Shown: positions 1-64,000 of the stretch, piece after piece
How positions within the stretch are numbered: the first letter of the stretch is position 1
Layout of the letters: each line of letters opens with the position of its first letter
NCBI GenBank assembly: GCA_016291905.1
Contig: JAEEZS010000055.1
Coordinates: 124,001 to 188,000, forward strand
DNA from: Bacteroidaceae bacterium
GTDB taxonomy: Bacteria; Bacteroidota; Bacteroidia; Bacteroidales; Bacteroidaceae
Direction: 5' to 3'
DNA length: 64,000 nucleotides
The notes under the pieces: model-generated
Seen by the model: only the letters and a program-made list of their open reading frames with translations
The model's database searches: none
What the model was told of the DNA's origin: nothing
Translations under genes and position numbers: made by a program

Positions 1-844
1 CGTATTCCTTCAGCAGCCCGTCGGTGCCCACAGCCGTTTCCATTGCCTTGATGACGGAGGTGCCGATGGCGCAGATGCGGTGTCCGGATTCCTTTGCGCG
101 GTTGACGACGTCGCAGGCTTCGCGCCCCACAAACATCTGCTCGCTGTCCATCTTATGCTTGGTGAGGTCTTCAACATCGATGCTGCGGAAGTTGCCAAGT
201 CCGATATGGAGTGTGACGAAGGAGTATTCGATGCCCTTGATTTCCATGCGCTTCATCAGCTCGCGGCTGAAATGGAGGCCTGCACCCGGGGCGGTGACAG
301 CTCCCTCCTTTGTGGCATAGATGGTCTGGAAACGTTCCAGGTCCTCGGGTGTAGAGGGACGATGGATATACGGCGGCAGGGGTGCGACGCCTAGCTGATA
401 GAGATGTTGCTTGAACTCATCGTGCGTGCCGTCGTAGAGGAAGCGAAGGGTGCGGCCTCGTGAGGTGGTATTGTCGATAACCTCGGCCACCATCGAATTG
501 TCCTCGCCGAAATAAAGCTTGTTGCCGATGCGGATTTTACGGGCAGGGTCAACGAGGACGTCCCACAAGCGCATGTCGGAGTTGAGCTCGCGGAGCAGAA
601 ACACTTCGATGCGGGCTCCCGTCTTCTCCTTGTTACCATACAGGCGGGCAGGGAATACTTGCGTGTCGTTAAATAGAAAAGCGTCGTTTTCATCGAAGAA
701 ATCAATGATGTTTTTGAACTGAAGGTGCTCAATTTCGCCGCTGTCGCGGTGCACAACCATCAGCCTCGACTCATCGCGATGGTAAGTGGGTTCGGTTGCG
801 ATGTGATCTTCTGGCAGTTTGAACTTGAATTGGGAAAGCTTCAT
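1..844 (-). CDS. queA: S-adenosylmethionine:tRNA ribosyltransferase-isomerase, 3' end outside window
   Basis: QueA transfers the ribosyl part of SAM to 7-aminomethyl-7-deazaguanine in tRNA, making epoxyqueuosine in the cytoplasm. The start codon is the ATG at 844-842, giving [16 protein letters not shown], the usual QueA N-terminus. About 281 residues are visible of the roughly 350 usual, so the C-terminal fifth lies left of the window. Recognisable family segments are [33 protein letters not shown] and [10 protein letters not shown]. The gene follows truB by 7 bases in the same direction and is probably co-transcribed with it. A short AATTAGGAATTAAG spacer-type repeat lies between them. Identification is firm; only the truncation by the window edge limits it. 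Confidence 0.95.
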
Positions 845-851
845 AGTATAA

Positions 852-1550
852 TTAGGAATTAAGATTTATTTTCTCTGTAAGCCAGCGGGGGAAATCATCG
901 AGGACGATACAGTCGTCCACCTTGATGTCGCCCACTCGGGTACGGCAGAGGGCCGTCAGGTGGGCACCGCTGCCAAGCGCCTCGCCGATGTCGCGGGCAA
1001 GGGCGCGGATGTAGGTTCCTTTGCTGCAGACGACGCGAATGGTGATGTCGGGGAGCGTACAGTCAAGCAGCTCTATTTCGTCGATGACGAGGGTCTTGGG
1101 CTTCAGCTCCACCTCTTTCCCTTTCCGGGCCATATCGTAGGCGCGCACACCGCCCACTTTGCAGGCTGAGAATGAAGGGGGAATCTGCTCGATGGTACCC
1201 ACGAAACGCTTCAGCACATCCTCCACCATGGGGCGGGTGATATGCTCCGTAGGATAGTAGGCATCAATGGGTTTTTCTAAGTCGAACGAAGGTGTCGTGG
1301 CACCCAGGCGCAACGTGGCAACATATTCTTTCGTGGTTGCCTGGAACTCCTCGATGCGCTTTGTGGCGCGGCCCGTGCAGACAATCATCACACCCGTAGC
1401 CAGCGGGTCGAGTGTGCCGGCATGACCGACTTTCAGTTTTTTTACTCCCAGCGCACGGCACAGTTGCCACCGAACCTTGTTCACCACGTCGAACGAAGTG
1501 AAGCGGTAGGGCTTGTCAATGAAGAGTATTTCGCCGTTCTGGAAGTCCAT
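852..1550 (-). CDS. truB: tRNA pseudouridine(55) synthase TruB
   Basis: TruB converts U55 of the T-loop in tRNA to pseudouridine. The protein has 232 residues, at the short end for the family, so the C-terminal PUA-like part is small. The catalytic motif [12 protein letters not shown] spans residues 42-53, with Asp48 as the expected nucleophile. Later family segments include [20 protein letters not shown] and [15 protein letters not shown]. It lies between uppP (17 bases upstream) and queA (7 bases downstream) on the same strand, so these RNA-modification and envelope genes probably form one operon. The start at [14 protein letters not shown] matches the family N-terminus. Confidence 0.96.
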
Positions 1551-1566
1551 GAATATAAAAGAGCTT

Positions 1567-2379
1567 TTAGGCTGCTAATTGTGAGAAGATAATGGTAGCC
1601 AAGCCGACGATGGCGCAGTAGAGGGCAAACCAGATGAGTTTGCCTCGGCGCACAATGTTAATCATCCATTTGCAGGCAGCACAGCCAGCCAGGAAGGCGG
1701 CAATAAATCCCACAGCAAGTACGCCAAGGGAAATGTTTCCGCCCAAAGTGGCTTCTGCTCCTTCTGTAACCATATCCTTCACATCGAGCAGCGCTTCGCC
1801 CAGAATAGGGGGAATAACCATCAGGAACGAGAACTGAGCCAGTTTCTCCTTTTTGTTACCCAGCAGCAGTCCCGTAGCGATGGTGGAGCCTGAGCGCGAC
1901 AATCCCGGCAGTACAGCCAACGCCTGGGCAATACCGATGACGAAGGCATGGAAGGGCGAGATATGCTCACGCTGACGCGGCTTGGCAAAGTACGAGAACG
2001 CCAGCAGGGCCGCCGTCACCAGCAGGCAACAACCCACCACCAGCAGGCCCGAGCCGAAGATAGCCTCTACCTTGTCCTTGAAGAAAAAGCCCACGATGGC
2101 TACTGGAATCATTGAGATGAGGATGTTCACAATGTAGCGCGTGCCCTCATTCCATTTTCCTTTGAAAAGGTCTTGGAAAATCCACACAATCTCGCGCCAA
2201 AGGATTACGATGGTGCTGAGCACCGTTGCCACGTGTACCGCTACAGTAAAGGCCAAGTTATCCTCGCCGTTCACGCCAAACAAGGCAGAGCCGATTGCCA
2301 GATGCCCGCTGCTGCTAATGGGCAGATATTCCGTAAGTCCCTGTACGAGACCAAGTATCAAAGCTTCTAACCAACTCAT
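1567..2379 (-). CDS. uppP: Undecaprenyl-diphosphatase (BacA/UppP)
   Basis: UppP is an integral membrane phosphatase that dephosphorylates undecaprenyl diphosphate outside the inner membrane, recycling the lipid carrier for peptidoglycan and other glycans; overexpression is associated with bacitracin resistance. The 270-residue length is typical. Both signature motifs are present: [11 protein letters not shown] at about residues 17-27 and [10 protein letters not shown] at about 157-166. Multiple hydrophobic segments follow through to the C-terminus. It is in the same direction as truB and the small DUF3098 gene upstream (12 bases away), suggesting one transcript. Confidence 0.96.
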
Positions 2380-2391
2380 CTTCTGACAGGA

Positions 2392-2640
2392 TTAGGGTTT
2401 AACCTCTTGTCCGTCGCCTTTTCCCTTCGGACGGTACATGATGGCGAAAATCATAAATACAAACCCGATGAAGCAGATGACGGGGGCCACCTTAATGCGT
2501 CGGGCGTTGAAGATAGCGGGGTCGAAGGCTGCTTCCGAAGAGCTGGCGCCAGTCATCAGGGCGAAACCAAAGATGATAACAATCACAGCGACAGCCATCA
2601 GGATGTAGTTGATTTTCTCTAACGTGAAATTCTTTTTCAT
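2392..2640 (-). CDS. Small two-helix membrane protein, DUF3098 family
   Basis: This 82-residue protein has two hydrophobic segments, at about residues 12-30 (ILMAVAVIVIIFGFALMTG) and 51-68 (VAPVICFIGFVFMIFAIM), joined by a short polar loop containing FNARRIKVAP. That arrangement matches the DUF3098 family of Bacteroidetes, which commonly sits between ftsX and uppP as here. No enzymatic motif is visible and the function is unknown. The conserved neighbourhood suggests a link to envelope or division processes, but that is inference. Confidence 0.85.
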   Translation of the reverse strand: MKKNFTLEKINYILMAVAVIVIIFGFALMTGASSSEAAFDPAIFNARRIKVAPVICFIGFVFMIFAIMYRPKGKGDGQEVKP

Positions 2641-2704
2641 ATCGTAATATCTCTTATTTCCAATTCTAATTATCTCTAACCGCTAACCACAAACCGCTAA
2701 CCTA

Positions 2705-3577
2705 TTAAATATAATACAAGTCTCCTGCTTTCATGCGGAGGAAACGGTTGATGGAGATATGCGCGCACGTCATTGTGATGAGGATGCCAAACAATACGAC
2801 GCCTCCCGCCACAATCGCTATGGATTTGGGTTCAACTAGCTCCATCACGCGGGGCTCGTAACGAACCAGAAAATACCCGCCTGCTGCCAACATTGCCAAG
2901 GCCAGCAGCCCCGACGCTAAACCAATCCAGAAATTCCTCACCATGAACGGACGACGGATGAATCCCCAACCCGCTCCAACCAGCTTCATGGTGTGAAGCA
3001 GGAAGCGTTGTGAATAGATGGTCAGCTTGATGGTGTTGTTGATGAGGGCAAAGGAGATGAGCAGTAGCGCCAGGGCGAGTACAAGGAGTACCAAGCTGAT
3101 TTTGCGGATGTTTCCGTTGAGGTTGTTCACCAGTTCATGGGGATAGCTGATGTCCGAGATGCACGCTTCGTGACGCAGGCTCTCGCCAATCCATTGCAAG
3201 CTGTCGGCATTGGCATAGTCGGCTTTCAGGCGGATTTCCAGCGAGGCGGTGTAGGGATTAAAGCCGAGAAATTCCGTCGGGTCCACGCCCATAAGCGTTG
3301 TTTCCTGCTTGAGCACAGCGTCCTTTGAGATGAAGTTCACCTCTTTAGCGTAGGGCTTGGCGCTGATGCGCTTCACGAGCTTGTCCACATCCGATGGAGC
3401 TGTTCCGTCGTGAATGAGTGCCGAAAGCTCAAGGTTCTCACGTACATAGACTGACAGACTGTTTGCCGTCAGCATGAAAAATGCCACAGTTCCCAGCAGC
3501 AGCAACACCAGCGAGGTGCTGATGCAGGCCGTGATGAACTGCACGTCGATGATATGTTTTTTCTTCTTTTTCCCCAT
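2705..3577 (-). CDS. ftsX: Cell division protein FtsX-like permease
   Basis: FtsX is the membrane partner of the ATPase FtsE and transmits a signal to peptidoglycan hydrolases at the division site. The protein has a Lys-rich N-terminus, one membrane helix near residues 15-40, a periplasmic domain of about 130 residues, then three helices ending at FLRMKAGDLYYI, the usual FtsX topology. I chose the ATG at 3577 (MGKKKKKH) over the upstream in-frame ATG at 3589. A good promoter (TAcTTTTG at 3594-3587) would place the transcription start near 3580, after the upstream ATG. The mRNA would then be almost leaderless. ftsE is not in the window. Confidence 0.9.
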   Translation of the reverse strand: MGKKKKKHIIDVQFITACISTSLVLLLLGTVAFFMLTANSLSVYVRENLELSALIHDGTAPSDVDKLVKRISAKPYAKEVNFISKDAVLKQETTLMGVDPTEFLGFNPYTASLEIRLKADYANADSLQWIGESLRHEACISDISYPHELVNNLNGNIRKISLVLLVLALALLLISFALINNTIKLTIYSQRFLLHTMKLVGAGWGFIRRPFMVRNFWIGLASGLLALAMLAAGGYFLVRYEPRVMELVEPKSIAIVAGGVVLFGILITMTCAHISINRFLRMKAGDLYYI

Positions 3578-3586
3578 AATCGGGTG

Positions 3587-3617
3587 CAAAAGTAATGCAA
3601 AGCAAGCGAAAATGCAA
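3587..3617 (-). promoter_or_regulatory. Promoter of ftsX operon
   Basis: On the minus strand there is TACTTTTG at 3594-3587 (consensus TAnnTTTG) and a TTG at 3617-3615, spaced 20 bases apart. This matches the Bacteroidetes primary-sigma promoter. The expected start near 3580 is only a few bases before the ATG at 3577. Confidence 0.6.
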
Positions 3618-3632
3618 ATTTATTTGCATAAA

Positions 3633-5018
3633 TCACACTTCCTCGCCCAACAGCGTGGCAGAGCTGCTGCCGTTGATGCAGACGTTGACGAAATCGCCGA
3701 TGTGATGCGTGCCCTTGTTGAACACCACCATCTTGTTCTGTTCCGTCCGCCCGCAGAGCTGCTCACGTGAGCGTTTCGAGTAGCCCTCCACCAGCACCTG
3801 GAAGGTTTTTCCCACATCGTGGCGGTTGCTTTCGGCAGAGAGCTCGTTCTGCAGGGCGATAATCTCGTTCAGGCGTCGCAGCTTGACCTCTTCGGGGATG
3901 TCGTCGGGCAGGTGACGGCTGGCGTAGGTTCCTGGGCGCTCGGAGTATTTGAACATGAAAGCAGAATCAAAAGCACAAAGCTTCATCAGCGAGAGAGTCT
4001 CCTGATGGTCCTCCTCTGTTTCGGAGTGGTAGCCGCAGAAGATGTCGGTACTCAGCCCGCAGTCGGGGATGATGCGACGGATGGCCTCCACCCGCTCCAG
4101 ATACCACTCACGGGTGTATTTTCGGTTCATCAGCTTCAAGATGCGCGAGCTTCCGCTCTGCACAGGCAGGTGGATGTGCTTGCAGACGTTGGGCACGTCG
4201 GCTATGACGTGTAGCGTCTCGTCGCTCATGTCCTTCGGATGGCTGGTGGTGAAGCGGATGCGCATGTCGGGTACAGCCTCCGCTACCATCCGCAGCAGCA
4301 TAGGAAAGTCAACATGTCCACAAGTCAACGAGTCAACACGCTGTATGCAGTCCGATTCCATTTGTTGACTTGTTGCCCCGTTGACTTGTTGGCCCACAAA
4401 ATAGCGGTAGCTGTTCACATTCTGCCCTAGTAGCGTCACCTCCTTGAAACCCTTGGCCTGCAGGTCTTTCACCTCTTTTAAGATGCTTTCGACATCACGG
4501 CTGCGCTCTCGTCCACGGGTGTAGGGTACGATGCAGTAATGGCAGAAGTTGTTGCAGCCGCGCATGATGGAGACATAGCCCGAGACGTGTCCCGTGCAGA
4601 TGCGTGCAGGGATGACGTCACGGTAGGTTTCCGTCGTAGAGAGCTGTGTATTGATGGCTGTGCCGTTCACCTCTGCCTGAGCAATCAGGTTGGGAAGGTC
4701 GAGGTAGGCGTCGGGCCCTGCCACAAGGTTGACGTGATGATTGGCGATGAGGTCGTCCTTCACGCGCTCGGCCATGCAGCCTAATACGCCGATAATGAGC
4801 CCCTTCTTCCGCTTGCGCAGGGCGTTCAGGTTCTCCAGCCTGCCCCATATCCGTTGCTCGGCGTTGTCGCGGATGGAACACGTGTTGAGGAACACCGCGT
4901 CGGCCTCCTCCAGCTTATCGCACACCTCGTAGCCTGCCATCTGCATGATGGAGGCCACAACCTCGCTGTCTGCCACGTTCATCTGGCAGCCGTAAGTCTC
5001 TATAAACAGTTTCTTCAT
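3633..5018 (-). CDS. miaB: tRNA-2-methylthio-N6-dimethylallyladenosine synthase MiaB
   Basis: MiaB is a radical-SAM methylthiotransferase that converts i6A37 to ms2i6A37 in tRNA. The 461-residue protein has the N-terminal cluster cysteines Cys11, Cys47 and Cys81, the radical-SAM triad Cys155, Cys159 and Cys162 (GCNNFCHYC), and a C-terminal TRAM domain after about residue 390. Odd feature: residues about 207-236 (bases 4311-4400) form an insertion rich in GTCAAC/GTTGAC repeats, encoding VGQQVNGATSQQM and following residues. This lies between the GQNVNSY motif and HVDFPMLL and is not typical of MiaB. A promoter-like TAATTTTG lies at 5046-5039. Confidence 0.96.
   Translation of the reverse strand: MKKLFIETYGCQMNVADSEVVASIMQMAGYEVCDKLEEADAVFLNTCSIRDNAEQRIWGRLENLNALRKRKKGLIIGVLGCMAERVKDDLIANHHVNLVAGPDAYLDLPNLIAQAEVNGTAINTQLSTTETYRDVIPARICTGHVSGYVSIMRGCNNFCHYCIVPYTRGRERSRDVESILKEVKDLQAKGFKEVTLLGQNVNSYRYFVGQQVNGATSQQMESDCIQRVDSLTCGHVDFPMLLRMVAEAVPDMRIRFTTSHPKDMSDETLHVIADVPNVCKHIHLPVQSGSSRILKLMNRKYTREWYLERVEAIRRIIPDCGLSTDIFCGYHSETEEDHQETLSLMKLCAFDSAFMFKYSERPGTYASRHLPDDIPEEVKLRRLNEIIALQNELSAESNRHDVGKTFQVLVEGYSKRSREQLCGRTEQNKMVVFNKGTHHIGDFVNVCINGSSSATLLGEEV
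4311..4400. repeat. GTCAAC/GTTGAC simple repeat inside miaB
   Basis: The stretch carries CAAGTCAACGAGTCAAC on one side and GTTGACTTGTTG plus GTTGACTTGTTGG on the other, so repeat units occur in both orientations and could fold back. It is in frame with miaB and adds about 30 residues in a loop after the GQNVNSY motif. The same GTCAAC unit occurs as a perfect tandem in the RNase HI gene at 18948-18980. Confidence 0.75.
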
Positions 5019-5038
5019 GCCGTCTTGTTTTCGGTCTG

Positions 5039-5046
5039 CAAAATTA
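5039..5046 (-). promoter_or_regulatory. -7 element of the miaB promoter
   Basis: TAATTTTG reads on the minus strand at 5046-5039, 21 bases before the miaB ATG, matching TAnnTTTG. The -33 region has TTCG rather than TTG, so the promoter is only partly consensus. Confidence 0.45.
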
Positions 5047-5161
5047 CGTATTTCGTTCGAATTTCAGCGAAAAAAGTGCGTCTTTTCTTTTCTTGTGCAA
5101 CGATTTTGGCTAAAAAATCTTAAACTTTATAAAAACTTTCTTAAAATCCATGTGGGGGTGA

Positions 5162-5267
5162 TTGATTATTCACAAAAAAATATAAACTTTGCGCCGTAAA
5201 TGTTGAAGACATTACAAGTTTAGGTTAAGATTCTAAGAAAAGGGTCGCTGCGAAGCGCCCCTTTTTT
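5162..5267 (+). ncRNA. Candidate short transcript with mini-ORF and terminator
   Basis: A near-consensus promoter (TTG at 5162-5164, TAaacTTTG at 5183-5191) would start transcription near 5197. A GC-rich hairpin with a T-run at 5242-5267 (GGGTCGCT, loop, AGCGCCCC, TTTTTT) would end it about 70 bases later. The only reading frame is ATG at 5200 to TAG at 5223, encoding MLKTLQV. No plus-strand gene follows, so it is not an obvious leader. I see no match to a named RNA family. It may be a small RNA or a peptide-coding RNA; expression is unproven. Confidence 0.4.
5242..5267 (+). terminator. Rho-independent terminator
   Basis: GGGTCGCT pairs with AGCGCCCC around a short loop (one bulged T) and is followed by a run of six T. 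It ends the candidate short transcript beginning near 5197. Confidence 0.6.
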
Positions 5268-5600
5268 GTGTAGTAAAATGTATTAATCGTGTAGTAATCG
5301 TGTAGTAATCGTGTAGTAATTTGCCTGTCCTCATCACTCAACAGTTTATGTACCAGCAGAATAGGGCTGTTAGTGTAGTAATGTAGTAATTTTTCTTTTT
5401 TTCTATAGAGAGTGTTCCGTCGTCTGACGGCAATTTCTGCACGTAGTGCGATGTTTATAAACAGCGCCCCTGTTTATATAAACGCGGCCCCTGTTTATAT
5501 AAACAGCGCCCATGTTTATAAATAGCTGCTTGGGCTACGGATTTATTCCCTTGGGCTGTGCCGCCAGATGCTTGGGCTAGCAAATTAGTTGCTTGGGCTG
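5268..5600. repeat. Dispersed intergenic element, copy A, with phased palindromes
   Basis: The stretch holds three tandem CGTGTAGTAAT units (about 5288-5320), a further GTGTAGTAATGTAGTAAT, then four palindromes at 5453-5462, 5472-5483, 5493-5504 and 5514-5523. The two central ones are perfect GTTTATATAAAC, joined by GCGGCCCCT-like spacers so the central units repeat every 21 bases. TTGGGCT motifs follow. The same architecture recurs at 20815-21065. No gene is visible in it. It fills most of the gap between miaB and the next gene. Confidence 0.85.
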
Positions 5601-5626
5601 CGAATTTATTCCCTTTTCTTTTCTTA

Positions 5627-6181
5627 TCAGAACGCTATGCGGAAGCTCATGCCGGCATTCAGCGTTGCTGGCGCTTGTAGCGCATACTCAGGCTGTTCGT
5701 AGCAAAGCGAAGGAGAAGCTCCAATGGAGATGCCGTTTCCCACGTCGTACACAGCATAGCCGTTCTCAAGGTTTATCCGCTTTGCCCCTTTCACGGCATC
5801 CACTATGGAGCAGATGCCGTTTAGAAGGTTTAGTCCGTAAGCTAAGCAGAACAGGCGCGCAGCGTTCTGCTGATGGGCGTCACCCTGAAAATTAGGTTTC
5901 TGCTTATAAGCATAGTACATCATTCCGAGTGTTACGACTTCTCCGCCAAGGTCAATCAAGCCATCCTTAACTCTACCATTGTAAAACTGCCCTAAACCTG
6001 GAAGAAGGAACGACAAAACACCTGCATCAGCAGGCGACTTTTTGCTTTTCACGGCTTCAGCCTGCATGGCCTGCGAACGGGCAATCTGCTCCCTCAGCGT
6101 CAGTCCCTCCTCATTGGTGTTTTGTCCAAAGAGTGACGCGGCACAAAACAGGATACCAATTAAGACACTTAGCTTTTTCAT
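5627..6181 (-). CDS. Small exported protein, paralogue of the next gene
   Basis: The 184-residue protein starts with a signal peptide (MKKLSVLIGILFCAASLFGQ). It continues with GVLSFLLPGLGQFYNGRVKDGL, a segment found in DUF5683-like Bacteroidetes proteins, and hydrophobic stretches near residues 80-95 and 110-130. It ends with a strand-like TLNAGMSFRIAF, suggesting membrane association. It aligns with the C-terminal two thirds of the neighbour at 6214-6945, including identical GMSFRIAF ends and nearly identical signal peptides, so the two are a tandem duplication. Function is unknown. Confidence 0.8.
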   Translation of the reverse strand: MKKLSVLIGILFCAASLFGQNTNEEGLTLREQIARSQAMQAEAVKSKKSPADAGVLSFLLPGLGQFYNGRVKDGLIDLGGEVVTLGMMYYAYKQKPNFQGDAHQQNAARLFCLAYGLNLLNGICSIVDAVKGAKRINLENGYAVYDVGNGISIGASPSLCYEQPEYALQAPATLNAGMSFRIAF

Positions 6182-6213
6182 TAGTTAAGATTTATGAGGA
6201 AAAACACTTCCTA

Positions 6214-6945
6214 TCAGAACGCTATGCGGAAGCTCATGCCAGCATTCAGCGAGTTGGGCATGTGCAAGGCGTACTCGGGATGCTCATACGTTAGTTGCGG
6301 GCGGGCACCGACAGAGACGCCGCCTCCCACGTTATACATGGCGTAGCCGTTTTCGCGATTGTAGGCTTTCGTGCCCTTCACGGCATCCACAATGGAGCAA
6401 ACCTGATTGATAACACCCCACACACTACCGACAACAAACATGCCCAATCCCACAAGGGCAGTCTCTTCGTTGCTTTCATAGGTGTAGTTGTAAAGTTGTT
6501 TGCCTCCCTCCACCAGCACAAGGCAGGCCACATGCTCGGTAAGGTCCGTCCAACCAAGATTGTCATTGCCGTAGTAGAACTGCCCTGCGCCTGGGAAGAG
6601 ATAGGAGAGGATTCCTGCCAGCGCAGGCGACTTCTCGGGCTGAATGTAAACATACTGCACCCCTCCGTCAGCCTGCAGAGGCATAGGCTTCTGTACCACG
6701 CTCGGACGGTTAACGGAGTGGACCAAAGAGGTTGCCGTCTCTTTCGTCCGCTCGGCAACTTCGCTCGTTGCGAAGATGAACAGCGAGCCGTCGGCAGTCT
6801 GCAAGGCAATGGAGTCTGTCACCTCGCCCACAACGGTTCCCTTCACGATGGAGCCGTTCTTCAGATGGACCACTTCCTGCTTGTTTTGTCCAAGGAGTGA
6901 CGTTGCACAAAACAGGATTCCAATTAAAACACATAACTTTTTCAT
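6214..6945 (-). CDS. Exported protein with LKNGSIVKG domain, paralogue of the previous gene
   Basis: The start at 6945 (MKKLCVLIGILFCATSLLGQ) gives a clean signal peptide; an ATG 30 bases further upstream would overlap the promoter. The 243-residue protein has, after the signal, VVHLKNGSIVKGTVVGEV, a small beta motif common in Bacteroidetes exported proteins. GILSYLFPGAGQFYYGNDNLGW follows in its shorter paralogue's style, then hydrophobic segments and the ending NAGMSFRIAF. The shorter paralogue lies 32 bases downstream and is probably co-transcribed. Function is unknown; the pair may act at the outer membrane. Confidence 0.8.
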   Translation of the reverse strand: MKKLCVLIGILFCATSLLGQNKQEVVHLKNGSIVKGTVVGEVTDSIALQTADGSLFIFATSEVAERTKETATSLVHSVNRPSVVQKPMPLQADGGVQYVYIQPEKSPALAGILSYLFPGAGQFYYGNDNLGWTDLTEHVACLVLVEGGKQLYNYTYESNEETALVGLGMFVVGSVWGVINQVCSIVDAVKGTKAYNRENGYAMYNVGGGVSVGARPQLTYEHPEYALHMPNSLNAGMSFRIAF

Positions 6946-6972
6946 AATTCTATCTTTTTTGGTTTTATGGTG

Positions 6973-7000
6973 CAAAAATAGGTATTAATCGCAACGCCTC
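6973..7000 (-). promoter_or_regulatory. Promoter of the 6214/5627 paralogue pair
   Basis: TATTTTTG at 6980-6973 matches TAnnTTTG, with a TTTG about 20 bases further upstream on the minus strand. It lies 28 bases before the chosen start codon at 6945. Confidence 0.55.
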
Positions 7001-7100
7001 CAAATTTTTGCGTGGCAAAAACGTGGCATTTTACGTCTAGGAGGAAAAAACAAAGGGAAATAGGCTTAAAAACACGGCTTGCGTTGGCACAAAAAACGGG

Positions 7101-7128
7101 AAAAACCCCGATGAAATAGGGGTTTTTT
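7101..7128 (-). terminator. Bidirectional terminator-like hairpin
   Basis: AAAAACCCC at 7101-7109 pairs with GGGGTTTTTT at 7119-7128 around a 9-base loop. It has a T-run on either strand and probably ends transcription of the leucine-rich-repeat gene at 7394. The gap between 6946 and 7393 otherwise holds only the promoter, hairpins and tandem repeats listed separately. Confidence 0.55.
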
Positions 7129-7222
7129 GAAAAAGTGTTGTCATTCTCCTGCTTTTTCTTCAGAGATGCCTTCGAAACGTTCATTAATGGCAGTTTGTGA
7201 AAGGTAAGGAGAATTTTACATG

Positions 7223-7258
7223 ATGTGCCCCACTACTTTCACAAGCAACGGGGCACAT
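7223..7258 (-). terminator. Hairpin downstream of the leucine-rich-repeat gene
   Basis: ATGTGCCCC at 7223-7231 pairs perfectly with GGGGCACAT at 7250-7258 around an 18-base loop containing AAGCAACGG. There is no T-run, so it may be a processing or stability hairpin rather than a terminator. A related hairpin with AGCAACGG lies downstream of the secreted-protein gene at 21180. Confidence 0.4.
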
Positions 7259-7259
7259 A

Positions 7260-7375
7260 GATGCATCATATCGAAAAAAAGTAAGCTTAAAAAAATCGGT
7301 TTATAGATGCATCGAATTGAAAAAGTAAGCTTTAAGAAAACGGTTCATAAGTAAGCTTTAAGAAAACAGTTCATT
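7260..7375. repeat. Tandem repeat in a 3' untranslated region
   Basis: Two and a half units of about 45 bases occur. Each full unit begins with GATGCATC and contains AAGTAAGCTT followed by an A-rich stretch and CGGTTTATA or CGGTTCATA. The third, partial unit is AGTAAGCTTTAAGAAAAC. The repeats lie just after the stop codon of the gene at 7394. A single GATGCATCgTATCG lies in the same relative place after the gene at 21180. Confidence 0.7.
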
Positions 7376-7393
7376 TTTATGTTCATTGTCGTA

Positions 7394-8845
7394 TCATTTC
7401 ACTAGCACTTTTTTCCCGTTAACGATGTAGATGCCCTTTTGCGTGATGTCGGCAGGACGGCCTGTAAGGTCGTAGGCAGTCGATTCAACAGCATCGTCGC
7501 TCAGCTCAACAGGCTCAAAGCCTGTTACGTCGTAGAGCGTGCCTAAGCGGATATCCTCTACAATCACGAGGAAGTTGCTCCAGATGTCGTCATTTTGATA
7601 CATCTCTTTACAGCCCACGGGGCCATGCAGAATGTATTTGTAGTGGCTGAAGGTCGTTGCAAAAATCTCGCACGGTTTTTTTGCATGACAGTAGATATGG
7701 GCAGCATCGGAGATTTTTTCAAAGGCTCTTTTGTCAATTCGCGTGAGACTTTCTGGAAGACTGATAGACGACAGCCTGACGCAATACCTAAAAGCCTGAG
7801 GCATTATTTCTTCGACTCCTTCGGGAATCACAATATCTGTCAGAGAAAGACATTGGAAAAAACACCTGGCTTCAATGGTATGGATACTACTTGGTAGTTC
7901 AATGGACTTTAGGTTTAAGCAATTCTCAAAAGCATGACTTGCAATATAGGTAACGCCCTCGGGAATAACAATAGAAGGTAAGGAACGACAATACCTGAAC
8001 GCTTTTTCTTCAATGGTTTCCAGCGTGGTCGGTAAAGTGACTGAGGTGAGGCGACTGCAATAGAGAAAAGTGCCGGCTTTTATGGTAGAAATTCCTTCTG
8101 GAATAGTTGCAGAAGATAGAGCCGAGCAATGTTCAAAGGCATTTCTTCCTATGTCGGTAACTTTATCGGGTATATCAATAGACTGAAGATTCGTGCAGTA
8201 GGCAAAAGCCGAATCGCCGATGAATTCAATGGACTCCGGAAGTTTTGCCGAGGTGAAGGTGCAGTTCTTGAACGCTTTATTTTCAATACCCTTTACATCA
8301 TACGTCACACCCCAGTAAGTGAACTGTGAGGGAATGACGATGGCGTCAGGATAAGATCGCTCAGGCTCGAGTTTGTTTCTGATAAGGCCTGTGACGGTTG
8401 CGTTTGTTCCATCTACCCGATAATAAACGTATCCTTGTTCCACAATCGAACCGTCGGCTGTAGGAGTGGGCTTTTTCGTTCCAAATGTGAATTCTCCTCT
8501 CCACCAATTGTATTGATAGAAAATGTTCAGCGTATAATCCCCCTCGTGTATGCCGTTTTCTTTTAGATTGATGTAAAAATCGTGGTTGGCGGGGAAATCC
8601 TTTTTGAAAAGACACTCTTTATTCTCTCCCGTGATGGTTGCGGTGAGGGGGTAGGAAAACATAAGGGAGATTTTTAAGATGTTCTCTTCTATGTAGGCCG
8701 TGGGAGGGGGAACAGCATCTCGGGCACGGTCGTCGTTGCTTCCTCCGCTAGGAACATCTTTTACTAGAGGTATATTGGTGCGGGCTTGAACCGTCCCCAC
8801 TAGGAGTAGGGAAACGAACAGGAAAAAGAATAGTTTTGTTTTCAT
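7394..8845 (-). CDS. Secreted BspA-type leucine-rich-repeat protein
   Basis: The 483-residue protein has a signal peptide (MKTKLFFFLFVSLLLVGTVQA), an unassigned beta-rich region to about residue 120, then about eight LRR_5 (BspA/TpLRR) repeats. Typical units are SIEFIGDSAFAYCTNLQSI and TIEEKAFRYCRSLPSI. The C-terminus ends in KGIYIVNGKKVLVK, a tail common on exported Prevotella proteins and thought to serve sorting. Such repeats usually mediate binding. A TPR/HTH regulator gene lies upstream on the same strand, separated by a terminator. Ligand and exact cellular location are unknown. Confidence 0.88.
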   Translation of the reverse strand: MKTKLFFFLFVSLLLVGTVQARTNIPLVKDVPSGGSNDDRARDAVPPPTAYIEENILKISLMFSYPLTATITGENKECLFKKDFPANHDFYINLKENGIHEGDYTLNIFYQYNWWRGEFTFGTKKPTPTADGSIVEQGYVYYRVDGTNATVTGLIRNKLEPERSYPDAIVIPSQFTYWGVTYDVKGIENKAFKNCTFTSAKLPESIEFIGDSAFAYCTNLQSIDIPDKVTDIGRNAFEHCSALSSATIPEGISTIKAGTFLYCSRLTSVTLPTTLETIEEKAFRYCRSLPSIVIPEGVTYIASHAFENCLNLKSIELPSSIHTIEARCFFQCLSLTDIVIPEGVEEIMPQAFRYCVRLSSISLPESLTRIDKRAFEKISDAAHIYCHAKKPCEIFATTFSHYKYILHGPVGCKEMYQNDDIWSNFLVIVEDIRLGTLYDVTGFEPVELSDDAVESTAYDLTGRPADITQKGIYIVNGKKVLVK

Positions 8846-8879
8846 GACGCTTATTTTTTTATTCTTACTTTTTTTGCTG

Positions 8880-8938
8880 CAAAGAAAGAGTTTTTTTCAA
8901 TTCCCACCAAGAAAAACACGCTGCAAAAAGCTGCAATT
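8880..8938 (-). promoter_or_regulatory. Promoter and conserved upstream element of the leucine-rich-repeat gene
   Basis: TTTCTTTG at 8887-8880 serves as a -7-like box and TTG at 8910-8908 as -33, spaced 20 bases. The stretch 8901-8938, covering the -33 box and a GCTGCA-AAAA-GCTGCA direct repeat upstream, is almost identical to 10676-10712 in front of the TPR regulator gene. This suggests a shared regulator. Confidence 0.55.
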
Positions 8939-8951
8939 TTATGTGACGAGG

Positions 8952-8972
8952 AAAAAACCCCGATGGAATCGG
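8952..8972 (-). terminator. Terminator of the TPR/HTH regulator gene
   Basis: On the minus strand CCGATtccATCGG at 8972-8960 forms a hairpin followed by GGTTTTTT. It lies 55 bases after the stop codon of the regulator gene. Confidence 0.5.
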
Positions 8973-9026
8973 CATTTTTAAAAATTGCTTTCGTGGGAAA
9001 AAGTAGATACATTTTGTGGTTTTATC

Positions 9027-10616
9027 TTAATTAGCCGATGAAATAGGGAAAAATAGGTTGAACAAATTGGCAGGAATCTTGTTCCTCAACCGGCTTTTCA
9101 TGGCGGTAATCGTGGAGTAGGCCAAGGAGAGGAAGACTGCTATGCTGTGGAGGTCGAAGCCGAGATACGAACAGACGAGGAGAGCGAATTCCCTTTCGTT
9201 GAGTTTGGGTGCCTCGCTCTTTACAGCGTTCTTGAAAGTGAGGAAGCAGGCGTTGATATCGTGCGTGATGACGGTGGGGGCTTTCTTGTCAATCTGTGGA
9301 GACTTGGATTGTGCCACTTCCGTCATGATTTCGAAGGCTGCCGTCTTGCGGAACAGGTCGCAACAGCTGTCGAGGGTGTCCTGAAGGCTTTCGTATTTCT
9401 TCAATTGGCTCTGACGCAGTTTATCAACAAGGCTGATATAGTCGCTTTTGCGTTGACGGTCGCGTTGCAGAAACCAGAGGGTAAGCAGGAGAATCGCCAG
9501 CAGGATAACAAAGGCGGAGAGCGCCCACGTCCTACGCTGCTGATAGCTTATCTGACGGCGTTCCAGCTCCCTGGCGTGGTTGTTCTGCAGGGATACAATC
9601 TCTTCAGTACGACGCAGTTCGCCGATGGAGTCAAGCAGTTGGGTGTATTGTTGGACATAGAAGGGCAGCGAATCTGTCCGTCCTGTCAGCGGTGCCAGCT
9701 CGGCAAGCTCCTTGTAGTCGCTGCAAAGCGTGTGTATCTCATTGTCGTAGTGGAGGGATTGGCGGTAATAGTGGTAAGCTGAGTCGCGTTTTTCCTGTGC
9801 GTTGTATATATCGCCCTTCAGGCTGTAGTCCACGCCGAGGTAGCGGGCCTCGGTGAAGGCGATGTGATGGTCGATGTAGTCGAGGGCAGCCGTATAGTCG
9901 TGGCTGTCGTGGAGGGCTAGTTTGGCTAGCTGAAGCAGCGACTCGCCTTTGAGGAAGCGCGAAGAATAGGGGCTCTCCCATGTGTCGGCAAAGCCCTGCT
10001 GCGCTTCGGCGTAATCCTTATTATATAGATGGGCAAGAGCGGTGTAGTAGTTGATGTAGGCAAGGTCTTTCCAGTTTTCAGCCGCCTGCAGGTGTGCTGC
10101 GCAGGAGCGGAATGTCGTGAGGGCATCGTCGAGCATCTGGCGGTTGAGATAGTGGATGCCTAGATTCTGTTCGGCCAACGAATAGTAACGGACGATGGTA
10201 TCTGGGAAAAGCCCGATGGCATGCAGGTAGGCTTCGATGGCTTTGAGGTCTTCCTTGCGTTCAGATGCTACGCATCCCAACGAATACCAGGCCATGGCGG
10301 CGTGGTAGTTTCTGCGACTGGGGGTGCCGTAATAGTCCGTAGCGATGCGGGCGAGGGAGTCGGAGGTAAGAGGGACGTAGCATTTATAGTCAGCCTGCAC
10401 CTTCAGCCAAGCCCAGTCGGCGAGCGTCTTATGGTTGGAGAATTTGCGATTTACGACATGCAGACTATCTAATAAGGTGTTGGCAGCGTGAGGGTCTATC
10501 TCTATCAATGCTTCAGCCCGCTGCAGGGCAGCCCGCTGTGAACTGTCACTACAGGAACTTATTCCTGCAGCCAGCAACAGGACAATAACCTGAAGGAAGG
10601 GTGGAGTGCGTTTCAC
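9027..10616 (-). CDS. Membrane TPR regulator with C-terminal HTH domain
   Basis: I place the start at the GTG at 10616 (VKRTPPFLQVIVLLLAAGISSC), giving a lipoprotein-type signal. The frame is open further upstream but the promoter at 10655-10685 would exclude it. TPR repeats fill most of the N-terminal 340 residues. A membrane helix (ALSAFVILLAILLLTLWFLQ) precedes a coiled stretch and an HTH-like end with LNEREFALLVC and AYSTITAMKSRLRNKI, resembling LuxR/sigma-type recognition helices. Predicted architecture: outside sensor, one membrane pass, cytoplasmic DNA-binding domain. It is a paralogue of 24011-25687, and both lie next to secreted proteins with the same C-terminal tail. Confidence 0.8.
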   Translation of the reverse strand: MKRTPPFLQVIVLLLAAGISSCSDSSQRAALQRAEALIEIDPHAANTLLDSLHVVNRKFSNHKTLADWAWLKVQADYKCYVPLTSDSLARIATDYYGTPSRRNYHAAMAWYSLGCVASERKEDLKAIEAYLHAIGLFPDTIVRYYSLAEQNLGIHYLNRQMLDDALTTFRSCAAHLQAAENWKDLAYINYYTALAHLYNKDYAEAQQGFADTWESPYSSRFLKGESLLQLAKLALHDSHDYTAALDYIDHHIAFTEARYLGVDYSLKGDIYNAQEKRDSAYHYYRQSLHYDNEIHTLCSDYKELAELAPLTGRTDSLPFYVQQYTQLLDSIGELRRTEEIVSLQNNHARELERRQISYQQRRTWALSAFVILLAILLLTLWFLQRDRQRKSDYISLVDKLRQSQLKKYESLQDTLDSCCDLFRKTAAFEIMTEVAQSKSPQIDKKAPTVITHDINACFLTFKNAVKSEAPKLNEREFALLVCSYLGFDLHSIAVFLSLAYSTITAMKSRLRNKIPANLFNLFFPISSAN

Positions 10617-10654
10617 GATAATCGGTTTTAGGGTGACTACTCTTTTTGACGCTG

Positions 10655-10712
10655 CAAAATAATCGTTTTTTTTCGTCCCAACCAAGAAAAATACGCTGCA
10701 AAAAGCTGCAAT
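10655..10712 (-). promoter_or_regulatory. Promoter and conserved upstream element of the TPR regulator
   Basis: TATTTTG at 10661-10655 is preceded 21 bases upstream by TTG at 10685-10683. Bases 10676-10712 repeat the element at 8901-8938, including GCTGCA-AAAA-GCTGCA. The regulator may control its own gene and the downstream leucine-rich-repeat gene through this element. Confidence 0.5.
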
Positions 10713-10779
10713 TTGCATTATCAGGGGTGTAAACAACGTAAAATGGTTGTTTTTGGGGGAAAACACTATATATAATAAG

Positions 10780-10807
10780 GAAGGGCGCAGCAGATACTGC
10801 GCCCTTC
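10780..10807 (-). terminator. Strong hairpin after secDF
   Basis: GAAGGGCGCAG at 10780-10790 pairs perfectly with CTGCGCCCTTC at 10797-10807 around a 6-base loop. On the minus strand it is followed by CTTATTATATATA. It lies 46 bases after the secDF stop codon. Confidence 0.6.
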
Positions 10808-10852
10808 TGTAGGTACGACTGCAACGAAGCAGTCAGAAATGAATCGCAAACC

Positions 10853-13852
10853 TTAGGCCTTAGCTTCGGCTGTCTTCACGGACTTCTTCATGATGAGGCG
10901 AGCAATGGGGGCTGCCAGGAAGATGGAGGAGCAGGTGCCGAAGACAACACCGAGAATCATCGCGAAGGCAAAGCTCTTAATGGTGTCACCACCGATGAAG
11001 AGGATGCAGAGCAACACGATGAGGGTACTGACGGAGGTGTTGATGGTACGGGCCAACGTGCTGTTGAGCGACTCGTTGAAGAGCTGGTTGAGCTCGCGCT
11101 TGGGATAGAGCTTGCGGTTCTCGCGGATACGGTCGAAGATAACCACCTTATCGTTGATGGAGTAACCGATAGCCGTCAGGATAGCACCGATGAACGTTTG
11201 GTCGAGCTCCATAGAGAAGGGAAGCACACCATGCAGCAGGGCATACATACCCAGAATCATAGCCGTATCGATAACCAGGGCGCCGATGGCACCGACGCTG
11301 TAAGCAACATTGCGGAAGCGGAGCAGGATGTAGAGGAAGATGGCGATGAGGGCCAGGATGACGGAGATGATAGCTCCACGAGTGATGTCGCTGGCGATAC
11401 TCGGGCCGACCTTCTGGCTGCTGATGATGGAGCCGCCGGTACGGTTTTCATGATCGATGAAGGTGTTGAAGGTGAGGTCCTGGCTGAGGAGGTTACCACC
11501 CTTCAGAGCATCGAAGAGGAACTGCTCAATCTGCGTGTCGATGTCGTCGTCGTTATCCTCAATGCGGTAGTTGGTGCTGATACGGACGGTTTTGCCGTCG
11601 GTGCCGAGGGCGATGACGCTCAGGTTGGAGCCGCCCACCTTGTCCTGCAAGAGGTTGCTGACCTGCTCGGGCTGGACGGGCTGTTCAAACTGTACGGTGA
11701 AGTTACGACCACCCGTGAAGTCGATGCTGCGGTCGAAGCCACGCACGCCGTAAGCGACAGCGAACACAACCAGCAGGATACCGAACACGATGAAGGAGGT
11801 CTTCTTTGCACCCATGAAGTTAATATGGGTGTTTTCGGGCATGACCTTCTTGGCAAACGGAGTGGTGAAGGTGAGGTTCGTGAGCTTGTCCTTGTTGAGG
11901 AAGTGCTCGTACACCAGACGGGTGAGGAACACAGCGGTGAAGAACGAGCAGACGATACCGATCATCAACGTGGTAGCAAAGCCGCGGATGGGGCCAGTAC
12001 CGAAGACGAACAGGATGATACCCGTGATGATGGAGGTGAAGTTAGAGTCGAAGATAGCCGAGAAGGCATTCTTGTAACCATCTTTCAGAGCCGCCTTGAC
12101 TTGCTTGCCGGCGCGGAGCTCTTCCTTGGCACGTTCGTAGATAAGCACGTTAGCATCAACGGCCATACCCAGCGTAAGCACCATACCAGCAATACCGGAC
12201 ATCGTCAGTGCAGCCTGGAATGAGCTGAGGATACCCAGTGTGAAGAAAAGGTTGAGCAGCAGGGCGCTGTCGGCAATCAGGCCGGGAATCCATCCGTACA
12301 TGAGGCACATGTAGAAAATCAGGATGATGAAGGCGATGACGAACGACCAGATACCACGCTGGATAGACTCGGCACCGAGTGAAGGACCAACGACGTCTTC
12401 CTGGACAATCTTGGCGGGGGCGGGCATCTTACCGGAGTTCAGCACATTGGCCAAGTCGCGGGTCTGCTCGGGGGTGAAGTTGCCCGTAATTTGAGAGTTG
12501 CCACCCGTGATTTCGTTCTGCACGTTGGGGGCGCTGTACACGCGGTCGTCGAGGACGATGGCGACGGCGCGGTTGATGTTATTTTTCGTAATCTGAGCCC
12601 AGCGGCGGCTGCCCTCGGTGTTCATGCTCATGCTGACGCTCGGACGGCCGTTTTGGTCGTAGTCATCACGGGCATTGACAATGACGTCGCCTTCCAGAGG
12701 AGCACGTCCGTTGCGCTCGGTCGATTTGATACCGTAAAGTTCATAGACTTGTCCTTTCTCATCCATGGCGCTGACACCCCACTTCAGACGGAGGTCCTTC
12801 GGCAGGACGCTCTGCACTTCCTTGCGGGCAAGGAGTTCGTCGATGGCATCCATGTCCTTGTGCTGAGCCAGACCGATGACGGCACCATAGTTGCCGTTGT
12901 AGAGCTGGAGCATGCTGAGCAGCGGGTGCTCGCGCTTCATCTGCTCGTCGCTGACGTTTTCGTCCTTCTTCTCTTTTTCGTCGCCGGTAAGGGTGGAGAG
13001 GTCGAGATCATCGTCGGTCTTCTCTTCAGCAGCCTCGGTAGCCTCGGCGGCACGGGTCTCAGCCTCGGCCGTTTCGGTGGTGCCGTTCTCATAAGCCAGC
13101 GCGTCGCGCAGACGGGCGTCGGCAGCTACGAGCGACTGATAGACTTCTGCAGCCGTGTAGGTCTCCCAAAATTCGAGGTTAGCGCTTCCCTGAAGGAGGT
13201 TACGGACGCGCTCGGGTTCCTTCACGCCGGGGAGCTCAATCATGATGCGGCCCATGGCGCCCTCCAGTTTCTGAATGTTAGGCTGGGCGACACCGAAGCG
13301 GTCGATACGGGTGCGGAGCACGTTGAACGAGTTGTCGATAGCGGCCTGGACTTCGCTGCGAAGCACGGACTCGACATCCTTGTCGGAGCTCTTCGTATTG
13401 ATTTTATCCTTCAGCTGCTGGGTGGCAAACAGTTCGGCCAGCGAGCCTTCGGGGTTGATTCTTTTGTACTCTTTGATGAACAGGGTGATGAAATCGTCGT
13501 TGCTGGTGATGGCCTGCTTCGTAGCGGTAGCCATGGCACTCTTGAACTTCTCGTCCTGCTTGTGGTCGGCAAGAGCGTCGACTACGTCGGGCACGGAGAC
13601 TTCCAGAATAACGTTCATACCGCCTTTCAGGTCAAGACCCAGACCGATGCCGTTCTCGCGGCAGGTCTTGTAGTCGAAAAGACCCAGATAGACTTTTTCA
13701 TTCATGATTGAATCGATATAAGCCGATTCACCTCCTGCATAGTTGGCAGCCTTTTTCTCGTGATGGCGTGCCACAAATGTGAAGGAAAGGTAGAACACAC
13801 ACACCAGTGTGAGCAATACCGCAATGATCCTTACAAATCCTTTGTTTTGCAT
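10853..13852 (-). CDS. secDF: Protein translocase SecDF fusion
   Basis: SecD and SecF use the proton gradient to assist Sec-dependent export. Here they are one 999-residue protein, as usual in Bacteroidetes. The SecD part has GLGLDLKGGMNVILEV near residue 70, a periplasmic region, and AMAVDANVLIYERAKEELR in its membrane part. The SecF part begins near residue 640 and has AIGYSINDKVVIFDRIRENR. Between about residues 250 and 305 there is an unusually long acidic, Glu/Ala/Asp-rich insertion, probably a flexible periplasmic loop. A near-perfect promoter lies upstream and a strong hairpin downstream, so it appears to be a single-gene unit. Confidence 0.97.
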   Translation of the reverse strand: MQNKGFVRIIAVLLTLVCVFYLSFTFVARHHEKKAANYAGGESAYIDSIMNEKVYLGLFDYKTCRENGIGLGLDLKGGMNVILEVSVPDVVDALADHKQDEKFKSAMATATKQAITSNDDFITLFIKEYKRINPEGSLAELFATQQLKDKINTKSSDKDVESVLRSEVQAAIDNSFNVLRTRIDRFGVAQPNIQKLEGAMGRIMIELPGVKEPERVRNLLQGSANLEFWETYTAAEVYQSLVAADARLRDALAYENGTTETAEAETRAAEATEAAEEKTDDDLDLSTLTGDEKEKKDENVSDEQMKREHPLLSMLQLYNGNYGAVIGLAQHKDMDAIDELLARKEVQSVLPKDLRLKWGVSAMDEKGQVYELYGIKSTERNGRAPLEGDVIVNARDDYDQNGRPSVSMSMNTEGSRRWAQITKNNINRAVAIVLDDRVYSAPNVQNEITGGNSQITGNFTPEQTRDLANVLNSGKMPAPAKIVQEDVVGPSLGAESIQRGIWSFVIAFIILIFYMCLMYGWIPGLIADSALLLNLFFTLGILSSFQAALTMSGIAGMVLTLGMAVDANVLIYERAKEELRAGKQVKAALKDGYKNAFSAIFDSNFTSIITGIILFVFGTGPIRGFATTLMIGIVCSFFTAVFLTRLVYEHFLNKDKLTNLTFTTPFAKKVMPENTHINFMGAKKTSFIVFGILLVVFAVAYGVRGFDRSIDFTGGRNFTVQFEQPVQPEQVSNLLQDKVGGSNLSVIALGTDGKTVRISTNYRIEDNDDDIDTQIEQFLFDALKGGNLLSQDLTFNTFIDHENRTGGSIISSQKVGPSIASDITRGAIISVILALIAIFLYILLRFRNVAYSVGAIGALVIDTAMILGMYALLHGVLPFSMELDQTFIGAILTAIGYSINDKVVIFDRIRENRKLYPKRELNQLFNESLNSTLARTINTSVSTLIVLLCILFIGGDTIKSFAFAMILGVVFGTCSSIFLAAPIARLIMKKSVKTAEAKA

Positions 13853-13914
13853 TTTACTTGTTATTTTTAATTATTACTTTATATATTTCCTTATTATTTT
13901 TTGAAATCGGGGCG

Positions 13915-13943
13915 CAAAGATACTACATTTTTTGCCAATTCAA
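13915..13943 (-). promoter_or_regulatory. Promoter of secDF
   Basis: TATCTTTG at 13922-13915 is a perfect TAnnTTTG, and TTG at 13943-13941 lies 18 bases upstream on the minus strand. The expected transcript has a leader of about 55 bases before the secDF ATG. Confidence 0.65.
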
Positions 13944-14107
13944 CCATTTGCAGCGAAAAAATCGCTGTTTCGGGTGCAAATTTGTCTGTTTTCAGCCAAA
14001 AAAGAGCTGAAAAGCGGAGAAAACGGAATGTTTCAAAGGAAAAAGTAAAACTTCGTTTCCAAAAAACGGAAGCTTCGGAAATCGTCGGAAAGCTGCTTTT
14101 TCCGTGC

Positions 14108-15220
14108 CTATTTCCGATAAACGAAGTACGAAAAGATGGGATAGTGGTCGGATTCCTTGATGGAGCGGTCCACCTTGCAACGATAAGGTTTCAGATTGGG
14201 CGAGGCCAGGATGTGGTCGATGCGGAAAAACATCTTGTTACGGTTATAGCTGAAGCCGAAGCCGTTTCCGCTCAGCGTATGGGCATCCTTGAGATGGCGC
14301 GAAGCGCGGTAGTGCGAATAACTGATGGGGGTATCGTTGAAATCGCCGCAGACGATGACGGTGCGGGGCGTGAGGCCGTTCCCCAGCGCCTCCTCGATAT
14401 GTTTGGCGAGGCTGTCAGCTTGGACGGAACGCTTGGCATTGGCGTCGCGCAGTTTCTTCACTAGTTCCTTGGTGCCCGATGTGGGCAGGCTCTCCTTGGG
14501 ATGATTGAGGATGTCCTCATAGAGATTCTTGTCATTCTCATCCAGGGCAAAGCTCTGCAAGTGACAGTTGAAGAGGGTGATGATGTCGCCGTTCACATCC
14601 AGCGTGTAGCGTGAATAGCAGTTGCCCGAACCGGGGAAACGGTAGTTTTTCAGCGAAAGAATGGGGTATTTAGAGATGCAGGCGATGTCGCGTGCCTCGC
14701 GGGTTCCTCCGTGCGGCATACGATAAGTGCGGTAGGGATAGTCCTTCATCCATTCCGCTTTTTGGTCGTATTTCTTCAAATCTTCTGCGCTAGCTTCCTG
14801 CAGGCAGATGATGTCGGCTTTGCTCTTTGCAAGGTATTGGAGGATGGGGTTCTTCTCGTCGGCACTGACGCTAAGCACATTGTACGACAGTACCTTCATG
14901 GCTCCTTTTGGGGCGCGGATGTCTGAGACGTTGAGGGGAAACATCGAGTAGATTTGTGTGCAGCAAATCAGTAGCGTCAGCAGCGACAACCAGCAAAACC
15001 GTTTGAAGAACAACAACCAGAAAATCAAGAAGGCCACAACAATCCCTAGCGCAATCGGGAACGCCATTCCCGCCAAGGAGATGATGGGCAGCTTCTCCGC
15101 TGGAATCTGCTGGCTGAATGCACACAGCACGAACACGGCACAGGCGAACAGGTTCAGCAACAGCAGGGGATAAGCCCACAGCTTTGTGTACCACTTCATC
15201 TTCTTTTTCTGCCTTTTCAT
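14108..15220 (-). CDS. Endonuclease/exonuclease/phosphatase family membrane protein
   Basis: The 370-residue protein begins with a basic stretch and three membrane helices (about residues 10-30, 43-68 and 70-90), then a soluble EEP (DNase I-like) domain. Expected catalytic motifs are visible: CLQEAS, VCGDFNDTP and SDHYPIFSYF. EEP enzymes cut phosphodiester or phosphoester bonds; the substrate cannot be told from the sequence, and lipid or sugar phosphates are as possible as nucleic acid. Its start overlaps the stop of the rhomboid gene upstream by four bases (ATGA), so the two are translationally coupled. It ends a three-gene operon with the two rhomboids. Confidence 0.88.
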   Translation of the reverse strand: MKRQKKKMKWYTKLWAYPLLLLNLFACAVFVLCAFSQQIPAEKLPIISLAGMAFPIALGIVVAFLIFWLLFFKRFCWLSLLTLLICCTQIYSMFPLNVSDIRAPKGAMKVLSYNVLSVSADEKNPILQYLAKSKADIICLQEASAEDLKKYDQKAEWMKDYPYRTYRMPHGGTREARDIACISKYPILSLKNYRFPGSGNCYSRYTLDVNGDIITLFNCHLQSFALDENDKNLYEDILNHPKESLPTSGTKELVKKLRDANAKRSVQADSLAKHIEEALGNGLTPRTVIVCGDFNDTPISYSHYRASRHLKDAHTLSGNGFGFSYNRNKMFFRIDHILASPNLKPYRCKVDRSIKESDHYPIFSYFVYRK

Positions 15221-16161
15221 CGGTTCGAGGCGTCAAACAGTTTCTTTTTCTCTTCAGCCGTCAGGCCGCTGTAGCCCGACCGTTTTATCTTCTCAAGAAT
15301 GCGGTCAATCTCGTCAGACTGCTGTTTCTTCGTTTGGTTATATGTGTAGTCGGCGGCATGGTCGTTCGTGGCAGTTTCTGCTGACTTTTTCCGGTTTTTC
15401 CCCGATGAAAAGGACTTTTTTTGCTTCTTTGGCCTTATGCGTGTGCGGTAAGAAGCAGGGCGAAAGATTCCCCCGACAAAGTCAATGACTCGGTTAATCC
15501 ACGCGGTGACGTCGTGTCCTTTATTGAGTGCCGCAACGAATCCCCATCCGGCAAGTGCGCCGCCCAAATGGGCGATGTGTCCTCCAGCGTTAGTGGAAGC
15601 AATAAACAGCATATCAATTAGCACGGTGATGACCGCCAGCCATTTCATGGATATATTTCCGATGAACATCAGACGAAGCTGATAATTAGGCTCCTTTACG
15701 GCGGTAGCTACAACGATAGCTAGAATGGATGCTGACGCTCCTACTAACAACGAGTGGGATACCTGCGAGGCAAAGAGCGGAAATACATTGTACGCAATCA
15801 CATACAATACGCCTCCCGCCAAACCGCCTAAAACGTATAGTCCCCTGATATGTCTAGCTGAAAAGAAGTACAGCGCCATTTGTCCAAACCAATACAGCCA
15901 CAGCATATTGAAAAGCAGATGCCAGACGCCCCCATGCATGAACATATAGGTGAACAGCGTCCAGGGTCGTTGCGCCAACAAAGGCAGCGATGCGGGCAGC
16001 GAGAGGAAGTCCAGCCAGCCTCCGTCCTCAATCTTGAACAGCAGCAACATCACTTTCGCCAAGGCAAACAGCAGAAATAGTGCTACATTGATGCTTATCA
16101 GCTGCGTCACTATCCCGCCGCGGCGGAAGAAGCGTTTCAGATCATCGGTAATTCCAGCCAT
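15217..16161 (-). CDS. Rhomboid-family intramembrane serine protease with C-terminal extension
   Basis: Rhomboids cleave membrane proteins within the lipid bilayer using a Ser-His dyad. This 314-residue protein has six or more hydrophobic segments, the HGGVWHLLFNM motif in the first luminal region, the catalytic-serine segment LVGASASIL and the histidine segment HIAHLGGALAG. After about residue 230 a basic cytoplasmic tail carries a helical end (EIDRILEKIKRSGYSGL), typical of the Bacteroidetes subgroup with a DUF6576-like tail. It overlaps the second rhomboid gene by 20 bases upstream and the EEP gene by four bases downstream. Substrates are unknown. Confidence 0.9.
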   Translation of the reverse strand: MAGITDDLKRFFRRGGIVTQLISINVALFLLFALAKVMLLLFKIEDGGWLDFLSLPASLPLLAQRPWTLFTYMFMHGGVWHLLFNMLWLYWFGQMALYFFSARHIRGLYVLGGLAGGVLYVIAYNVFPLFASQVSHSLLVGASASILAIVVATAVKEPNYQLRLMFIGNISMKWLAVITVLIDMLFIASTNAGGHIAHLGGALAGWGFVAALNKGHDVTAWINRVIDFVGGIFRPASYRTRIRPKKQKKSFSSGKNRKKSAETATNDHAADYTYNQTKKQQSDEIDRILEKIKRSGYSGLTAEEKKKLFDASNR

Positions 16162-16765
16162 TCGTGTTTTTGTTCTTGTTGCGCCAATAGAGTATCAGCA
16201 TTAAACCGAAAATCATTCCCCCGAGATGGGCAAAGTGCGCCACGTTGCCAAAACTGAAGATACCCTCCAGCAACTCAATTACCGTGTAGCCGATAACCAT
16301 CCACTTCGCCTTGATGGGCACGGGAATGGGGATGATAAACATAGGCATATTGGGGAACATCATGCCAAACGCAAGTAACAGGCCATACACAGCGCCGGAA
16401 GCACCCACGACGGACTGCACCTGTGGAATGACGCCAACAAACTGAAGCAGTTCCTGTGTCAGACCTGCCCCAAAGCCGCACACCAGATAGTAGAGCAGAA
16501 ATCGCCTCGACCCCCACACATTCTCCAAGATTCGTCCGAACATCCACAGCGCAAACATGTTGAAGAACAAATGGTCGATGCCCGCATGTGCAAACATATA
16601 GGTGAAAAGCTGCCACAAGCGGAAAAGGGGCGAACCTGCATAATAGAGTGCCATCCACCCTTCAAGGGGGAATTTCAGCGCCGTTTGCGGGAGTATCCAT
16701 TCGGCCAAGAAAACAAGGCAGTTGATGATGAGCAGATTCTTTACTACAGGGGGGAAATTCTTCAT
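16142..16765 (-). CDS. Rhomboid-family intramembrane serine protease
   Basis: The 207-residue protein has the compact six-helix rhomboid core. HAGIDHLFFNMFALWMFG matches the first conserved region, VVGASGAVYGLL contains the GxSG catalytic serine, and HFAHLGGMIFGL contains the catalytic histidine. It is followed, with a 20-base overlap, by a second, longer rhomboid gene, then by the EEP gene. The tandem rhomboid pair is common in Bacteroidales. A TACTTTTG box at 16791-16784 lies shortly before the start codon. Substrates are unknown. Confidence 0.93.
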   Translation of the reverse strand: MKNFPPVVKNLLIINCLVFLAEWILPQTALKFPLEGWMALYYAGSPLFRLWQLFTYMFAHAGIDHLFFNMFALWMFGRILENVWGSRRFLLYYLVCGFGAGLTQELLQFVGVIPQVQSVVGASGAVYGLLLAFGMMFPNMPMFIIPIPVPIKAKWMVIGYTVIELLEGIFSFGNVAHFAHLGGMIFGLMLILYWRNKNKNTNGWNYR

Positions 16766-16783
16766 ATCGGTTCAATTTCTCGG

Positions 16784-16822
16784 CAAAAGTAAGTAATTAT
16801 TCTCAAGAAATGACTACTTTTG
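16784..16822. promoter_or_regulatory. Divergent promoter region between rhomboid operon and argS
   Basis: TACTTTTG reads on the minus strand at 16791-16784 toward the rhomboid genes, and another TACTTTTG reads on the plus strand at 16815-16822 toward argS. Both match TAnnTTTG. Neither has a well-spaced TTG, so the -33 elements are uncertain. Confidence 0.5.
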
Positions 16823-16862
16823 CAGTCAATTTAAGAAAATATAATAATATAGCATTTATAAC

Positions 16863-18701
16863 ATGATAGAACAAATCCTATCCAGTCGTGTCGTAGAAGC
16901 CGTGAAGGCGCTCTACGGTGCCGATGTGCCCGTTTCGTTGATTCAGTTGCAGAAGACGAAGAAAGAGTTTGAGGGCCACCTCTCCTTAGTCACGTTCCCC
17001 TTGTTGCGCACCTCCCATAAGAGTCCTGAACAGACCGCTCAGGAAATCGGAGCCTGGCTGCAGGAAAACGAGCCGATGATCAGCCGCTACAACGCCATCA
17101 AGGGTTTCCTTAACCTCACCATTTCGCCCACATTCTGGACGAAACTACTGGCTGACATCCATGCCGACGCCGACTACGGCATCAGCAAGGCAGGGGAGAG
17201 CGCTCCCCTGGTGATGATTGAGTACTCCTCGCCCAACACCAACAAACCCCTTCACCTCGGCCACGTCCGCAACAACCTTCTTGGCTATGCGCTGGCGAAC
17301 ATCGTGGCTGCCTGTGGCAATCGTGTCGTTAAGACCAACATCGTCAACGACCGAGGCATCCATATCTGTAAGTCCATGCTGGCCTGGCTGAAGTACGGAG
17401 GCGGCGAGACGCCCGAGTCGTCTGGCAAGAAGGGCGACCACCTCGTTGGCGACTACTATGTAGCCTTTGACAAACACTTCCGTGCCGAAGTGAAGGAGAT
17501 TCTGGAGCACGACCCCGAGGTGCGGGCAATCACCGACCCAGACCCTGACCGTCAGGCTGAGCTCCGCAAAGCTGCTGCTGAAGCTAAGAGTCCCCTCCTC
17601 CGCGAAGCCCACGAAATGCTCGTCAAGTGGGAGCAAGGCGACCCCGAGGTGCGCGCCCTTTGGGAGAAAATGAACGGCTGGGTCTATGCCGGCTTCGATG
17701 AAACTTACCGAAAGATGGGCGTCAGCTTCGACAAGATTTATTACGAATCGCAGACCTACCTCGAAGGCAAAGAGAAGGTGCTCGAGGGATTGGACAAGGG
17801 CATCTTCTACCAGCGCGAGGACGGCTCCGTGTGGGCCGACCTTCGTCCTGAAGGACTTGACGAGAAGCTCCTTCTCCGCAAGGACGGCACCAGCGTCTAT
17901 ATGACGCAGGACATCGGTACCGCCAAACTCCGTTTCCGCGACTATCCCATCAACAAGATGATCTACGTCGTCGGCAACGAGCAGAACTACCACTTCCAGG
18001 TGCTCTCCATCCTCCTTGACAAACTCGGCTTTGAGTGGGGCAAGGACCTCGTACACTTCTCCTACGGCATGGTCGAACTGCCCGAGGGTAAGATGAAGAG
18101 CCGTGAGGGAACCGTCGTCGATGCCGACGACCTCATTGAACAGATGATCAGTACCGCCCGCGACATCTCCCGTGAGCTGGGCAAGCAGGATGGCCTCAGC
18201 GAGGCAGAGTCCGAGGAGATTGCCCGCATCGTCGGCTTGGGAGCGCTCAAGTACTTCATCCTCAAGGTCGATGCCCGTAAGAACATGCTTTTCAACCCCA
18301 AGGAGAGCATCGACTTCAACGGCAACACGGGCCCCTTCATCCAGTACACTTATGCCCGCATCCGTTCCATCCTGCGCAAGGCCGAGGCGGAGGGCGTCCC
18401 CTGCTCGCTGCCTGAGGGGATTGCCTACGAGCCCACGGAGAAGGAGCAGGACCTCATTCAGCTGCTTGCTGACTTTCCCGCTGTGGTCCGTCAGGCAGGC
18501 GCCGACTACAGTCCCTCCACCATTGCCAACAACGTCTATGAGCTCGTCAAGGCCTTCAACCAGTTCTATCACGACTACAGCATCCTCAGCGCCGAGTCGC
18601 CCGAGGCGAAGACGTTCCGCGTCGTCCTTGCTGCCAACGTCGCCAAGGTCGTCCGCACCGGCATGAGCCTGCTGGGCATCGAAGTTCCCGAGAGAATGTA
18701 A
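16863..18701 (+). CDS. argS: Arginine--tRNA ligase
   Basis: ArgRS charges tRNA-Arg with arginine. The 612-residue length is typical. The N-terminal Add-1 domain occupies about the first 110 residues. The HIGH-like motif occurs in SSPNTNKPLHLGHVRNNLLG, and the class-defining KMSK equivalent is replaced by KMKSREGTVV, as in many bacterial ArgRS. The C-terminal anticodon-binding DALR domain ends in SLLGIEVPERM. Upstream is the divergent rhomboid operon. Long open frames on the opposite strand are shadows caused by GC-rich third positions. Confidence 0.98.
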   Translation: MIEQILSSRVVEAVKALYGADVPVSLIQLQKTKKEFEGHLSLVTFPLLRTSHKSPEQTAQEIGAWLQENEPMISRYNAIKGFLNLTISPTFWTKLLADIHADADYGISKAGESAPLVMIEYSSPNTNKPLHLGHVRNNLLGYALANIVAACGNRVVKTNIVNDRGIHICKSMLAWLKYGGGETPESSGKKGDHLVGDYYVAFDKHFRAEVKEILEHDPEVRAITDPDPDRQAELRKAAAEAKSPLLREAHEMLVKWEQGDPEVRALWEKMNGWVYAGFDETYRKMGVSFDKIYYESQTYLEGKEKVLEGLDKGIFYQREDGSVWADLRPEGLDEKLLLRKDGTSVYMTQDIGTAKLRFRDYPINKMIYVVGNEQNYHFQVLSILLDKLGFEWGKDLVHFSYGMVELPEGKMKSREGTVVDADDLIEQMISTARDISRELGKQDGLSEAESEEIARIVGLGALKYFILKVDARKNMLFNPKESIDFNGNTGPFIQYTYARIRSILRKAEAEGVPCSLPEGIAYEPTEKEQDLIQLLADFPAVVRQAGADYSPSTIANNVYELVKAFNQFYHDYSILSAESPEAKTFRVVLAANVAKVVRTGMSLLGIEVPERM

Positions 18702-18770
18702 AATCAAGGAGCCGCGAGAGCCAACAAATTTGTTTGATTAGCCGAGTCGTGACAAGATAAGACGAAGTCA

Positions 18771-19409
18771 ATGGGCAAGCAGAAGTTTTACGTCGTCTGG
18801 AACGGGTTGGAGACAGGAATCTTCACTTCGTGGAAGGCATGTGAGCGGCAGGTGAAAGGGGTTGAAGGGGCAAAATACAAATCCTTCGACACCCGTGCTG
18901 AGGCTGAGCGCGCCTATGCCTCCTCGCCCTACGACTATATTAAAAAAGTCAACAGGTCAACAGGTCAACAGGTCAACAAGTGCCACGCCCCCGAGGCCGT
19001 GCTCAACTCCTCCGCCCTTGCTGCCGATGCGGCATGCAGCGGCAATCCGGGCCCTATGGAGTATCGAGGCGTCTATATCCCTAACGGACAGGAGATGTTC
19101 CGCTTCGGTCCCGTGTTTGGCACGAACAACATCGGCGAGTTTCTGGCTATCGTCCACGCTATGGCGCTCATCCGGCGCGAAGGCTGGCAGATGGTGGTGT
19201 ATAGCGACTCGCGCAACGCCATCAAGTGGGTCAACGAGGGTGTGTGCAAGACGCGCCTTGCTGTCGATGAACAGACTCGCCCCCTCTTCGCCCTCATCGC
19301 CCGTGCCGAGAAGTGGCTGGCCGACAACCCCGTGTCCACCCGTCCGCCCCTCTACAAATGGGACACCGATAACTGGGGCGAAATCCCTGCCGACTTTGGC
19401 AGAAAATGA
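18771..19409 (+). CDS. rnhA: RNase HI with N-terminal viroplasmin domain
   Basis: RNase HI cuts the RNA strand of RNA-DNA hybrids. The first 50 residues (FYVVWNGLETGIFTSWKAC, YKSFDTRAEAE) are the viroplasmin/RNase H1 hybrid-binding domain. The catalytic domain follows, with acidic residues in LAADAACSGNPG, NNIGEFLA, VYSDSRNAI and KWDTDNWGE. The linker between them contains a perfect 8-base tandem repeat, GTCAACAG, in four units (18948-18980). It encodes VNRSTGQQVNK, so gain or loss of one unit would shift the reading frame. The gene follows argS by 69 bases. Confidence 0.93.
   Translation: MGKQKFYVVWNGLETGIFTSWKACERQVKGVEGAKYKSFDTRAEAERAYASSPYDYIKKVNRSTGQQVNKCHAPEAVLNSSALAADAACSGNPGPMEYRGVYIPNGQEMFRFGPVFGTNNIGEFLAIVHAMALIRREGWQMVVYSDSRNAIKWVNEGVCKTRLAVDEQTRPLFALIARAEKWLADNPVSTRPPLYKWDTDNWGEIPADFGRK
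18948..18980 (+). repeat. 8-base tandem repeat inside rnhA linker
   Basis: Four consecutive units occur: GTCAACAG three times, then GTCAACAA. Because the unit is not a multiple of three, each gain or loss shifts frame. It encodes the linker between the viroplasmin and RNase H domains. Confidence 0.9.
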
Positions 19410-19458
19410 GAGTCTTGGTTTAGAAGAAAGAATAAAGATTTTAAAAAATAGTTTGAGT

Positions 19459-20787
19459 ATGAAACGCTTTAGTTATCTGGTTTTTCTCCTGACTGTGCTG
19501 GTTTGCAGCTGTACGTCGCACGACTTCACCGTGCGCGAAGGTCGTTCTGTCACCCTTCGCGGCAACTACCGTAACTTCTCCCTCAAGGGCGAGGCCTTCC
19601 TCTCCCCCGATGCAACCGGCTCCATCCTCTTCCACACCGACGCTAAGGGCGAGAGCGGCTACGAGGTTGTCCTCCACAACGGCCCCATCGACGGTACGCT
19701 CAAGACGGGCTCGCTCTCCAGCGTGCGCAACCTCTACCGTTCGCTGGCGGCTGACACCACCTGGTTTTGGTTTACCGTCAACGTCATAGGCAAGAACATC
19801 ACCATCGCAACGGAAAATGCCCTCCTCGTCTGTTATACCGAGCCCGATGCCCCCTACCGCATCCCTGCCTTTGCCAAAAGGGTGCTGAGTGAGGGGAAAA
19901 TCGCTTTCCAGACCTCCAGCGGCACTATCCGCTTCCGCAACGTGGTGGTGACGCCTTGGTCCGACGATATGGTCTCGGACGTTCCTGCGCAAGACGAGCA
20001 GAACGACCGTATCATCCGCCTTCAGCAGCAGTTCTTCCCCGTCATCGACTACCACGTCCACCTGAAGGGCGGACTCACCAAGGAGCAGGCAGCCCAGATG
20101 TCAATGGCCTACGGCATCAACTACGGCGTAGCCCCCAATGCGGGCGAGGGCGGCGTGGGACGCATGCTGGCTGACGACGACGAGGTCTATGCCTACTACG
20201 ATGAGGTGAAGTCGCTTCCCTTCCTCTGCGGCGTGCAGGGCGAGGGACGGCGCTGGACCTCCACCTTCTCCCGAGAAGCTCTCAGCATCTTCGACTACCT
20301 CTTCACCGACGCTATGACCATCCGCGATCAAGCCGGACGCATCACCCGCCTCTATCACCCCGAGGAGGTCATCCGCGACGGCCTTACCGACGAGGAGTAC
20401 ATGGACGTTATTGTCGATCAGACGGTCAAAATCCTCACCAACGAGCCTGCCGACATCTACGCCAACCCCACCTACCTGCCCGACGACATGCAATCCCGCT
20501 ACGACGAACTCTGGACCGACGAGCGCATCAATCGCGTGCTGGACGTGCTGGAGCGCTACCACATCGCCCTCGAAATCAATCCCCGCTACTGCATCCCCAG
20601 CATGAAGATTATCCGCATGGCGAAGGAGCGCGGGCTGCACTTCACCTTCGGCACAAACAACGTCGATGCCAATTTCGGAAGGCTCGAATACTGCCTCGAC
20701 GCCATCGAGCAATGTGGCCTGACGGCTGACGACATCTGGTTCCCCTCCATGAGCATCCGCTCCACCCGCCCCACCGTTCTCTACTAA
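19459..20787 (+). CDS. Lipoprotein with DUF1080-like and PHP-like domains
   Basis: The start at 19459 (MKRFSYLVFLLTVLVCSC) gives a lipoprotein signal with Cys18. The open frame upstream is a shadow of rnhA. The mature protein of about 425 residues begins with a beta-rich domain resembling DUF1080/3-keto-glycoside-hydrolase-type lectin folds (to about residue 175). A metal-dependent hydrolase-like domain follows, with VIDYHVHLKGG near residues 195-205, LCGVQGEGRRW, LEINPRYCIPS and TFGTNNVDANFGR, suggesting the PHP or amidohydrolase superfamily. It is probably anchored in the periplasm or outer membrane. The substrate is unknown; a sugar derivative is possible from the DUF1080-like part. Confidence 0.75.
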   Translation: MKRFSYLVFLLTVLVCSCTSHDFTVREGRSVTLRGNYRNFSLKGEAFLSPDATGSILFHTDAKGESGYEVVLHNGPIDGTLKTGSLSSVRNLYRSLAADTTWFWFTVNVIGKNITIATENALLVCYTEPDAPYRIPAFAKRVLSEGKIAFQTSSGTIRFRNVVVTPWSDDMVSDVPAQDEQNDRIIRLQQQFFPVIDYHVHLKGGLTKEQAAQMSMAYGINYGVAPNAGEGGVGRMLADDDEVYAYYDEVKSLPFLCGVQGEGRRWTSTFSREALSIFDYLFTDAMTIRDQAGRITRLYHPEEVIRDGLTDEEYMDVIVDQTVKILTNEPADIYANPTYLPDDMQSRYDELWTDERINRVLDVLERYHIALEINPRYCIPSMKIIRMAKERGLHFTFGTNNVDANFGRLEYCLDAIEQCGLTADDIWFPSMSIRSTRPTVLY

Positions 20788-20814
20788 CTATAGCTACAAC
20801 CACAAAATACCCGT

Positions 20815-21065
20815 TTTGGTGTAGGAAGGTGTAGGAAAGTGTAGGAAAAATCGCTCTCCTACACCCACAAAGGTTTATGCGCCAGCGGAATAAGCTCATT
20901 GGTGTAGGAATGTAGCAATTTTTCATGTTTTTTGTAGAAAGTGTTCCGATGTTTGATGCCATTTTCTGCGCGTAGTGCGATGTTTATAAACAGCGCCCCT
21001 GTTTATATAAACGCGGCCCCTGTTTATATAAACACGGCCCGTGTTTATAAATAGATGCTTGGGCT
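20815..21065. repeat. Dispersed intergenic element, copy B, with phased palindromes
   Basis: Three GTGTAGGAA-type units start the element, followed by GTGTAGGAATGTAGCAATTTTTC. Four palindromes then lie at 20982-20991, 21001-21012, 21022-21033 and 21043-21052, with GTTTATATAAAC in the two middle ones and a 21-base period. It ends in ATGCTTGGGCT. It matches copy A (5268-5600) in order and largely in sequence. It fills the gap between two convergent genes and encodes nothing visible. Confidence 0.85.
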
Positions 21066-21080
21066 GGCAAAACAAACGAA

Positions 21081-21109
21081 GCTCCGCTACTCATCACGAG
21101 CAACGGAGC
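21081..21109. terminator. Hairpin between convergent genes
   Basis: GCTCCG at 21081-21086 pairs with CGGAGC at 21104-21109, with a run of seven A/T after it on the plus strand (TAAAAAAA). The loop contains GAGCAACGG, as does the hairpin near 7250. It may end transcription of the secreted-protein gene on the minus strand. Confidence 0.4.
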
Positions 21110-21179
21110 TAAAAAAAGATGCATCGTATCGTATTAAAAGCGATTGAAAAAAAGTTTATCTCGTATTTTAGTTTCTGCG

Positions 21180-23996
21180 TTACTTCACCAGCACTTTCTT
21201 CCCGTTCTTGATGAGGATTCCCTTCCTTGTTTCGCTGGCGGGAAGGCCTTGCAGGTTGTAGAGGGTGTTGCTTGCTGGGGCGGCAAGCGGACGGATACCT
21301 GTGACGCCGAAGTTGACGCGCTGGCTCTTCCAAGGTGATTCGCCGAAGCGCATACCTGTAGTGCGGCTTTTCAGGTCGCCTTGCTGGCTCTGCGGCACGT
21401 TAGTCAGAGTTCCGCTCAGGTGTTCCGTGCTACCCTTGTTGCCTCTCCGTTTGTTGGAATAGAGGAGATTGCCTTCATCGTCGTAAATCTCAAATTCGTA
21501 GGTCAGGTCATCACCCTCGGGAATGGGGCTTAAGATGGTGTCGCGGTATTCCTGTTCATGGAAATAGGGGTAAAGGGGGTTGGGATAGTCGCGCTCAATC
21601 ATAGTCCACGAATAGACAAAGGTGTAGTATGCCCCGTACTCCACATCCATTTCGGTAGAAACGGACGAGCCGTCTTCAGACGCAAAGTCAAAGGTGACGT
21701 TTTCTGTGTTCAGCGTGCTGGCATGCCATTCGGAGGAGACGATGTGAGGTTTGACGTAATGAAGCAGGTTACCTTCTTTGTCATAGCGTGGGTTAGTATC
21801 GCTAAGCTTGGGATCAAACAAATCATAGGTATCCATGTCCATCATGTCTGTTCCCGCCCATAGACAGGAGTTTTTAAGATAATCTTTGTAACTTCCTCCA
21901 GATATGAAGAACACCAGAGATCCATTAACAGCCCTGTATTCTTCGGTGTTCCATGCTACGGGGCCTTCAAGTTGAGGCTTTTCTTTACCTCTTTGAGTAC
22001 GTATATGTATTACAAGGTCTGCGTAATAGTTTGTGTGATAGTCTAAATTGTCATCGGGGTTATCTGGATCGTATGGAATCCAAGGTAAAAAGCGTATTCC
22101 TTCGAATGCTTGATAACATATTTGTTTTAGTTCACTATACACACCGACCTCAATTCTAGTACCTGCTTTCAGTTTTAACCAAGCAAAGGCATTAGGACGA
22201 ATCACCACAGCATAAACATTTGTTTCCCAATCCAAATTCTTCTGGGCAAATCTATAAAGCGTGTCCATATTTGCGGAATAGATGTAGCCATATTCCGTTT
22301 CATAGTAACGATTATTACCCTTTTCTACGGTAAACACCACGTCCGTAGCAGCAAGCCTGTCACCTGTGGTAGGTACGTCCAAATCAGGAAAAAGCCCCGT
22401 GATGTGGGCAGTTACGCTGTTGGTAATGTCGTTCTTCACCGCATAGAAATTGAAAACCGTCTGCTTTCTAGGGAGGTAGAGGTCGGCAAGGGATGTCGCC
22501 TTTGACAAGCAGAACTGGGGGATGCTGTCGGTGATGACGTCGGTCATATCCAATGTAATAAGCTTCGGGCAAGCATTAACAAAAGTATAGTCCGTAGGTG
22601 TCATGTTTCCAGAAAGAATTATTTCGGTAACGTTAGCCTGTACTTCGGGCGTGAGGACATCGGCAATATACTGTTCATTCAGGTTAATGTTCACGGCCTT
22701 AAACGTATATGTACTCGTACCAGATTCGTCTTTTACGATAAGAACGCATCGTTCTTCATTGAAACCATCCAAAATGAAATCAAATTGGAAAAATCCTTTA
22801 TCCGTGCTACATGCTCCCGTTTGCTTGGCCGTCAGGAAGATGGTGTCGCCTTGAACAGAATAAGCACAATAATGTTCCATTTGGCTATCAAAGTATATAA
22901 AGCCTTGTATATGGAGACGGCTTTCCTCACTTTTATCATGCCATGCCTTGAATTTCTTAGCCTGTTGATCATCGCGGAAATGTTTTTCCCCATATAAATG
23001 TATGAAGCCGTTATTTTTATTCTCCGTATTACTTATTACAGTAAACGGGATTTCGTAGGGAATCAGGGAAATCTCACCCTGTTCGTCAACGGCTGAGAGA
23101 ACCAAGATGTATTCCCCAACAAGAAGTTTCCCTATATTTAGATACTTGCCGTAATCGTACATTAAGGCGTTCTTGAAATCAGTTTGCGAGTCGAAGTGAT
23201 GGCTTGCATATACCTTGTTTCCCACAATACTGTCCACCTGCTGTGTGAAAGTGGAATAGGACGTATTTTTAGGGGCGAAAGGCATATTGCTCCAATTAAT
23301 AAGAAGCCATATTTCCTGGTCGTCATAGAGGTTTCCATCACCCTCAAAAAGGTAAGGAACCTCTTGCAGGTAGTCCTCGACCTTCGGAGTGATGTCACGG
23401 GTAAACACGACATCGTCGTCTACTGTGCATTTTACAAGATAGTCTGGACGACCATCGGCGGTTTCCCAATATGCAATGCCTACTGGCCCCTGTAAACTGC
23501 CGATACCCTCAAGTATTCTGTAATCTATGTAGTCCACAATCATCTCGTCGTCATTTATCAAATATTGGACGCGGCCATAATAACCATAAATAGAATCGTA
23601 GCGAACATCCAAAACTTTGTAATTCGCAGCAAATGTCCCCCCTATATGAAGAACGCTATCCTTTTCCAAAGAAAAATCATATAACAGATGGCCTTCCGTA
23701 GTTCCTTCCATTAACCAATAAACCCTTTTCTCTTCTTCGTAAAAGGATCCTACGAAGATCTTATTTTTACCGTCATTCAAGTACATGTTCAGGCATCGAT
23801 GCCCACCAATCACCGTATCACCTTCAAAAAAATAGGTGTCATAGGTGTATTTCCATTGTAACGGATGGGCCCATAACTCGGAGTAATTGACTCTTGCCAC
23901 CTCCCATGTACGTCCTTCGTACACAAATGGCTTATCTTCGGCCATAAGGAACAAGCCTTGCAGACTTAGAATCAGGAGTAAATAAATCTTTTTCAT
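21180..23996 (-). CDS. Large secreted protein with NGKKVLVK C-terminal tail
   Basis: I do not recognise a named family over the full 938 residues. A signal peptide (MKKIYLLLILSLQGLFLMA) is followed by a long beta-rich region. Near residues 440-520 there is one leucine-rich-repeat-like stretch (VTEIILSGNMTPTDYTFVNA, LITLDMTDVITDSIPQFCL). The C-terminus KGILIKNGKKVLVK matches the tail of the leucine-rich-repeat protein at 7394-8845 (KGIYIVNGKKVLVK), so both probably use the same export or sorting route. The TPR/HTH regulator gene lies 14 bases upstream and is probably co-transcribed. A surface or secreted role is inferred. Confidence 0.75.
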   Translation of the reverse strand: MKKIYLLLILSLQGLFLMAEDKPFVYEGRTWEVARVNYSELWAHPLQWKYTYDTYFFEGDTVIGGHRCLNMYLNDGKNKIFVGSFYEEEKRVYWLMEGTTEGHLLYDFSLEKDSVLHIGGTFAANYKVLDVRYDSIYGYYGRVQYLINDDEMIVDYIDYRILEGIGSLQGPVGIAYWETADGRPDYLVKCTVDDDVVFTRDITPKVEDYLQEVPYLFEGDGNLYDDQEIWLLINWSNMPFAPKNTSYSTFTQQVDSIVGNKVYASHHFDSQTDFKNALMYDYGKYLNIGKLLVGEYILVLSAVDEQGEISLIPYEIPFTVISNTENKNNGFIHLYGEKHFRDDQQAKKFKAWHDKSEESRLHIQGFIYFDSQMEHYCAYSVQGDTIFLTAKQTGACSTDKGFFQFDFILDGFNEERCVLIVKDESGTSTYTFKAVNINLNEQYIADVLTPEVQANVTEIILSGNMTPTDYTFVNACPKLITLDMTDVITDSIPQFCLSKATSLADLYLPRKQTVFNFYAVKNDITNSVTAHITGLFPDLDVPTTGDRLAATDVVFTVEKGNNRYYETEYGYIYSANMDTLYRFAQKNLDWETNVYAVVIRPNAFAWLKLKAGTRIEVGVYSELKQICYQAFEGIRFLPWIPYDPDNPDDNLDYHTNYYADLVIHIRTQRGKEKPQLEGPVAWNTEEYRAVNGSLVFFISGGSYKDYLKNSCLWAGTDMMDMDTYDLFDPKLSDTNPRYDKEGNLLHYVKPHIVSSEWHASTLNTENVTFDFASEDGSSVSTEMDVEYGAYYTFVYSWTMIERDYPNPLYPYFHEQEYRDTILSPIPEGDDLTYEFEIYDDEGNLLYSNKRRGNKGSTEHLSGTLTNVPQSQQGDLKSRTTGMRFGESPWKSQRVNFGVTGIRPLAAPASNTLYNLQGLPASETRKGILIKNGKKVLVK

Positions 23997-24010
23997 GATG
24001 CTATTGTTTT

Positions 24011-25687
24011 TTATGAGTTAATATTCGATGGAGTTTCTTCGAAGAAGAGTTCAAAGAGCTCTGCGGGCAGTTTCTCCTTCAGTCGGAACTTGCGGGTGCG
24101 CAGGGTGGTGGGGGAGAGGATGAGACATTCGGCTACGGCCTGCGAGGGGCTGCGGAGGGCGCTGAAGGCGCAGAGCAACAGCTCCTGTTCGGAGATTTGC
24201 GGCACTTCGTTCTTCACGTCGAGCATGATGTCGATGAACGAGGTGGTGATGTCGGAGAGTATCTGTGTGCGCTCGGCTGCCGAGAAGGCGGGGGCGTTTG
24301 TCGTTGCCGTGCGTCCGAGCAGCAGGCGCGCCGAGGGGGTGCGGCGGAACATGCGGCAGCAGATGTCGAGCTTGCGGCGTCGCAGCTCGGCTTGGTCTTC
24401 CTCGGGGATGTTGAGCGACTCGCGCCGGTTCTGTTGCAACTCCTCCTGCAAGCGGAGGTATTGCGTCTTCCGCCGACGGTCGCGCAGCAGGAATCCGATG
24501 CCTGCCAGCAGGGCCGAGAACAGGGCAAGGGCGATGACGATGAGCAGGATGCGGACGTTGTGGCGGGTGAGGGCACGACGGCTCTCCTCGACCTGCTGAC
24601 GGCTGTAAGCCTCGCTCACCTCGCTCTGCCGTTCGACATAGCGGACAGAGTCGGCAAGGAGTGTGTAGCGACGGACATAGGCAGGGACGGAGTCCGTAAG
24701 ACCCAATCGCGGAGCCAGCTCAGCCAGCTGGTGGTAGTTCCAGCACTCGGTAAACAGCTCGCTCTGGCAGGCGAGCGAGCGACGATACCAATAATAGGCC
24801 GAATCGGGCTGCTGGAGCTCGCAGCAGATGTCGCCCCGCAGGCTGTAGTTGGCGCCGAGGGTGGTGCTGTCGGGCTCGCCTGCCTCGTTCAGATGGAGGT
24901 AGTAGCGCGCACGCGTGCAATCCTTATGTTGATAGAGGGCAATCTTTGCCAGCTGCAGCCAGACGGTGTTCTGCGCAAGGGCCGTGGCTTTCGGATTGGC
25001 CTGCACCCGCTCGAGCAACGCTTGTGCCTGCGTGTATTCCTGCCGGTAGAGGTGGGCCAGAGCCGCGTGATAGTCGGCAAAGGCTACAGTAGCCGAGTCG
25101 CCGATGCGCTCGGCACCACCCCGGCAGGCTGTCAGCGCAGCCAACGACTGACGGTACATGCGTCGGTTGAGGTAATGGATACCGAGGTTCTGGTTGCAGA
25201 GGATATAGTAGCGGTTGAGCGTGTCGGGGAAGAGGGGCTTGGCTGTGAGGTAGGCTTCGACGGCAGCGGCATCGTCGTGCCAGTCGCTATAGACGCAGCC
25301 CAGCGTGTACCAGGCGAGGGCGGCATGGAAGTTCTTGCGGCGCGGGGTGCCGTAGTAGTCGGTAGCGATGCGGATGAGCGAGTCCGTCTCGGGCGTGATG
25401 TAACATTTGTATTCTGCCTGCGTGCGCAGGAGGGCGTAGAGGGCAAGGACCCCCTTCCCGCTCCCCCGTAGGGGGGAGAGCCTCCCCTCCCTCACGGGAG
25501 GGGCTGGGGGTGGGTCTATACTATCCAGCACGGCGCGAGCGGCAGAAGGGTCTGAGTCTAACAGGGCTTCGGCACGCTGCAGGCATTCTTTCACTCTCTG
25601 CTGCGTACTTGTCCGTGACCCACGAGCTGCTGTGATTTGCACGGTCAGCAGGGCGAAGCAGAAGCCGAAAAGGAGGATTCGTTTCAT
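24011..25687 (-). CDS. Membrane TPR regulator with C-terminal HTH domain, second copy
   Basis: The start at 25687 (MKRILLFGFCFALLTVQITA) gives a signal peptide. The protein parallels the regulator at 9027-10616: TPR repeats, a membrane helix (ILLIVIALALFSALLAGIGFLL) and an HTH-like end (SEQELLLCAFSALRS, LSPTTLRTRKFRLKEKL). Shared segments include IATDYYGTP and ALAWYTLGCV. Compared with its paralogue it has an extra Pro/Gly-rich loop at about residues 58-80, encoded by a GC-rich palindromic repeat (25448-25515). It probably controls the secreted-protein gene 14 bases downstream. DNA binding from the membrane is inferred from architecture. Confidence 0.8.
   Translation of the reverse strand: MKRILLFGFCFALLTVQITAARGSRTSTQQRVKECLQRAEALLDSDPSAARAVLDSIDPPPAPPVREGRLSPLRGSGKGVLALYALLRTQAEYKCYITPETDSLIRIATDYYGTPRRKNFHAALAWYTLGCVYSDWHDDAAAVEAYLTAKPLFPDTLNRYYILCNQNLGIHYLNRRMYRQSLAALTACRGGAERIGDSATVAFADYHAALAHLYRQEYTQAQALLERVQANPKATALAQNTVWLQLAKIALYQHKDCTRARYYLHLNEAGEPDSTTLGANYSLRGDICCELQQPDSAYYWYRRSLACQSELFTECWNYHQLAELAPRLGLTDSVPAYVRRYTLLADSVRYVERQSEVSEAYSRQQVEESRRALTRHNVRILLIVIALALFSALLAGIGFLLRDRRRKTQYLRLQEELQQNRRESLNIPEEDQAELRRRKLDICCRMFRRTPSARLLLGRTATTNAPAFSAAERTQILSDITTSFIDIMLDVKNEVPQISEQELLLCAFSALRSPSQAVAECLILSPTTLRTRKFRLKEKLPAELFELFFEETPSNINS
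25448..25515. repeat. GC-rich palindromic repeat inserted in a TPR regulator gene
   Basis: Two hairpins lie side by side: CTCCCCCGTAGGGGGGAG (25461-25478) and CCCCTCCC-TCAC-GGGAGGGG (25484-25503). The block resembles dispersed intergenic repeats of Bacteroidales. It is in frame and encodes PPPAPPVREGRLSPLRGSG, absent from the paralogue at 9027-10616. Confidence 0.8.
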
Positions 25688-25709
25688 GGTCGTACGTTTA
25701 TTTTCGCTG

Positions 25710-25737
25710 CAAAGATAATGCATTTCTTCAGCGGCAA
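25710..25737 (-). promoter_or_regulatory. Promoter of the second TPR regulator
   Basis: TATCTTTG at 25717-25710 is a perfect -7 box. TTG at 25737-25735 lies 17 bases upstream, slightly short of usual. GCAGCG follows the -7 box, as it does in front of the other TPR regulator. Confidence 0.55.
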
Positions 25738-25833
25738 CCTAATAATTTGCGTTCCCAAAACGTTCCATTTCGGTTTTTTTCCGTAATTTCGCAGCCGTTT
25801 TGAGAAATCTTGCAAAAAAGAGAAGCAGAAAGT

Positions 25834-26577
25834 ATGAAAAAAGAACAGTTGAAGGCCATTTTTCATCTGACCGTTGTGGCGCTGATCTTCGTGGGGCTGA
25901 TAATTTGTGCCGTACAGGTGTTCCGCGGCGGTAGTGGCCGTGAGAAACGGCGGAAGACGGATAAGAACGCGTGGAACGACAGCTATCACGACCATCGTGA
26001 GCCGATGCGTGACTGGCCCGGACTGTTCAACGATTTGCAGGAGACACAGCTGCAGGCTGCCATGAAGAACGGCATCCGCGAGGGCCTCACCCGCGAAAAC
26101 GTGGAGGAGGGCGTGGAGACGGACAAGACGACGGGGCAGCAGGTGAACAAGCGGGGGATGGTGCGCATCGCAACGAATGAGCACTACGTGGTGGATAGGC
26201 TGACGCACAGCGTGCCGTGGCTGGTGCCCAAGGCGGCAACGCTGGTGGACGACATCGGGCGGGCGTTCCAGGACTCGCTCTATCGGCGCGGCTACAATCG
26301 TCATCATCGTATCATCGTCACCAGCGTCACCCGCACGAAGGACGACGTGAAACGTCTGTCGCAGCAAAACGTCAACGCTACGGAGAACTCGTGCCATTGC
26401 TACGGCACCACCGTCGATATCACCTACACGCGCTACGACAAGCCGGAGGAGCACGTCGCCCGCGACGAGAAACTACGGGAGCTGCTGATGATGTGCGTTT
26501 ATGACCTGCAACGGCAGAAACGTTGTTACGTGAAGTACGAGCGCAAGCAGGCCTGCCTACATATTACGGTAAGATAA
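25834..26577 (+). CDS. DUF5715-family membrane-anchored protein
   Basis: The start at 25834 (MKKEQLKAIFHLTVVALIFV) gives an N-terminal membrane anchor; an in-frame ATG 24 bases upstream is less likely. The 247-residue protein has a central region (VPWLVPKAATLVDDIGRAFQ, IIVTSVTRTKDDVKRLSQQN, SCHCYGTTVDITYTR) matching the DUF5715 family, distantly reminiscent of D-Ala-D-Ala carboxypeptidase-like folds with conserved Arg, His and Asp. Function is unproven; a peptidoglycan role is speculation. Residues about 100-107 (TTGQQVNK) resemble the repeat-encoded peptide in RNase HI and MiaB. It overlaps the end of the convergent GH43 gene by 14 bases. Confidence 0.8.
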   Translation: MKKEQLKAIFHLTVVALIFVGLIICAVQVFRGGSGREKRRKTDKNAWNDSYHDHREPMRDWPGLFNDLQETQLQAAMKNGIREGLTRENVEEGVETDKTTGQQVNKRGMVRIATNEHYVVDRLTHSVPWLVPKAATLVDDIGRAFQDSLYRRGYNRHHRIIVTSVTRTKDDVKRLSQQNVNATENSCHCYGTTVDITYTRYDKPEEHVARDEKLRELLMMCVYDLQRQKRCYVKYERKQACLHITVR

Positions 26578-28087
26578 TTTTGAAATCGGCGAAGCTGGAG
26601 GGGTTGCCGGAGGCGTAGAGGCCGATGACAACGCCCGTGAAGCCGCCTGCCACCTCGGTGCTGACGAGGGTGCAGGCATGGCTACCGACGGTCTGCCACG
26701 TCTTTCCCTCGTCCTCGGAGAACTGATAGGTGTAGGTGCTGCCGTCGGAGGTGACGCGCAGGCGGGCGTGGTGGGAACGGAGCATACGCATCTGCGTGTC
26801 CTGCATAGATTTGAGGCGGGCATCGAGCTTCACCGAATACCCCTTGCCGAAACGGCTGACGCAGAAGTTCTGGTAGCCATCGTAGATCTGATAGACGGAG
26901 ATTCCCGCTTCGTCGCGACTGACGCTTTCAGTAAGCGTAACGTCCACTTCAGCCACAATGACGGCAGCCTCCTGACGGCAGCCGATGAAGGTGGGCTGGT
27001 TGTTCTCGATAAGCGGGCGTCCGGCGTGCAGGCGTAGCGTGCCGTCGTCGAGAAACTCGTAGTTGGCAGGGATAGGATTCTGGAGGTGTACCCAAGCGGG
27101 ATGGGTGAAGGGCTGGGTGAAGAGGCGCTGCGAGGGAGCGACGTGAGCCGTATCGGCAGGGGCTCCGCCATTCACGACGGGCCAGTCGCCCTCGGGCCAT
27201 TCTACAGGGGCGATAAAGGTCTCGCGGCCAAGATGATGATAGGCGCCGCCGAAGTTACGGTAAGCGAGGAAGGTCATCCACCACGAGCCGTCGACGGCCT
27301 GTACCAGGTCGCCGTGCCCCGTGCCCTGTACCTGAAGCGTCTGCCCCCGCTGGCAGCAGTTGGTGAGGATGGGATTGTCGGGGTTGGGCTCGTAAGGACC
27401 CTCGATGTTGTGGCTGCGGGCGATGGTGAGAGAGTGTGCTAGCTCGGTGCCGCCCTCGGAGATGAGCAGATAGTAATAACCATCTTTTTTATAAAGGTGC
27501 GGGCCCTCGGGGTAGCGTCCGCCCATGCCCGTCCAAAGAAGAACGCTCTTTGTGAGTTGTTCGCCGCTGTCGGGGTTGATTTGGCAGAGCCAGATGCCGT
27601 CGTCGGGATTGCTCACCATGTAGCAGTGTCCGTCCTCCCAGTAGAGCGAGGGGTCGATGCCCCCTTGCTTCAGCCAGCGCGGCTCGCTCCAGGGGCCGTA
27701 GGGATTGTCGGCTGAGACGATGAAGTTGCCGCCTCCACCCACGTTGGTGGTGATGAGATAGAAAGTGCCGTCGTGGTAGCGGAGCGTGGGGGCGTATATG
27801 CCGAGCCACGAATCGGCTCCCTTCAACGGCAACTGCGAGGGACGGGTGAGGATGTTGGCTATCTGTTCCCAATGAATGAGGTCGGTGGAGTGATAGAGCG
27901 GCACGCCTGGGAAGTACTGGAAAGACGAGTTGACCAGGTAGTAGTCGTTGCCTACGCGGCAGACGGAGGGGTCGGGATGGAAGCCTGGGATAATGGGGTT
28001 GGGGAGTCCGACGTCCTCAGCCGAAGCCGAGAATGCTGTCAGAAAGAGGGCTACGAGCGTAGTGCAGAGCAGTTTATTTCTTTTCAT
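26564..28087 (-). CDS. Glycoside hydrolase family 43 protein, exported
   Basis: GH43 enzymes hydrolyse beta-xylosides or alpha-arabinofuranosides in plant polysaccharides. The start at 28087 (MKRNKLLCTTLVALFLTAFSASA) gives a signal peptide; the frame is open to 28114. The five-bladed propeller begins with PNPIIPGFHPDPSVCR, which holds the catalytic-base Asp. GIDPSLYWEDGHCYMV holds the second Asp, and YPEGPHLYKKDGYYYLL holds the catalytic-acid Glu. The C-terminal part (from about residue 330) is a DUF1349-like beta-sandwich usual in GH43 xylosidases. It overlaps xseB upstream by 14 bases. Exact substrate is not shown by the sequence. Confidence 0.92.
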   Translation of the reverse strand: MKRNKLLCTTLVALFLTAFSASAEDVGLPNPIIPGFHPDPSVCRVGNDYYLVNSSFQYFPGVPLYHSTDLIHWEQIANILTRPSQLPLKGADSWLGIYAPTLRYHDGTFYLITTNVGGGGNFIVSADNPYGPWSEPRWLKQGGIDPSLYWEDGHCYMVSNPDDGIWLCQINPDSGEQLTKSVLLWTGMGGRYPEGPHLYKKDGYYYLLISEGGTELAHSLTIARSHNIEGPYEPNPDNPILTNCCQRGQTLQVQGTGHGDLVQAVDGSWWMTFLAYRNFGGAYHHLGRETFIAPVEWPEGDWPVVNGGAPADTAHVAPSQRLFTQPFTHPAWVHLQNPIPANYEFLDDGTLRLHAGRPLIENNQPTFIGCRQEAAVIVAEVDVTLTESVSRDEAGISVYQIYDGYQNFCVSRFGKGYSVKLDARLKSMQDTQMRMLRSHHARLRVTSDGSTYTYQFSEDEGKTWQTVGSHACTLVSTEVAGGFTGVVIGLYASGNPSSFADFKIILP

Positions 28088-28259
28088 CTTGGAGCAGTTG
28101 TTGGATTTCTTCATCGGTTTTGTAGAGCGTGTTGCGGCAGAAAGTGATGAGCTCCTGGGCGCGCTTTAGTTGGGCGGTGAGTTGGTCGATGCCGAGCTCG
28201 CCGGTCTCAATCTGGCGGACGATGTCGTCGAGTTGCAGGATGGCTTGTTCGTAAGTCAT
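28074..28259 (-). CDS. xseB: Exodeoxyribonuclease VII small subunit
   Basis: XseB is the small helical subunit that binds XseA to form exonuclease VII, which degrades single-stranded DNA. The 61-residue protein shows the typical helix pattern (MTYEQAILQLDDIVRQIETG, LDQL/IDQL, LITFCRNTLYKTDEEIQQLL). It follows xseA by 30 bases on the same strand and overlaps the GH43 gene by 14 bases. The short spacer to xseA is made of AATTAGGAATGA repeats. Confidence 0.93.
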   Translation of the reverse strand: MTYEQAILQLDDIVRQIETGELGIDQLTAQLKRAQELITFCRNTLYKTDEEIQQLLQDEKK

Positions 28260-28267
28260 TTGGAAAA

Positions 28268-28302
28268 GGAATGAATTAGGAATGAAGAATTAGGAATGTG
28301 AA
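28268..28302. repeat. AATTAGGAATGA spacer repeat containing the xseA stop codon
   Basis: The units GGAATGAATTAGGAATGA and AGAATTAGGAATGTG lie between xseA and xseB. The TAA stop of xseA (28292-28290) is part of the repeat, so its last residues come from repeat sequence. Related units lie at 41299-41335 (intergenic) and 61156-61192 (inside CbiD). Confidence 0.75.
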
Positions 28303-29549
28303 ATTATTTGTGAATAGGTCTCGCCGTCGGCAAAGCGGGTGATGAAGGTGTCGCCTTCCTGTAGGTCGGCAGCGCTGCGGAGGGCATGACCGTCGGCATC
28401 GTAGGTGATGGTATAGCCGCGACGCAGGATGACCTCGGGCGAGGCTCCAGCGAGGACTTTCTCTGCCATTTCAAGCCGATGGCGCTGAGCCGTGAGCAGG
28501 CTGCGAATGCCTGTGCGAAGCCGTTCCTCTCGCAGGGTGAGGGCATGTGTCTCGTTGGCTTTTCGGAGGGCATAGGCAGCGGGCAGACGCAGCGTAAGCG
28601 TTTGCAGACGCTGGCGTTCGACATTGATTCGGGCTGTGATGCCCGAGGCAAGGGCTTCCGTGAGTTGCTCAAGCCGTTCGGCTGCTGCCACCATCTGGGC
28701 GATGAGAAACTCGGCTGCTGCCGTGGGGGTCTTGACGCTGGTGTTGGCAACGGCATCGAGCACGGTGGAGTCGCGTTCATGGCCGATGCCGGTGATGATG
28801 GGCAGTGGGAACTGGGCGCAGTTTGACGCCAGCTCATAGGTGTCGAAGCCGACGAGGTCGCTGGCTGCACCGCCTCCACGGATGATAACCACCACATCCC
28901 ACCGTTCCTGCTCTGCTGCAATGGCATCGAGGGCGGCAATGACAGTCGGCTCTACCGCATCGCCCTGCATGACAGCGGGGAACAACTTCGTGCGGAACAC
29001 AAATCCCCACGTATTGGAGGCCAGCTGATGACAGAAATCGCCGTAGCCCGCAGCCGTCTCAGACGAGATGATTGCCACGCGCTGCGTCAGCAGGGGCATC
29101 GGCAGTTCCTTGTTGAGGTCGATGGTGCCCTCCTCCTCCAGCCGCATGAGGATTTCGCGTCTTCGCCGCGCCATATCGCCCAACGTATAGGTGGGGTCGA
29201 TGTCTTCCACCACGTAGGAGAGGCCGTAGAGCTCGTGAAACTCTACTGTCACTAACAACTGTACGCTAATTCCTGCGGCAAAGGCCTGTCCTGTAGTCTG
29301 TTCGAAGTAGGGACGCAGCATGCGGAACCGTGCAGCCCAGATAGTGGCACGCGCCTTCGCAATCATGCCGCCCCCTATTTCGTTAAAAAGAGAGGAATCC
29401 TGTTTTTGCACCAGTTCGATGTAGCAATGCCCCGCGGCATTTACGTGGACGCTGCTCATCTCGGCATGCACCCAATACTCATCAGGCAGCCCCGCTTCGA
29501 TGGCCTCGTGCACGCGGCTGTTCAGTTCAAACAGGGTCAAAGTCTCCAT
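28290..29549 (-). CDS. xseA: Exodeoxyribonuclease VII large subunit
   Basis: XseA is the catalytic subunit of exonuclease VII. The 419-residue protein has the N-terminal OB-fold (FELNSRVHEAIEAGLPDEYWVHAEMSS, here slightly unusual in the insertion between strands) and the catalytic core. Core motifs include VAIISSETAAGYGDFCHQL, VVIIRGGGAASDLVGFD and ITGIGHERDSTVLDAVAN. A long coiled region and a C-terminal beta tail (RRGYTITYDADGHALRSA) complete the family layout. A TATTTTTG box at 29575-29568 precedes the start by 19 bases. Operon with xseB. Confidence 0.95.
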   Translation of the reverse strand: METLTLFELNSRVHEAIEAGLPDEYWVHAEMSSVHVNAAGHCYIELVQKQDSSLFNEIGGGMIAKARATIWAARFRMLRPYFEQTTGQAFAAGISVQLLVTVEFHELYGLSYVVEDIDPTYTLGDMARRRREILMRLEEEGTIDLNKELPMPLLTQRVAIISSETAAGYGDFCHQLASNTWGFVFRTKLFPAVMQGDAVEPTVIAALDAIAAEQERWDVVVIIRGGGAASDLVGFDTYELASNCAQFPLPIITGIGHERDSTVLDAVANTSVKTPTAAAEFLIAQMVAAAERLEQLTEALASGITARINVERQRLQTLTLRLPAAYALRKANETHALTLREERLRTGIRSLLTAQRHRLEMAEKVLAGASPEVILRRGYTITYDADGHALRSAADLQEGDTFITRFADGETYSQIISHS

Positions 29550-29567
29550 TTAACGATTTTTACGCGG

Positions 29568-29605
29568 CAAAAATACAAAAGATAGTTGAAAAAGCAGTAC
29601 TTTTG
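29568..29605. promoter_or_regulatory. Divergent promoter boxes for xseA and the MATE gene
   Basis: TATTTTTG on the minus strand at 29575-29568 points toward xseA. TACTTTTG on the plus strand at 29598-29605 points toward the MATE transporter gene. Both match TAnnTTTG; a TTG at the right spacing is not evident for either. Confidence 0.45.
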
Positions 29606-29632
29606 CAGCAGAAAATATAAAGGTTTAGGATA

Positions 29633-31000
29633 ATGACAGGAAAAGCCGTACCCACCGAGTTGGGAACAGAGAAAATAAGTAAACTGCTGGCAAAGTACGC
29701 TATACCGTCTATTGTGGCGATGATAGCGTCGTCTATCTATAATATTGTGGATAGCGCCTACATCGGCCACGGTATCGGCCCGATGGCGTTGAGCGGACTG
29801 GCGCCGACGTTTCCGTTGATGAACATCTCGGCAGCGTTTGGTGCCATGGTAGGTGTGGGCGCTTCGACGATGATCAGCGTTCGTCTGGGGCAAAAGGACT
29901 ATCGTTCGGCCCAGCAGATTCTGGGCAATGCCTTTGTGATGAACATCCTTGTGGGTGTGGTGTTGGCAGTAGTAACGTTGTCGTTCCTCGACCCCATCCT
30001 GCTCTTCTTCGGTGCTTCGGAGAACACGCTGAGTTATGCCCGCGAGTACATGGTATGGATTTTGCTCGGCAACGTGTTCACCCACCTTTATTTCGGCTTC
30101 AACGCCATTCTGCGTAGTGCCGGCCACCCCGACAAGGCCATGAAGGCCACCATCCTGACGGTGGTGCTCAACTGCATCCTCGACCCCCTGTTCATCTTCC
30201 CTTGGGGACTGAACATGGGCATCCGTGGTGCCGCTATCGCCACTATCCTCAGCCAGTGTGTGTCGCTCACGTGGCAGATGCGCATCCTCACGAACAAGAA
30301 CGAACTACTGCACCTCCATCGCGGCATCTACCGCCTCGAGGGGCGCATCGTCCGTGAGATACTCTCCATCGGCATCTCGCCCTGCCTGATGAATCTGGCT
30401 GCCTGCACGGTGGTCATCTTCATCAACCGCGCCCTGCTTTCCTACGGCGACGATTATGCCGTGGGTGCTTTCAGCGTCATCCACAAGGTCTCGTTTGTCT
30501 TCGTCACCCTTGTCATGGGGCTCAATCAGGGCATGCAGCCCATTGCGGGCTACAACTATGGCGCCGAGCGCTACGACCGTGTAATACGTGTGCTGAAGCT
30601 CACCATCCTTTGGGCAACGGTAGCCATGACGCTGGGCTTTGTGGTGTGCGAATTCATGCCCCGCTATGCAGCGCTCGTCTTCACTACCGACGAGCAGATG
30701 CTGCGTGAGATTGTCCGCGGCATGCGCATCAACGCCTACATCTTCCCCCTCATCGGCTCGCAGATGGTCATCGGCAATTTCTTCCAGGCCATTGCCAAGC
30801 CGTGGAAGGCCATCTTCCTCTCCCTCTCGCGGCAGTTCCTGTTCCTCATTCCGTTCCTGCTTTGGTTTCCCACGTTCTGGAAGCCAGCCCTTGACGGTGT
30901 GTGGTTCAGCATGCCCGCCTCCGACCTCGTGTCGTGCATCACCGGCTTCATCCTGCTGGCGGTGCAGCTAAAGAAATTCCGTAAACTCATAAACCAATAA
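29633..31000 (+). CDS. MATE family efflux transporter
   Basis: MATE transporters export drugs or metabolites using a cation gradient. The 455-residue protein has about twelve hydrophobic segments. Family motifs include KYAIPSIVAMIASSIYNIVD near the start, GVGASTMISVRLGQ, and GLNQGMQPIAGYNYGAERYDRV in the second half. It is followed after 32 bases by the cytidylate-kinase-like gene in the same direction. The substrate cannot be told from the sequence. Confidence 0.93.
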   Translation: MTGKAVPTELGTEKISKLLAKYAIPSIVAMIASSIYNIVDSAYIGHGIGPMALSGLAPTFPLMNISAAFGAMVGVGASTMISVRLGQKDYRSAQQILGNAFVMNILVGVVLAVVTLSFLDPILLFFGASENTLSYAREYMVWILLGNVFTHLYFGFNAILRSAGHPDKAMKATILTVVLNCILDPLFIFPWGLNMGIRGAAIATILSQCVSLTWQMRILTNKNELLHLHRGIYRLEGRIVREILSIGISPCLMNLAACTVVIFINRALLSYGDDYAVGAFSVIHKVSFVFVTLVMGLNQGMQPIAGYNYGAERYDRVIRVLKLTILWATVAMTLGFVVCEFMPRYAALVFTTDEQMLREIVRGMRINAYIFPLIGSQMVIGNFFQAIAKPWKAIFLSLSRQFLFLIPFLLWFPTFWKPALDGVWFSMPASDLVSCITGFILLAVQLKKFRKLINQ

Positions 31001-31032
31001 ACCCCAGCATAGCTGGAATAAACTCAAAAGCC

Positions 31033-31668
31033 ATGATTATCACCATCAGTCGTCAGTTGGGCAGCGGCGGACGTTCCGCCAGCCGGATTATTGCCGAGCA
31101 CTACGGCATCAACGTTTATGATAAGAAGCTCATTGAGCTTGCCGCGCAGGAGAGCGGTCTTCACCGTCAGTTCTTCGAGCAGGCCGACGAGAAGGTGTCG
31201 CGCTCGTTCCGCTCGTTCCTTTTCGGCAGCCGTTCGGCCTCGGGTCATGGTACTGCCACAGGTGCCGGAAGCCCCCTCTCGGGCGATGCTCTCTTCAAGG
31301 TGCAGAGCGACGTCATCCGCGACATCGCCCAGCGCGAGCCTTCGTGCATCATTCTGGGCCGTTGTGCCGACTACATCCTTCGCGATGTGCCCGGCCTCAT
31401 CAGCATCTTCATCACCGCCGACCTCGACGACCGTGTGCGCCGCTACGCCAAGCACGACAAGATCAGCGATGCCGAAGCCCAGTCGCTCATCGAGAAGGGC
31501 GATGCCCGTCGCGCCTCCTATTATAATTATTACACCCAGCGCAAGTGGGGCGATGCCGCGCACTACGACCTCTGCATCAACAGCAGCCGCCTTGGCATCG
31601 AGGGTACTGCGGAACAGATCATCCGCTTCGTGGAAAGCCTGAGCGCCGCACAAGAACGAAACAGTTAA
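31033..31668 (+). CDS. Cytidylate kinase-like protein
   Basis: The 211-residue protein begins with MIITISRQLGSGGRSASRII, the P-loop of the cytidylate_kin2 family, followed by NVYDKKLIELAAQESGL. The Arg-rich lid region is ITADLDDRVRRYAKHDKIS, and NSSRLGIEGTAEQI closes the fold. Family members in Bacteroidetes are distinct from the true Cmk and their substrate is unproven. A Ser/Gly-rich loop at about residues 60-80 is probably mobile. It sits between the MATE and phosphoesterase genes, all in the same direction with short gaps. Confidence 0.9.
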   Translation: MIITISRQLGSGGRSASRIIAEHYGINVYDKKLIELAAQESGLHRQFFEQADEKVSRSFRSFLFGSRSASGHGTATGAGSPLSGDALFKVQSDVIRDIAQREPSCIILGRCADYILRDVPGLISIFITADLDDRVRRYAKHDKISDAEAQSLIEKGDARRASYYNYYTQRKWGDAAHYDLCINSSRLGIEGTAEQIIRFVESLSAAQERNS

Positions 31669-31684
31669 TCGTCAAAACGGCAAG

Positions 31685-32176
31685 ATGACAAGGGTAGGCC
31701 TTCTCTCCGACACCCACGCCTGGTGGGACGAGCGCTACGCGCACTATTTCTCTGAGTGCGACGAGGTGTGGCACGCCGGCGACATCGGCAGCGCCGAGCT
31801 GGCCGACCGCTTCGAGCAGTTGCCTGTCACCTTCCGCGCCGTGCATGGCAACATCGACGGCTACGACATCCGCCTCCGCTACCCCGAGGTGCTCCGTTTC
31901 TCGGTGGAAGGCGTGGACGTACTGATGAAGCACATAGGCGGCTATCCGGGGAAGTACGACGCCTCCGTTCGGGGCATCCTCATGCAGAATCCGCCCCGTC
32001 TCTTCGTCTGCGGGCATAGTCACATCATGAAGGTGAAGTACGACAAGACCCTCGACATGCTCCATATCAATCCCGGCGCTGCGGGCGTTTACGGCATTCA
32101 GGCCGTGCGCACCCTCGTCCGTTTCACCCTCGTCGACGCCGACATCCGCGACCTTGAAGTCATCGAACTGCGTTGA
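31685..32176 (+). CDS. YfcE/MJ0936-type metallophosphoesterase
   Basis: The 163-residue protein carries the binuclear-metal motifs of the calcineurin-like family: GLLSDTHAWWDERY, VWHAGDIGS, VHGNIDGYD, CGHSHIM and HINPGAAG. These supply the Asp, His, Asn and His ligands. The short length matches YfcE-type phosphodiesterases. It follows the cytidylate-kinase-like gene by 16 bases. The physiological substrate is unknown. Confidence 0.93.
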   Translation: MTRVGLLSDTHAWWDERYAHYFSECDEVWHAGDIGSAELADRFEQLPVTFRAVHGNIDGYDIRLRYPEVLRFSVEGVDVLMKHIGGYPGKYDASVRGILMQNPPRLFVCGHSHIMKVKYDKTLDMLHINPGAAGVYGIQAVRTLVRFTLVDADIRDLEVIELR

Positions 32177-32244
32177 GGCTTTCTTTTTCTACCTTTCTGG
32201 ACGGAGGGGATTTTGCGGATAGTCAAATAAAAACACAGAATTAT

Positions 32245-32275
32245 TTGGCGGTACGGAAACAAATGGCTAACTTCG
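32245..32275 (+). promoter_or_regulatory. Promoter of the cobalamin-uptake operon
   Basis: TTG at 32245-32247 and TAACTTCG at 32268-32275 are about 20 bases apart, close to the TTG/TAnnTTTG pattern (one mismatch). Transcription would start just before the riboswitch. Confidence 0.5.
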
Positions 32276-32277
32276 CG

Positions 32278-32510
32278 GCGGATTTGGTAACAGAGCGCCC
32301 CGAAAGGGGTGGTATGTGCAAGGGAATCAGGTGAAAAACCTGAGCTGTTCCTGCAGCTGTAATCCATTTCCGAGGGCAGCAAGCCGTCAGTCCAGCAGGG
32401 CCTTAGGCTACTGATAAACCTCGGGAAGGAACTGGGCACGAGAGTCACTGCTGTAAGGTGGGAAGACGTCCTGTTCCGATGGAGAGCCAGAAGACCTGCC
32501 ACGTCCGCAA
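32278..32510 (+). promoter_or_regulatory. Cobalamin riboswitch
   Basis: The leader contains the core segments of the B12 aptamer in order: AAGGGAATCAGGTG, AAAAACCTGAGCTGTTCCTG, GCAGCTGTAA, and the B12 box AGCCAGAAGACCTGCC at 32485-32500. A peripheral stem is formed by CCGAGGG and CCTCGGG. It lies 50-270 bases upstream of a btuB gene, the usual target. Binding of adenosylcobalamin is expected to lower expression of the genes that follow. A small ACGT...ACGT hairpin after the B12 box, close to the start codon, is the likely expression platform. Confidence 0.92.
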
Positions 32511-32548
32511 AACGTGATAACATACCTCCAGGAACAGAGGTCGTTAAC

Positions 32549-34744
32549 ATGAGAAAAGAGAGAAGACTGACAACGATCATCCTTGGGGTGGCGTGCATGT
32601 TTGCCGCCCATGCCCAGCAAACCGATACGGCGCGTACCGACAGCGTCCGTACGGAGGCGTTGCCCGAGGTGGTAGTTACGGGCACGGGCACGGAGCATCT
32701 GCTGCGCAACGCTCCTGTGCAGACGGAGATCATCTCGCGCAAGATGCTCGACAGCTACGGAGGGCGCTCCATCGAGGAAATCCTCGCAGGGCTGACGGCT
32801 TCGTTTGCCTTCAGCGAAGGCGACATGGGCAGCCAGATGCAGCTGGGCGGACTCGGCAACAACTATATCCTTATTCTTATTGACGGCAAGCGCATCCATG
32901 GCGACGTGGGCGGCGAAAACGACCTGGGGCTGATAGACCCGCAGAACATCGAACGTATCGAAATCGTGAAGGGTGCTCAGTCGGCGCTCTATGGTAGTGA
33001 CGCTATGGCGGGCGTGGTGAACATCATCACCAGAAAAGTCAGGGACGAGCGGTCGGCGGTTAAGGACGAAGGGCTGCAAATTGACAACAGCACGCGCTAC
33101 GGCTCGTATAACGACCTACGGCAGCACAACGGCGTTGCGCTCGCCGTGGGGCCTGTGACAAGCTACACCAACTTCCAGCTCCAGCACACCGACGGCTGGC
33201 AGAACACCGCCGAGGAATACACCGAGGCGCAGGTGATAACCGACAGCCGCAACAAGACGGTGAACGCCTACACCCTTTGGCAGGTGGCCGAGCGGCTCAC
33301 TTATACCCCCCGTAAGGACATCGAACTCTATGCCGAGGGCACCTACTACACGAAGTCCATCCACCGCCCTCAAGACGGACGGCATCCCAGCTGCGACGTC
33401 TATACCTACGACCTGATGTACCGCAATGCCAGTGCCTCTATGGGAGGAAAATGGAAGTTGGCGAACGGCACCGACGTGGTGACGTTAGACGTGGATTGGA
33501 ACAAGCATGCTTATTACTACACCTACACAGCCACCACGCTCACCGACGGCTATGACCCGCAAGGAAACTTCACCAACTATTTCCCTTACTTTGCAGGGCA
33601 GACCAGCCTGCAGAGTGACCAACAACGGCTGATGGCGCACTTGAAGGGTGTATTTGCCCTGCAGGCATCTGTGCTCTCCGTGGGGGCTGAGTATCGCTAC
33701 GACTACCTGAATGCCCCCATGCGCACCGCTACGGGCACAGCTGATGACTGGACGGCAGCTCTGTATGCACAGGACGAGTGGAACCCCCTTGCGTGGCTCA
33801 ACATCACAGCCGGACTGCGACTGAATCAGAACGGCGGCTTCGGCTTCCGTGCCACGCCAAAGGTGAGCACTATGCTCTCGCTGGGCGATTTCCGCGTGAG
33901 AGCAGGGTGGAGTCAGGGATTCAAGACACCAACCACGAAGGAGCTTCACTACCGCTACCTTCACACGATGGGCTCGAGCACCTTCTTCAACTTGGGTAAC
34001 ACCGATTTGAAGGCACAGGGCAGCACCTATGTCAGCGCCGGCGTGGAATACCGGGGCGAACGGCTTACAGCCTCTGTAACTGGCTATCATAACCGTCTTG
34101 ACAATATGATAGCGTTGGTGAATGTGCCTTTGAGCGAGATTCCCCACGACATCACCTCGGCCTACTCCGGCGATGGCAGCAGCGCCATCGTGGCACGTAA
34201 GTACATGAACATGGAGGATGCCCGCACCCTCGGCGTGGATGCCAATCTCAGCTACACCTTTGCCGAAGGGATGACGGCTGGCGGCAACTACAGTTGGCTC
34301 GACACCCAGGCCCATGAGTACAACACCCAACACGACCGCCTCGAGGAAGTCGTCATCGACGGAACCGCCCATCACAAGTGGAATGCCTATCTCATCTGGA
34401 ACCACCGTTTCCACAAGAAATATAAGCTGGGTGCCAACCTCAGTACACGCGGCAGCAGCCGACGCTACTACCAGAACAACGGTGACGGCGCTCCCTTCCA
34501 GCTGTGGAGGCTCAATACCACTCACGACCTCGGCACGGCTACGTCACACCCCTTCACCTACCGCATTGAGGCGGGGGTGGACAACATTTTCAACTATGTG
34601 GACCGCACCATGCATCCCTACCACCTTGGCACCAACAGTCCGGGCCGTACCGTCTATGCCGCCGTTGTCGTCCACTTTAAGCAAGGAAAGAGTGTTAAAC
34701 TAAATAAAATGTCTAATTTAAAAACGTACGAAAATGAAGATTAA
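32549..34744 (+). CDS. btuB: TonB-dependent cobalamin receptor (BtuB-like), first copy
   Basis: The 731-residue outer-membrane protein has a signal peptide (MRKERRLTTIILGVACMFAAHA), a TonB-box-like segment LPEVVVTGTG, a plug domain (LDSYGGRSIEEILAG, LILIDGKRIHG, IERIEIVKGAQSALYGSDAMAGVVNI) and a 22-strand barrel. It imports a large cofactor using the TonB system. Assignment to cobalamin rests on the riboswitch just upstream and on the neighbouring btuF, cob and cbi genes. Its stop overlaps the start of the CbiK-like gene by 11 bases in another frame. Confidence 0.93.
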   Translation: MRKERRLTTIILGVACMFAAHAQQTDTARTDSVRTEALPEVVVTGTGTEHLLRNAPVQTEIISRKMLDSYGGRSIEEILAGLTASFAFSEGDMGSQMQLGGLGNNYILILIDGKRIHGDVGGENDLGLIDPQNIERIEIVKGAQSALYGSDAMAGVVNIITRKVRDERSAVKDEGLQIDNSTRYGSYNDLRQHNGVALAVGPVTSYTNFQLQHTDGWQNTAEEYTEAQVITDSRNKTVNAYTLWQVAERLTYTPRKDIELYAEGTYYTKSIHRPQDGRHPSCDVYTYDLMYRNASASMGGKWKLANGTDVVTLDVDWNKHAYYYTYTATTLTDGYDPQGNFTNYFPYFAGQTSLQSDQQRLMAHLKGVFALQASVLSVGAEYRYDYLNAPMRTATGTADDWTAALYAQDEWNPLAWLNITAGLRLNQNGGFGFRATPKVSTMLSLGDFRVRAGWSQGFKTPTTKELHYRYLHTMGSSTFFNLGNTDLKAQGSTYVSAGVEYRGERLTASVTGYHNRLDNMIALVNVPLSEIPHDITSAYSGDGSSAIVARKYMNMEDARTLGVDANLSYTFAEGMTAGGNYSWLDTQAHEYNTQHDRLEEVVIDGTAHHKWNAYLIWNHRFHKKYKLGANLSTRGSSRRYYQNNGDGAPFQLWRLNTTHDLGTATSHPFTYRIEAGVDNIFNYVDRTMHPYHLGTNSPGRTVYAAVVVHFKQGKSVKLNKMSNLKTYENED

Positions 34745-35813
34745 GTCATTTATCGTTGCCATGATGGCTGTAGCAGTCACCATGACTAGCCTGTCTTCCT
34801 GCCAACAGGATGAGGATTTAAACAACAACTACGTGAAGTATCAGTCGGCTGTCGATGCCCAGGTGAAAGCCCAGAAGAAGCACGACAAGGTGATTCTGCT
34901 TGTTGCTTTCGGCAGCACGTGGAACAACGCCTTCCTGGCTTTCGATGCCACCAAGGCTGCTTACGAGAAAGCATTTCCGAACTGTGACGTCTATGTCAGC
35001 TATAGCTCGGCCATTTGCATCAACCGTGCTGCCGCTGGTGAGAATACCGACGAGAAGGGCAACATCGTGAAGCGCAACTACTACGCTCCCAACTTCTGGC
35101 TCCATGCTTTCGCAACGGCCAAATACACCGACATCACCGTGCAGTCCCTGCAGGTCATCCCCGGCGAGGAGTACAGCCGCGTTATCAACTACATCAAGGA
35201 CTTCGCCAACAACCATCTGGGCGACCTCGACGACAAGTATCTGGAAGGTCTTGACGGCCATCTCTGGCTGGGCACTCCGCTGCTCAACAACGCTTCCGAC
35301 GTGAGCAAGGTGGCTGAAATTCTCGACCGTAAGTACCGCTCGCAGGCCGAGAAGGGCGTCGTCGCCTTCATGGGCCACGGCAACCCCGACACCTACGACA
35401 CCTACAAGGCCAATGTCCGCTACACCCAGTTGGAGGAGGCCCTGCAGAAGTTCAACAAGAACTACTTTGTCGGTACCGTCGATATGCCGGACAACTACAA
35501 GCAAGATGTCCTGGCCCGTATGCAGGAGGCTGGCATCAAGAAAGGTGTGATGAACCTCTATCCGCTGATGAGCATCTGCGGTGACCATGGTCACAACGAC
35601 ATGGCTGGCGAAGGTGAGGACTATTGGGATGCTGAGGATGAGGAGAGCGAGGACAACAGCTGGTTTGAGTTCTTCTCCCACAAGGGTTATCAGCCCACGT
35701 CCAACCTCCTCGGTCTGCTCGAGGTTGAGGACATTCGTCAGGTCTGGATCAACCATACCAAGAACCCCGTTGAGTTGGAAGACTACTACCACTCGATGTA
35801 TCCCGAAGAATAA
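34734..35813 (+). CDS. cbiK: CbiK-like cobaltochelatase with lipoprotein signal
   Basis: CbiK inserts cobalt into sirohydrochlorin early in anaerobic cobalamin synthesis. The 359-residue protein matches the family from VILLVAFGSTWNNA onward; VVAFMGHGNPDTYD (near residue 213) and CGDHGHNDMAGE (near 283) supply the expected metal-binding histidines. Odd feature: it starts with MKIKSFIVAMMAVAVTMTSLSSC, a lipoprotein signal with LSSC box, so the enzyme should be outside the cytoplasm. An acidic insertion (EDYWDAEDEESEDN) follows the second His region. Exported CbiK forms are known in Desulfovibrio. Position between btuB and btuF suggests a role in uptake or metal exchange rather than only in synthesis. 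Confidence 0.9.
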   Translation: MKIKSFIVAMMAVAVTMTSLSSCQQDEDLNNNYVKYQSAVDAQVKAQKKHDKVILLVAFGSTWNNAFLAFDATKAAYEKAFPNCDVYVSYSSAICINRAAAGENTDEKGNIVKRNYYAPNFWLHAFATAKYTDITVQSLQVIPGEEYSRVINYIKDFANNHLGDLDDKYLEGLDGHLWLGTPLLNNASDVSKVAEILDRKYRSQAEKGVVAFMGHGNPDTYDTYKANVRYTQLEEALQKFNKNYFVGTVDMPDNYKQDVLARMQEAGIKKGVMNLYPLMSICGDHGHNDMAGEGEDYWDAEDEESEDNSWFEFFSHKGYQPTSNLLGLLEVEDIRQVWINHTKNPVELEDYYHSMYPEE

Positions 35814-35838
35814 TTTTCCTTTCATAATAATATAAATA

Positions 35839-37005
35839 ATGAGGCGCAGACGCTTTGCCATAGTCCGTTCTGCGGCACTTTGTGCGATGGTCCTGCTGGT
35901 TCCCCTGTCTTGTGCGCGGCAGGGAACCGGCAGGATCTCCCCCTCGGCTGATGCATTGTTTGCAGCCCACGACTCCGTGCTGGCTCATGCCGATGCCTTC
36001 AGCGATACCATCAGGATACATTATGCTCGTGGATTGAAGGTCGATTACCGCGATGATGGCATCCACGTCGTCATCAGCAACCCCGACCCGTCCGCACCCT
36101 ATAGCGCGCCAGAGGAGATAGTCATCACTCGTCCCCTCCGACGTTTTATCTGTACCACCGCCCTCCAGCTGGGAAACTTTGAGGTGCTGGGCCTGGAGGA
36201 GTGCATCGTGGGTATGAATTCGTTGAAAAACCTCTTCTCGCCCACCATGCAGCAGCAGATGCGCGACGGACGCACTGTGCGCATCGGCAAGGAGGGCAAT
36301 TTTGACGTTGAGACCATCTTTGCCACCCAACCCGACTATATCTTCGTCAGCGCCTCCAAGCACGGCGGCTTTGAAGCCATCCGTGCCTGCGGCATCCCCT
36401 TTATCACCCACCACGGCTACAAGGAAACCGACCCCCTGGGGCAGGCTGAATGGATAAAGCTGGTGGGGTTGCTGACGGGTGAGCCACGCCGCGCCAACGC
36501 CGTCTTTGCCGATATTGAGCGAAAGTATCTGACGTTGAAATCCGAAGTTGAAACGTTGACAACAAACAAGGCTACCTCCCTTCCCACAGTTGCCTCAGGT
36601 CGGCAGTTGCGCGATGGATGGTATGCCGTTGGAGGCCGCAGCTACATGGCACAGCTCTTCCGCGATGCCGGAGCCGCCTACGTGATGGCCGATAACGAGG
36701 ATTCGGGCGGACGCACGCTCGATTTCGAGGCCGCCTATGCCCGCTCCGTGCATGCCGATTTCTGGCAGATTGACGGCTCGTTTGAAGGTGACTTTACTTT
36801 GGCTACGCTTGCCGCTGAAGACCCTCGCTATGCTACGCTGGATTCCTACAAAAAACGCCGCGTGTTGTTCTGCAACTTAGCCCACACACCCTATCGCGAG
36901 CTGGCTGGTGTGCAGCCCCATCTGTTGTTGGCTGATTTCGTAAAGGCTTTCCATCCAGAGCTTTTGCCCCACTATGTTCCTCAGTACTACAAATTGATGG
37001 AATAA
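35839..37005 (+). CDS. btuF: Cobalamin ABC transporter substrate-binding lipoprotein (BtuF-like)
   Basis: The 388-residue protein has a lipoprotein-type signal ending in VPLSCARQ. The TroA/helical-backbone fold follows: LGLEECIVGMNSLKN, IATQPDYIF-like FATQPDYIFVSASK, GIPFITHHGYKETDPLGQAEW and a final NLAHTPYRELAGVQPHLLLAD. It should capture the corrinoid in the periplasm for the BtuCD permease; a btuC gene lies at 62166. It is 25 bases after the cbiK-like gene, in the riboswitch-controlled operon. Specificity for cobalamin is inferred from context; the family also binds ferric siderophores. Confidence 0.88.
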   Translation: MRRRRFAIVRSAALCAMVLLVPLSCARQGTGRISPSADALFAAHDSVLAHADAFSDTIRIHYARGLKVDYRDDGIHVVISNPDPSAPYSAPEEIVITRPLRRFICTTALQLGNFEVLGLEECIVGMNSLKNLFSPTMQQQMRDGRTVRIGKEGNFDVETIFATQPDYIFVSASKHGGFEAIRACGIPFITHHGYKETDPLGQAEWIKLVGLLTGEPRRANAVFADIERKYLTLKSEVETLTTNKATSLPTVASGRQLRDGWYAVGGRSYMAQLFRDAGAAYVMADNEDSGGRTLDFEAAYARSVHADFWQIDGSFEGDFTLATLAAEDPRYATLDSYKKRRVLFCNLAHTPYRELAGVQPHLLLADFVKAFHPELLPHYVPQYYKLME

Positions 37006-37010
37006 ATCTT

Positions 37011-37040
37011 TTGCCCATTCGAAAAGAGTTACTATCTTTG
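37011..37040 (+). promoter_or_regulatory. Promoter before the adenosyltransferase gene
   Basis: TTG at 37011-37013 and TATCTTTG at 37033-37040 are 19 bases apart, a perfect match to the Bacteroidetes promoter. It could express the genes from 37061 onward independently of the riboswitch. Confidence 0.7.
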
Positions 37041-37060
37041 CCGCAATAAGCAGTAAAGCT

Positions 37061-37630
37061 ATGAAGATCTATACCAAAACCGGAGACCGCGGCCAGACCT
37101 CCCTTGTAGGCGGGCAGCGGGTCAGTAAGTGCTGCGAGCGATTGGAGAGCTACGGCACTATCGACGAACTGAATGCCCACATCGGCGTACTTATCGCAGC
37201 GTGTTCGGATGAGGCCGACAAGGCTTTCCTTACCGATGTGCAAGGGACGTTGTTCGTCGTAGGTGGTTACTTGGCTACCGACACCTCGCAGCGAGACGTC
37301 CGTCCAGGCAACATTGTCACAGCCGAAATGGTGCAGGCTGTGGAAGCAGAGATAGACCGTCTGCAAGCTACCCTGCCTCCGTTGAAGCTGTTTATTCTCC
37401 CTGGGGGATGCATGGCTGCCGGTTTTGCCCATGTCTGCCGTACCGTCTGCCGTCGTGCTGAGCGCGAGATTCTCCGTCTTGCTGCCACAGGCGCTGAAGT
37501 GGATGAAACGGTGTTGGCCTATGTCAACCGTCTGAGCGACTATTTCTTCGTCCTTGCCCGAAAGTTGAATGTCGATGCAGGCTGCCCCGATGTCGTATGG
37601 CGAAGGAAAAACGACAGCCCATCGCGATGA
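37061..37630 (+). CDS. cobO: Cob(I)alamin adenosyltransferase, PduO type
   Basis: The enzyme transfers adenosyl from ATP to cob(I)alamin or its precursors to form the coenzyme. The 189-residue protein has the PduO-type motifs KIYTKTGDRGQTSLVGG, RLESYGTIDELNAHIG, GCMAAGFAHVCRTVCRRAERE and YVNRLSDYFFVLAR. The symbol cobO is used for function; structurally this is the PduO/MMAB class, not the CobA/BtuR class. It has its own promoter and is followed by a second btuB. Confidence 0.94.
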   Translation: MKIYTKTGDRGQTSLVGGQRVSKCCERLESYGTIDELNAHIGVLIAACSDEADKAFLTDVQGTLFVVGGYLATDTSQRDVRPGNIVTAEMVQAVEAEIDRLQATLPPLKLFILPGGCMAAGFAHVCRTVCRRAEREILRLAATGAEVDETVLAYVNRLSDYFFVLARKLNVDAGCPDVVWRRKNDSPSR

Positions 37631-37658
37631 ACAAACAAATTAATCAAAGAATATATTA

Positions 37659-39770
37659 TTGAAATCAATGAATAAAACGGGAAAGAAAGCCTTTTCTGCT
37701 TGTTTTTTAGGAGGAATACTTGTCATGATGTCCTCTGTCGGCATGGCGCAGAGTAATGCGGATTCCCTGCGGGCTGTGACGCTGAACCCTGTCGTTGTTA
37801 CCGGCACGGGCACCTACCATAAGGCCGACAATAGTCCTGTGGCTGTCAAGGTTATTACGACCAAAGAGCTGCGCGACGCAGGAGTGACCACGTTGCAGGA
37901 TGCTCTATCCCGTCTCACTACTACTATCACCACCCATACCAGCGGCATGGGTACGTTTGTCAACTTCGGCGGAGTGAGCGACGACTATATTGTCATCCTT
38001 GAGAACGGACGCCGTGTGAGTGGCGACGATCGTTGGTCGAAGCTCAGCCTCAGTAACATCCGTCGTATCGAAGTATTTAGCGGAGCCGCCAGCGCGCTCT
38101 ATGGTAGCGATGCCATTGCAGGCGTCATCAACATCATCACCGAGGATAGCCGCGACCCTGTGGCTGCTACCGTCAGCACAAAGGTGCTGAACCACGGGCG
38201 TCTGGACCACGACATCCACGCCGACGTCACTTCGGGTGCTTTCTCCAGCCATACCACCTACGCCCGTCGTCAGGCTGATAACTGGCAAGTGAATCCTTAT
38301 CAGGCCTTCGACGAGGGTGGTGAACAGGTGTTGAAGCTCACGGGGCGTCCCATGTCCACAGCCTTTGGTAGTGATGCCCTCAGCGAACGGTTGGAGTGGC
38401 GATTCAATGACGCATGGTCGGCCTACGTCCGTGGCGATGCCTACGATTACCAAACACGTCGTCCCCAAGGTGCCACTTACTTCACGCAGAAGTCCTCGAA
38501 AGACCCAGCTACCGGCGAAAAGGTCTATACCTACTCCCCCCGTACAGCCTACACCTACGACCTTCATCATCAGACGTTCACCTGGGGAGGAGGTCTTCGT
38601 TGGGTACCCAACAAGCAGACGCACCTTTATCTGGATGTTCACTCCGACTACTTCCGTTCCGATTACGACTATTGGCAGACTTCCGAGGCTGAGGCCTATG
38701 CCGAGACGCGCAAACAGACGCGCTACACCGATGGAACGTTGCGTGGCATCTTTCGTCTGACAGATGCTAACAAACTCTCGGCTGGAGCCCAGTTTGTGGG
38801 CGAAGCGCTCACGAGCGAGAGCGATGGCATCGCAGGCGAGCAAACCCGCACCTACAACCTCTTTGCACAAGACGAGCTACGTCTCTTCCACGGCTTGGAG
38901 GCTGTGGCTGGACTGCGCTACACCTATAACATTCATTTTGGCTCAGCCGTCACCCCCAGCGTAGGGCTCTTTGGCTATCTGGGTGGATTCCGTCTGCGTG
39001 CCAGCTATGCAGGAGGCTATCGTACCCCCACCCTTTCGCAGCTTTATGCCACCGATCAGGCGAAGACCACTAGCCGCTATACCCTTCCTGGCACATCGCT
39101 ACGTCCTGAGCGTAGCAACTTCTGGAACGTCAACGCCGAATATACCGGTCGTTCCATTACGATTAGCGTCAGCGGATTCATCAACGATATCCGCGACATG
39201 ATAAACTACCGTACCCTCACGGCAGCCGAGATTCAAGCTGATACCCATCTCACCCAGTTGGTGGAGGAAGGATGGACCACCCTGCGCCGTCGCGACAACA
39301 TCGACCGTGCTACCTTGCGCGGCATTAGTGCTAATATCAAGTGGATGCTCCCTGCAGGCTTCACCCTGGGCGGAGGTTACACGTTCACCGACTCTCACGC
39401 CGAGACGAAGACGCTTGACGTAGCCTCGCAAACCTATGTTACTACGGTAAACCCTGTTGACAAGTCCGTCCGCCACGTAGGAAACGTCTTGGCCTCATGG
39501 GACAAGACGTGGGGCGACTATCACCTCTGCGTCAGTCTTGATGGACACATGCAGGGCCAGCGCTATAGCAGCACCTACGGCTATGCTCCAGGCTACAGCC
39601 AATGGGATTTGCACACCCGGCACATCATCAACCTCCCGCATTGCACCCTCGAACCCGGCTTGGGTATAGAAAACCTCTTTGATGCCTGCGACCGCTCCTA
39701 TTGGAACTCCAACTTCGCCACCATCAACCCAGGCCGTTCGTTCTATGCGAGCTTCGCTTTGCGGTATTGA
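37659..39770 (+). CDS. btuB: TonB-dependent cobalamin receptor (BtuB-like), second copy
   Basis: The 703-residue protein has a signal peptide (ending SSVGMAQS), LNPVVVTGTGTYHK as TonB box, a plug domain with TTLQDALSRLT and RIEVFSGAASALYGSDAIAGVINI, and a barrel ending in GRSFYASFALRY. It is a distant paralogue of the receptor at 32549. Its place between the adenosyltransferase and the cbi genes supports a corrinoid substrate. Two receptors in one locus suggest different corrinoid forms or an uptake partner such as BtuG, but no BtuG gene is seen here. Confidence 0.9.
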   Translation: MKSMNKTGKKAFSACFLGGILVMMSSVGMAQSNADSLRAVTLNPVVVTGTGTYHKADNSPVAVKVITTKELRDAGVTTLQDALSRLTTTITTHTSGMGTFVNFGGVSDDYIVILENGRRVSGDDRWSKLSLSNIRRIEVFSGAASALYGSDAIAGVINIITEDSRDPVAATVSTKVLNHGRLDHDIHADVTSGAFSSHTTYARRQADNWQVNPYQAFDEGGEQVLKLTGRPMSTAFGSDALSERLEWRFNDAWSAYVRGDAYDYQTRRPQGATYFTQKSSKDPATGEKVYTYSPRTAYTYDLHHQTFTWGGGLRWVPNKQTHLYLDVHSDYFRSDYDYWQTSEAEAYAETRKQTRYTDGTLRGIFRLTDANKLSAGAQFVGEALTSESDGIAGEQTRTYNLFAQDELRLFHGLEAVAGLRYTYNIHFGSAVTPSVGLFGYLGGFRLRASYAGGYRTPTLSQLYATDQAKTTSRYTLPGTSLRPERSNFWNVNAEYTGRSITISVSGFINDIRDMINYRTLTAAEIQADTHLTQLVEEGWTTLRRRDNIDRATLRGISANIKWMLPAGFTLGGGYTFTDSHAETKTLDVASQTYVTTVNPVDKSVRHVGNVLASWDKTWGDYHLCVSLDGHMQGQRYSSTYGYAPGYSQWDLHTRHIINLPHCTLEPGLGIENLFDACDRSYWNSNFATINPGRSFYASFALRY

Positions 39771-39798
39771 TAATAAACAGGTCAATTAAGATAAGGGA

Positions 39799-41292
39799 AT
39801 GAGAATCTACGTTGCAGGCATAGGACCGGGTAGCCCCGAAGACGTTACCCCTGCCGTTCAGCAGGCTATTAGCGAGAGTGATGTCATTGTCGGCTATCGG
39901 CGTTACTTCCCCTATATTACAGGGTGGCTTCGTTCAGATGCTATCTGCGTTGACACAGGCATGAAGCATGAGCAGGAACGTGCCGAGCAAGCATTTCTTT
40001 ATGCTGAAGAGGGACGGACGGTATGTGTCATCTCCAGTGGCGATGCCGGCATCTATGGCATGACGTCACTTATCTACGAGATGAAACGCCTCCGCAATAC
40101 CGATGTTGAAATAATCCCTCTCCCTGGGATAAGTGCTTTTCAGAAGGCTGCGGCATTGCTTGGCGCTCCTGTCAGCCACGATTTCTGCGTCATCTCCCTC
40201 AGCGATTTGATGACACCTTGGGCTGTCATTGAACGTCGCATCCGAGCCGCTGCAACTGCCGATTTCGTAACCGCTATCTATAATCCTCGCAGCAACGACC
40301 GTTATTGGCAGCTGCATCGCCTGAAAGAAATCTTCCTCCAGAGTCGTAGCGCCGACACCATAGTGGGCTATGTCCGTCAGGCTGGGCGCGAGGGGCAGCA
40401 CTCCGTTGTCACCACCCTGAGTGATTTTAATCCCGACGAGGTGGATATGTTCACCATCGTTATCATTGGCAATAGCCAGTCATACACATGGCAGGGACAT
40501 TTCATCACTCCGCGAGGGTATTATAATAGACTGTCAGACTGTCAGACTAACAGACTAACAGATGATGGTAAAAACAAAGAATCAGAGATTCATCTTCAAT
40601 CTTCAATCTCCAATCTTCAATCTCAACAGTCTGACAGCCTGAAAGTCGGTCAAAGCATCATGATGCAGTCGTTTGCCACGATTCGTCGTGAATTACGCCA
40701 CCCCGACGTTCCCCTATGGCGCTTGTGGCCCTTGCTTCATGCCATCCACACCACGGCAGATTTCCAGATGGAACGTCTTCTTTGGATGGACGAGGGAGCT
40801 ACCGAACGGCTATATGAACAGATTTCCAAAGGCCGCTTAACAACCATTGTCACAGATGTCACGATGGTTGCAAGCGGCATCCGTAAAGGGGCACTCGAGC
40901 GATTAGGTATTGAAGTAAAATGCTATCTTAGCGATCCTCGTGCTGAGGCGCTTGCCCGTAGTGAAGGACTCACCCGTGCCCAGGCGGGCATTCGTGTGGC
41001 AGTCGACGAACATCCAGAGGACGTTCTTTTTGCTATTGGTAACGCCCCCACCGCCCTTCTGGAGTTATGTCGTCTCGTACGAGGGGGGAAGTGCCGTCCT
41101 GTAGGTATTGTCGGAGCCCCTGTTGGCTTTGTCCATGTGGAGGAGAGTAAGCACGCCGCCAAAACGCTCACGGCCATCCCCAAGCTTCTGATAGAAGGCC
41201 GCAAGGGAGGCAGCACGCTGGCTGCCACGCTGGTCAACAGCATCCTCACCTACGACGATGCCGCCAGCCTCATGCCCGGGAGAGACGTTTGA
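39799..41292 (+). CDS. cbiHC: Fused CbiH (C17-methyltransferase) and CbiC (methylmutase)
   Basis: Residues 1-242 are precorrin-3B/cobalt-factor III C17-methyltransferase (MRIYVAGIGPGSPEDVTP, SSGDAGIYGM, PLPGISAFQKAAALLGAP, TAIYNPRS). Residues about 283-497 are precorrin-8X/cobalt-precorrin-8 methylmutase (TADFQMERLLW, TIVTDVTMVASGI, AIGNAPTALLEL, VGAPVGFVHVEESK), which catalyses the methyl shift giving the cobyrinate skeleton. The linker (about 243-281) is encoded by spacer-like repeats (40528-40640), including CAGACTGTCAGACTG and TTCAATCTTCAATCTCC. This suggests two formerly separate genes joined across their spacer. It begins the ring-enzyme operon 29 bases after btuB. Confidence 0.93.
   Translation: MRIYVAGIGPGSPEDVTPAVQQAISESDVIVGYRRYFPYITGWLRSDAICVDTGMKHEQERAEQAFLYAEEGRTVCVISSGDAGIYGMTSLIYEMKRLRNTDVEIIPLPGISAFQKAAALLGAPVSHDFCVISLSDLMTPWAVIERRIRAAATADFVTAIYNPRSNDRYWQLHRLKEIFLQSRSADTIVGYVRQAGREGQHSVVTTLSDFNPDEVDMFTIVIIGNSQSYTWQGHFITPRGYYNRLSDCQTNRLTDDGKNKESEIHLQSSISNLQSQQSDSLKVGQSIMMQSFATIRRELRHPDVPLWRLWPLLHAIHTTADFQMERLLWMDEGATERLYEQISKGRLTTIVTDVTMVASGIRKGALERLGIEVKCYLSDPRAEALARSEGLTRAQAGIRVAVDEHPEDVLFAIGNAPTALLELCRLVRGGKCRPVGIVGAPVGFVHVEESKHAAKTLTAIPKLLIEGRKGGSTLAATLVNSILTYDDAASLMPGRDV
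40528..40640. repeat. Simple repeats forming the CbiH-CbiC linker
   Basis: The first part repeats CAGACTGTCAGACT and CAGACTAACAGACTAACAG. The second repeats CAATCTTCAATCTCCAATC and ends in AACAGTCTGACAG, partly the inverse of the first part. The block is in frame and encodes the interdomain linker. Confidence 0.85.
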
Positions 41293-41298
41293 AAAATA

Positions 41299-41335
41299 GA
41301 AGAATTAGGAATTAGGAATGAGGAATAAGGAACTA
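41299..41335. repeat. AATTAGGAATTAGG spacer repeat
   Basis: AGAATTAGGAATTAGGAATGAGG fills the gap between cbiHC and cbiET and runs up to the ATG at 41335. The same unit occurs next to xseB and inside the CbiD part of 60313-62106. Confidence 0.75.
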
Positions 41336-42570
41336 TGAACTGTACAATCATAGGAATTAGTGATAGCGCTACGCCGTGGTTTCCTCCCGAAGTTGAGGCT
41401 GCGATAGCCCGTGGAAATGTTTTCTCGGGAGGCCGACGTCATCGCGAAATCATGGCCTCGCGTCTGCCTGTGGGTTATAAGTGGATTGACATTACCGTAC
41501 CTCTTTCCGACGTGTTCAGGCAATACGACGAGGTGTCAGGTAGTCTCGTCATCTTTGCTTCGGGCGATCCGCTTTTCTATGGCTTTGCTGCTACGGTACT
41601 GCGCGAGCGTCCCCATTGGCAATTGACCATCTATCCCTCGTTCCACTCCCTTCAGTTGTTGGCCCATCGCCTTTGCTTACCTTATCAGGATATGTGCATG
41701 GTGTCGCTCACGGGGCGACCATGGGATGCACTTGATGAGGCTCTTATCCGTGGTGAGCGTCTGATAGGTTGTCTCACAGACCACCATCGTTCACCTCTGG
41801 CCATCGCCCAGCGCATGATAGACTATGGCTTCGACCGTTATTATCGTATGGCTGTGGGAGAGCGGTTGGGCAATGCCGAATCAGAGCGAGTCGGGTGGGT
41901 TGACCTCTCAACCTTCAATCCCCAATCTTCAACCCTCAATCTTCAATCTTCAATTTTCAATCTCCAATCCGTCTCCTCTCCCAACTGCGTCATTTTGCAG
42001 CAGACGGCTGTTCGTCCGCGTCCCTTCGGGATACCTGAAAAGGAGTTCCACCTGCTCGACGGACGTGAGCGGATGATTACCAAGATGCCCGCACGGCTTT
42101 TGGCCCTGTCGTTGCTCGATTTGCGTCATCGTCATCAGTTGTGGGATGTGGGTTTCTGTACGGGCAGCGTCAGCATCGAGGCCAAGCTGCAGTTTCCCCA
42201 TTTGGGGATTACGGCCTTCGAGGTGCGCCCAGAGTGTGAGGAACTGATGATGCTGAACAGCCGTCGGCACGGCACACCTGGCATCCGTACTGTGATGGGC
42301 GATGTGCTGGAAGCAGACCTTGAATCCCTGCCTCAACCTGATGCCGTGTTCATAGGCGGGCATGGGGGTAAGCTCCGCGAAATCATCCTCCGCCTCCATC
42401 CCCTCATGCCGTCAGGTGCCACGCTCGTCTTCAATGCCGTTAGCGACGACAGCTGTCGTCTGTTTGCCGATTCCGTCCATGAAGTCGGTATGACGCTTGT
42501 TTCCGAAACACGCCTCGCCATTGACAACCACAATCCGCTGGTAATAATGAAAGCGGTAATATCTTCGTGA
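41335..42570 (+). CDS. cbiET: Fused CbiE-CbiT, precorrin-6Y methyltransferase/decarboxylase
   Basis: Residues 1-190 are CbiE (C5-methyltransferase; IIGISDSATPWFPPEV, VIFASGDPLFYGFA), and 213-411 are CbiT (C15-methylation and decarboxylation; LLDLRHRHQLWDVGFCTGSV, GHGGKLREII). The two activities equal aerobic CobL. The linker (about 191-212) is made of CAATCTTCAA-type repeats at 41907-41970. The last 61 or so coding bases (42499-42559) are repeated at 44132-44192, on the other side of the AbiE cassette, where the copy encodes a different C-terminus. The end of this gene therefore looks rebuilt by an insertion. Confidence 0.93.
   Translation: MNCTIIGISDSATPWFPPEVEAAIARGNVFSGGRRHREIMASRLPVGYKWIDITVPLSDVFRQYDEVSGSLVIFASGDPLFYGFAATVLRERPHWQLTIYPSFHSLQLLAHRLCLPYQDMCMVSLTGRPWDALDEALIRGERLIGCLTDHHRSPLAIAQRMIDYGFDRYYRMAVGERLGNAESERVGWVDLSTFNPQSSTLNLQSSIFNLQSVSSPNCVILQQTAVRPRPFGIPEKEFHLLDGRERMITKMPARLLALSLLDLRHRHQLWDVGFCTGSVSIEAKLQFPHLGITAFEVRPECEELMMLNSRRHGTPGIRTVMGDVLEADLESLPQPDAVFIGGHGGKLREIILRLHPLMPSGATLVFNAVSDDSCRLFADSVHEVGMTLVSETRLAIDNHNPLVIMKAVISS
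41907..41970. repeat. Simple repeats forming the CbiE-CbiT linker
   Basis: Variants of TTCAATC occur eight times in a row (for example CTCAATCTTCAATCTTCAA). The block is in frame, encodes an Asn/Gln/Ser-rich linker, and is of the same family as the second part of the CbiH-CbiC linker. Confidence 0.85.
42499..42559 (+). repeat. Direct repeat, left copy, in the 3' end of cbiET
   Basis: The 61 bases from GTTTCCGA to AAGCGGTAA recur at 44132-44192 with three differences. All three fall at third codon positions and are silent (GAA/GAG, ACA/ACG, ATT/ATC). The repeats flank the AbiE cassette. Confidence 0.9.
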
Positions 42571-42587
42571 CAGATGCCAGTCCCATG

Positions 42588-43373
42588 TCACATTATCGCC
42601 GTAACAACATCCGGGAATTGCAAGATTCTGCCAGCGTTGGATTCGGTGAACAGCAAGTGCATGAAATCGCGCTTTTTTTGGTTGAGATCCACCTCCTTCA
42701 GCCGTTCTGCAATGACGACCTTCAGCTCTTCTAAAGATGTTATGCCTGTTTTTGCCTGCAGAAAGGGCAGATTAGGTTTGGTCTTGGAGAGGAGGAAGAT
42801 GGTGTCGTAGAAGTCGCGTCCCTTCTGACGGGAAAGGATTGCGGCGAATTTCATGGCACATAACACATCCAGAGGTGGCATCTGAACTCTGAAAAAGAAA
42901 CCCATCTTGTTGATGTTCGCTGGGGTGGGCAGATATTTCACCCCTTGGTCCTGCGCCTCAATCTTTATCAGAAGTCGCTCTTCCTTATGGCCCGTCATGC
43001 CTAAATTAAATAGCATCTGAGGGAAGTAGAGGTTACGGCGAAAGGCAGTCAGGTGCGGATTCGGTTTGTCGCGCGTCTCCACTTCCAGGTTGTTCTGTCG
43101 CAGGTATTGAACCACGTTGTCTGTCATCGCCATGAACTCCTGCTCACTCAGATCCTTGCAATCGAAGTCGAGGTCTTCGGAGAAGCGGTCGATGCCCTGT
43201 ATAAGTCTGAGATTTATTCCACCGATGAATGCCACCTTGTTAATATAAGGCGTGGTCGTCAGATGGTCGAGTATCAGCAGCTGCAGATACTCCTTCAGCA
43301 TATAACGGTCAAAGCGACTCTCCCTTGCAATGCTAGGAGGGAAAAAACTGCGTATGTATTCAATGTCAATCAT
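42588..43373 (-). CDS. AbiEii-type nucleotidyltransferase toxin
   Basis: The 261-residue protein matches the AbiEii/AbiGii toxin family of nucleotidyltransferases, the toxic half of AbiE abortive-infection and type IV toxin-antitoxin systems. FIGGINLRLIQGIDRFSEDLDFD carries the GG and DLD residues of the active site; VQMPPLDVLCAMKFAAILSRQKGRDFYD is the other conserved block. Known relatives modify tRNA ends or other nucleic acids. It follows the AbiEi gene by 25 bases. The stop codon lies within a short dyad (42567-42591) shared with the end of cbiET, so the two genes converge almost without a gap. Confidence 0.9.
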   Translation of the reverse strand: MIDIEYIRSFFPPSIARESRFDRYMLKEYLQLLILDHLTTTPYINKVAFIGGINLRLIQGIDRFSEDLDFDCKDLSEQEFMAMTDNVVQYLRQNNLEVETRDKPNPHLTAFRRNLYFPQMLFNLGMTGHKEERLLIKIEAQDQGVKYLPTPANINKMGFFFRVQMPPLDVLCAMKFAAILSRQKGRDFYDTIFLLSKTKPNLPFLQAKTGITSLEELKVVIAERLKEVDLNQKKRDFMHLLFTESNAGRILQFPDVVTAIM

Positions 43374-43398
43374 CGTCTTAAGTGAAAAGTTTCAGGTT

Positions 43399-44025
43399 TC
43401 ATGGAACTGTGAGGTCGTATACTCTCAGTAGAAGCTTAGATCTCTGTTCCAGAGTTTTGTTCCCCATTCTTGAGAGATAGTCAGAGAAGCGTTCTCGGTT
43501 GAATTCGCTTTGCATGAAGTCCTCGTCCAGTCGGAGTTCCTCCATATCCGATTCCGTCTTGTAGTAGGGATTCAGGTAAAGCAGGTCGAGCAATGCCTTT
43601 TCGGGTGTGGCAAATAGCAGGCCACGTCCGTTCTGTATCATCTTTATCTCATAGCCGAAATAGAGCGGAGTCTTTAAGTTCTGATAATGAAAAGAGCCAA
43701 AATCGTTCTCGAACTTTGCGGTCTTCAGGGTGGTCACACTCGTCAGCTGCACCACCTCTTCGGGTATCATCCCATAGAACGACAAAGCACTATGCAGGCT
43801 GATATACGAAGGGGCATAGATGCGGTTAGCTACATAGCGCGAGAAATCCGGCACTTGTCGATACTCGGGAAAGGCGTAAAACTGGTTTCTCAGCTTCACC
43901 AAAAGCCCCTTCCGACACCAACGCGTCAGGTTGTTACGGTCGAAATCTTTCTCCCATAGCAGCACCTGATTGATGTGGAAACACCCCATCGGGTACATCC
44001 TCTCTCTGAAGGTCAGAAAGTCCAT
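43399..44025 (-). CDS. AbiEi-type antitoxin/transcriptional regulator
   Basis: The 208-residue protein has an N-terminal winged-helix region (INQVLLWEKDFDRNNLTRWCRKGLLVKL) and YISLHSALSFYGMIPE, typical of AbiEi-family antitoxins. ATPEKALLDLLYLNP is the conserved C-terminal block. It should bind the shared promoter and offset the toxin encoded next. A consensus promoter at 44054-44084 lies just upstream, within the flanked cassette. Together with the toxin gene it forms a self-contained two-gene module. Confidence 0.88.
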   Translation of the reverse strand: MDFLTFRERMYPMGCFHINQVLLWEKDFDRNNLTRWCRKGLLVKLRNQFYAFPEYRQVPDFSRYVANRIYAPSYISLHSALSFYGMIPEEVVQLTSVTTLKTAKFENDFGSFHYQNLKTPLYFGYEIKMIQNGRGLLFATPEKALLDLLYLNPYYKTESDMEELRLDEDFMQSEFNRERFSDYLSRMGNKTLEQRSKLLLRVYDLTVP

Positions 44026-44053
44026 AAAACCTCATTTTGTTTCTAAAACGCAG

Positions 44054-44084
44054 CAAATATAGCGACTTTTGGAAACAAAACCAA
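44054..44084 (-). promoter_or_regulatory. Promoter of the AbiE cassette
   Basis: TATATTTG at 44061-44054 and TTG at 44084-44082 are 20 bases apart on the minus strand, a full match to TTG/TAnnTTTG. Confidence 0.65.
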
Positions 44085-44131
44085 CATCTAGTGCAAAAAA
44101 CTGCACGCAAATCCTTTTTTTTCTGTGAAGA

Positions 44132-44192
44132 GTTTCCGAGACGCGCCTCGCCATCGACAACCACAATCCGCTGGTAATAATGAAAGCGGTAA
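44132..44192 (+). repeat. Direct repeat, right copy: displaced 3' end of cbiET
   Basis: This copy reads on in frame to a different ending (codons for NTPAS then TAA at 44208). It is either the original 3' end of cbiET separated by the insertion, or a piece of another strain's cbiET brought with the cassette. It has no start codon and is a gene remnant. Confidence 0.85.
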
Positions 44193-44223
44193 ATACTCCC
44201 GCATCCTAAAAAACGTTTGGTCT

Positions 44224-44709
44224 TTAAGGAAGGATAGATTCTTCTTTTTGGTTTATATTATCACTCTTGCTTTTGCGAAAAAGCAAAACAAATGGATTGT
44301 AAAATGGTATTAGGCAGAAAAGCCAGCTTCGTCCCATATCACGACATCGTCTGATGCATTGAAAACAATAGAAGACGAACAGGATGTCTAATATAATGGA
44401 TAGAACCAGAAACTCACGGCCTAGTTCGGAAATATAGTGTGCGCTGGCATAAGTGCATTCCACCAAAAGAAAAGCCCCAAGCGGCAAAAAGCCGCCAATG
44501 AGGCATACAAAGCCCATAATCCCACAGAACGTCAAATTGGTGTTGAAATTGAAACCTTGAAGATGATTTATATATCCGAAATGGGCCACCATTATATATG
44601 ACACATAAATGCCGAGCAAGGCGCAAAGGAATACCCCAAGAAACCCTATTCGTCCAATCGTCCCCTTTGGGGAAACAAAATTCTTAAACCAGAAAAAACA
44701 CTTTTTCAT
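44224..44709 (-). CDS. DUF805 membrane protein, first copy
   Basis: The 161-residue protein has four hydrophobic segments and the DUF805 signature CIRRCRDMGRSWLFCLIPFYN near its end. N-terminal FVSPKGTIGRIGFLGVF matches the usual KGRxxRxxFW segment. Function of the family is unknown. It is a paralogue of the gene at 45657-46091, with which it shares the sequence around the start codon (TTTTTCATACGGCT), and the two flank an ADP-ribosylglycohydrolase gene. Confidence 0.88.
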   Translation of the reverse strand: MKKCFFWFKNFVSPKGTIGRIGFLGVFLCALLGIYVSYIMVAHFGYINHLQGFNFNTNLTFCGIMGFVCLIGGFLPLGAFLLVECTYASAHYISELGREFLVLSIILDILFVFYCFQCIRRCRDMGRSWLFCLIPFYNPFVLLFRKSKSDNINQKEESILP

Positions 44710-44810
44710 ACGGCTGTTATATTTTCAAGCGGTTATCTACCATTTCAGGTCATCTGCTATATCATTTCCATTTTTCCCGAGGCGACCCCAATCTAAATAT
44801 CGAGCGGAAT

Positions 44811-45614
44811 TCAGATAACATCGTCATTTACTACCTTATCAAACCGCACGCTCACATCCACCATCCAGTCGGAAAGTTTTCTTATTGCTTGGCTGACAAG
44901 AGCGGCAGGCATCTTTTTGAAATAGGTATAAGCCATTGGGCCGGCAATAGCGGCAAGGGTATCTGCATCGCCCCCAAGGGAGATGGCCAGTTTGATGCAG
45001 TCGACATAATCTTTTGATTCGAGGAAGCAGATAATAGCAGGACCTACGGTTCCTTCACATGTGGAATTAAAGGAATAATCATCATGAATATCAGCATACG
45101 GCTTATCGGCCCAATCAGGATAGTTTGTATTTAAGATCTGAGTACGGACGAATTCCTTATCCTTACCATTCTTTAAATGGAAAATGGTTAAGGCTGTAGC
45201 TATCGCTCCTTTGATTCCTTCTGGATGATTATGTGTGGGTGCAGCTGTTTCTGTAGCCATACGGATACATTCCTCTTCCGTTTGGGCAAGCCATCCAGCA
45301 GAGGAGCAACGCATAGCGGCACCATTACCCAAGCATCGATAAGGCTGAGGATGATGGCTGGACATCCAAAGCTTGAACTTGCTGCTAAAGCCAGCATGAC
45401 GATGCTCATTACCACACTTCCAAAGATTCATCGTCATATCAAGATGGTCAATGAAAGCCTCAGCACAGGCAAATGTCAGTACTGTATCATCCGTAAAGTG
45501 TGCACGCGAACTGAACAGCTTCACCTTGTCATATTCTTTAATGCGATGACTCTTGCTCTCATAAGCACTTCCAGCAATGTCACCAATCGCCTCACTAATA
45601 AGATAATTATTCAT
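44811..45614 (-). CDS. ADP-ribosylglycohydrolase family protein
   Basis: The family (DraG/ARH) removes ADP-ribose from proteins or nucleic acids using two magnesium ions. The 267-residue protein has IGDIAGSAYE, HFTDDTVLTFAC (the metal-binding TDD motif), PTHNHPEGIKGA and the C-terminal metal site SLGGDADTLAAIAG. All key residues appear intact, so it should be active. It lies between two DUF805 genes in the island that also encodes a DarT-like ADP-ribosyltransferase, suggesting it reverses that modification. The link is inference. Confidence 0.92.
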   Translation of the reverse strand: MNNYLISEAIGDIAGSAYESKSHRIKEYDKVKLFSSRAHFTDDTVLTFACAEAFIDHLDMTMNLWKCGNEHRHAGFSSKFKLWMSSHHPQPYRCLGNGAAMRCSSAGWLAQTEEECIRMATETAAPTHNHPEGIKGAIATALTIFHLKNGKDKEFVRTQILNTNYPDWADKPYADIHDDYSFNSTCEGTVGPAIICFLESKDYVDCIKLAISLGGDADTLAAIAGPMAYTYFKKMPAALVSQAIRKLSDWMVDVSVRFDKVVNDDVI

Positions 45615-45656
45615 AAGCTTTTATTTATGGGATAATGGAATCATTTTTTTCTTTGT

Positions 45657-46091
45657 CTAATTCTCTCTTTCTTGGCTTCTCTTAAAAAGTAACACAAAAG
45701 GATTATAAAAGGGAATCAGACTATACCACCAGCTCCGCCCCATATCGTGGCATCGTCTGATGCACAGAAACCAATACCAGACGAAAAGGGCGTCAACGAA
45801 CAATGCCAGTAAGGAAGAAAAAAAGTCTTGATCTATACAATAATAAGTAGCTCCAGCAAGTACAATAGCGCCAAGTGGTAATAAACCTCCACATAAAACA
45901 ATCAGCCCCACACCCACATAATAACTCAAATAGAGATTCCATCTTACACCCAATCCAAAAAGGAGACAAAAAGTAGTATAAAACAGAAAGATAGAAAGAT
46001 TGGCACCAAGAAACACAATCCAGAATCCCTTTCTATCCAGCGTCCCTTTTGGGGAAACATAATCTTTCAATAATAGAACCCACTTTTTCAT
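45657..46091 (-). CDS. DUF805 membrane protein, second copy
   Basis: The start at 46091 (MKKWVLLLKDYVSPKGTLDRKGFW) matches the paralogue at 44224-44709; the frame is open 18 bases further. The 144-residue protein has four hydrophobic segments and the DUF805 signature CIRRCHDMGRSWWYSLIPFYNPFVLLF. It follows the lipoprotein gene by four bases and precedes the ADP-ribosylglycohydrolase gene by 42 bases, so the three are probably co-transcribed. Function unknown. Confidence 0.87.
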   Translation of the reverse strand: MKKWVLLLKDYVSPKGTLDRKGFWIVFLGANLSIFLFYTTFCLLFGLGVRWNLYLSYYVGVGLIVLCGGLLPLGAIVLAGATYYCIDQDFFSSLLALFVDALFVWYWFLCIRRCHDMGRSWWYSLIPFYNPFVLLFKRSQEREN

Positions 46092-46095
46092 ACGG

Positions 46096-47388
46096 CTATT
46101 CTTTGTCAAAACGATCAGGTAATGTCATTGCCATCTCCGTAAGAGCATTGTTCCCAAAGTTGTTTTCACCATACCTGTTCAGGTTACACGTTCGGACAAG
46201 GTTATAGGCACAGTTCATGGCAAAGAAATCATCAGGATGAGACTGTATTCGTTTCAGGCAAGCGCAAAAGCATATTTTCCGCATCTGGTTATAATATTGA
46301 TTGGGAATACAGGAATCACGCGACATGCCGAAATACATATATTGACATAATGCACGCCATGTAAGCCAAATGTTATCAAGGACTGGACAATACAGTCCGC
46401 TTTCAAGTAACCGCTCCCCAACAGCCACAATCCATGCATCCTCGCCTATTGACTTCTTGTTGTTCGCCCATAATCCCCAAAGAGTAATCTGGTCGTCGAA
46501 AGTACGGGAAGAGTTTAATTCGCCCAGTATTACTTTCAGCTGCTTCTCTGAACGTGCTTTCTCATAGCGAGTAATCATATCATTAAAGATACGGGAAGAC
46601 TTTAATTCGTCAAGTATTGCTTTCAGTTTTATCTCTGCATCTGCTTTTTCATAGCGTATATAGCTCTCGCGCACACTTTTACCACCTAACGATTCTATCA
46701 GGTCATTATGTTTTTCATAAAAAAAATCTGAGTCTGTAATGAAAGAATTCATTTTTTCTTCAAGAAGATTCATATAGGTCTCCAAGTATTCATCTATGGG
46801 TATGTCCTCATTCCAATCCTCAATGGGGAGGTTCATAAGCGCAAGCATACTGTCTTGGCAATTCTTTGCTGCCAGACGTATTTCCTCATCGTTAAAGATG
46901 CCGGTATCCAACTTCCTGATGGCATCTTTCACATCCTCACCATCATAATCCGTAACAGTCGTTTTCCCTCGATGCCAGAACTCTATATTGCTCCACACAT
47001 TCCATATCCAGACGAAGCCATTATACAAATCCTCCGCAAAAGCCAGAAACGGATGGGGTGATTCGGCATATTCTGGAGCCCTCATGACAAACGAAGTGTC
47101 TTCTGACAAATAAGCCATTATTTGTGGCGGACCATCAGGCGATTCATAAGTAACTGTCTCTGGAGCATTACCCCTCAAAATCGATGACACAATCGAATCA
47201 TTTTCTTCTTCCCCATGTTTTTCATAATAATCATACGCCTGGAGGATATCAGAAATATCTACGGGATTGTTGTCGTCAAGATAATCTTCATAGTTCTCTT
47301 TGGAACTACAACCACAAAACATTGCAGACAAACTGCAAGCTATCACTAATACACGGCAACTAAAAACTATCAAACGTCTTGTTTCCAT
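46096..47388 (-). CDS. Lipoprotein of unknown function
   Basis: I do not recognise the family. The start at 47388 (METRRLIVFSCRVLVIACSL) gives a lipoprotein signal with cysteines at AMFCGCSS; the frame is open to 47430. The 430-residue protein is rich in charged residues. It contains two tandem units of about 28 residues near positions 255-310 (RYEKADAEIKLKAILDELKS and RYEKARSEKQLKVILGELNS), probably a helical hairpin repeat. Cysteines and hydrophobic residues in the last 100 residues suggest a folded domain. It leads the group with DUF805, ADP-ribosylglycohydrolase and the second DUF805. Confidence 0.7.
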   Translation of the reverse strand: METRRLIVFSCRVLVIACSLSAMFCGCSSKENYEDYLDDNNPVDISDILQAYDYYEKHGEEENDSIVSSILRGNAPETVTYESPDGPPQIMAYLSEDTSFVMRAPEYAESPHPFLAFAEDLYNGFVWIWNVWSNIEFWHRGKTTVTDYDGEDVKDAIRKLDTGIFNDEEIRLAAKNCQDSMLALMNLPIEDWNEDIPIDEYLETYMNLLEEKMNSFITDSDFFYEKHNDLIESLGGKSVRESYIRYEKADAEIKLKAILDELKSSRIFNDMITRYEKARSEKQLKVILGELNSSRTFDDQITLWGLWANNKKSIGEDAWIVAVGERLLESGLYCPVLDNIWLTWRALCQYMYFGMSRDSCIPNQYYNQMRKICFCACLKRIQSHPDDFFAMNCAYNLVRTCNLNRYGENNFGNNALTEMAMTLPDRFDKE

Positions 47389-47581
47389 AATACGTTTTCT
47401 CTTCATTTTTTCAACTACCATAGTTGGCATTTTCTCATTAGTTTGTACGCACCAGCAACGGTCAACATCGGCTCATGTACCATCCAGCTGTTTCCTGTGC
47501 GTAATGATACACCTCTTCTTACTTCTAATATGGCTATCTTTCCAATCAAGACCTTTTCCATTCTGCAAAAAAAGTTTGATG

Positions 47582-47638
47582 CAAAGGTAGTCATACTTCC
47601 CCTTTTCCACCAAACAAATTATCTCCGCAAGCCTTGTG
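47582..47638 (-). promoter_or_regulatory. Promoter and upstream motif of the lipoprotein operon
   Basis: TACCTTTG at 47589-47582 and TTG at 47613-47611 are 21 bases apart on the minus strand. The 15-base motif CACAAGGCTTGCGGA (47638-47624) lies 35 bases upstream of the -7 box. A one-base variant lies 45 bases upstream of the kinase-gene -7 box (56683-56669). The leader before the start codon is about 190 bases; nothing else is seen in this gap. Confidence 0.5.
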
Positions 47639-47650
47639 AAAATGGTATTT

Positions 47651-48907
47651 TTATTCCCAGACGACCAGTCTGCGCGGGAGGGTAATCCGTTTTTGCTCTC
47701 CGCCCTTGCCTGCAATATAGTATTGCTCGGCAAGCGACGCATCTACTTCCGCCAGGATGGCGGCTTTGATGCGAGAGCACTTCTCGTTAATCGAGTTAAG
47801 CAAGGGATTGGTCACATCCTCTATGCTTTTCTGCACTCTGCCGGTCAAGCCAAGCGGTTTTATTTTCGCATATAGTTCCGTCAGCTCTTCCCGATAATCC
47901 GGCAGCTCCTTGAACGCTATTCCCTCAGGGTGCTTCAGGTATAGCAGATAGACAGCCTTTGCCAAAGGCTCCAGCTTCACCTCCTTATTATAATCCGAGA
48001 GCATGACTGCCCCGTCTTTGGTGATGGTCAGCCGGCTGTATTTTATCTGGTGTTTCAGCTTGTCATCGTGGAAGCCCAAGCGCCAGATGGTCTTGTCACA
48101 CCGCTGCCCCTCGTAGTATTTATACAGCACATCGTTGAAGATATCGTCAGGAGCGACAAGGTCGAAAAGTGTCATGCACGACCTGACCTTCAGCACATCG
48201 GGAAAGCCCAGGATATCGTCCGCCGACTTGTTGCTGCAGTCAAGAAGCGCTTTTGTGATTTCCCTCAGCCGCTTCCCCAGCACAGGATGCTCCAGATAGG
48301 CCATGGCTTCCTCTTTGTTGCTGATGCCGTAGAACTCCGAGTTGTAGCTGTGTCCCAGACCTTTTATCTGCGGAAACACGTACCATATCCAATGGCTCTG
48401 TTTTCGTCCGTTCCTTATTTCTCTTAGCGCATCGTTGTATGACCCCCACGCGCCGTCCTGCGCCTTGACGAAACGCTCCAAGTCATAGTGGGTTTCTCCT
48501 CCGCCCAATGCCTCCACAAAGCTTTTGGGGAGGCTGACATTCCTCAGCTCCAAGGCATCGATAAAGAACTGCGCCATCTCCTCATCGTGATATCCGGCTA
48601 TGCCACAGCCCACACGAGTCACGAGGAAGAACAGCTCTGTATGCGCTTTGGCGAAGGCGATGAACCTCTCTATGGCAGCCCTTACCTCGTTGTCCTTGCG
48701 CACATTCTTTCCGTAATCCACAGGAATGGCATAGCTCTGCCCTTGCAGACCCTCTGCCTGCCCCCACACAGCCCCGAACTTCTTTCGGGCCGTACCCGAA
48801 GCACCACCCGTATGATAGCCCAAGGCATTACTGCCGAACACAAAAATCTGATTGTGCAGCAACGTGTCTATGTAATCCGGAGTAAAGCCCATCGTCCTCT
48901 CTTCCAT
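47651..48907 (-). CDS. A1S_2505/macro-like plus DUF1810 fusion protein
   Basis: Three regions are visible in 418 residues. Residues about 17-130 (IFVFGSNALGYHTGGASGTA, GLQGQSYAIPVDYG, VTRVGCGIAGY) match the A1S_2505 phage-related family, which looks macro-domain-like. Residues about 140-270 (RFVKAQDGAWGSYNDALREI, HWIWYVFPQIKGLG, KVRSCMTLFDLV) are DUF1810. The last 145 residues form an unassigned domain ending in KRITLPRRLVVWE. A macro-like domain could bind or remove ADP-ribose, which would fit the DarT-like gene in the same operon; this is inference. The gene starts four bases after the PP2C stop. Confidence 0.8.
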   Translation of the reverse strand: MEERTMGFTPDYIDTLLHNQIFVFGSNALGYHTGGASGTARKKFGAVWGQAEGLQGQSYAIPVDYGKNVRKDNEVRAAIERFIAFAKAHTELFFLVTRVGCGIAGYHDEEMAQFFIDALELRNVSLPKSFVEALGGGETHYDLERFVKAQDGAWGSYNDALREIRNGRKQSHWIWYVFPQIKGLGHSYNSEFYGISNKEEAMAYLEHPVLGKRLREITKALLDCSNKSADDILGFPDVLKVRSCMTLFDLVAPDDIFNDVLYKYYEGQRCDKTIWRLGFHDDKLKHQIKYSRLTITKDGAVMLSDYNKEVKLEPLAKAVYLLYLKHPEGIAFKELPDYREELTELYAKIKPLGLTGRVQKSIEDVTNPLLNSINEKCSRIKAAILAEVDASLAEQYYIAGKGGEQKRITLPRRLVVWE

Positions 48908-48911
48908 CTTT

Positions 48912-49694
48912 TTATAGTATAGCTAATGAATAATCGTCGTGTCCTATCAGTTTTTTGTTCCGAAGGCCCTGCAGATGCTGTTTGACGTTCCAGCTGTTCT
49001 TGCCGTTCAGCAGCTTGTCCACCACGCTCTTTTCAAAATCCACCTTCTTCATCCCCAACGCCATTCTGATGAAGTTGCTGTTCTTTGTCTGTGCGTCGAT
49101 GGCCTCTTGCAGCTCGTCGGCAAACTCGTCCCTGTGCGCCACTTCATACATCATCAGGATGTAATGGGCCAACGCGTCGCTGGCAGCAAAGACGATGCTC
49201 TCTTCGTCCGTTTCAAACGTTCCGCTCTTGAAGCCGTTTTCATCCGTCGGGTCTTTGCAGTTCACCAGATAGGGGGGCTTGTTGAAGTCCACGATGCGCC
49301 CAAACGTATGCTGCAATCTGCCCGTCTTCCTGTCAAAGCAGAACGCCACGCTGTCGCCGTAGCTCATCCATTGTCCCTCCTTCCAGACTGCCACCAGCGT
49401 AGCAAACGAGCCCTCATCGTAGAACTTGTTCAGCAGCATACCCCCTTCTGCCTCAGCCGTTTTCTCGCAGGCGTTATAGAAGGGTTCCCAGATGCCGTCT
49501 ATCCAGCTGTCGAAAGCCTGATAGTCCGTGATGGGTAAATCCGGCAGATGCTCTACCAGATACCTCGACCATTTGTCGGCAAACACGCCGCCTCCCCCAG
49601 CACCATCCGAAACGGCTATCCATTTCTCCGTGCATTGGGCAGCGTCCTCGTTGACGGCACCCTCGTCAAACTTCGCTATCGACAAGGCTTTCAT
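48912..49694 (-). CDS. PP2C-family protein phosphatase
   Basis: The start at 49694 (MKALSIAKFDEGAVNEDAAQ) overlaps the stop of the VWA gene by four bases (ATGA); the frame is open further upstream. The 260-residue protein has the PP2C metal-site motifs NEDA, WIAVSDGAGGGG and VFAASDALAHYIL, but is divergent. PP2C enzymes remove phosphate from Ser/Thr. Its expected partner is the kinase encoded at 52952-56593. The arrangement of VWA protein, PP2C and kinase recalls the TerY-P triad described in tellurite-resistance-type stress systems. Confidence 0.85.
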   Translation of the reverse strand: MKALSIAKFDEGAVNEDAAQCTEKWIAVSDGAGGGGVFADKWSRYLVEHLPDLPITDYQAFDSWIDGIWEPFYNACEKTAEAEGGMLLNKFYDEGSFATLVAVWKEGQWMSYGDSVAFCFDRKTGRLQHTFGRIVDFNKPPYLVNCKDPTDENGFKSGTFETDEESIVFAASDALAHYILMMYEVAHRDEFADELQEAIDAQTKNSNFIRMALGMKKVDFEKSVVDKLLNGKNSWNVKQHLQGLRNKKLIGHDDYSLAIL

Positions 49695-51139
49695 TGATTC
49701 TGGCTGATGTTTGTGGGCGTACCAATATCCATCAGCTTGATAAGTGTGGTTGCATCGGCGAACACACCCATAGCAACGTGTCTTCCTGTCCTCGTGTCGT
49801 TCAGGCATCGGGCAATGTCAACATTATATCGCTCAGGTAAAAGACTCGACATCTCAAAAAGATCTTCTCCGTATGGATTGCCGCCAAGTTCTCTTTTTTC
49901 AATAGGACAAGCAATGGGTTTCAATGATTCATCGCCCGCGAAGTGAATGTTGAAGAGTATCACGTTTCCATCATTGGTGAACATCGCTTTCAGCTCGTTC
50001 GCCTTCTGCATCACCTCGTCCTTCGTGGCATGATTATATTCGCCATCCGTAATATGGATTACCGTAGGTGGGTAGCAGTCCTTATCATGATGCTCCATCA
50101 TCCACTCATCCAGCAGATTCCTTGCATAGTCAAAAGCCTTGTGGTAATGCGTCCAGCTGCCGTCGTGACGGGCACTTACCCATTGCACCAGTTCCACCTC
50201 CTTCACCTGAACGCCCTTTCGCGTCCTGGTCTCTTTCCGCATCACAATCTTGGTGAAGGGATGGTTCTTCAGTTCTTCGGGCGAGACGAAGTCCCTCCCT
50301 TCCAGCTCTCCCTGCCATCCGCTATAGGCATCCACGCCATAGCCAACGACGGCAATGTCGTAGTAGTGCCGTGTTTCGCCCATCTTCACGCATCGCAGCA
50401 CCAGCTCATTGATTTGGTTGTTCACAATCCGTGCAGCAGCCTCAGCCATCGTCATTTCCTCGCCATTGAGATAGGTGCTCTGTTCCATGCTCACAGAGTG
50501 GTCCACCAGGAAGATGAATGCCGTAGGTGTGTTTCTCGTAATCTGTGCCGTATAGGGTATCTTGGCTTGTAGCTGCTTGGGCTGGGCAGGAAGGGGAATG
50601 CCGAAGTTGCCGATGTTCTTGATGTACTTCAGGGGAATGAAGTTCTTCACCAGCACCTCAGCCTTATAGTACATCTTCGCATCGTCGCTCATGTCAAAGT
50701 AACGTTGCCCCCAGAACAATCCGAAGTGAACGGCTTTCAGGTCATCCAGGCTGCCCCCCACATTCGCGCCGTTCTTGGTCATGTTCCTGTCGGCATAGAG
50801 CGTGTCCTCCCAAAGTGCCGCTTCGAGGTCGATTTCCAGTATGACAGGGTTGGAGATACGTCCGTCATTCATGGCAACAAACATCATCGGATGGTCTGGC
50901 ACGAAGCTCAGTCGGGCGTAGTATTCCAGCCCGTCGCGCGTGTCAAGCGAGCGTGAGGTATCGCTCCCTCCAGGCTTCGTAATCTTGATGCCCTTCTCCT
51001 CACAGTCTTTCCACGAGTACAATCCGCCATGCCTGATGATGGACTCCAGGTTATCCCTGTCCGTAAAGTGATAGAGCTTGTGGATTCTGCCCTCTTTGAG
51101 CACTTGCTCATACGCCTGCCAGTTACTTTTCTTATTCAT
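49691..51139 (-). CDS. DarT-like ADP-ribosyltransferase fused to a VWA domain
   Basis: Residues about 18-180 match the DarT/DUF4433 family that ADP-ribosylates thymidine in single-stranded DNA: LYHFTDRDNLESIIRHGGL (His24), YARLSFVPDHPMMF and YYKAEVLVKNFIPLKYI, with Glu161 as candidate catalytic residue. Residues about 205-465 form a von Willebrand A domain with the metal site DHSVS (Asp213, Ser215, Ser217). The VWA part resembles TerY-like proteins and probably mediates regulated protein contact. Its start overlaps the DUF6939-like gene and its stop overlaps the PP2C gene, so these are translationally coupled. The target could be DNA, RNA or protein. Confidence 0.8.
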   Translation of the reverse strand: MNKKSNWQAYEQVLKEGRIHKLYHFTDRDNLESIIRHGGLYSWKDCEEKGIKITKPGGSDTSRSLDTRDGLEYYARLSFVPDHPMMFVAMNDGRISNPVILEIDLEAALWEDTLYADRNMTKNGANVGGSLDDLKAVHFGLFWGQRYFDMSDDAKMYYKAEVLVKNFIPLKYIKNIGNFGIPLPAQPKQLQAKIPYTAQITRNTPTAFIFLVDHSVSMEQSTYLNGEEMTMAEAAARIVNNQINELVLRCVKMGETRHYYDIAVVGYGVDAYSGWQGELEGRDFVSPEELKNHPFTKIVMRKETRTRKGVQVKEVELVQWVSARHDGSWTHYHKAFDYARNLLDEWMMEHHDKDCYPPTVIHITDGEYNHATKDEVMQKANELKAMFTNDGNVILFNIHFAGDESLKPIACPIEKRELGGNPYGEDLFEMSSLLPERYNVDIARCLNDTRTGRHVAMGVFADATTLIKLMDIGTPTNISQNQ

Positions 51140-51761
51140 AGTCGTCGAATAATGTGGGTTCGATAATCTTTTTTGTTCTCTTCTTTTTAGGGGCTTTTTG
51201 AGGGGCTTTCTCTCCGTAGGGATAGATGCCCTCCACGTATGCCTTTATCAGCGACGCATGCGACAGAGGCCTCTTCGCATTCTCCACATCGGCATTCGTG
51301 TCGTAGTCCAGCAGCACTATCGTCTTTGTCTGGGATGCCTCTTTCAGCCTGTCCATAATCGCCTTTACCTTATTTTCCAACACCCAGCGGTATGTCGGAA
51401 TGTATATCTGTTTCCTTGCGTCGATATAACTCAAAAGCTCTGTGCCGTTCACTCCTTTCCGATGTCCGAGCGGCTTGCCGAAGCGGCGTACCGTCCGTTT
51501 CAGCCCTTTCATTGTGTCGTTCTCGAATAGCGTGATATCCACATCAGCCCCCTCAAACACCTTCAGCCCCTGCCAGATGGCTTCCACGCAGGTTGCCGTA
51601 TAGCCCTCGCTGAAGGGCACGGGTATGCCCCCGTGCGGATAGAACGGGCTCAGCTTCACCAGCCCGTCCTTCGCCCCGCTGGTGACGTCTGCCAGTATCG
51701 CATCCGGATATTTCTTCCGTATCGTTTCTGGCTTCTTCCGCTTCGATTCAATGATGATCAT
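51132..51761 (-). CDS. DUF6939-like protein
   Basis: The 209-residue protein begins MIIIESKRKKPETIRKKYPD and contains LVKLSPFYPHGGIPVPF, RRFGKPLGHRKGVNG and ARKQIYIPTYRWVLENKV, consistent with the DUF6939 family. The C-terminus is Lys/Pro-rich and ends LFDDYE. I see no known catalytic motif. Its ATG directly follows the TAA of the short remnant upstream, and its end overlaps the DarT/VWA gene by eight bases. Such coupling suggests it acts with that protein, perhaps as substrate adaptor or inhibitor, but nothing shows this directly. Confidence 0.7.
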   Translation of the reverse strand: MIIIESKRKKPETIRKKYPDAILADVTSGAKDGLVKLSPFYPHGGIPVPFSEGYTATCVEAIWQGLKVFEGADVDITLFENDTMKGLKRTVRRFGKPLGHRKGVNGTELLSYIDARKQIYIPTYRWVLENKVKAIMDRLKEASQTKTIVLLDYDTNADVENAKRPLSHASLIKAYVEGIYPYGEKAPQKAPKKKRTKKIIEPTLFDDYE

Positions 51762-51941
51762 TTATTGAGAAACTTGAAAAATGTTTGGTATTTGTGCCAA
51801 TTTGAATGGCACAATTCTGTTATTGACAACACGCACAACCCTTTTCCGATGAGTTGCTATGATGCTATAAACGGCCTCAAACTCTTCCTTATGCTTAAGG
51901 AGACCTCCATCATTATTGATTTTCCTTAAATCATTGCTCAT
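51762..51941 (-). pseudogene. Short remnant resembling the N-terminus of a DUF1016/YhcG nuclease
   Basis: The 59-residue frame (start MSNDLRKINNDGGLLKHKEE at 51941) contains EAVYSIIATHRKRVVRVVNN, similar to the start of DUF1016/YhcG PD-(D/E)XK nucleases. The WxxG and catalytic parts that should follow are missing. A TAGCTTTG box (51970-51963) and a GGAG ribosome site precede it. Its TAA is followed at once by the ATG of the DUF6939-like gene. It may be a leftover whose promoter now serves the operon, or a real small leader peptide. Confidence 0.45.
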
Positions 51942-51962
51942 ATACTTATCTCCATTTATTTG

Positions 51963-51970
51963 CAAAGCTA
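51963..51970 (-). promoter_or_regulatory. -7 box upstream of the DUF6939/DarT-VWA/PP2C operon
   Basis: TAGCTTTG on the minus strand matches TAnnTTTG and is followed by GGAG eight or so bases before the ATG at 51941. No TTG at the right distance is clear. Confidence 0.45.
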
Positions 51971-52056
51971 CAACTTTTTATTCATATTTTATGGCTTACT
52001 ACCATTTTTACGTCTTACGTCATTATTATAACATGCAAAACAGGAAGTGATACCAC

Positions 52057-52902
52057 TTACCATCCCTTTGGAGGCAGAATTTTATTCTTTGTAATACCAA
52101 GTTTCAATAATTTATTAATCATCATTTCGTCTTCTCCATCTTGATGGTAATATAAAAGCCAGTCAGCATCAGGAATGTTTTTATTTGCTTTTATTATTTC
52201 CTTAATATATGGCATATCAATGTCGTTGAACGAAAATCCCATAACAACGAAATGCTGAATATCTGCATATTGAGTAAATTTGATACGGTTCATGTAGATA
52301 ATATCATTTACTTTTTTAGCGGCATTAGCAACTTCATTCATAATCATATTAGCAACATCTTGTCTGATGGGATTCTTTTTCTTAGCTTCAATTAAAAGTT
52401 GCATCAAATCTACATTATTAAAATCATGTCCAACAATAGGGTTTTTTCCTTCCTTAAAATCTTTTATCGAATGATGGATATGCCACACATTCTCTTCATT
52501 CACATGATAAGTTTTTTCTAACACCATAGTGTAATTGAATGTAAAAAACTTGGCATCAGCATCAATCCCGATTGTCTCATCGGGCTCAACTTTATCATTT
52601 ACACCTTGAATCCAATTGCCAAAAAGAGGGGGGAGTTTGCCCTTTAATAAATTCTTTACCTGCATAAAGCCAAGTGCCTCTCCATTCATTAATTTCACAA
52701 TGTTATTGTAATCAACGCACCCTAGCATTTTTTCAAAATTCCACCACCAAAAATCTTGCTTGGGTGAATCACCATATATTTTAAGAAGTACTTCCCAAAG
52801 GGGTTTATTCTTTAAATAGTTTTCACGAAAATCCATATAAGATGTTGGCATCTTATGATGGAGATCAAATCCGTTGCCTATTATAAAAAGTTTTTCTGTC
52901 AT
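52057..52902 (-). CDS. AbiH-like abortive infection protein
   Basis: The start at 52902 (MTEKLFIIGNGFDLHHKMPTS) is typical of AbiH proteins; the frame is open to 52935. The 281-residue protein has the N-terminal GNGFDLHH nucleotide-binding-like motif, DFWWWNFEKMLG, FFTFNYTMVLEKTY and the C-terminal FVVMGFSFNDIDMPYI. AbiH acts in abortive infection against phage in Lactococcus; the mechanism is not well known. It lies 50 bases after the kinase gene and is AT-rich, as is the kinase gene, so both may share a transcript. Confidence 0.88.
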   Translation of the reverse strand: MTEKLFIIGNGFDLHHKMPTSYMDFRENYLKNKPLWEVLLKIYGDSPKQDFWWWNFEKMLGCVDYNNIVKLMNGEALGFMQVKNLLKGKLPPLFGNWIQGVNDKVEPDETIGIDADAKFFTFNYTMVLEKTYHVNEENVWHIHHSIKDFKEGKNPIVGHDFNNVDLMQLLIEAKKKNPIRQDVANMIMNEVANAAKKVNDIIYMNRIKFTQYADIQHFVVMGFSFNDIDMPYIKEIIKANKNIPDADWLLYYHQDGEDEMMINKLLKLGITKNKILPPKGW

Positions 52903-52951
52903 ATGATTCTGAAAAAAAGAGAAAATGCCAGTCAATCCAATCTATATTATT

Positions 52952-55900
52952 TTATTCTTGCTCCACGAGTATATTTTTTAACTGTGGTAGCATTTTTTCA
53001 TATTTCGATTTTGTTCTCTTAGGTATAAAGATAGCTGTCAGACTATGGCAATCTGAAAATACGCCATAACCAATGCTAATTATACTATCAGGAATGATGA
53101 TATACATTAGATTCTTACAGTTACCAAATGCACCAGCTTCGATGCTCGTCACCCCATAAGGAATAATAATATTTGTAAGGCTAGAGCAATCACGGAATGC
53201 ACTAGCTCCAATGCGTGTCACACTATTAGGAATGGTGACGCTGGTCAAACTACTGCAACCATAGAAAGCACCATATTCTATAATTATTACACTTTCAGGG
53301 ATGGTGATACTTGTTAGACCATTGCAATCAGCAAACGCGTGTTTTCCGATTTTTGTCACTGTATTGGGAATTACAGTTTTAGCACAACCACTTACCAATG
53401 AATTGCTACAAGTATCAATAATTGCATTACAATTGTTTCTTGAATCATATATAGCATTTTTAATATCAACAACAATAGTTCTCAAGTTGGCGCAACTACT
53501 TAATCCTAAATAATCAATATTCGTTACACTTTTTGGGATGAAAATACTATTTAATCCGCTACAACCTTTGAACGCATCTGGTCCAATTTTTGACACGCTA
53601 TCAGGGATAATGATGTTTGTAAGCCCGCTGCAATCTCTGAACGCATCTATCCCAACTTTTGTCACGCTATTAGGGATGGTGATATTTGTCAACCCGCTAC
53701 ACCCTGAGAATGCGGCACATTCGATGCTTGTCACGCTATTAGGGATGGTGATATTTGTCAACCCGTTGCAGCCACAGAATGCACCATATCCGATGCTTGT
53801 CACATTGTTTGGAATGACAGTTCTTTTGCAACCTATAACCAATGTATTACTTAAAGTATCAATAATTGCATTACAATTATTTCTTGAATCAAAAGTGACG
53901 TTATCATTGCCAACAATGATGCTTGACAAATCATTGCAATCCGCGAATACACAGCTACCGATACTTGTAACACTATTAGGGATAATGATTTTTGTCAGAC
54001 TCCTGCAACCTTCAAATGTCCTATTCCCAATATTAGTTGCGCAATTAGGGAGGGTGATACTTGTCAAACCTACGCAACCAAAAAAAGCCCAATCTCCAAT
54101 GCTCGTCACGCTATCAGGAATGATGATGCTTGTCAGACCGCCACAATAGGAGAATGCATTATTGCAGATTACTTTTGTCCCCTTTTTTATTACATATCTT
54201 TCTATGTCATTAGGAGCTTCTAACAATCGTTTTCTATCCGCACTATATTTTACCCTATATTCATCCGTCCATGCATTTGCCAAATCTTCACCTGTTACTT
54301 CTGTACTAAGGTTTTCATCATCCTCTTGTTCTATAAGTTTATCTTTATATTCAGGCAACAAACGTTCAAATCTACCCGAAGAATTCATCGGAATAATAAT
54401 CTCCAAAGTTTTTTCACATAAAAGATTCATTTCAATGAATGGATTCTCACCAATTCTCGACACAGATTCTGGTAAAACTATACGAGAGAGTTCACAATCA
54501 TAAAATGCATAGCTGCCTATCTCCTCAACACCATTTGGCACGACAAATTCATCGGATTTGCTAAAACATGAAATAAGGCTTTTCTTATCTGATGTATATA
54601 ACGCCCCATCTTCAACCACAAAATAAGGTGATTTGCAAATAATTGTGTCATAATCTCCTCTGAAAGGATTTCTTCCTATAAGATGGACTGTAGATGGAAT
54701 CGTAATTTTGCCACTAATGATTAACCCTTCTATCTCCCACCCAAAGTCATTCAGGGCATCATCACAAATCACCTCTGTTCCTTCTGGAATTTCGTAATCT
54801 GGCAAATAACTGCCGTATACCCCAAGTAATTTTATTCTATCTTTACTATACATAACTCCAAACTCATCCTTCCAAGCATTTGCCCAATCTTCATCTGTTA
54901 CTTTTGTGCTGAGATTTTCATCATCCTCTTGCTCAATAAGTTTATCTTTATATTCAGGCAACAACTCTTCAAACTTTGTTTTTGTACCTTTGGAAATAAA
55001 AATCGTTGTCAGATTGCCGCAACCACAAAGCGCACGTTTTCCAATGTACGTTACGCTGTCAGGTATAGTAATGCTTGTTAAACCAATGCAATCAAAAAAC
55101 GCAAGGTTCCCGATGCTCGTCACCCCTTCAGGGATTGTAATGCTTGTCAAATTGCGGCAAAAGGCAAATGCTAAATTTTCAATGCTTGTCACGCTTTTAG
55201 GGATGGCGATACTTGTCAAACCTTTGCAGCCAAAAAACGCACGAGAAGCAATAATAGAGATGTTTTTTGGTATTACTGTTGATTGGCATCCGAATAATAA
55301 TTCGTTGGTTTGAGTTTTAATGATGGCATTACATTGATTGCGAGAATCAAATATGATATTTTTCTCATCAACAACTATTTGACACAATTCCGGAAAAACA
55401 GCCAAAACTAAAGACTCAGAACTAATTATCTTAACAGATTCTGGAATATAAAGAGACTTTATACGGTTTTTAATTTGTTCGCCCCTAAAGGCCATCTTCA
55501 AAGCTTCGTCGCAAATGACTTGTGTTCCTTTTCTTATTCTATAGTCTATAATATCATCAGGAATTTGCAACAGGCGTTTCTTGTCAGCACTATATTTTAC
55601 GCCAAATTCATCCGTCCAAGCATTTGCTAAATCTTCTTTTGTTACTTCTGTAGAAAGAATGTCTTCTTCATTTTGTGGTTTTTCTGGCCTAGTTAGATTG
55701 AAAAGGCGGAAAGAGACTTGGGAAAGATTGTTCTGAGAGGCTACAAGAATGAATAGAGAATAGAGTGAAGCTAATTCTGGAACTTGCATCAGTGATTTCA
55801 ACGCATCCATGACTTTGCTTTCAGAGAGATTTCGATAATCCCTCTCTGAGAACAGCAGACGGTCTGAGGCTCCATATTCTTCCAAAAGCTCAGGCTGGAG

Positions 55901-56593
55901 GGAGATGGCTTTCAGGGAAAGGAGGATGCTGGCAAGGGAAAAATCATCGATATGCTCGTCGAAATCTGTCTCTGTCCGGCTGGGATGGCGGAAGTCAGGG
56001 CTGCCCAGCTCACGGGCTTTCTGGCCTTTCATGGCGGGAACGTACATGCCGTCGTAATCGACTAACGCCAGCGTGCCGTCCTCGCGGACAAGGATATTGT
56101 CGGGCTTCAAGTCCCCGTGTGCAAAGGGCAGGGGCATCAGCCACATCGCCAAGCGGCTGAACTGATAGGCAAGAAGCGACAATTCATATTTGTCGTCCAG
56201 ATGCGCACGAACGTATTTATCAAGCGTCATGCCCTCCACCCAGTCCATCAGCAATACGGGAAACTCCGTCTCGTCCGTCTGGCTGGTATCTACAAATAAT
56301 TCCTTATCCAAATATCGGATAGGCGTGAGGAAGGTGCTGCTGACGTACTCCAATTCCTCGGCTATGAGGCGATAAGCCTCTGCACGCCCCTCCTGTTCCT
56401 TCAAGAAACACTTCACGGCATGCAGGCGTCCCGTCTGCTCGTCCTTCATCTTGAACACCACAGCGAAGTTTCCACTCGACATCACAGGCTCCCCATCAAT
56501 GCCTAATACGGGGCGAAGCTGCTTCAACTGCTCAAGGTTGTCCTCTGCTGCCTTTATGGCTTCGACATATTCAGATATCAGCGGGTAGTTCAT
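52952..56593 (-). CDS. Ser/Thr protein kinase fused to three leucine-rich-repeat modules
   Basis: The start at 56593 (MNYPLISEYVEAIKAAEDNL) gives 1213 residues; the frame is open further. Residues about 30-290 are a protein kinase: Gly loop at 38-46 (VMSSGNFAV), Lys61, catalytic loop HGDLKPDN (159-166) and DYD (179-181) in place of DFG. From about residue 313 come three modules, starting near 313, 561 and 763. Each begins with a VTxEDxANAW segment and continues into BspA-type LRR_5 repeats (for example SVTSIGDWAFFGC). No signal peptide or membrane helix is seen, so it is probably cytoplasmic. The repeats are the likely sensor, the kinase the output. Confidence 0.9.
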   Translation of the reverse strand: MNYPLISEYVEAIKAAEDNLEQLKQLRPVLGIDGEPVMSSGNFAVVFKMKDEQTGRLHAVKCFLKEQEGRAEAYRLIAEELEYVSSTFLTPIRYLDKELFVDTSQTDETEFPVLLMDWVEGMTLDKYVRAHLDDKYELSLLAYQFSRLAMWLMPLPFAHGDLKPDNILVREDGTLALVDYDGMYVPAMKGQKARELGSPDFRHPSRTETDFDEHIDDFSLASILLSLKAISLQPELLEEYGASDRLLFSERDYRNLSESKVMDALKSLMQVPELASLYSLFILVASQNNLSQVSFRLFNLTRPEKPQNEEDILSTEVTKEDLANAWTDEFGVKYSADKKRLLQIPDDIIDYRIRKGTQVICDEALKMAFRGEQIKNRIKSLYIPESVKIISSESLVLAVFPELCQIVVDEKNIIFDSRNQCNAIIKTQTNELLFGCQSTVIPKNISIIASRAFFGCKGLTSIAIPKSVTSIENLAFAFCRNLTSITIPEGVTSIGNLAFFDCIGLTSITIPDSVTYIGKRALCGCGNLTTIFISKGTKTKFEELLPEYKDKLIEQEDDENLSTKVTDEDWANAWKDEFGVMYSKDRIKLLGVYGSYLPDYEIPEGTEVICDDALNDFGWEIEGLIISGKITIPSTVHLIGRNPFRGDYDTIICKSPYFVVEDGALYTSDKKSLISCFSKSDEFVVPNGVEEIGSYAFYDCELSRIVLPESVSRIGENPFIEMNLLCEKTLEIIIPMNSSGRFERLLPEYKDKLIEQEDDENLSTEVTGEDLANAWTDEYRVKYSADRKRLLEAPNDIERYVIKKGTKVICNNAFSYCGGLTSIIIPDSVTSIGDWAFFGCVGLTSITLPNCATNIGNRTFEGCRSLTKIIIPNSVTSIGSCVFADCNDLSSIIVGNDNVTFDSRNNCNAIIDTLSNTLVIGCKRTVIPNNVTSIGYGAFCGCNGLTNITIPNSVTSIECAAFSGCSGLTNITIPNSVTKVGIDAFRDCSGLTNIIIPDSVSKIGPDAFKGCSGLNSIFIPKSVTNIDYLGLSSCANLRTIVVDIKNAIYDSRNNCNAIIDTCSNSLVSGCAKTVIPNTVTKIGKHAFADCNGLTSITIPESVIIIEYGAFYGCSSLTSVTIPNSVTRIGASAFRDCSSLTNIIIPYGVTSIEAGAFGNCKNLMYIIIPDSIISIGYGVFSDCHSLTAIFIPKRTKSKYEKMLPQLKNILVEQE

Positions 56594-56616
56594 GGGGGTT
56601 TTCAAATTAGATAGTG

Positions 56617-56683
56617 CAAATATACTGCTTTTTTCTTGAGAGGCACCACATATTGGTAAAAAACTTTTTCCGCAAGGCTTGTG
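56617..56683 (-). promoter_or_regulatory. Promoter box and shared motif upstream of the kinase gene
   Basis: TATATTTG at 56624-56617 is a perfect -7 box, 24 bases before the ATG. No TTG is clear. CACAAGCCTTGCGGA at 56683-56669 differs by one base from the motif upstream of the lipoprotein operon (47638-47624). Confidence 0.5.
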
Positions 56684-56779
56684 GAAAAACGGCAGTTCTT
56701 TTTCCAAGGGCAATTTTGAGAAGATGTTTTACGAAAAAAAGCCAACACCTACCTTTTTCGCCAAAACTGATTATTTTAC

Positions 56780-57060
56780 AGTCTGTTAGGACAGGTAGGT
56801 GTTTGCAAAACACCTACCTAACACCTACCAGACACCTACCTATCTTCTCACTTGAAGGTCTGAAAGGATGGAAATCAGAGAATTATAAATAAAGTAAACA
56901 CGAATTACCAAGAATTTTCCATGAATGGCTGGCGCAGCAAAACCATGAGCTTTTACAAACTGGTAAGAGACAGGTAGGTGTTAGGTAGGTGTTCGACAAA
57001 CACCTACCTATGTTTACCTCTTTATTGTCACTACCTTACAAGTAAAAAGGTAGGTGTTGG
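56780..57060. repeat. AGGTAGGTGT inverted-repeat region
   Basis: The motif AGGTAGGTGTT and its complement AACACCTACCT occur about nine times, in pairs facing each other: 56792-56815, further complement copies to 56842, 56970-57008 and a single copy at 57048. They could form stems of 11 or more base pairs. The stretch between 56594 and 57500 has no recognisable gene; it holds this region, a TTGGGCT-related block and short repeats. Confidence 0.75.
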
Positions 57061-57084
57061 GGGTGTTTCGCAATCCTTAACGCT

Positions 57085-57175
57085 ACGAGCGTAGCCCAAT
57101 GGGCTGTGCGCTCAGCCCAAGCATCTGGCGACGCAGATAAAGCAGCTGCGGAAATAGAAGCTGATTCTATTAAAA
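57085..57175. repeat. AGCCCAAGCATCTGG block related to copy A
   Basis: AGCCCAAGCATCTGGC here is the complement of GCCAGATGCTTGGGCT in copy A (near 5562-5577), and GGGCTGTG also recurs. A second dyad, TTCTATTAAAATAGAA, follows at about 57162-57177. The region therefore carries a rearranged relative of the dispersed elements. Confidence 0.55.
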
Positions 57176-57208
57176 TAGAAGGGCTTTCTGACAGAATAGA
57201 AGTATAGT

Positions 57209-57243
57209 ATAATTGATAATTGACAATTGATAATGGATAATTG
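57209..57243. repeat. AATTGATAATTGACAATTG spacer repeat
   Basis: Units of TAATTGATAATTGACAATTGA occur three to four times in 35 bases. It is of the same style as the other short intergenic repeats in the window. Confidence 0.65.
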
Positions 57244-57339
57244 TGGGCTCACCTCGGAAAAGCTCAAATAAATTTGACGATCGTCTAATTTTGTCGCGAC
57301 TCAACAAAGAAAATACAAGCATTTTTTGGTTTTCGCTGC

Positions 57340-57463
57340 TCCAAAATTTGCTTTTTCGCTCGGCTCACCCTGTCTTTAATCCCCCTTCGGGGGCTTTTAG
57401 ATAGGGGTCGCCTCGGATAATTGCAAATAAATTTGCATTATCGCTCGGCTCACCCTATCTTTG
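57340..57463. repeat. Duplicated TCGCTCGGCTCACCCT segment with glsA promoter
   Basis: TCGCTCGGCTCACCCTGTCTTT near 57356 and TCGCTCGGCTCACCCTATCTTT near 57441 are near copies. Between them lies CCCCCTTCGGGGG, a short perfect hairpin. The second copy ends in the glsA -7 box. Confidence 0.6.
57434..57463 (+). promoter_or_regulatory. Promoter of glsA
   Basis: TTG at 57434-57436 and TATCTTTG at 57456-57463 are about 19-20 bases apart, a full match to the Bacteroidetes promoter. The ATG follows 38 bases later. Confidence 0.65.
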
Positions 57464-57500
57464 CAAATTCAAACACCCTGTCATCTTACAAAGAGATTCC

Positions 57501-58418
57501 ATGGACTATCAGCATATCCTCGAAACAGTCTGGCGCGACATCCAGCCTTACGCCCGCCTCGGTCAGCAGGCCGACTATATCCCTGCCCTGGCCCGCGTGA
57601 ACCCTGACCAGTCCGGCATCTGCCTCAAGACCCTCGACGGCAGGACATGCAGCGTGGGCGACGCTGATGTCCGATTTTCCATACAGAGCATCTCCAAGGT
57701 GTTCTCGCTTGCCCTGGCGCTTCACTTCGAGGGCGAAAACCTCTGGACGCGCATGGGGCGCGAGCCCTCGGGCACGGCCTTCAACTCGCTCGTCCAGCTG
57801 GAGTACGAGCACGGCATCCCCCGCAACCCCCTCATCAACGCCGGCGCCCTCGTCACGGCCGACATCCTCCTCGACCATCTCCCGGGCGACCCCGAGCAGT
57901 TCTACATCGACTTCCTGCGCACGCTGTGCGGCAGCCCCGACATCGACTACAACACGGAGGTGGCTGCCTCCGAGCAGAGCTGCGGCTACATGAACGCCGC
58001 CATCGCCAACCTGCTCAAGCACTATGGCAACATCCACGGCGACCTCGACCGCGTGATGCGCCTCTACTTCATGATGTGCTCCGTCGAGATGTCGTGCCGT
58101 GAGCTCGCCCAGGCCTTCATCCCGCTTGCCAATCACCACCAGCCCTTCTGCTTCGCCGGCATCGACCTCACCACGTCGCAGATCAAGCGCATGAACGCCA
58201 TCATGCAGACGTGCGGCTTCTACGACGAGGCGGGTGAGTTCTCCTACCTCGTGGGCCTCCCCGGCAAGAGCGGCGTGGGCGGCGGCATCGCTGCCATCTG
58301 CCCCATGCGCTATACCATCGCCGTCTGGAGCCCCCGCCTCAACGCCAAGGGCAACTCCATACTCGGCATGAAGGCGCTCGAACTATTCACCACCCTCACC
58401 GCGGAATCGATTTTTTGA
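57501..58418 (+). CDS. glsA: Glutaminase
   Basis: GlsA hydrolyses glutamine to glutamate and ammonia. The 305-residue length is typical. The serine-dependent beta-lactamase-like fold shows SISK (Ser63-Lys66) in VRFSIQSISKVFSL, NPLINAGALVTADIL, GYMNAAIANLLKHYGN and, near the end, GLPGKSGVGGGIAAICP. It has its own promoter. It stands between the accessory island and the second half of the cobalamin cluster but has no evident pathway link to either, although glutamine amidation occurs in cobalamin synthesis by other enzymes. Confidence 0.96.
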   Translation: MDYQHILETVWRDIQPYARLGQQADYIPALARVNPDQSGICLKTLDGRTCSVGDADVRFSIQSISKVFSLALALHFEGENLWTRMGREPSGTAFNSLVQLEYEHGIPRNPLINAGALVTADILLDHLPGDPEQFYIDFLRTLCGSPDIDYNTEVAASEQSCGYMNAAIANLLKHYGNIHGDLDRVMRLYFMMCSVEMSCRELAQAFIPLANHHQPFCFAGIDLTTSQIKRMNAIMQTCGFYDEAGEFSYLVGLPGKSGVGGGIAAICPMRYTIAVWSPRLNAKGNSILGMKALELFTTLTAESIF

Positions 58419-58476
58419 TGGAAGATGGAAGAAGGAAGATGGATGATGGACGATGGACAATGGACGATGGACGATG
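58419..58476. repeat. GATGGACGATGGAC spacer repeat
   Basis: Units of GATGGAAGA and ATGGACGATGGAC run without break from the glsA stop for about 58 bases. It is a simple-repeat spacer of the same type as those between other genes here. Confidence 0.8.
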
Positions 58477-58549
58477 AACCATAAAAGAATTATTGCTGGA
58501 AGAGCTATTTTCTGAACTAAAAAAAATAATTCCTAATTCTTTTCATACC

Positions 58550-60310
58550 GTGATACGAATAGAGACCATCAACGAGGCGGGGCGGCGACTGGCCGAGGTG
58601 CTGCAGCGTGAGGACATCCCCTTTGAGGGGGAGGCCATCGTCTTCATTGGGGCGCTGGGCATCTGTGTGCGCCGCATTCAAACCCTCATCAACGACAAGG
58701 CTACCGACCCTGCGGTGGTGTGCGTGGATGTGACGGGGCGCTATGCCATCCCCTTACTGAGCGGACATATCGGGGGCGCAAATGAGTTGGCACGACAGAT
58801 AGCACGGGTGACGGGCGGCGAGGCGGTCATCACCACGCAGAGCGACCTGAAGGGATGGTGGGCACTCGACACGCTGGCTCGTGACTACGGCTGGGGCGTA
58901 ATGAAGCTCTCGCGAACGGAAATGAATCGCGCCATTGCCACGTTTGTCGATGGGCAGCGGGCGGCGTTGGTCGTGGAATGGGACGATGCAGGCACGCGTC
59001 ATCTGGCAAACACTTGCCCCCCGCATGTTCATCGGTTCACAAGCTATGCCGACTATCAGGCTGCTGTGGCAGCAGGTGAATCGTTTGCTCTGTTGTTGCT
59101 GGTTTCGCCCTATCATTACGATATTGAGCCAGACCAAAAAGTCATACACTACTACCCCCGCGTGCTTCGGCTGGGCGTGGGGTGCCAGCGCGGCACATCG
59201 GCTGAAGCGGCAGAGAAGCTGTTGGACGAGGTTCGCAGCCTTGGCTACGCGCCGGAAGCCATCGGGGTGGTAGCCACGATAGTGCTGAAGCAGGACGAGC
59301 CGCTTGTTCATGAACTTTGCCAAAAGCTGCCTTGGGCCTCATTGTCCATTTATACTGCGGAAGAGCTGGCTCACGTAGCTGTCCCTCATCCCAGCGAGCG
59401 TGTGCTGGCCGAGGTGGGCTGCGCCAGCGTGGCCGAGGCTGCGGCAGCGGTACAGGGGACGCTGGTTGTAGAGAAACAGAAGGGAAGTCTCGACGGAAGC
59501 TATTATACGTTTGCTGTAGCAGCGAAAGAGACACCCAAGCATGGCCATATAGAGATTGTCGGAGCTGGTCCGGGCGACCCTGAGCTGGTGAGCGTGCGCG
59601 GAAGGCGACTTCTTCAGGAGGCCGACCTGATCCTCTATGCAGGCAGCCTGGTGCCCCGTGCGCTTACGGCCTGCGCGAAGCCGGGAGCTACGGTGAGGAG
59701 TAGTGCGGGCATGGCGCTGATGGAGCAGTTTGAGCTGATGAAGGAGTTTTACGACAAAGGGTGTCAGGTGGTGCGCCTCCACACGGGCGACCCCTGCATC
59801 TATGGGGCCATCGATGAGCAAATGGCGCTGTTCGACCAGCATGGCATGGACTATGGCATCACCCCCGGTATCAGCAGCTTTCTGGCTGCGGCAGCGGCGT
59901 TGCGTAGTCAGCTGACGATGCCTGGACGGACGCAGACTATCATACTGACGCGCGGAGAGGGACGGACACCTGTGCCCGAACGGGAACGGTTGCAGACATT
60001 GGCACGTCATGGAGCTACGCTTTGCATTTTCCTCTCTGCCACCTTGGCGCAGCAAGTGCAAGACGAACTGCTTGCAGGAGGCTATCCCGACAATACGCCT
60101 GTGGCTGCCTGCTATCGGCTGACATGGCCCGACGAGAAAATCGTCCGTGGAGAGTTGAAGGACTTGGCTCGGCTTGTGCGTGAAAATGACTTGACCTTGA
60201 CAACGATGATCGTGGTGGGCGAGGCCATTGGCAATCGCGAGGGGCAGAGCCTGCTGTATGACCCGCATTTCTCGCATCTCTTCCGCGAAGGAAAAAAACC
60301 GAAGGAATAA
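58550..60310 (+). CDS. cbiGF: Fused CbiG (cobalt-precorrin-5A hydrolase) and CbiF (C11-methyltransferase)
   Basis: I favour the GTG at 58550 (VIRIETINEAGRRLAEVL), which matches where CbiG proteins begin; the frame is open to a TTG at 58493, within spacer-like sequence containing AATTCCTAATTC. Residues 1 to about 325 are CbiG, opening the lactone ring (IGALGICVRRIQTLI, VDVTGRYAIPLLSGHIGGAN, LGVGCQRGTSAE). Residues about 330 on are CbiF/CobM (IEIVGAGPGDPELVSVRG, LILYAGSLVP, RLHTGDPCIYGA, YGITPGISSFLAAAA). These are consecutive steps in anaerobic cobalamin synthesis. The next gene begins three bases after the stop. Confidence 0.93.
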   Translation: MIRIETINEAGRRLAEVLQREDIPFEGEAIVFIGALGICVRRIQTLINDKATDPAVVCVDVTGRYAIPLLSGHIGGANELARQIARVTGGEAVITTQSDLKGWWALDTLARDYGWGVMKLSRTEMNRAIATFVDGQRAALVVEWDDAGTRHLANTCPPHVHRFTSYADYQAAVAAGESFALLLLVSPYHYDIEPDQKVIHYYPRVLRLGVGCQRGTSAEAAEKLLDEVRSLGYAPEAIGVVATIVLKQDEPLVHELCQKLPWASLSIYTAEELAHVAVPHPSERVLAEVGCASVAEAAAAVQGTLVVEKQKGSLDGSYYTFAVAAKETPKHGHIEIVGAGPGDPELVSVRGRRLLQEADLILYAGSLVPRALTACAKPGATVRSSAGMALMEQFELMKEFYDKGCQVVRLHTGDPCIYGAIDEQMALFDQHGMDYGITPGISSFLAAAAALRSQLTMPGRTQTIILTRGEGRTPVPERERLQTLARHGATLCIFLSATLAQQVQDELLAGGYPDNTPVAACYRLTWPDEKIVRGELKDLARLVRENDLTLTTMIVVGEAIGNREGQSLLYDPHFSHLFREGKKPKE

Positions 60311-60312
60311 CG

Positions 60313-62106
60313 ATGGTGCTGATATTCGGTGGAACAACGGAGGGCCGTTTGGCTGTGGACGTCTGCGAACAGGGGACGGCGCCCTTCTATTACTCCACGA
60401 AAGGCGAACTGCAGCAGGTGACGTTGCATCATGGCGTGAGGATAACTGGGGCCATGACGACGGACGATATGAGGCAATTCTGCCAGCAGCACGACATCCG
60501 TTTGATTGTCGATGCAGCCCACCCGTTTGCCGAAGGCCTCCACCGGGCTGTGGCCGACGTGGGCCTGCCTGTCGTCCGGATAGAAACACGCCAACGCACT
60601 CCCCTCCCGGCTGGTCTTATTGAATGTAGCGACTTTGACGATGCTGTGCGCCGACTATGTCACGACCGCCCGAAGCGTCTGCTTGCCTTGACAGGGGTGA
60701 ACAGCCTATCGCGTTTGGCCGAGTATTGGCGTGGAGGTGGCGACATGGTGGCGCGTATTCTTCGTCGGCAGGAGAGCCTGCAGAAGGCCTTGGCCGAAGG
60801 GTTCCCCGAGGAGAAACTGGTTTATTATGAGCCGGAGCACACCTTGCCTACAGCCGAAGAAGAACGTGCGCTGATGGAGCAAGTGGGATGCGATGCCATC
60901 ATCACCAAACAGAGTGGCGAAGAGGGAGGCTTTCCAGCCAAGGTGGAAGCAGCACAGGCATTAGGACTGAGGATATATGTGGTAAAGCCTCCTGCCTTAC
61001 CCCCCGAGTGGACGTATGTGACGGGGCGTCATACGCTCCGCCGAGCGATAGAGCGACTTGTTCCAGGCTTTTTTCCTCTTGCCACGGGGCTTACCACAGG
61101 AACGTGCGCAACGGCAGCGGTGAAAGCTGCCATGCTATCGTTGTTGGGTGCTACCGAGGAATCAGGAATTAGGAATGAGGAATTAGGAATTGACATCGCG
61201 TCGGTTTCTGTGGAGTTGCCAGACGGAGAAGAGGTGACGGTACCTGTCAGCGTACGTGCTCCAGGTGTGGCAGCGGTAGTCAAGGACGAGAGCGATGACC
61301 CTGATGTCACCCGTGGATGCACCATTGTGGCACAGGTGGCGACACGGAAAACGACGGAAGGAGAGCGGGGCGTCGTCCGTTTCCTGCAGGGAACAGGCGT
61401 AGGTCGTGTGACATTGCCCGGATTGGGTATTCCCGTTGGTGAACCGGCTATCAACGCTACGCCGCGCCGCATGATGGAATATGAGGTGCGGGCACTTACT
61501 GCCGACGATGTCGATATCACCCTTAGTGTGGAAGGGGGCGAGGAACTTGCTCGCCATACTTTCAATTCCCGTGTGGGAGTGGTGGATGGCATCAGCATCA
61601 TCGGTACGTCAGGGATTGTCCATCCGCTCAGCCACGAGGCGTTTGTGGAGAGCCTAGGGCGCGAACTGGAAGTAGCTGTGGCCATGGGACAAACATCCGT
61701 CGGATTAGCTAACGGAAAGGCGGGTGAGACGGCGCTTCAAGATTATTGTGAAGACATGCGAGTAGTACTTTGTGGCAATCTCATTGGAGAGGCGCTGGCT
61801 CGTGTCCATTCGCTGGGTTTTCAGCGTGTGGTGCTTGCCATTGGTCTCGGCAAGGCAGTGAAACTCGCTGAAGGCCATCTGGATACTCACTCGCACAAGG
61901 TGGTGATGAATAAAGCCTTTGTGGAAATGATTGCCCGTGAGACGGTGGGCGAGAAAGCGGCTGAGGCATGTGAACACATTACGTTGGCGCGTGAGCTGTG
62001 GGACGTGATGCCCGAGGCGTTTTTTGAACGGATACGACAGCTATGTCTTGTACATTGTCGGACGGTGTTCCCTACGGGAGAGTTGGAGATGATATGGGTC
62101 AGATGA
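60313..62106 (+). CDS. cbiJD: Fused CbiJ (precorrin-6A reductase) and CbiD (C1-methyltransferase)
   Basis: Residues 1 to about 250 are CbiJ, an NAD(P)H-dependent reductase (VLIFGGTTEGRLAVDV, IVDAAHPFAEGLHRA, DAIITKQSGEEGGFPAKVEA). Residues about 255-597 are CbiD, which methylates C1 of cobalt-precorrin-5B (LATGLTTGTCATAAVKAAM, IIGTSGIVHPLSHEAF). In the CbiD part, about residues 282-294, a loop is encoded by AATTAGGAATGAGGAATTAGG (61156-61192), the same unit that fills intergenic spacers. The gene follows cbiGF by two bases. All active-site segments seem intact. Confidence 0.93.
   Translation: MVLIFGGTTEGRLAVDVCEQGTAPFYYSTKGELQQVTLHHGVRITGAMTTDDMRQFCQQHDIRLIVDAAHPFAEGLHRAVADVGLPVVRIETRQRTPLPAGLIECSDFDDAVRRLCHDRPKRLLALTGVNSLSRLAEYWRGGGDMVARILRRQESLQKALAEGFPEEKLVYYEPEHTLPTAEEERALMEQVGCDAIITKQSGEEGGFPAKVEAAQALGLRIYVVKPPALPPEWTYVTGRHTLRRAIERLVPGFFPLATGLTTGTCATAAVKAAMLSLLGATEESGIRNEELGIDIASVSVELPDGEEVTVPVSVRAPGVAAVVKDESDDPDVTRGCTIVAQVATRKTTEGERGVVRFLQGTGVGRVTLPGLGIPVGEPAINATPRRMMEYEVRALTADDVDITLSVEGGEELARHTFNSRVGVVDGISIIGTSGIVHPLSHEAFVESLGRELEVAVAMGQTSVGLANGKAGETALQDYCEDMRVVLCGNLIGEALARVHSLGFQRVVLAIGLGKAVKLAEGHLDTHSHKVVMNKAFVEMIARETVGEKAAEACEHITLARELWDVMPEAFFERIRQLCLVHCRTVFPTGELEMIWVR
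61156..61192. repeat. AGGAATTAGGAATGAGG repeat inside CbiD
   Basis: Four GGAAT units in 37 bases are in frame and encode a loop in the first part of CbiD, just after the conserved TTGTCATAA helix. The unit matches the spacers at 28268-28302 and 41299-41335. Confidence 0.85.
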
Positions 62107-62160
62107 ATTAAGAGTTCATAGTTAAGAGTTAAGTAAGAATTAAGATATAGAGTTAAAGAG
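62107..62160. repeat. GAGTTAAG spacer repeat
   Basis: AAGAGTTCATAGTTAAGAGTTAAGTAAGAATTAAG fills the gap between cbiJD and btuC in units of about 8 bases. No promoter is evident in it. Confidence 0.6.
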
Positions 62161-62168
62161 GATAGTTG

Positions 62169-63182
62169 ATGAAGAGGACAACGATGATATTGCTTTTAGT
62201 CAGCATACCGCTGTTGGCGTTGCTGAACCTGACGGTAGGGTCGGTTGCCATCCCGCTAAGCGAGGTGCTGGACATCCTGCTGGGACGTGGCTCGGAGTCT
62301 GAGGTCTGGCAGAACATCGTGCTGGGCACTCGTCTGCCGCAGACACTAACGGCTATTGCCTGCGGGGCAGGACTGGCTGTGGCTGGACTGGAGATGCAGA
62401 CGGTGTTCCACAATCCGTTGGCAGGCCCCTCGGTGTTGGGCATCAGTAGTGCAGCCAGCCTGGGCGTTGCCATGGTGGTGCTGTTGAATGGCTGGATAGG
62501 CGGGGGAGTGCTTACACGCTTTGGACTGGTGGGCAACGCGGCGCTGACAGTTGCTGCCATCGGTGGGGCATTGGCCGTCATGATGCTCATCTTGTGGCTG
62601 TCAAAGCGTGTCGAAGGGGGTGCCACATTGCTCATTGTGGGTGTGCTCATCGGCTATATCGCCACGGCTATCATCGGAGTGATGAAGTATTTCTCCAGCG
62701 AGGAGGATATCCGTGCCTATGTCATCTGGGGACTGGGCTCTTTTGCCCGTGTCACAGGTGGTCAGGTGGAGGTGTTCGTGGGGCTGATGGCTGTACTGTT
62801 GCCGCTATCGATGCTGTTGGCCAAGCCATTGAACATATTGTTGCTGGGTGAACAGTATGCCACCAATCTGGGATTGAATATCCGTCGGGCACGTACGCTG
62901 ATTATCTGTAGTGCTGGAACGTTGACAGCCGTCGTGACGGCCTATTGCGGGCCTATCATGTTCCTTGGGCTGGCTGTCCCGCATATATGTCGCGGGCTGA
63001 TGGGTACCGAGAATCATCGGGTGTTGCTGCCGGCAACGTTGTTGGCAGGGGCGTCGTTGGCGTTGGTGTGCAATCTCATCAGCCGTTTGCCAGGTATGGA
63101 GGGAGCTCTGCCCATCAATTCGGTAACGGCACTTATTGGTGCTCCTGTGGCTCTGTGGGTGTTGTTGAAGAAGCGAAGTTGA
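62169..63182 (+). CDS. btuC: Cobalamin ABC transporter permease (BtuC/FecCD family)
   Basis: The protein of 337-338 residues (ATG at 62169; the frame opens one codon earlier at a TTG) has nine to ten hydrophobic segments. FecCD-family motifs include RLPQTLTAIACGAGLAVAGL, NPLAGPSVLGISSAASLGVA, GLAVPHICRGLMG and INSVTALIGAPVALWVLL. With an ATPase (BtuD, not in the window) it should move corrinoid across the inner membrane, receiving it from the BtuF-like protein at 35839. The family also transports ferric siderophores; the cobalamin assignment is from context. Confidence 0.9.
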   Translation: MKRTTMILLLVSIPLLALLNLTVGSVAIPLSEVLDILLGRGSESEVWQNIVLGTRLPQTLTAIACGAGLAVAGLEMQTVFHNPLAGPSVLGISSAASLGVAMVVLLNGWIGGGVLTRFGLVGNAALTVAAIGGALAVMMLILWLSKRVEGGATLLIVGVLIGYIATAIIGVMKYFSSEEDIRAYVIWGLGSFARVTGGQVEVFVGLMAVLLPLSMLLAKPLNILLLGEQYATNLGLNIRRARTLIICSAGTLTAVVTAYCGPIMFLGLAVPHICRGLMGTENHRVLLPATLLAGASLALVCNLISRLPGMEGALPINSVTALIGAPVALWVLLKKRS

Positions 63183-63202
63183 CGAAGTTATATGTGTGAA
63201 GA

Positions 63203-63700
63203 ATGAAAAAGATTATTTTAGTGACAGGTGGGCAGCGTTCGGGCAAGAGCGCTTTTGCAGAGCGAATGGCCAAGCAGCTCTCGGATAGTCCTATCTATAT
63301 GGCAACAGCCCATGTTGAAGATGAGGAGTTCCATGAGCGTGTGCGCATCCATCAGGCGCGCCGTGGCCCTGAGTGGACGACGATTGAGGAGGAGAAATAC
63401 CTCAGCCGTCATACGGTGGAGGGACGTGTGGTGTTGGTGGACTGCTGCACGCTGTGGCTGACGAATTTCTTTTCAGATGCCTCACCTTTATCCCAGATAG
63501 AGGCTGAGTTTGACCGTCTGACGGCACAGGATGCCACCTTCATCTTCGTGACAAACGAGATAGGGATGGGCGGCACGAGTGCCAATGAGGTACAACGTCG
63601 GTTCACCGATATGCTGGGTGCCTTCAACCAGTATGTGGCAAACAGGGCCGACGAGGTTTATTTGCTCGTCTCGGGCATTTCAATTCAAATCAAAGGATGA
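63203..63700 (+). CDS. cobU: Adenosylcobinamide kinase/guanylyltransferase
   Basis: CobU phosphorylates adenosylcobinamide and then attaches GMP, preparing it for the lower ligand. The 165-residue protein has the P-loop GGQRSGKSAFAE (residues about 8-19), ATAHVEDEEFHERVRIHQ, the GTP-site segment VLVDCCTLWLTNFF and IFVTNEIGMGGT. It is slightly shorter than the typical 175-180 residues but ends normally in VYLLVSGISIQIK. It is 20 bases after btuC and 10 bases before cobT, in one transcription unit. Confidence 0.95.
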   Translation: MKKIILVTGGQRSGKSAFAERMAKQLSDSPIYMATAHVEDEEFHERVRIHQARRGPEWTTIEEEKYLSRHTVEGRVVLVDCCTLWLTNFFSDASPLSQIEAEFDRLTAQDATFIFVTNEIGMGGTSANEVQRRFTDMLGAFNQYVANRADEVYLLVSGISIQIKG

Positions 63701-63710
63701 TAGTCGCTTT

Positions 63711-64000
63711 ATGATAGTTCCTACAGACAAGCGGATGATTCCTGTCATTCAGGAGAAGATAGACAACCTGAGTAAGCCGAAGGGCTCGCTGGGGCGATTA
63801 GAGTCGTTGGCGGTACAGATGGCTTTGATTCAGCAGACACCCCATCCCCAGTTGTTGCATCCTTGCCACATTCTTTTTGGAGGAGATCATGGCATAGAGC
63901 GTGAAGGAGTGACGTGTACACCTCGTGAGGTGACGGCACAACAAATGATGAACTATGCCCAGGGAGGAGGTGCTGTGGGTATGTTTTGCCGCCAGCATGG
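63711..64000 (+). CDS. cobT: Nicotinate-nucleotide--dimethylbenzimidazole phosphoribosyltransferase, 3' end outside window
   Basis: CobT makes alpha-ribazole phosphate, the activated lower ligand of cobalamin. The ATG at 63711 starts a frame that runs off the window without a stop; 96 complete codons are visible of about 345. Family motifs are DNLSKPKGSLGRLESLAVQ and ILFGGDHGIEREGVTCTPRE, and the last visible part, MNYAQGGGAVGMFCRQHG, matches the family as well. It directly follows cobU. Confidence 0.93.
   Translation, partial: MIVPTDKRMIPVIQEKIDNLSKPKGSLGRLESLAVQMALIQQTPHPQLLHPCHILFGGDHGIEREGVTCTPREVTAQQMMNYAQGGGAVGMFCRQH

Follow-up and report, generated by a model that had tools for sequence, protein, structure and literature searches.

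The window analyzed here, a stretch of 64,000 nucleotides, encodes on the minus strand of positions 47651–56593 a kinase with leucine-rich repeats (LRRs), an AbiH protein, a DUF6939 protein, a fusion of DarT with a TerY-type von Willebrand domain (VWA), a PP2C phosphatase, and a protein joining an A1S_2505 domain to DUF1810. An earlier sequence-only reading had proposed these open reading frames and gene families; all the frames were found where it placed them, and the families named above were borne out by profile matches (its macro-like label, discussed below, was not). The features are as follows:

52952–56593, minus strand: Ser/Thr kinase of TerY-P type with a BspA-type LRR tail of ~930 aa, proposed sensor (PF00069, 1e-12; LRR_5, 3.6e-130)
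52057–52935, minus strand: AbiH family protein lying between kinase and core, with a possible alternative start at 52902; cargo or accessory (PF14253, 6.2e-36)
51132–51761, minus strand: DUF6939 protein, proposed divergent NADAR (DarG1-like) ADP-ribosyl hydrolase/antitoxin (PF22075, 6e-78)
49691–51139, minus strand: DarT::TerY fusion, with DarT at ~50549–51073 (PF14487, 1.5e-34) and the TerY-type VWA at ~49715–50557 (PADLOC PDLC02224, 1.9e-43)
48912–49694, minus strand: PP2C of TerY-P type, with corrected start (PADLOC PDLC02222, 2e-9)
47651–48907, minus strand: A1S_2505 domain (NF049995, 2.4e-37, N-terminus), DUF1810 (PF08837, 1.3e-53) and a tail of ~130 aa; optional fifth gene
44811–45614, minus strand: ADP-ribosylglycohydrolase, occasional neighbor (PF03747, 1.2e-29)
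42571–58492, no strand, approximate ends (~16 kb): inserted island within the B12 operon, from comparison with genome G003

The four genes from 51761 to 47651 form a coupled chain, as had been claimed: DUF6939 and DarT::TerY overlap by 8 nt, DarT::TerY and PP2C by 4 nt (ATGA, with the DarT::TerY stop), and a gap of 4 nt separates PP2C from the A1S_2505 gene. PP2C had been given a start at 49808, but 49694, yielding a protein of 260 aa, is more likely from the sequences because exactly this 4-nt overlap is shared by 42 of 62 related loci (from the best 80 of 243 matches, described below). In G003, the homologues of 41335–42570 and 58493–60310 directly adjoin each other on contig C9, and the cassette is found elsewhere, on contig C44. 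Judged by this comparison, the cassette is mobile and is present in the window as an insert in the B12 operon. Genes of the AbiH, AbiE, Schlafen and RhuM types were seen as neighbors at the window locus or at related loci.

We collected 80 genome loci around DUF6939, the best 80 of 243 matches and those most like the window's copy. Within this sample, DarT::TerY lay at most 2 kb from DUF6939 in 66 of the 80 loci, and the DUF6939 gene came first in 65 of these 66 (the order was reversed in L110). PP2C was next in 62 of the 66, the other four being on contigs shorter than 6.1 kb. Where more than 5 kb was available upstream, a same-strand kinase was present in 43 of 44 loci and two or more kinases in 26 of the 44; L087 was the sole case with no kinase seen. 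DUF6939 occurred without DarT in 9 of the 80 loci, among which L106 and L107 stop at a contig edge and L107 and L129 retain a kinase; L079 was scored as having DarT without TerY, though just a 77-aa piece is present. In an even draw from the order, DUF6939 was found in 7 of 393 genomes and stood beside DarT in 6 of those 7. The gene cluster at 47651–56593 is a recurrent cassette in dozens of related genomes and not a chance arrangement. The co-occurrence count on which the sequence-only reading had staked its system thus came out in favor, and the recurrent joining that it proposed of kinase, PP2C, TerY-type VWA and DarT-type ADP-ribosyltransferase is borne out by synteny.

The outer genes behaved differently from this core. 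AbiH of the window type turned up in just 2 of the 80 loci (best 80 of 243) and the glycohydrolase in 7, 5 of these among the 66 with DarT::TerY, so both are cargo or occasional accessories. AbiH and AbiE, both named in the earlier reading, look like defense-island neighbors rather than its parts. From the sequences, the cassette is probably an unreported kind of virus defense made from two known ones. Our literature search (TerY with DarT or ADP-ribosyltransferase, DUF4433 with von Willebrand, DarTG with PP2C) found no paper describing a TerY–DarT pairing, and a search for DUF6939 found nothing.

The kinase matched the PADLOC STK_OB model (3.8e-49) with its best stretch at model positions 1–287 of 562, so without the OB part. 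The catalytic motifs H-G-D-x-K-x-x-N and D-Y-D-G were invariant in 63 related kinases, whose tails include LRR, Sel1, TPR, WG or FGE-like domains. Among the families listed for these 63 (25 of 31), there was no OB fold or Zn ribbon and no CSD or FHA domain; the last two were likewise absent from the Pfam scan of the window kinase. The tails are often exchanged while the kinase domain and the core stay close: the window and L053 agreed at 93% in DarT::TerY and 87% in the kinase domain, with no match between the tails, and among 107 locus pairs with DarT::TerY at least 75% identical, the best tail pair fell below 50% identity in 94. Some near-identical loci kept the same tail (L102/L114 at 100%, L083/L084 at 94% and L096/L097 at 90%). 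Tail exchange on a conserved kinase and core is as expected of pathogen sensors, and it gives indirect support to the suggestion that the repeats sense a trigger.

The same pattern bears on the alternative that the cassette is a stress-response or toxin–antitoxin module, stabilizing islands or answering general stress (metal, envelope or DNA damage), with tails that bind host ligands and a DarT that slows growth reversibly. Toxin–antitoxin modules commonly stabilize islands, and the cassette does sit on an inserted one. In the accessible part of PMC11090510, TerY-P is linked to tellurite resistance and metal sensing. Frequent exchange of tails on a conserved core is nevertheless easier to reconcile with change driven by pathogens than with an unchanging stress ligand, and the AbiH, AbiE, Schlafen and RhuM-type neighbors here or at related loci also speak against such a module, which we regard as unlikely.

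DUF6939 is probably a divergent NADAR domain that would serve as a DarTG1-type antitoxin, removing the ADP-ribose added by DarT. The NADAR-DarT1 profile (PF22397) was matched by 23 of 60 DUF6939 family members, at best with 2e-5 and with 24.6 bits, under the Pfam cut-off of 27, and the window copy was not among them. In hhalign, DUF6939 against NADAR-DarT1 gave an E-value of 4.3e-5 and a probability of 69%, the controls giving 1% for A2 against A3 and 0.15% for A2 against macro; a profile search of solved structures (PDB) with DUF6939 turned up no NADAR. Residues E60, K67 and K88, kept in 60/60 members, fit the E/K/K pattern of NADAR: the E–K spacing (+7) is identical and the K–K spacing differs by one residue. 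For the catalytic Asp171, the assignment is ambiguous between D158 (51/60) and D152 (60/60). In one locus (L043), DUF6939 occurs joined to a regular NADAR domain, and the AlphaFold2 model of DUF6939 had a mean pLDDT of 89.

The missing NADAR match in the window copy and the 9 of 80 loci (best 80 of 243) with DUF6939 and no DarT would also suit DUF6939 being an adaptor or a nucleic-acid-processing subunit, any eraser then being the DUF1810 protein or the glycohydrolase. Neither of these looks obligate: the DUF1810 gene directly followed PP2C in 19 of the 54 loci with room downstream and was not seen there in 35 (from the best 80 of 243), and the glycohydrolase was unseen in 73 of 80 stretches. 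Together with the E60/K67/K88 fit and the joined NADAR domain of L043, this makes the adaptor role improbable. The sequence-only reading had called 47651–48907 macro-like and had assigned erasure to that protein and the glycohydrolase, giving DUF6939 no role. A PDB profile search with the A1S_2505 domain returned no macrodomain, and hhalign against eight macrodomain proteins gave a probability of 0.25%; the macro label was dropped, and the eraser is most likely DUF6939 instead. With DUF6939 as a NADAR-like eraser, each core would carry its own antitoxin.

In the fusion, DarT (PF14487) spans residues 23–197 and the PADLOC TerY model residues 195–475. The DarT-like assignment made earlier holds by profile, solved relatives and tree, the nearest solved structure being 8baq (E. 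coli C7 DarT1, 2.8e-9). Glu161, singled out in that assignment, aligns to the catalytic-Glu position of solved DarTs (Ala in the crystallized chain) and, like F25, M85 and N119, was kept in 49/49 fusions, as were D213, S215, S217, T330 and D365 of the TerY metal site (MIDAS), leaving DxSxS...T...D intact. For R52 and D54 of DarT1, no clear equivalent is seen in the fusions (R68 in 39/49 and D69 in 34/49). PP2C had no match to the Pfam PP2C profile at E up to 0.1, and its metal-site residues E16-D17, D30-G31, D173 and D253-D254 were present in 63/63 proteins, the window copy counted.

In the tree, from which L143 (no DarT domain obtained) and L149 are absent, 23 DUF6939-paired DarTs and all seven NADAR-paired DarTs used formed a group (SH-aLRT 92.6, UFBoot 97), and midpoint rooting placed 26 of the 27 top PF14487 matches in one clade. 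We took these 27 as DarT2-like, with a macrodomain neighbor in just 3 by a small macro profile. At the F18 position, Phe was found in 23/23 DUF6939-paired and 7/7 NADAR-paired DarTs and in 0/27 of the top matches (20 Ile, 4 Met and 3 gaps). N119 was set aside as a marker of guanine specificity, Asn being also present in 11 of the 27. By profile, tree and active site, the DarT part thus appears to belong with the NADAR-paired, DNA-modifying DarTs. This argues against DarT being a regulator that ADP-ribosylates a protein partner or the kinase, with DUF6939 and DUF1810 reversing the mark within signaling, and so does the likeness of its partner DUF6939 to a guanine-ADP-ribose eraser family. The fused VWA, a type presented in the accessible part of PMC9503650 as a Mg-dependent peptide-binding chaperone, could steer DarT to a protein, and we consider the regulator role distinctly improbable. 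That unrelated defense genes share the island by chance is hardly credible and is refuted for the core, where the order recurs and the starts of DUF6939, DarT::TerY and PP2C touch or overlap in most of the 66 loci, although AbiH and the glycohydrolase do act as independent cargo.

The virus defense proposed here draws on TerY-P and DarTG1. The TerY, PP2C and STK_OB models of TerY-P were all matched, with an intact MIDAS, but in the cassette TerY is fused to DarT and the core often comes with several kinases. The kinase of the stand-alone antiphage form of TerY-P ends in an OB fold, whereas the window kinase ends in LRRs, with neither OB fold nor zinc ribbon found. As in DarTG1, a candidate eraser gene adjoins the gene of a transferase that groups with the NADAR-paired DarTs; unlike in DarTG1, the antitoxin candidate comes from a Pfam family of its own, DUF6939, and its gene mostly precedes that of the toxin, which bears a TerY domain and is linked to a kinase and a phosphatase. 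DarTG2 shares the DarT family, but no macrodomain (PF01661) was found in the cassette operon, the DarT of the cassette lies in another clade, and Phe at position 25 is lacking in 27/27 top PF14487 matches, taken as DarT2-like. The kinase/PP2C balance as a switch would be analogous to that of KKP (PfkA-PfkB-PfpC), for which the available portion of PMC11341870 describes kinases bearing CSD or FHA and no VWA or DarT component; the window cassette has one kinase with neither CSD nor FHA.

To our knowledge, the effector of TerY-P is unclear, and we know of no described phosphorylation input to DarT. According to the parts of the reports at hand, TerY-P guards Pseudomonas aeruginosa against phage (PMC10889362), DarTG1 shields Escherichia coli and modifies guanine (PMC12255303, PMC11543638), and a kinase/PP2C system can be set off by a phage protein that inhibits its PP2C (PMC11341870). 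We favor, with fair confidence, the view that the cassette is mobile and serves immunity, with a DarTG1-type toxin/eraser pair that would be controlled by a phosphorylation switch of TerY-P type, the switching and the phage defense being what we infer from the sequences. In a healthy cell, PP2C would keep the kinase and/or TerY-DarT unphosphorylated and DarT held off, and DUF6939 would erase any modification leaking through. Either contact of a kinase's repeat tail with a phage product or inhibition of PP2C would lead to phosphorylation on TerY or by way of it. This would free DarT to ADP-ribosylate guanines of single-stranded DNA, and possibly of RNA, and so to stop phage replication; PP2C and DUF6939 would reset the system. 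With several kinases of differing tails feeding a single core, more kinds of trigger would be recognized.

A broader view, to which we give somewhat less than an even chance, is a pattern-recognition platform in which interchangeable sensor kinases with LRR, Sel1, TPR or other tails, at most four per locus, would feed one fixed DUF6939/DarT::TerY/PP2C hub with its own guanine-ADP-ribose eraser, the DarT–DUF6939 pair being a portable effector in at least two alarm systems, TerY-P and ZorAB-like. In three loci (L124, L133 and L048), DarT and DUF6939 are followed by a ZorB-like gene (2.7e-11, 6.6e-14 and 1.4e-14, respectively), recalling Zorya, and the intervening gene resembled ZorA weakly in L124 (3.2e-5) and L048 (2.4e-5), with no match in L133. 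TerY, PP2C and kinase were not detected in these three loci. The window differs in having no ZorA or ZorB among its 10 proteins scanned with PADLOC.

If the proposal is true, TerY-P gains a concrete effector and DarT a phosphorylation input, the uncharacterized family DUF6939 is offered a function, and the kinase tails provide a list of possible phage sensors from Bacteroidales of gut and rumen, strains of Segatella copri and Parabacteroides distasonis among them.

Two IMG/VR contigs of 183 and 95 kb (L134 and L135) carry DUF6939 without DarT, and DUF6939 may be a phage-borne anti-defense gene there, but phage markers were absent, few or uninformative. A terminase family search matched 0 of the three viral-database records with DUF6939; phrog_2 matched one of the three and is uninformative because it is also present in 11 of 14 control genomes, and matches to PHROGs in these records were sparse, amounting to 12 families among 29 proteins. 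A second scan for viral DUF6939 loci returned the same three contigs and no more, and a NADAR scan for viral loci found none. One further locus (L036, in genome G383) looks decayed and was left aside: its DarT domain is 66% identical and a short piece of kinase is present, but neither TerY nor DUF6939 occurs within 13 kb.

The minus-strand genes that the sequence-only reading had named at 47651–56593 are present as described. Family matches (Pfam, NCBIfam and PADLOC) comprise a kinase bearing BspA-type leucine-rich repeats, AbiH, DUF6939, a DarT–TerY fusion, PP2C and an A1S_2505–DUF1810 fusion. The PP2C gene was matched solely by the PADLOC TerY-P phosphatase model (2e-9), and its metal-binding residues are conserved in 63 of 63 sequences, the window copy included; comparison with related loci puts the start of the gene at 49694, overlapping the upstream stop by 4 nt. 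At 45657–47430 lie a 444-aa predicted protein without a family and a small membrane protein, presumably DUF805-like, both of which accompany the cassette in the related loci L053 and L054.

We searched 393 genomes sampled evenly across the order and found DUF6939 in seven. DarT::TerY adjoins it in four of these (the window's own genome, G247, G263 and G334), while in G126 its neighbors are a PP2C-like::DarT protein and unfused TerY and PP2C genes, and in G275 a different DarT architecture; in G269, a NADAR domain is fused and DarT is absent beside DUF6939. An unfused version occupies locus L038:1–4131, in which DarT bears a PP2C-like domain and is followed by DUF6939, TerY and PP2C as individual genes.

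A pattern scan of an 84,980-species collection returned 243 DUF6939 relatives, and we examined the best 80 together with flanks of up to 10 kb on each side, a sample biased to close relatives of the window DUF6939. Counting how often DarT/VWA, PP2C, DUF6939 and kinase genes occur together had been proposed as a check, and the association proved to be repeated. Among the best 80 of 243 loci, DarT::TerY lay within 2 kb of DUF6939 in 66, DarT occurred without TerY in 5 and was absent in 9, two of which (L106 and L107) stop at a contig edge. PP2C followed downstream in 62 of the 66, the remaining four being contigs shorter than 6.1 kb, and 43 of the 44 DarT::TerY loci having more than 5 kb upstream contained a same-strand kinase anywhere in the stretch examined (at least two kinases in 26 of these, with a maximum of four per locus among 83 counted). 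The A1S_2505::DUF1810 gene came after PP2C in 19 of 54 loci with room, while an ADP-ribosylglycohydrolase and an AbiH of the window's type were detected in 7 and 2 of the best 80, respectively. Several carriers are recorded as named strains and not as MAGs (Prevotella sp. P5-108, Segatella copri iA622, Parabacteroides distasonis An897 and Parabacteroides sp. PF5-6), so the cassette is not merely an assembly artefact.

We propose DUF6939 as a divergent member of NADAR, the antitoxin family of DarTG1. With E-values accepted up to 10, the DarT1-associated NADAR family PF22397 was matched by 23 of 60 DUF6939 members (best 2e-5) and the next commonest chance family by 7 of 60 (best 0.066); the window copy gave no PF22397 match at this threshold. 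Among ten DUF6939 proteins scanned singly, eight matched PF22397 over a consistent profile stretch. When its profile was aligned to that of eight NADAR-DarT1 proteins, the E-value was 4.3e-5 and the probability 69%; two unrelated control profiles scored 1% and 0.15%. The DUF6939 profile found the NADAR protein in two of eight NADAR-DarT1 loci (E 1e-3, with very few sequences searched). In the profile alignment, E60, K67 and K88, invariant in 60 of 60 members, correspond by spacing to E88, K95 and K115 of the E. coli C7 NADAR, of which excerpts of PMC11543638 describe the first two as catalytic and K115 as required for rescue from DarT1. Candidates for the acidic catalytic residue are D158 (51/60) and D152 (60/60). 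The AlphaFold2 model is alpha+beta (mean pLDDT 89.0, pTM 0.83); a PDB profile search with DUF6939 returned no NADAR structure, which counts against the NADAR identity. In L043, DUF6939 is fused to an ordinary NADAR domain (PF08719, 2.2e-54). DUF6939 without DarT was seen on two large IMG/VR contigs (L134:9980–10549 and L135:9974–10555), where it could be a virus-borne antitoxin mimic, the contigs being only putatively viral.

The closest solved structure to the window DarT was E. coli C7 DarT1 (8baq, 2.8e-9), with the DarT entries 7omu (2.2e-6) and 7omv (5e-4) ranking lower. Reading the 8baq alignment with the DarT1 residue numbers excerpted from PMC11543638, we mapped E152, N104, M71 and F18 to E161, N119, M85 and F25, and these four residues are conserved without exception in 49 DarT::TerY fusions; R52 and D54 had no clear counterpart in this alignment. 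In a midpoint-rooted maximum likelihood tree of 57 domains, the 23 DUF6939-paired DarTs clustered with all 7 NADAR-paired DarTs (SH-aLRT/UFBoot 92.6/97), and 26 of the 27 top PF14487 domains stood apart from both (96.6/99). Phe25 was present in 23/23 and 7/7 of the paired DarTs, respectively, but in 0/27 of the top PF14487 domains.

In the excerpts cited, TerY-P defends P. aeruginosa against phage (PMC10889362), its OB-kinase form is reported to be a stand-alone system (PMC11090510), and in KKP a phage protein can trigger a kinase/PP2C pair through phosphatase inhibition (PMC11341870); DarTG1 is an E. coli antiphage defence (PMC12255303), whose DarT ADP-ribosylates guanine and whose NADAR undoes this modification (PMC11543638). 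Joining the TerY-P, KKP and DarTG1 findings, our model would have the kinase/PP2C pair switch DarT::TerY, for which we infer both the phosphorylated target and the trigger. In a literature search that excluded most subscription papers, the papers mentioning both TerY and DarT were judged unrelated from their titles and abstract openings; the same literature contained no DUF6939 and no joint mention of DUF4433 with von Willebrand, and one paper (PMC3710099) contains both TerY and ADP-ribosyltransferase. On this literature, the cassette would be a new combination whose two constituent kinds are already known.

The tails of 63 related kinases carried LRR_5 (43) or Sel1 repeats (17) and, more rarely, TPR, FNIP, WG and FGE-sulfatase domains. 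Between the window and L053, DarT::TerY is 93% and the kinase domain 87% identical, while the tails (928 and 247 aa) are unmatched; in L060 and L061, DarT::TerY is 99% alike and the best tail pair 32% identical. Where two loci are at least 75% alike in DarT::TerY (107 pairs), the best tail pair mostly fell below 50% (94 pairs), and in others the tail was retained (L102/L114, 100%; L083/L084, 94%). Judged from the sequences, such divergence on a conserved core looks like the exchange of a recognition part, although recombination among repeat genes could alternatively create the differences without selection. At L055:8592–10004, a gene with Schlafen AlbA_2 and HATPase_c_4 belongs to a blastp-linked cluster of 12 ORFs, and in the first four members listed (L055, L058, L059 and L062) the ORF sits between kinase and DUF6939.

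Besides the proposed exchange of recognition parts, L046 hints that effectors may be exchangeable too, because its TerY occurs without DarT and next to a Fic gene: a kinase/TerY/PP2C set (L046:1–4098; TerY 67% identical to the window's) is followed after ∼70 bp by Fic, a possible alternative effector. A DarT extended far at its N-terminus, DUF6939 and a ZorB-like gene occur together at L124:8356–12844, L133:8769–12953 and L048:5650–9813 and likewise, by eye, in L125 and L132. ZorA matches were weak in L124 and L048 and absent in L133; these loci are possibly a Zorya-like variant with an ADP-ribosylating effector.

In the searched genome G003, homologues of the genes flanking 42571–58492 adjoin each other, and the cassette is on a separate contig. 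The insert interrupts a gene run downstream of a riboswitch; genes at 41335–42570 and 58493–62106 were assigned to B12 by eye.

Features around the island
32268–32517: cobalamin riboswitch (RF00174, 59.7 bits), preceding the interrupted gene run
42499–42559 and 44132–44192: 61-nt direct repeat, 95% identical

The repeat is the 3' end of gene 41335–42570, copied beyond the AbiEi/AbiEii pair; as it flanks this pair, it suggests that AbiE was inserted as a separate event.
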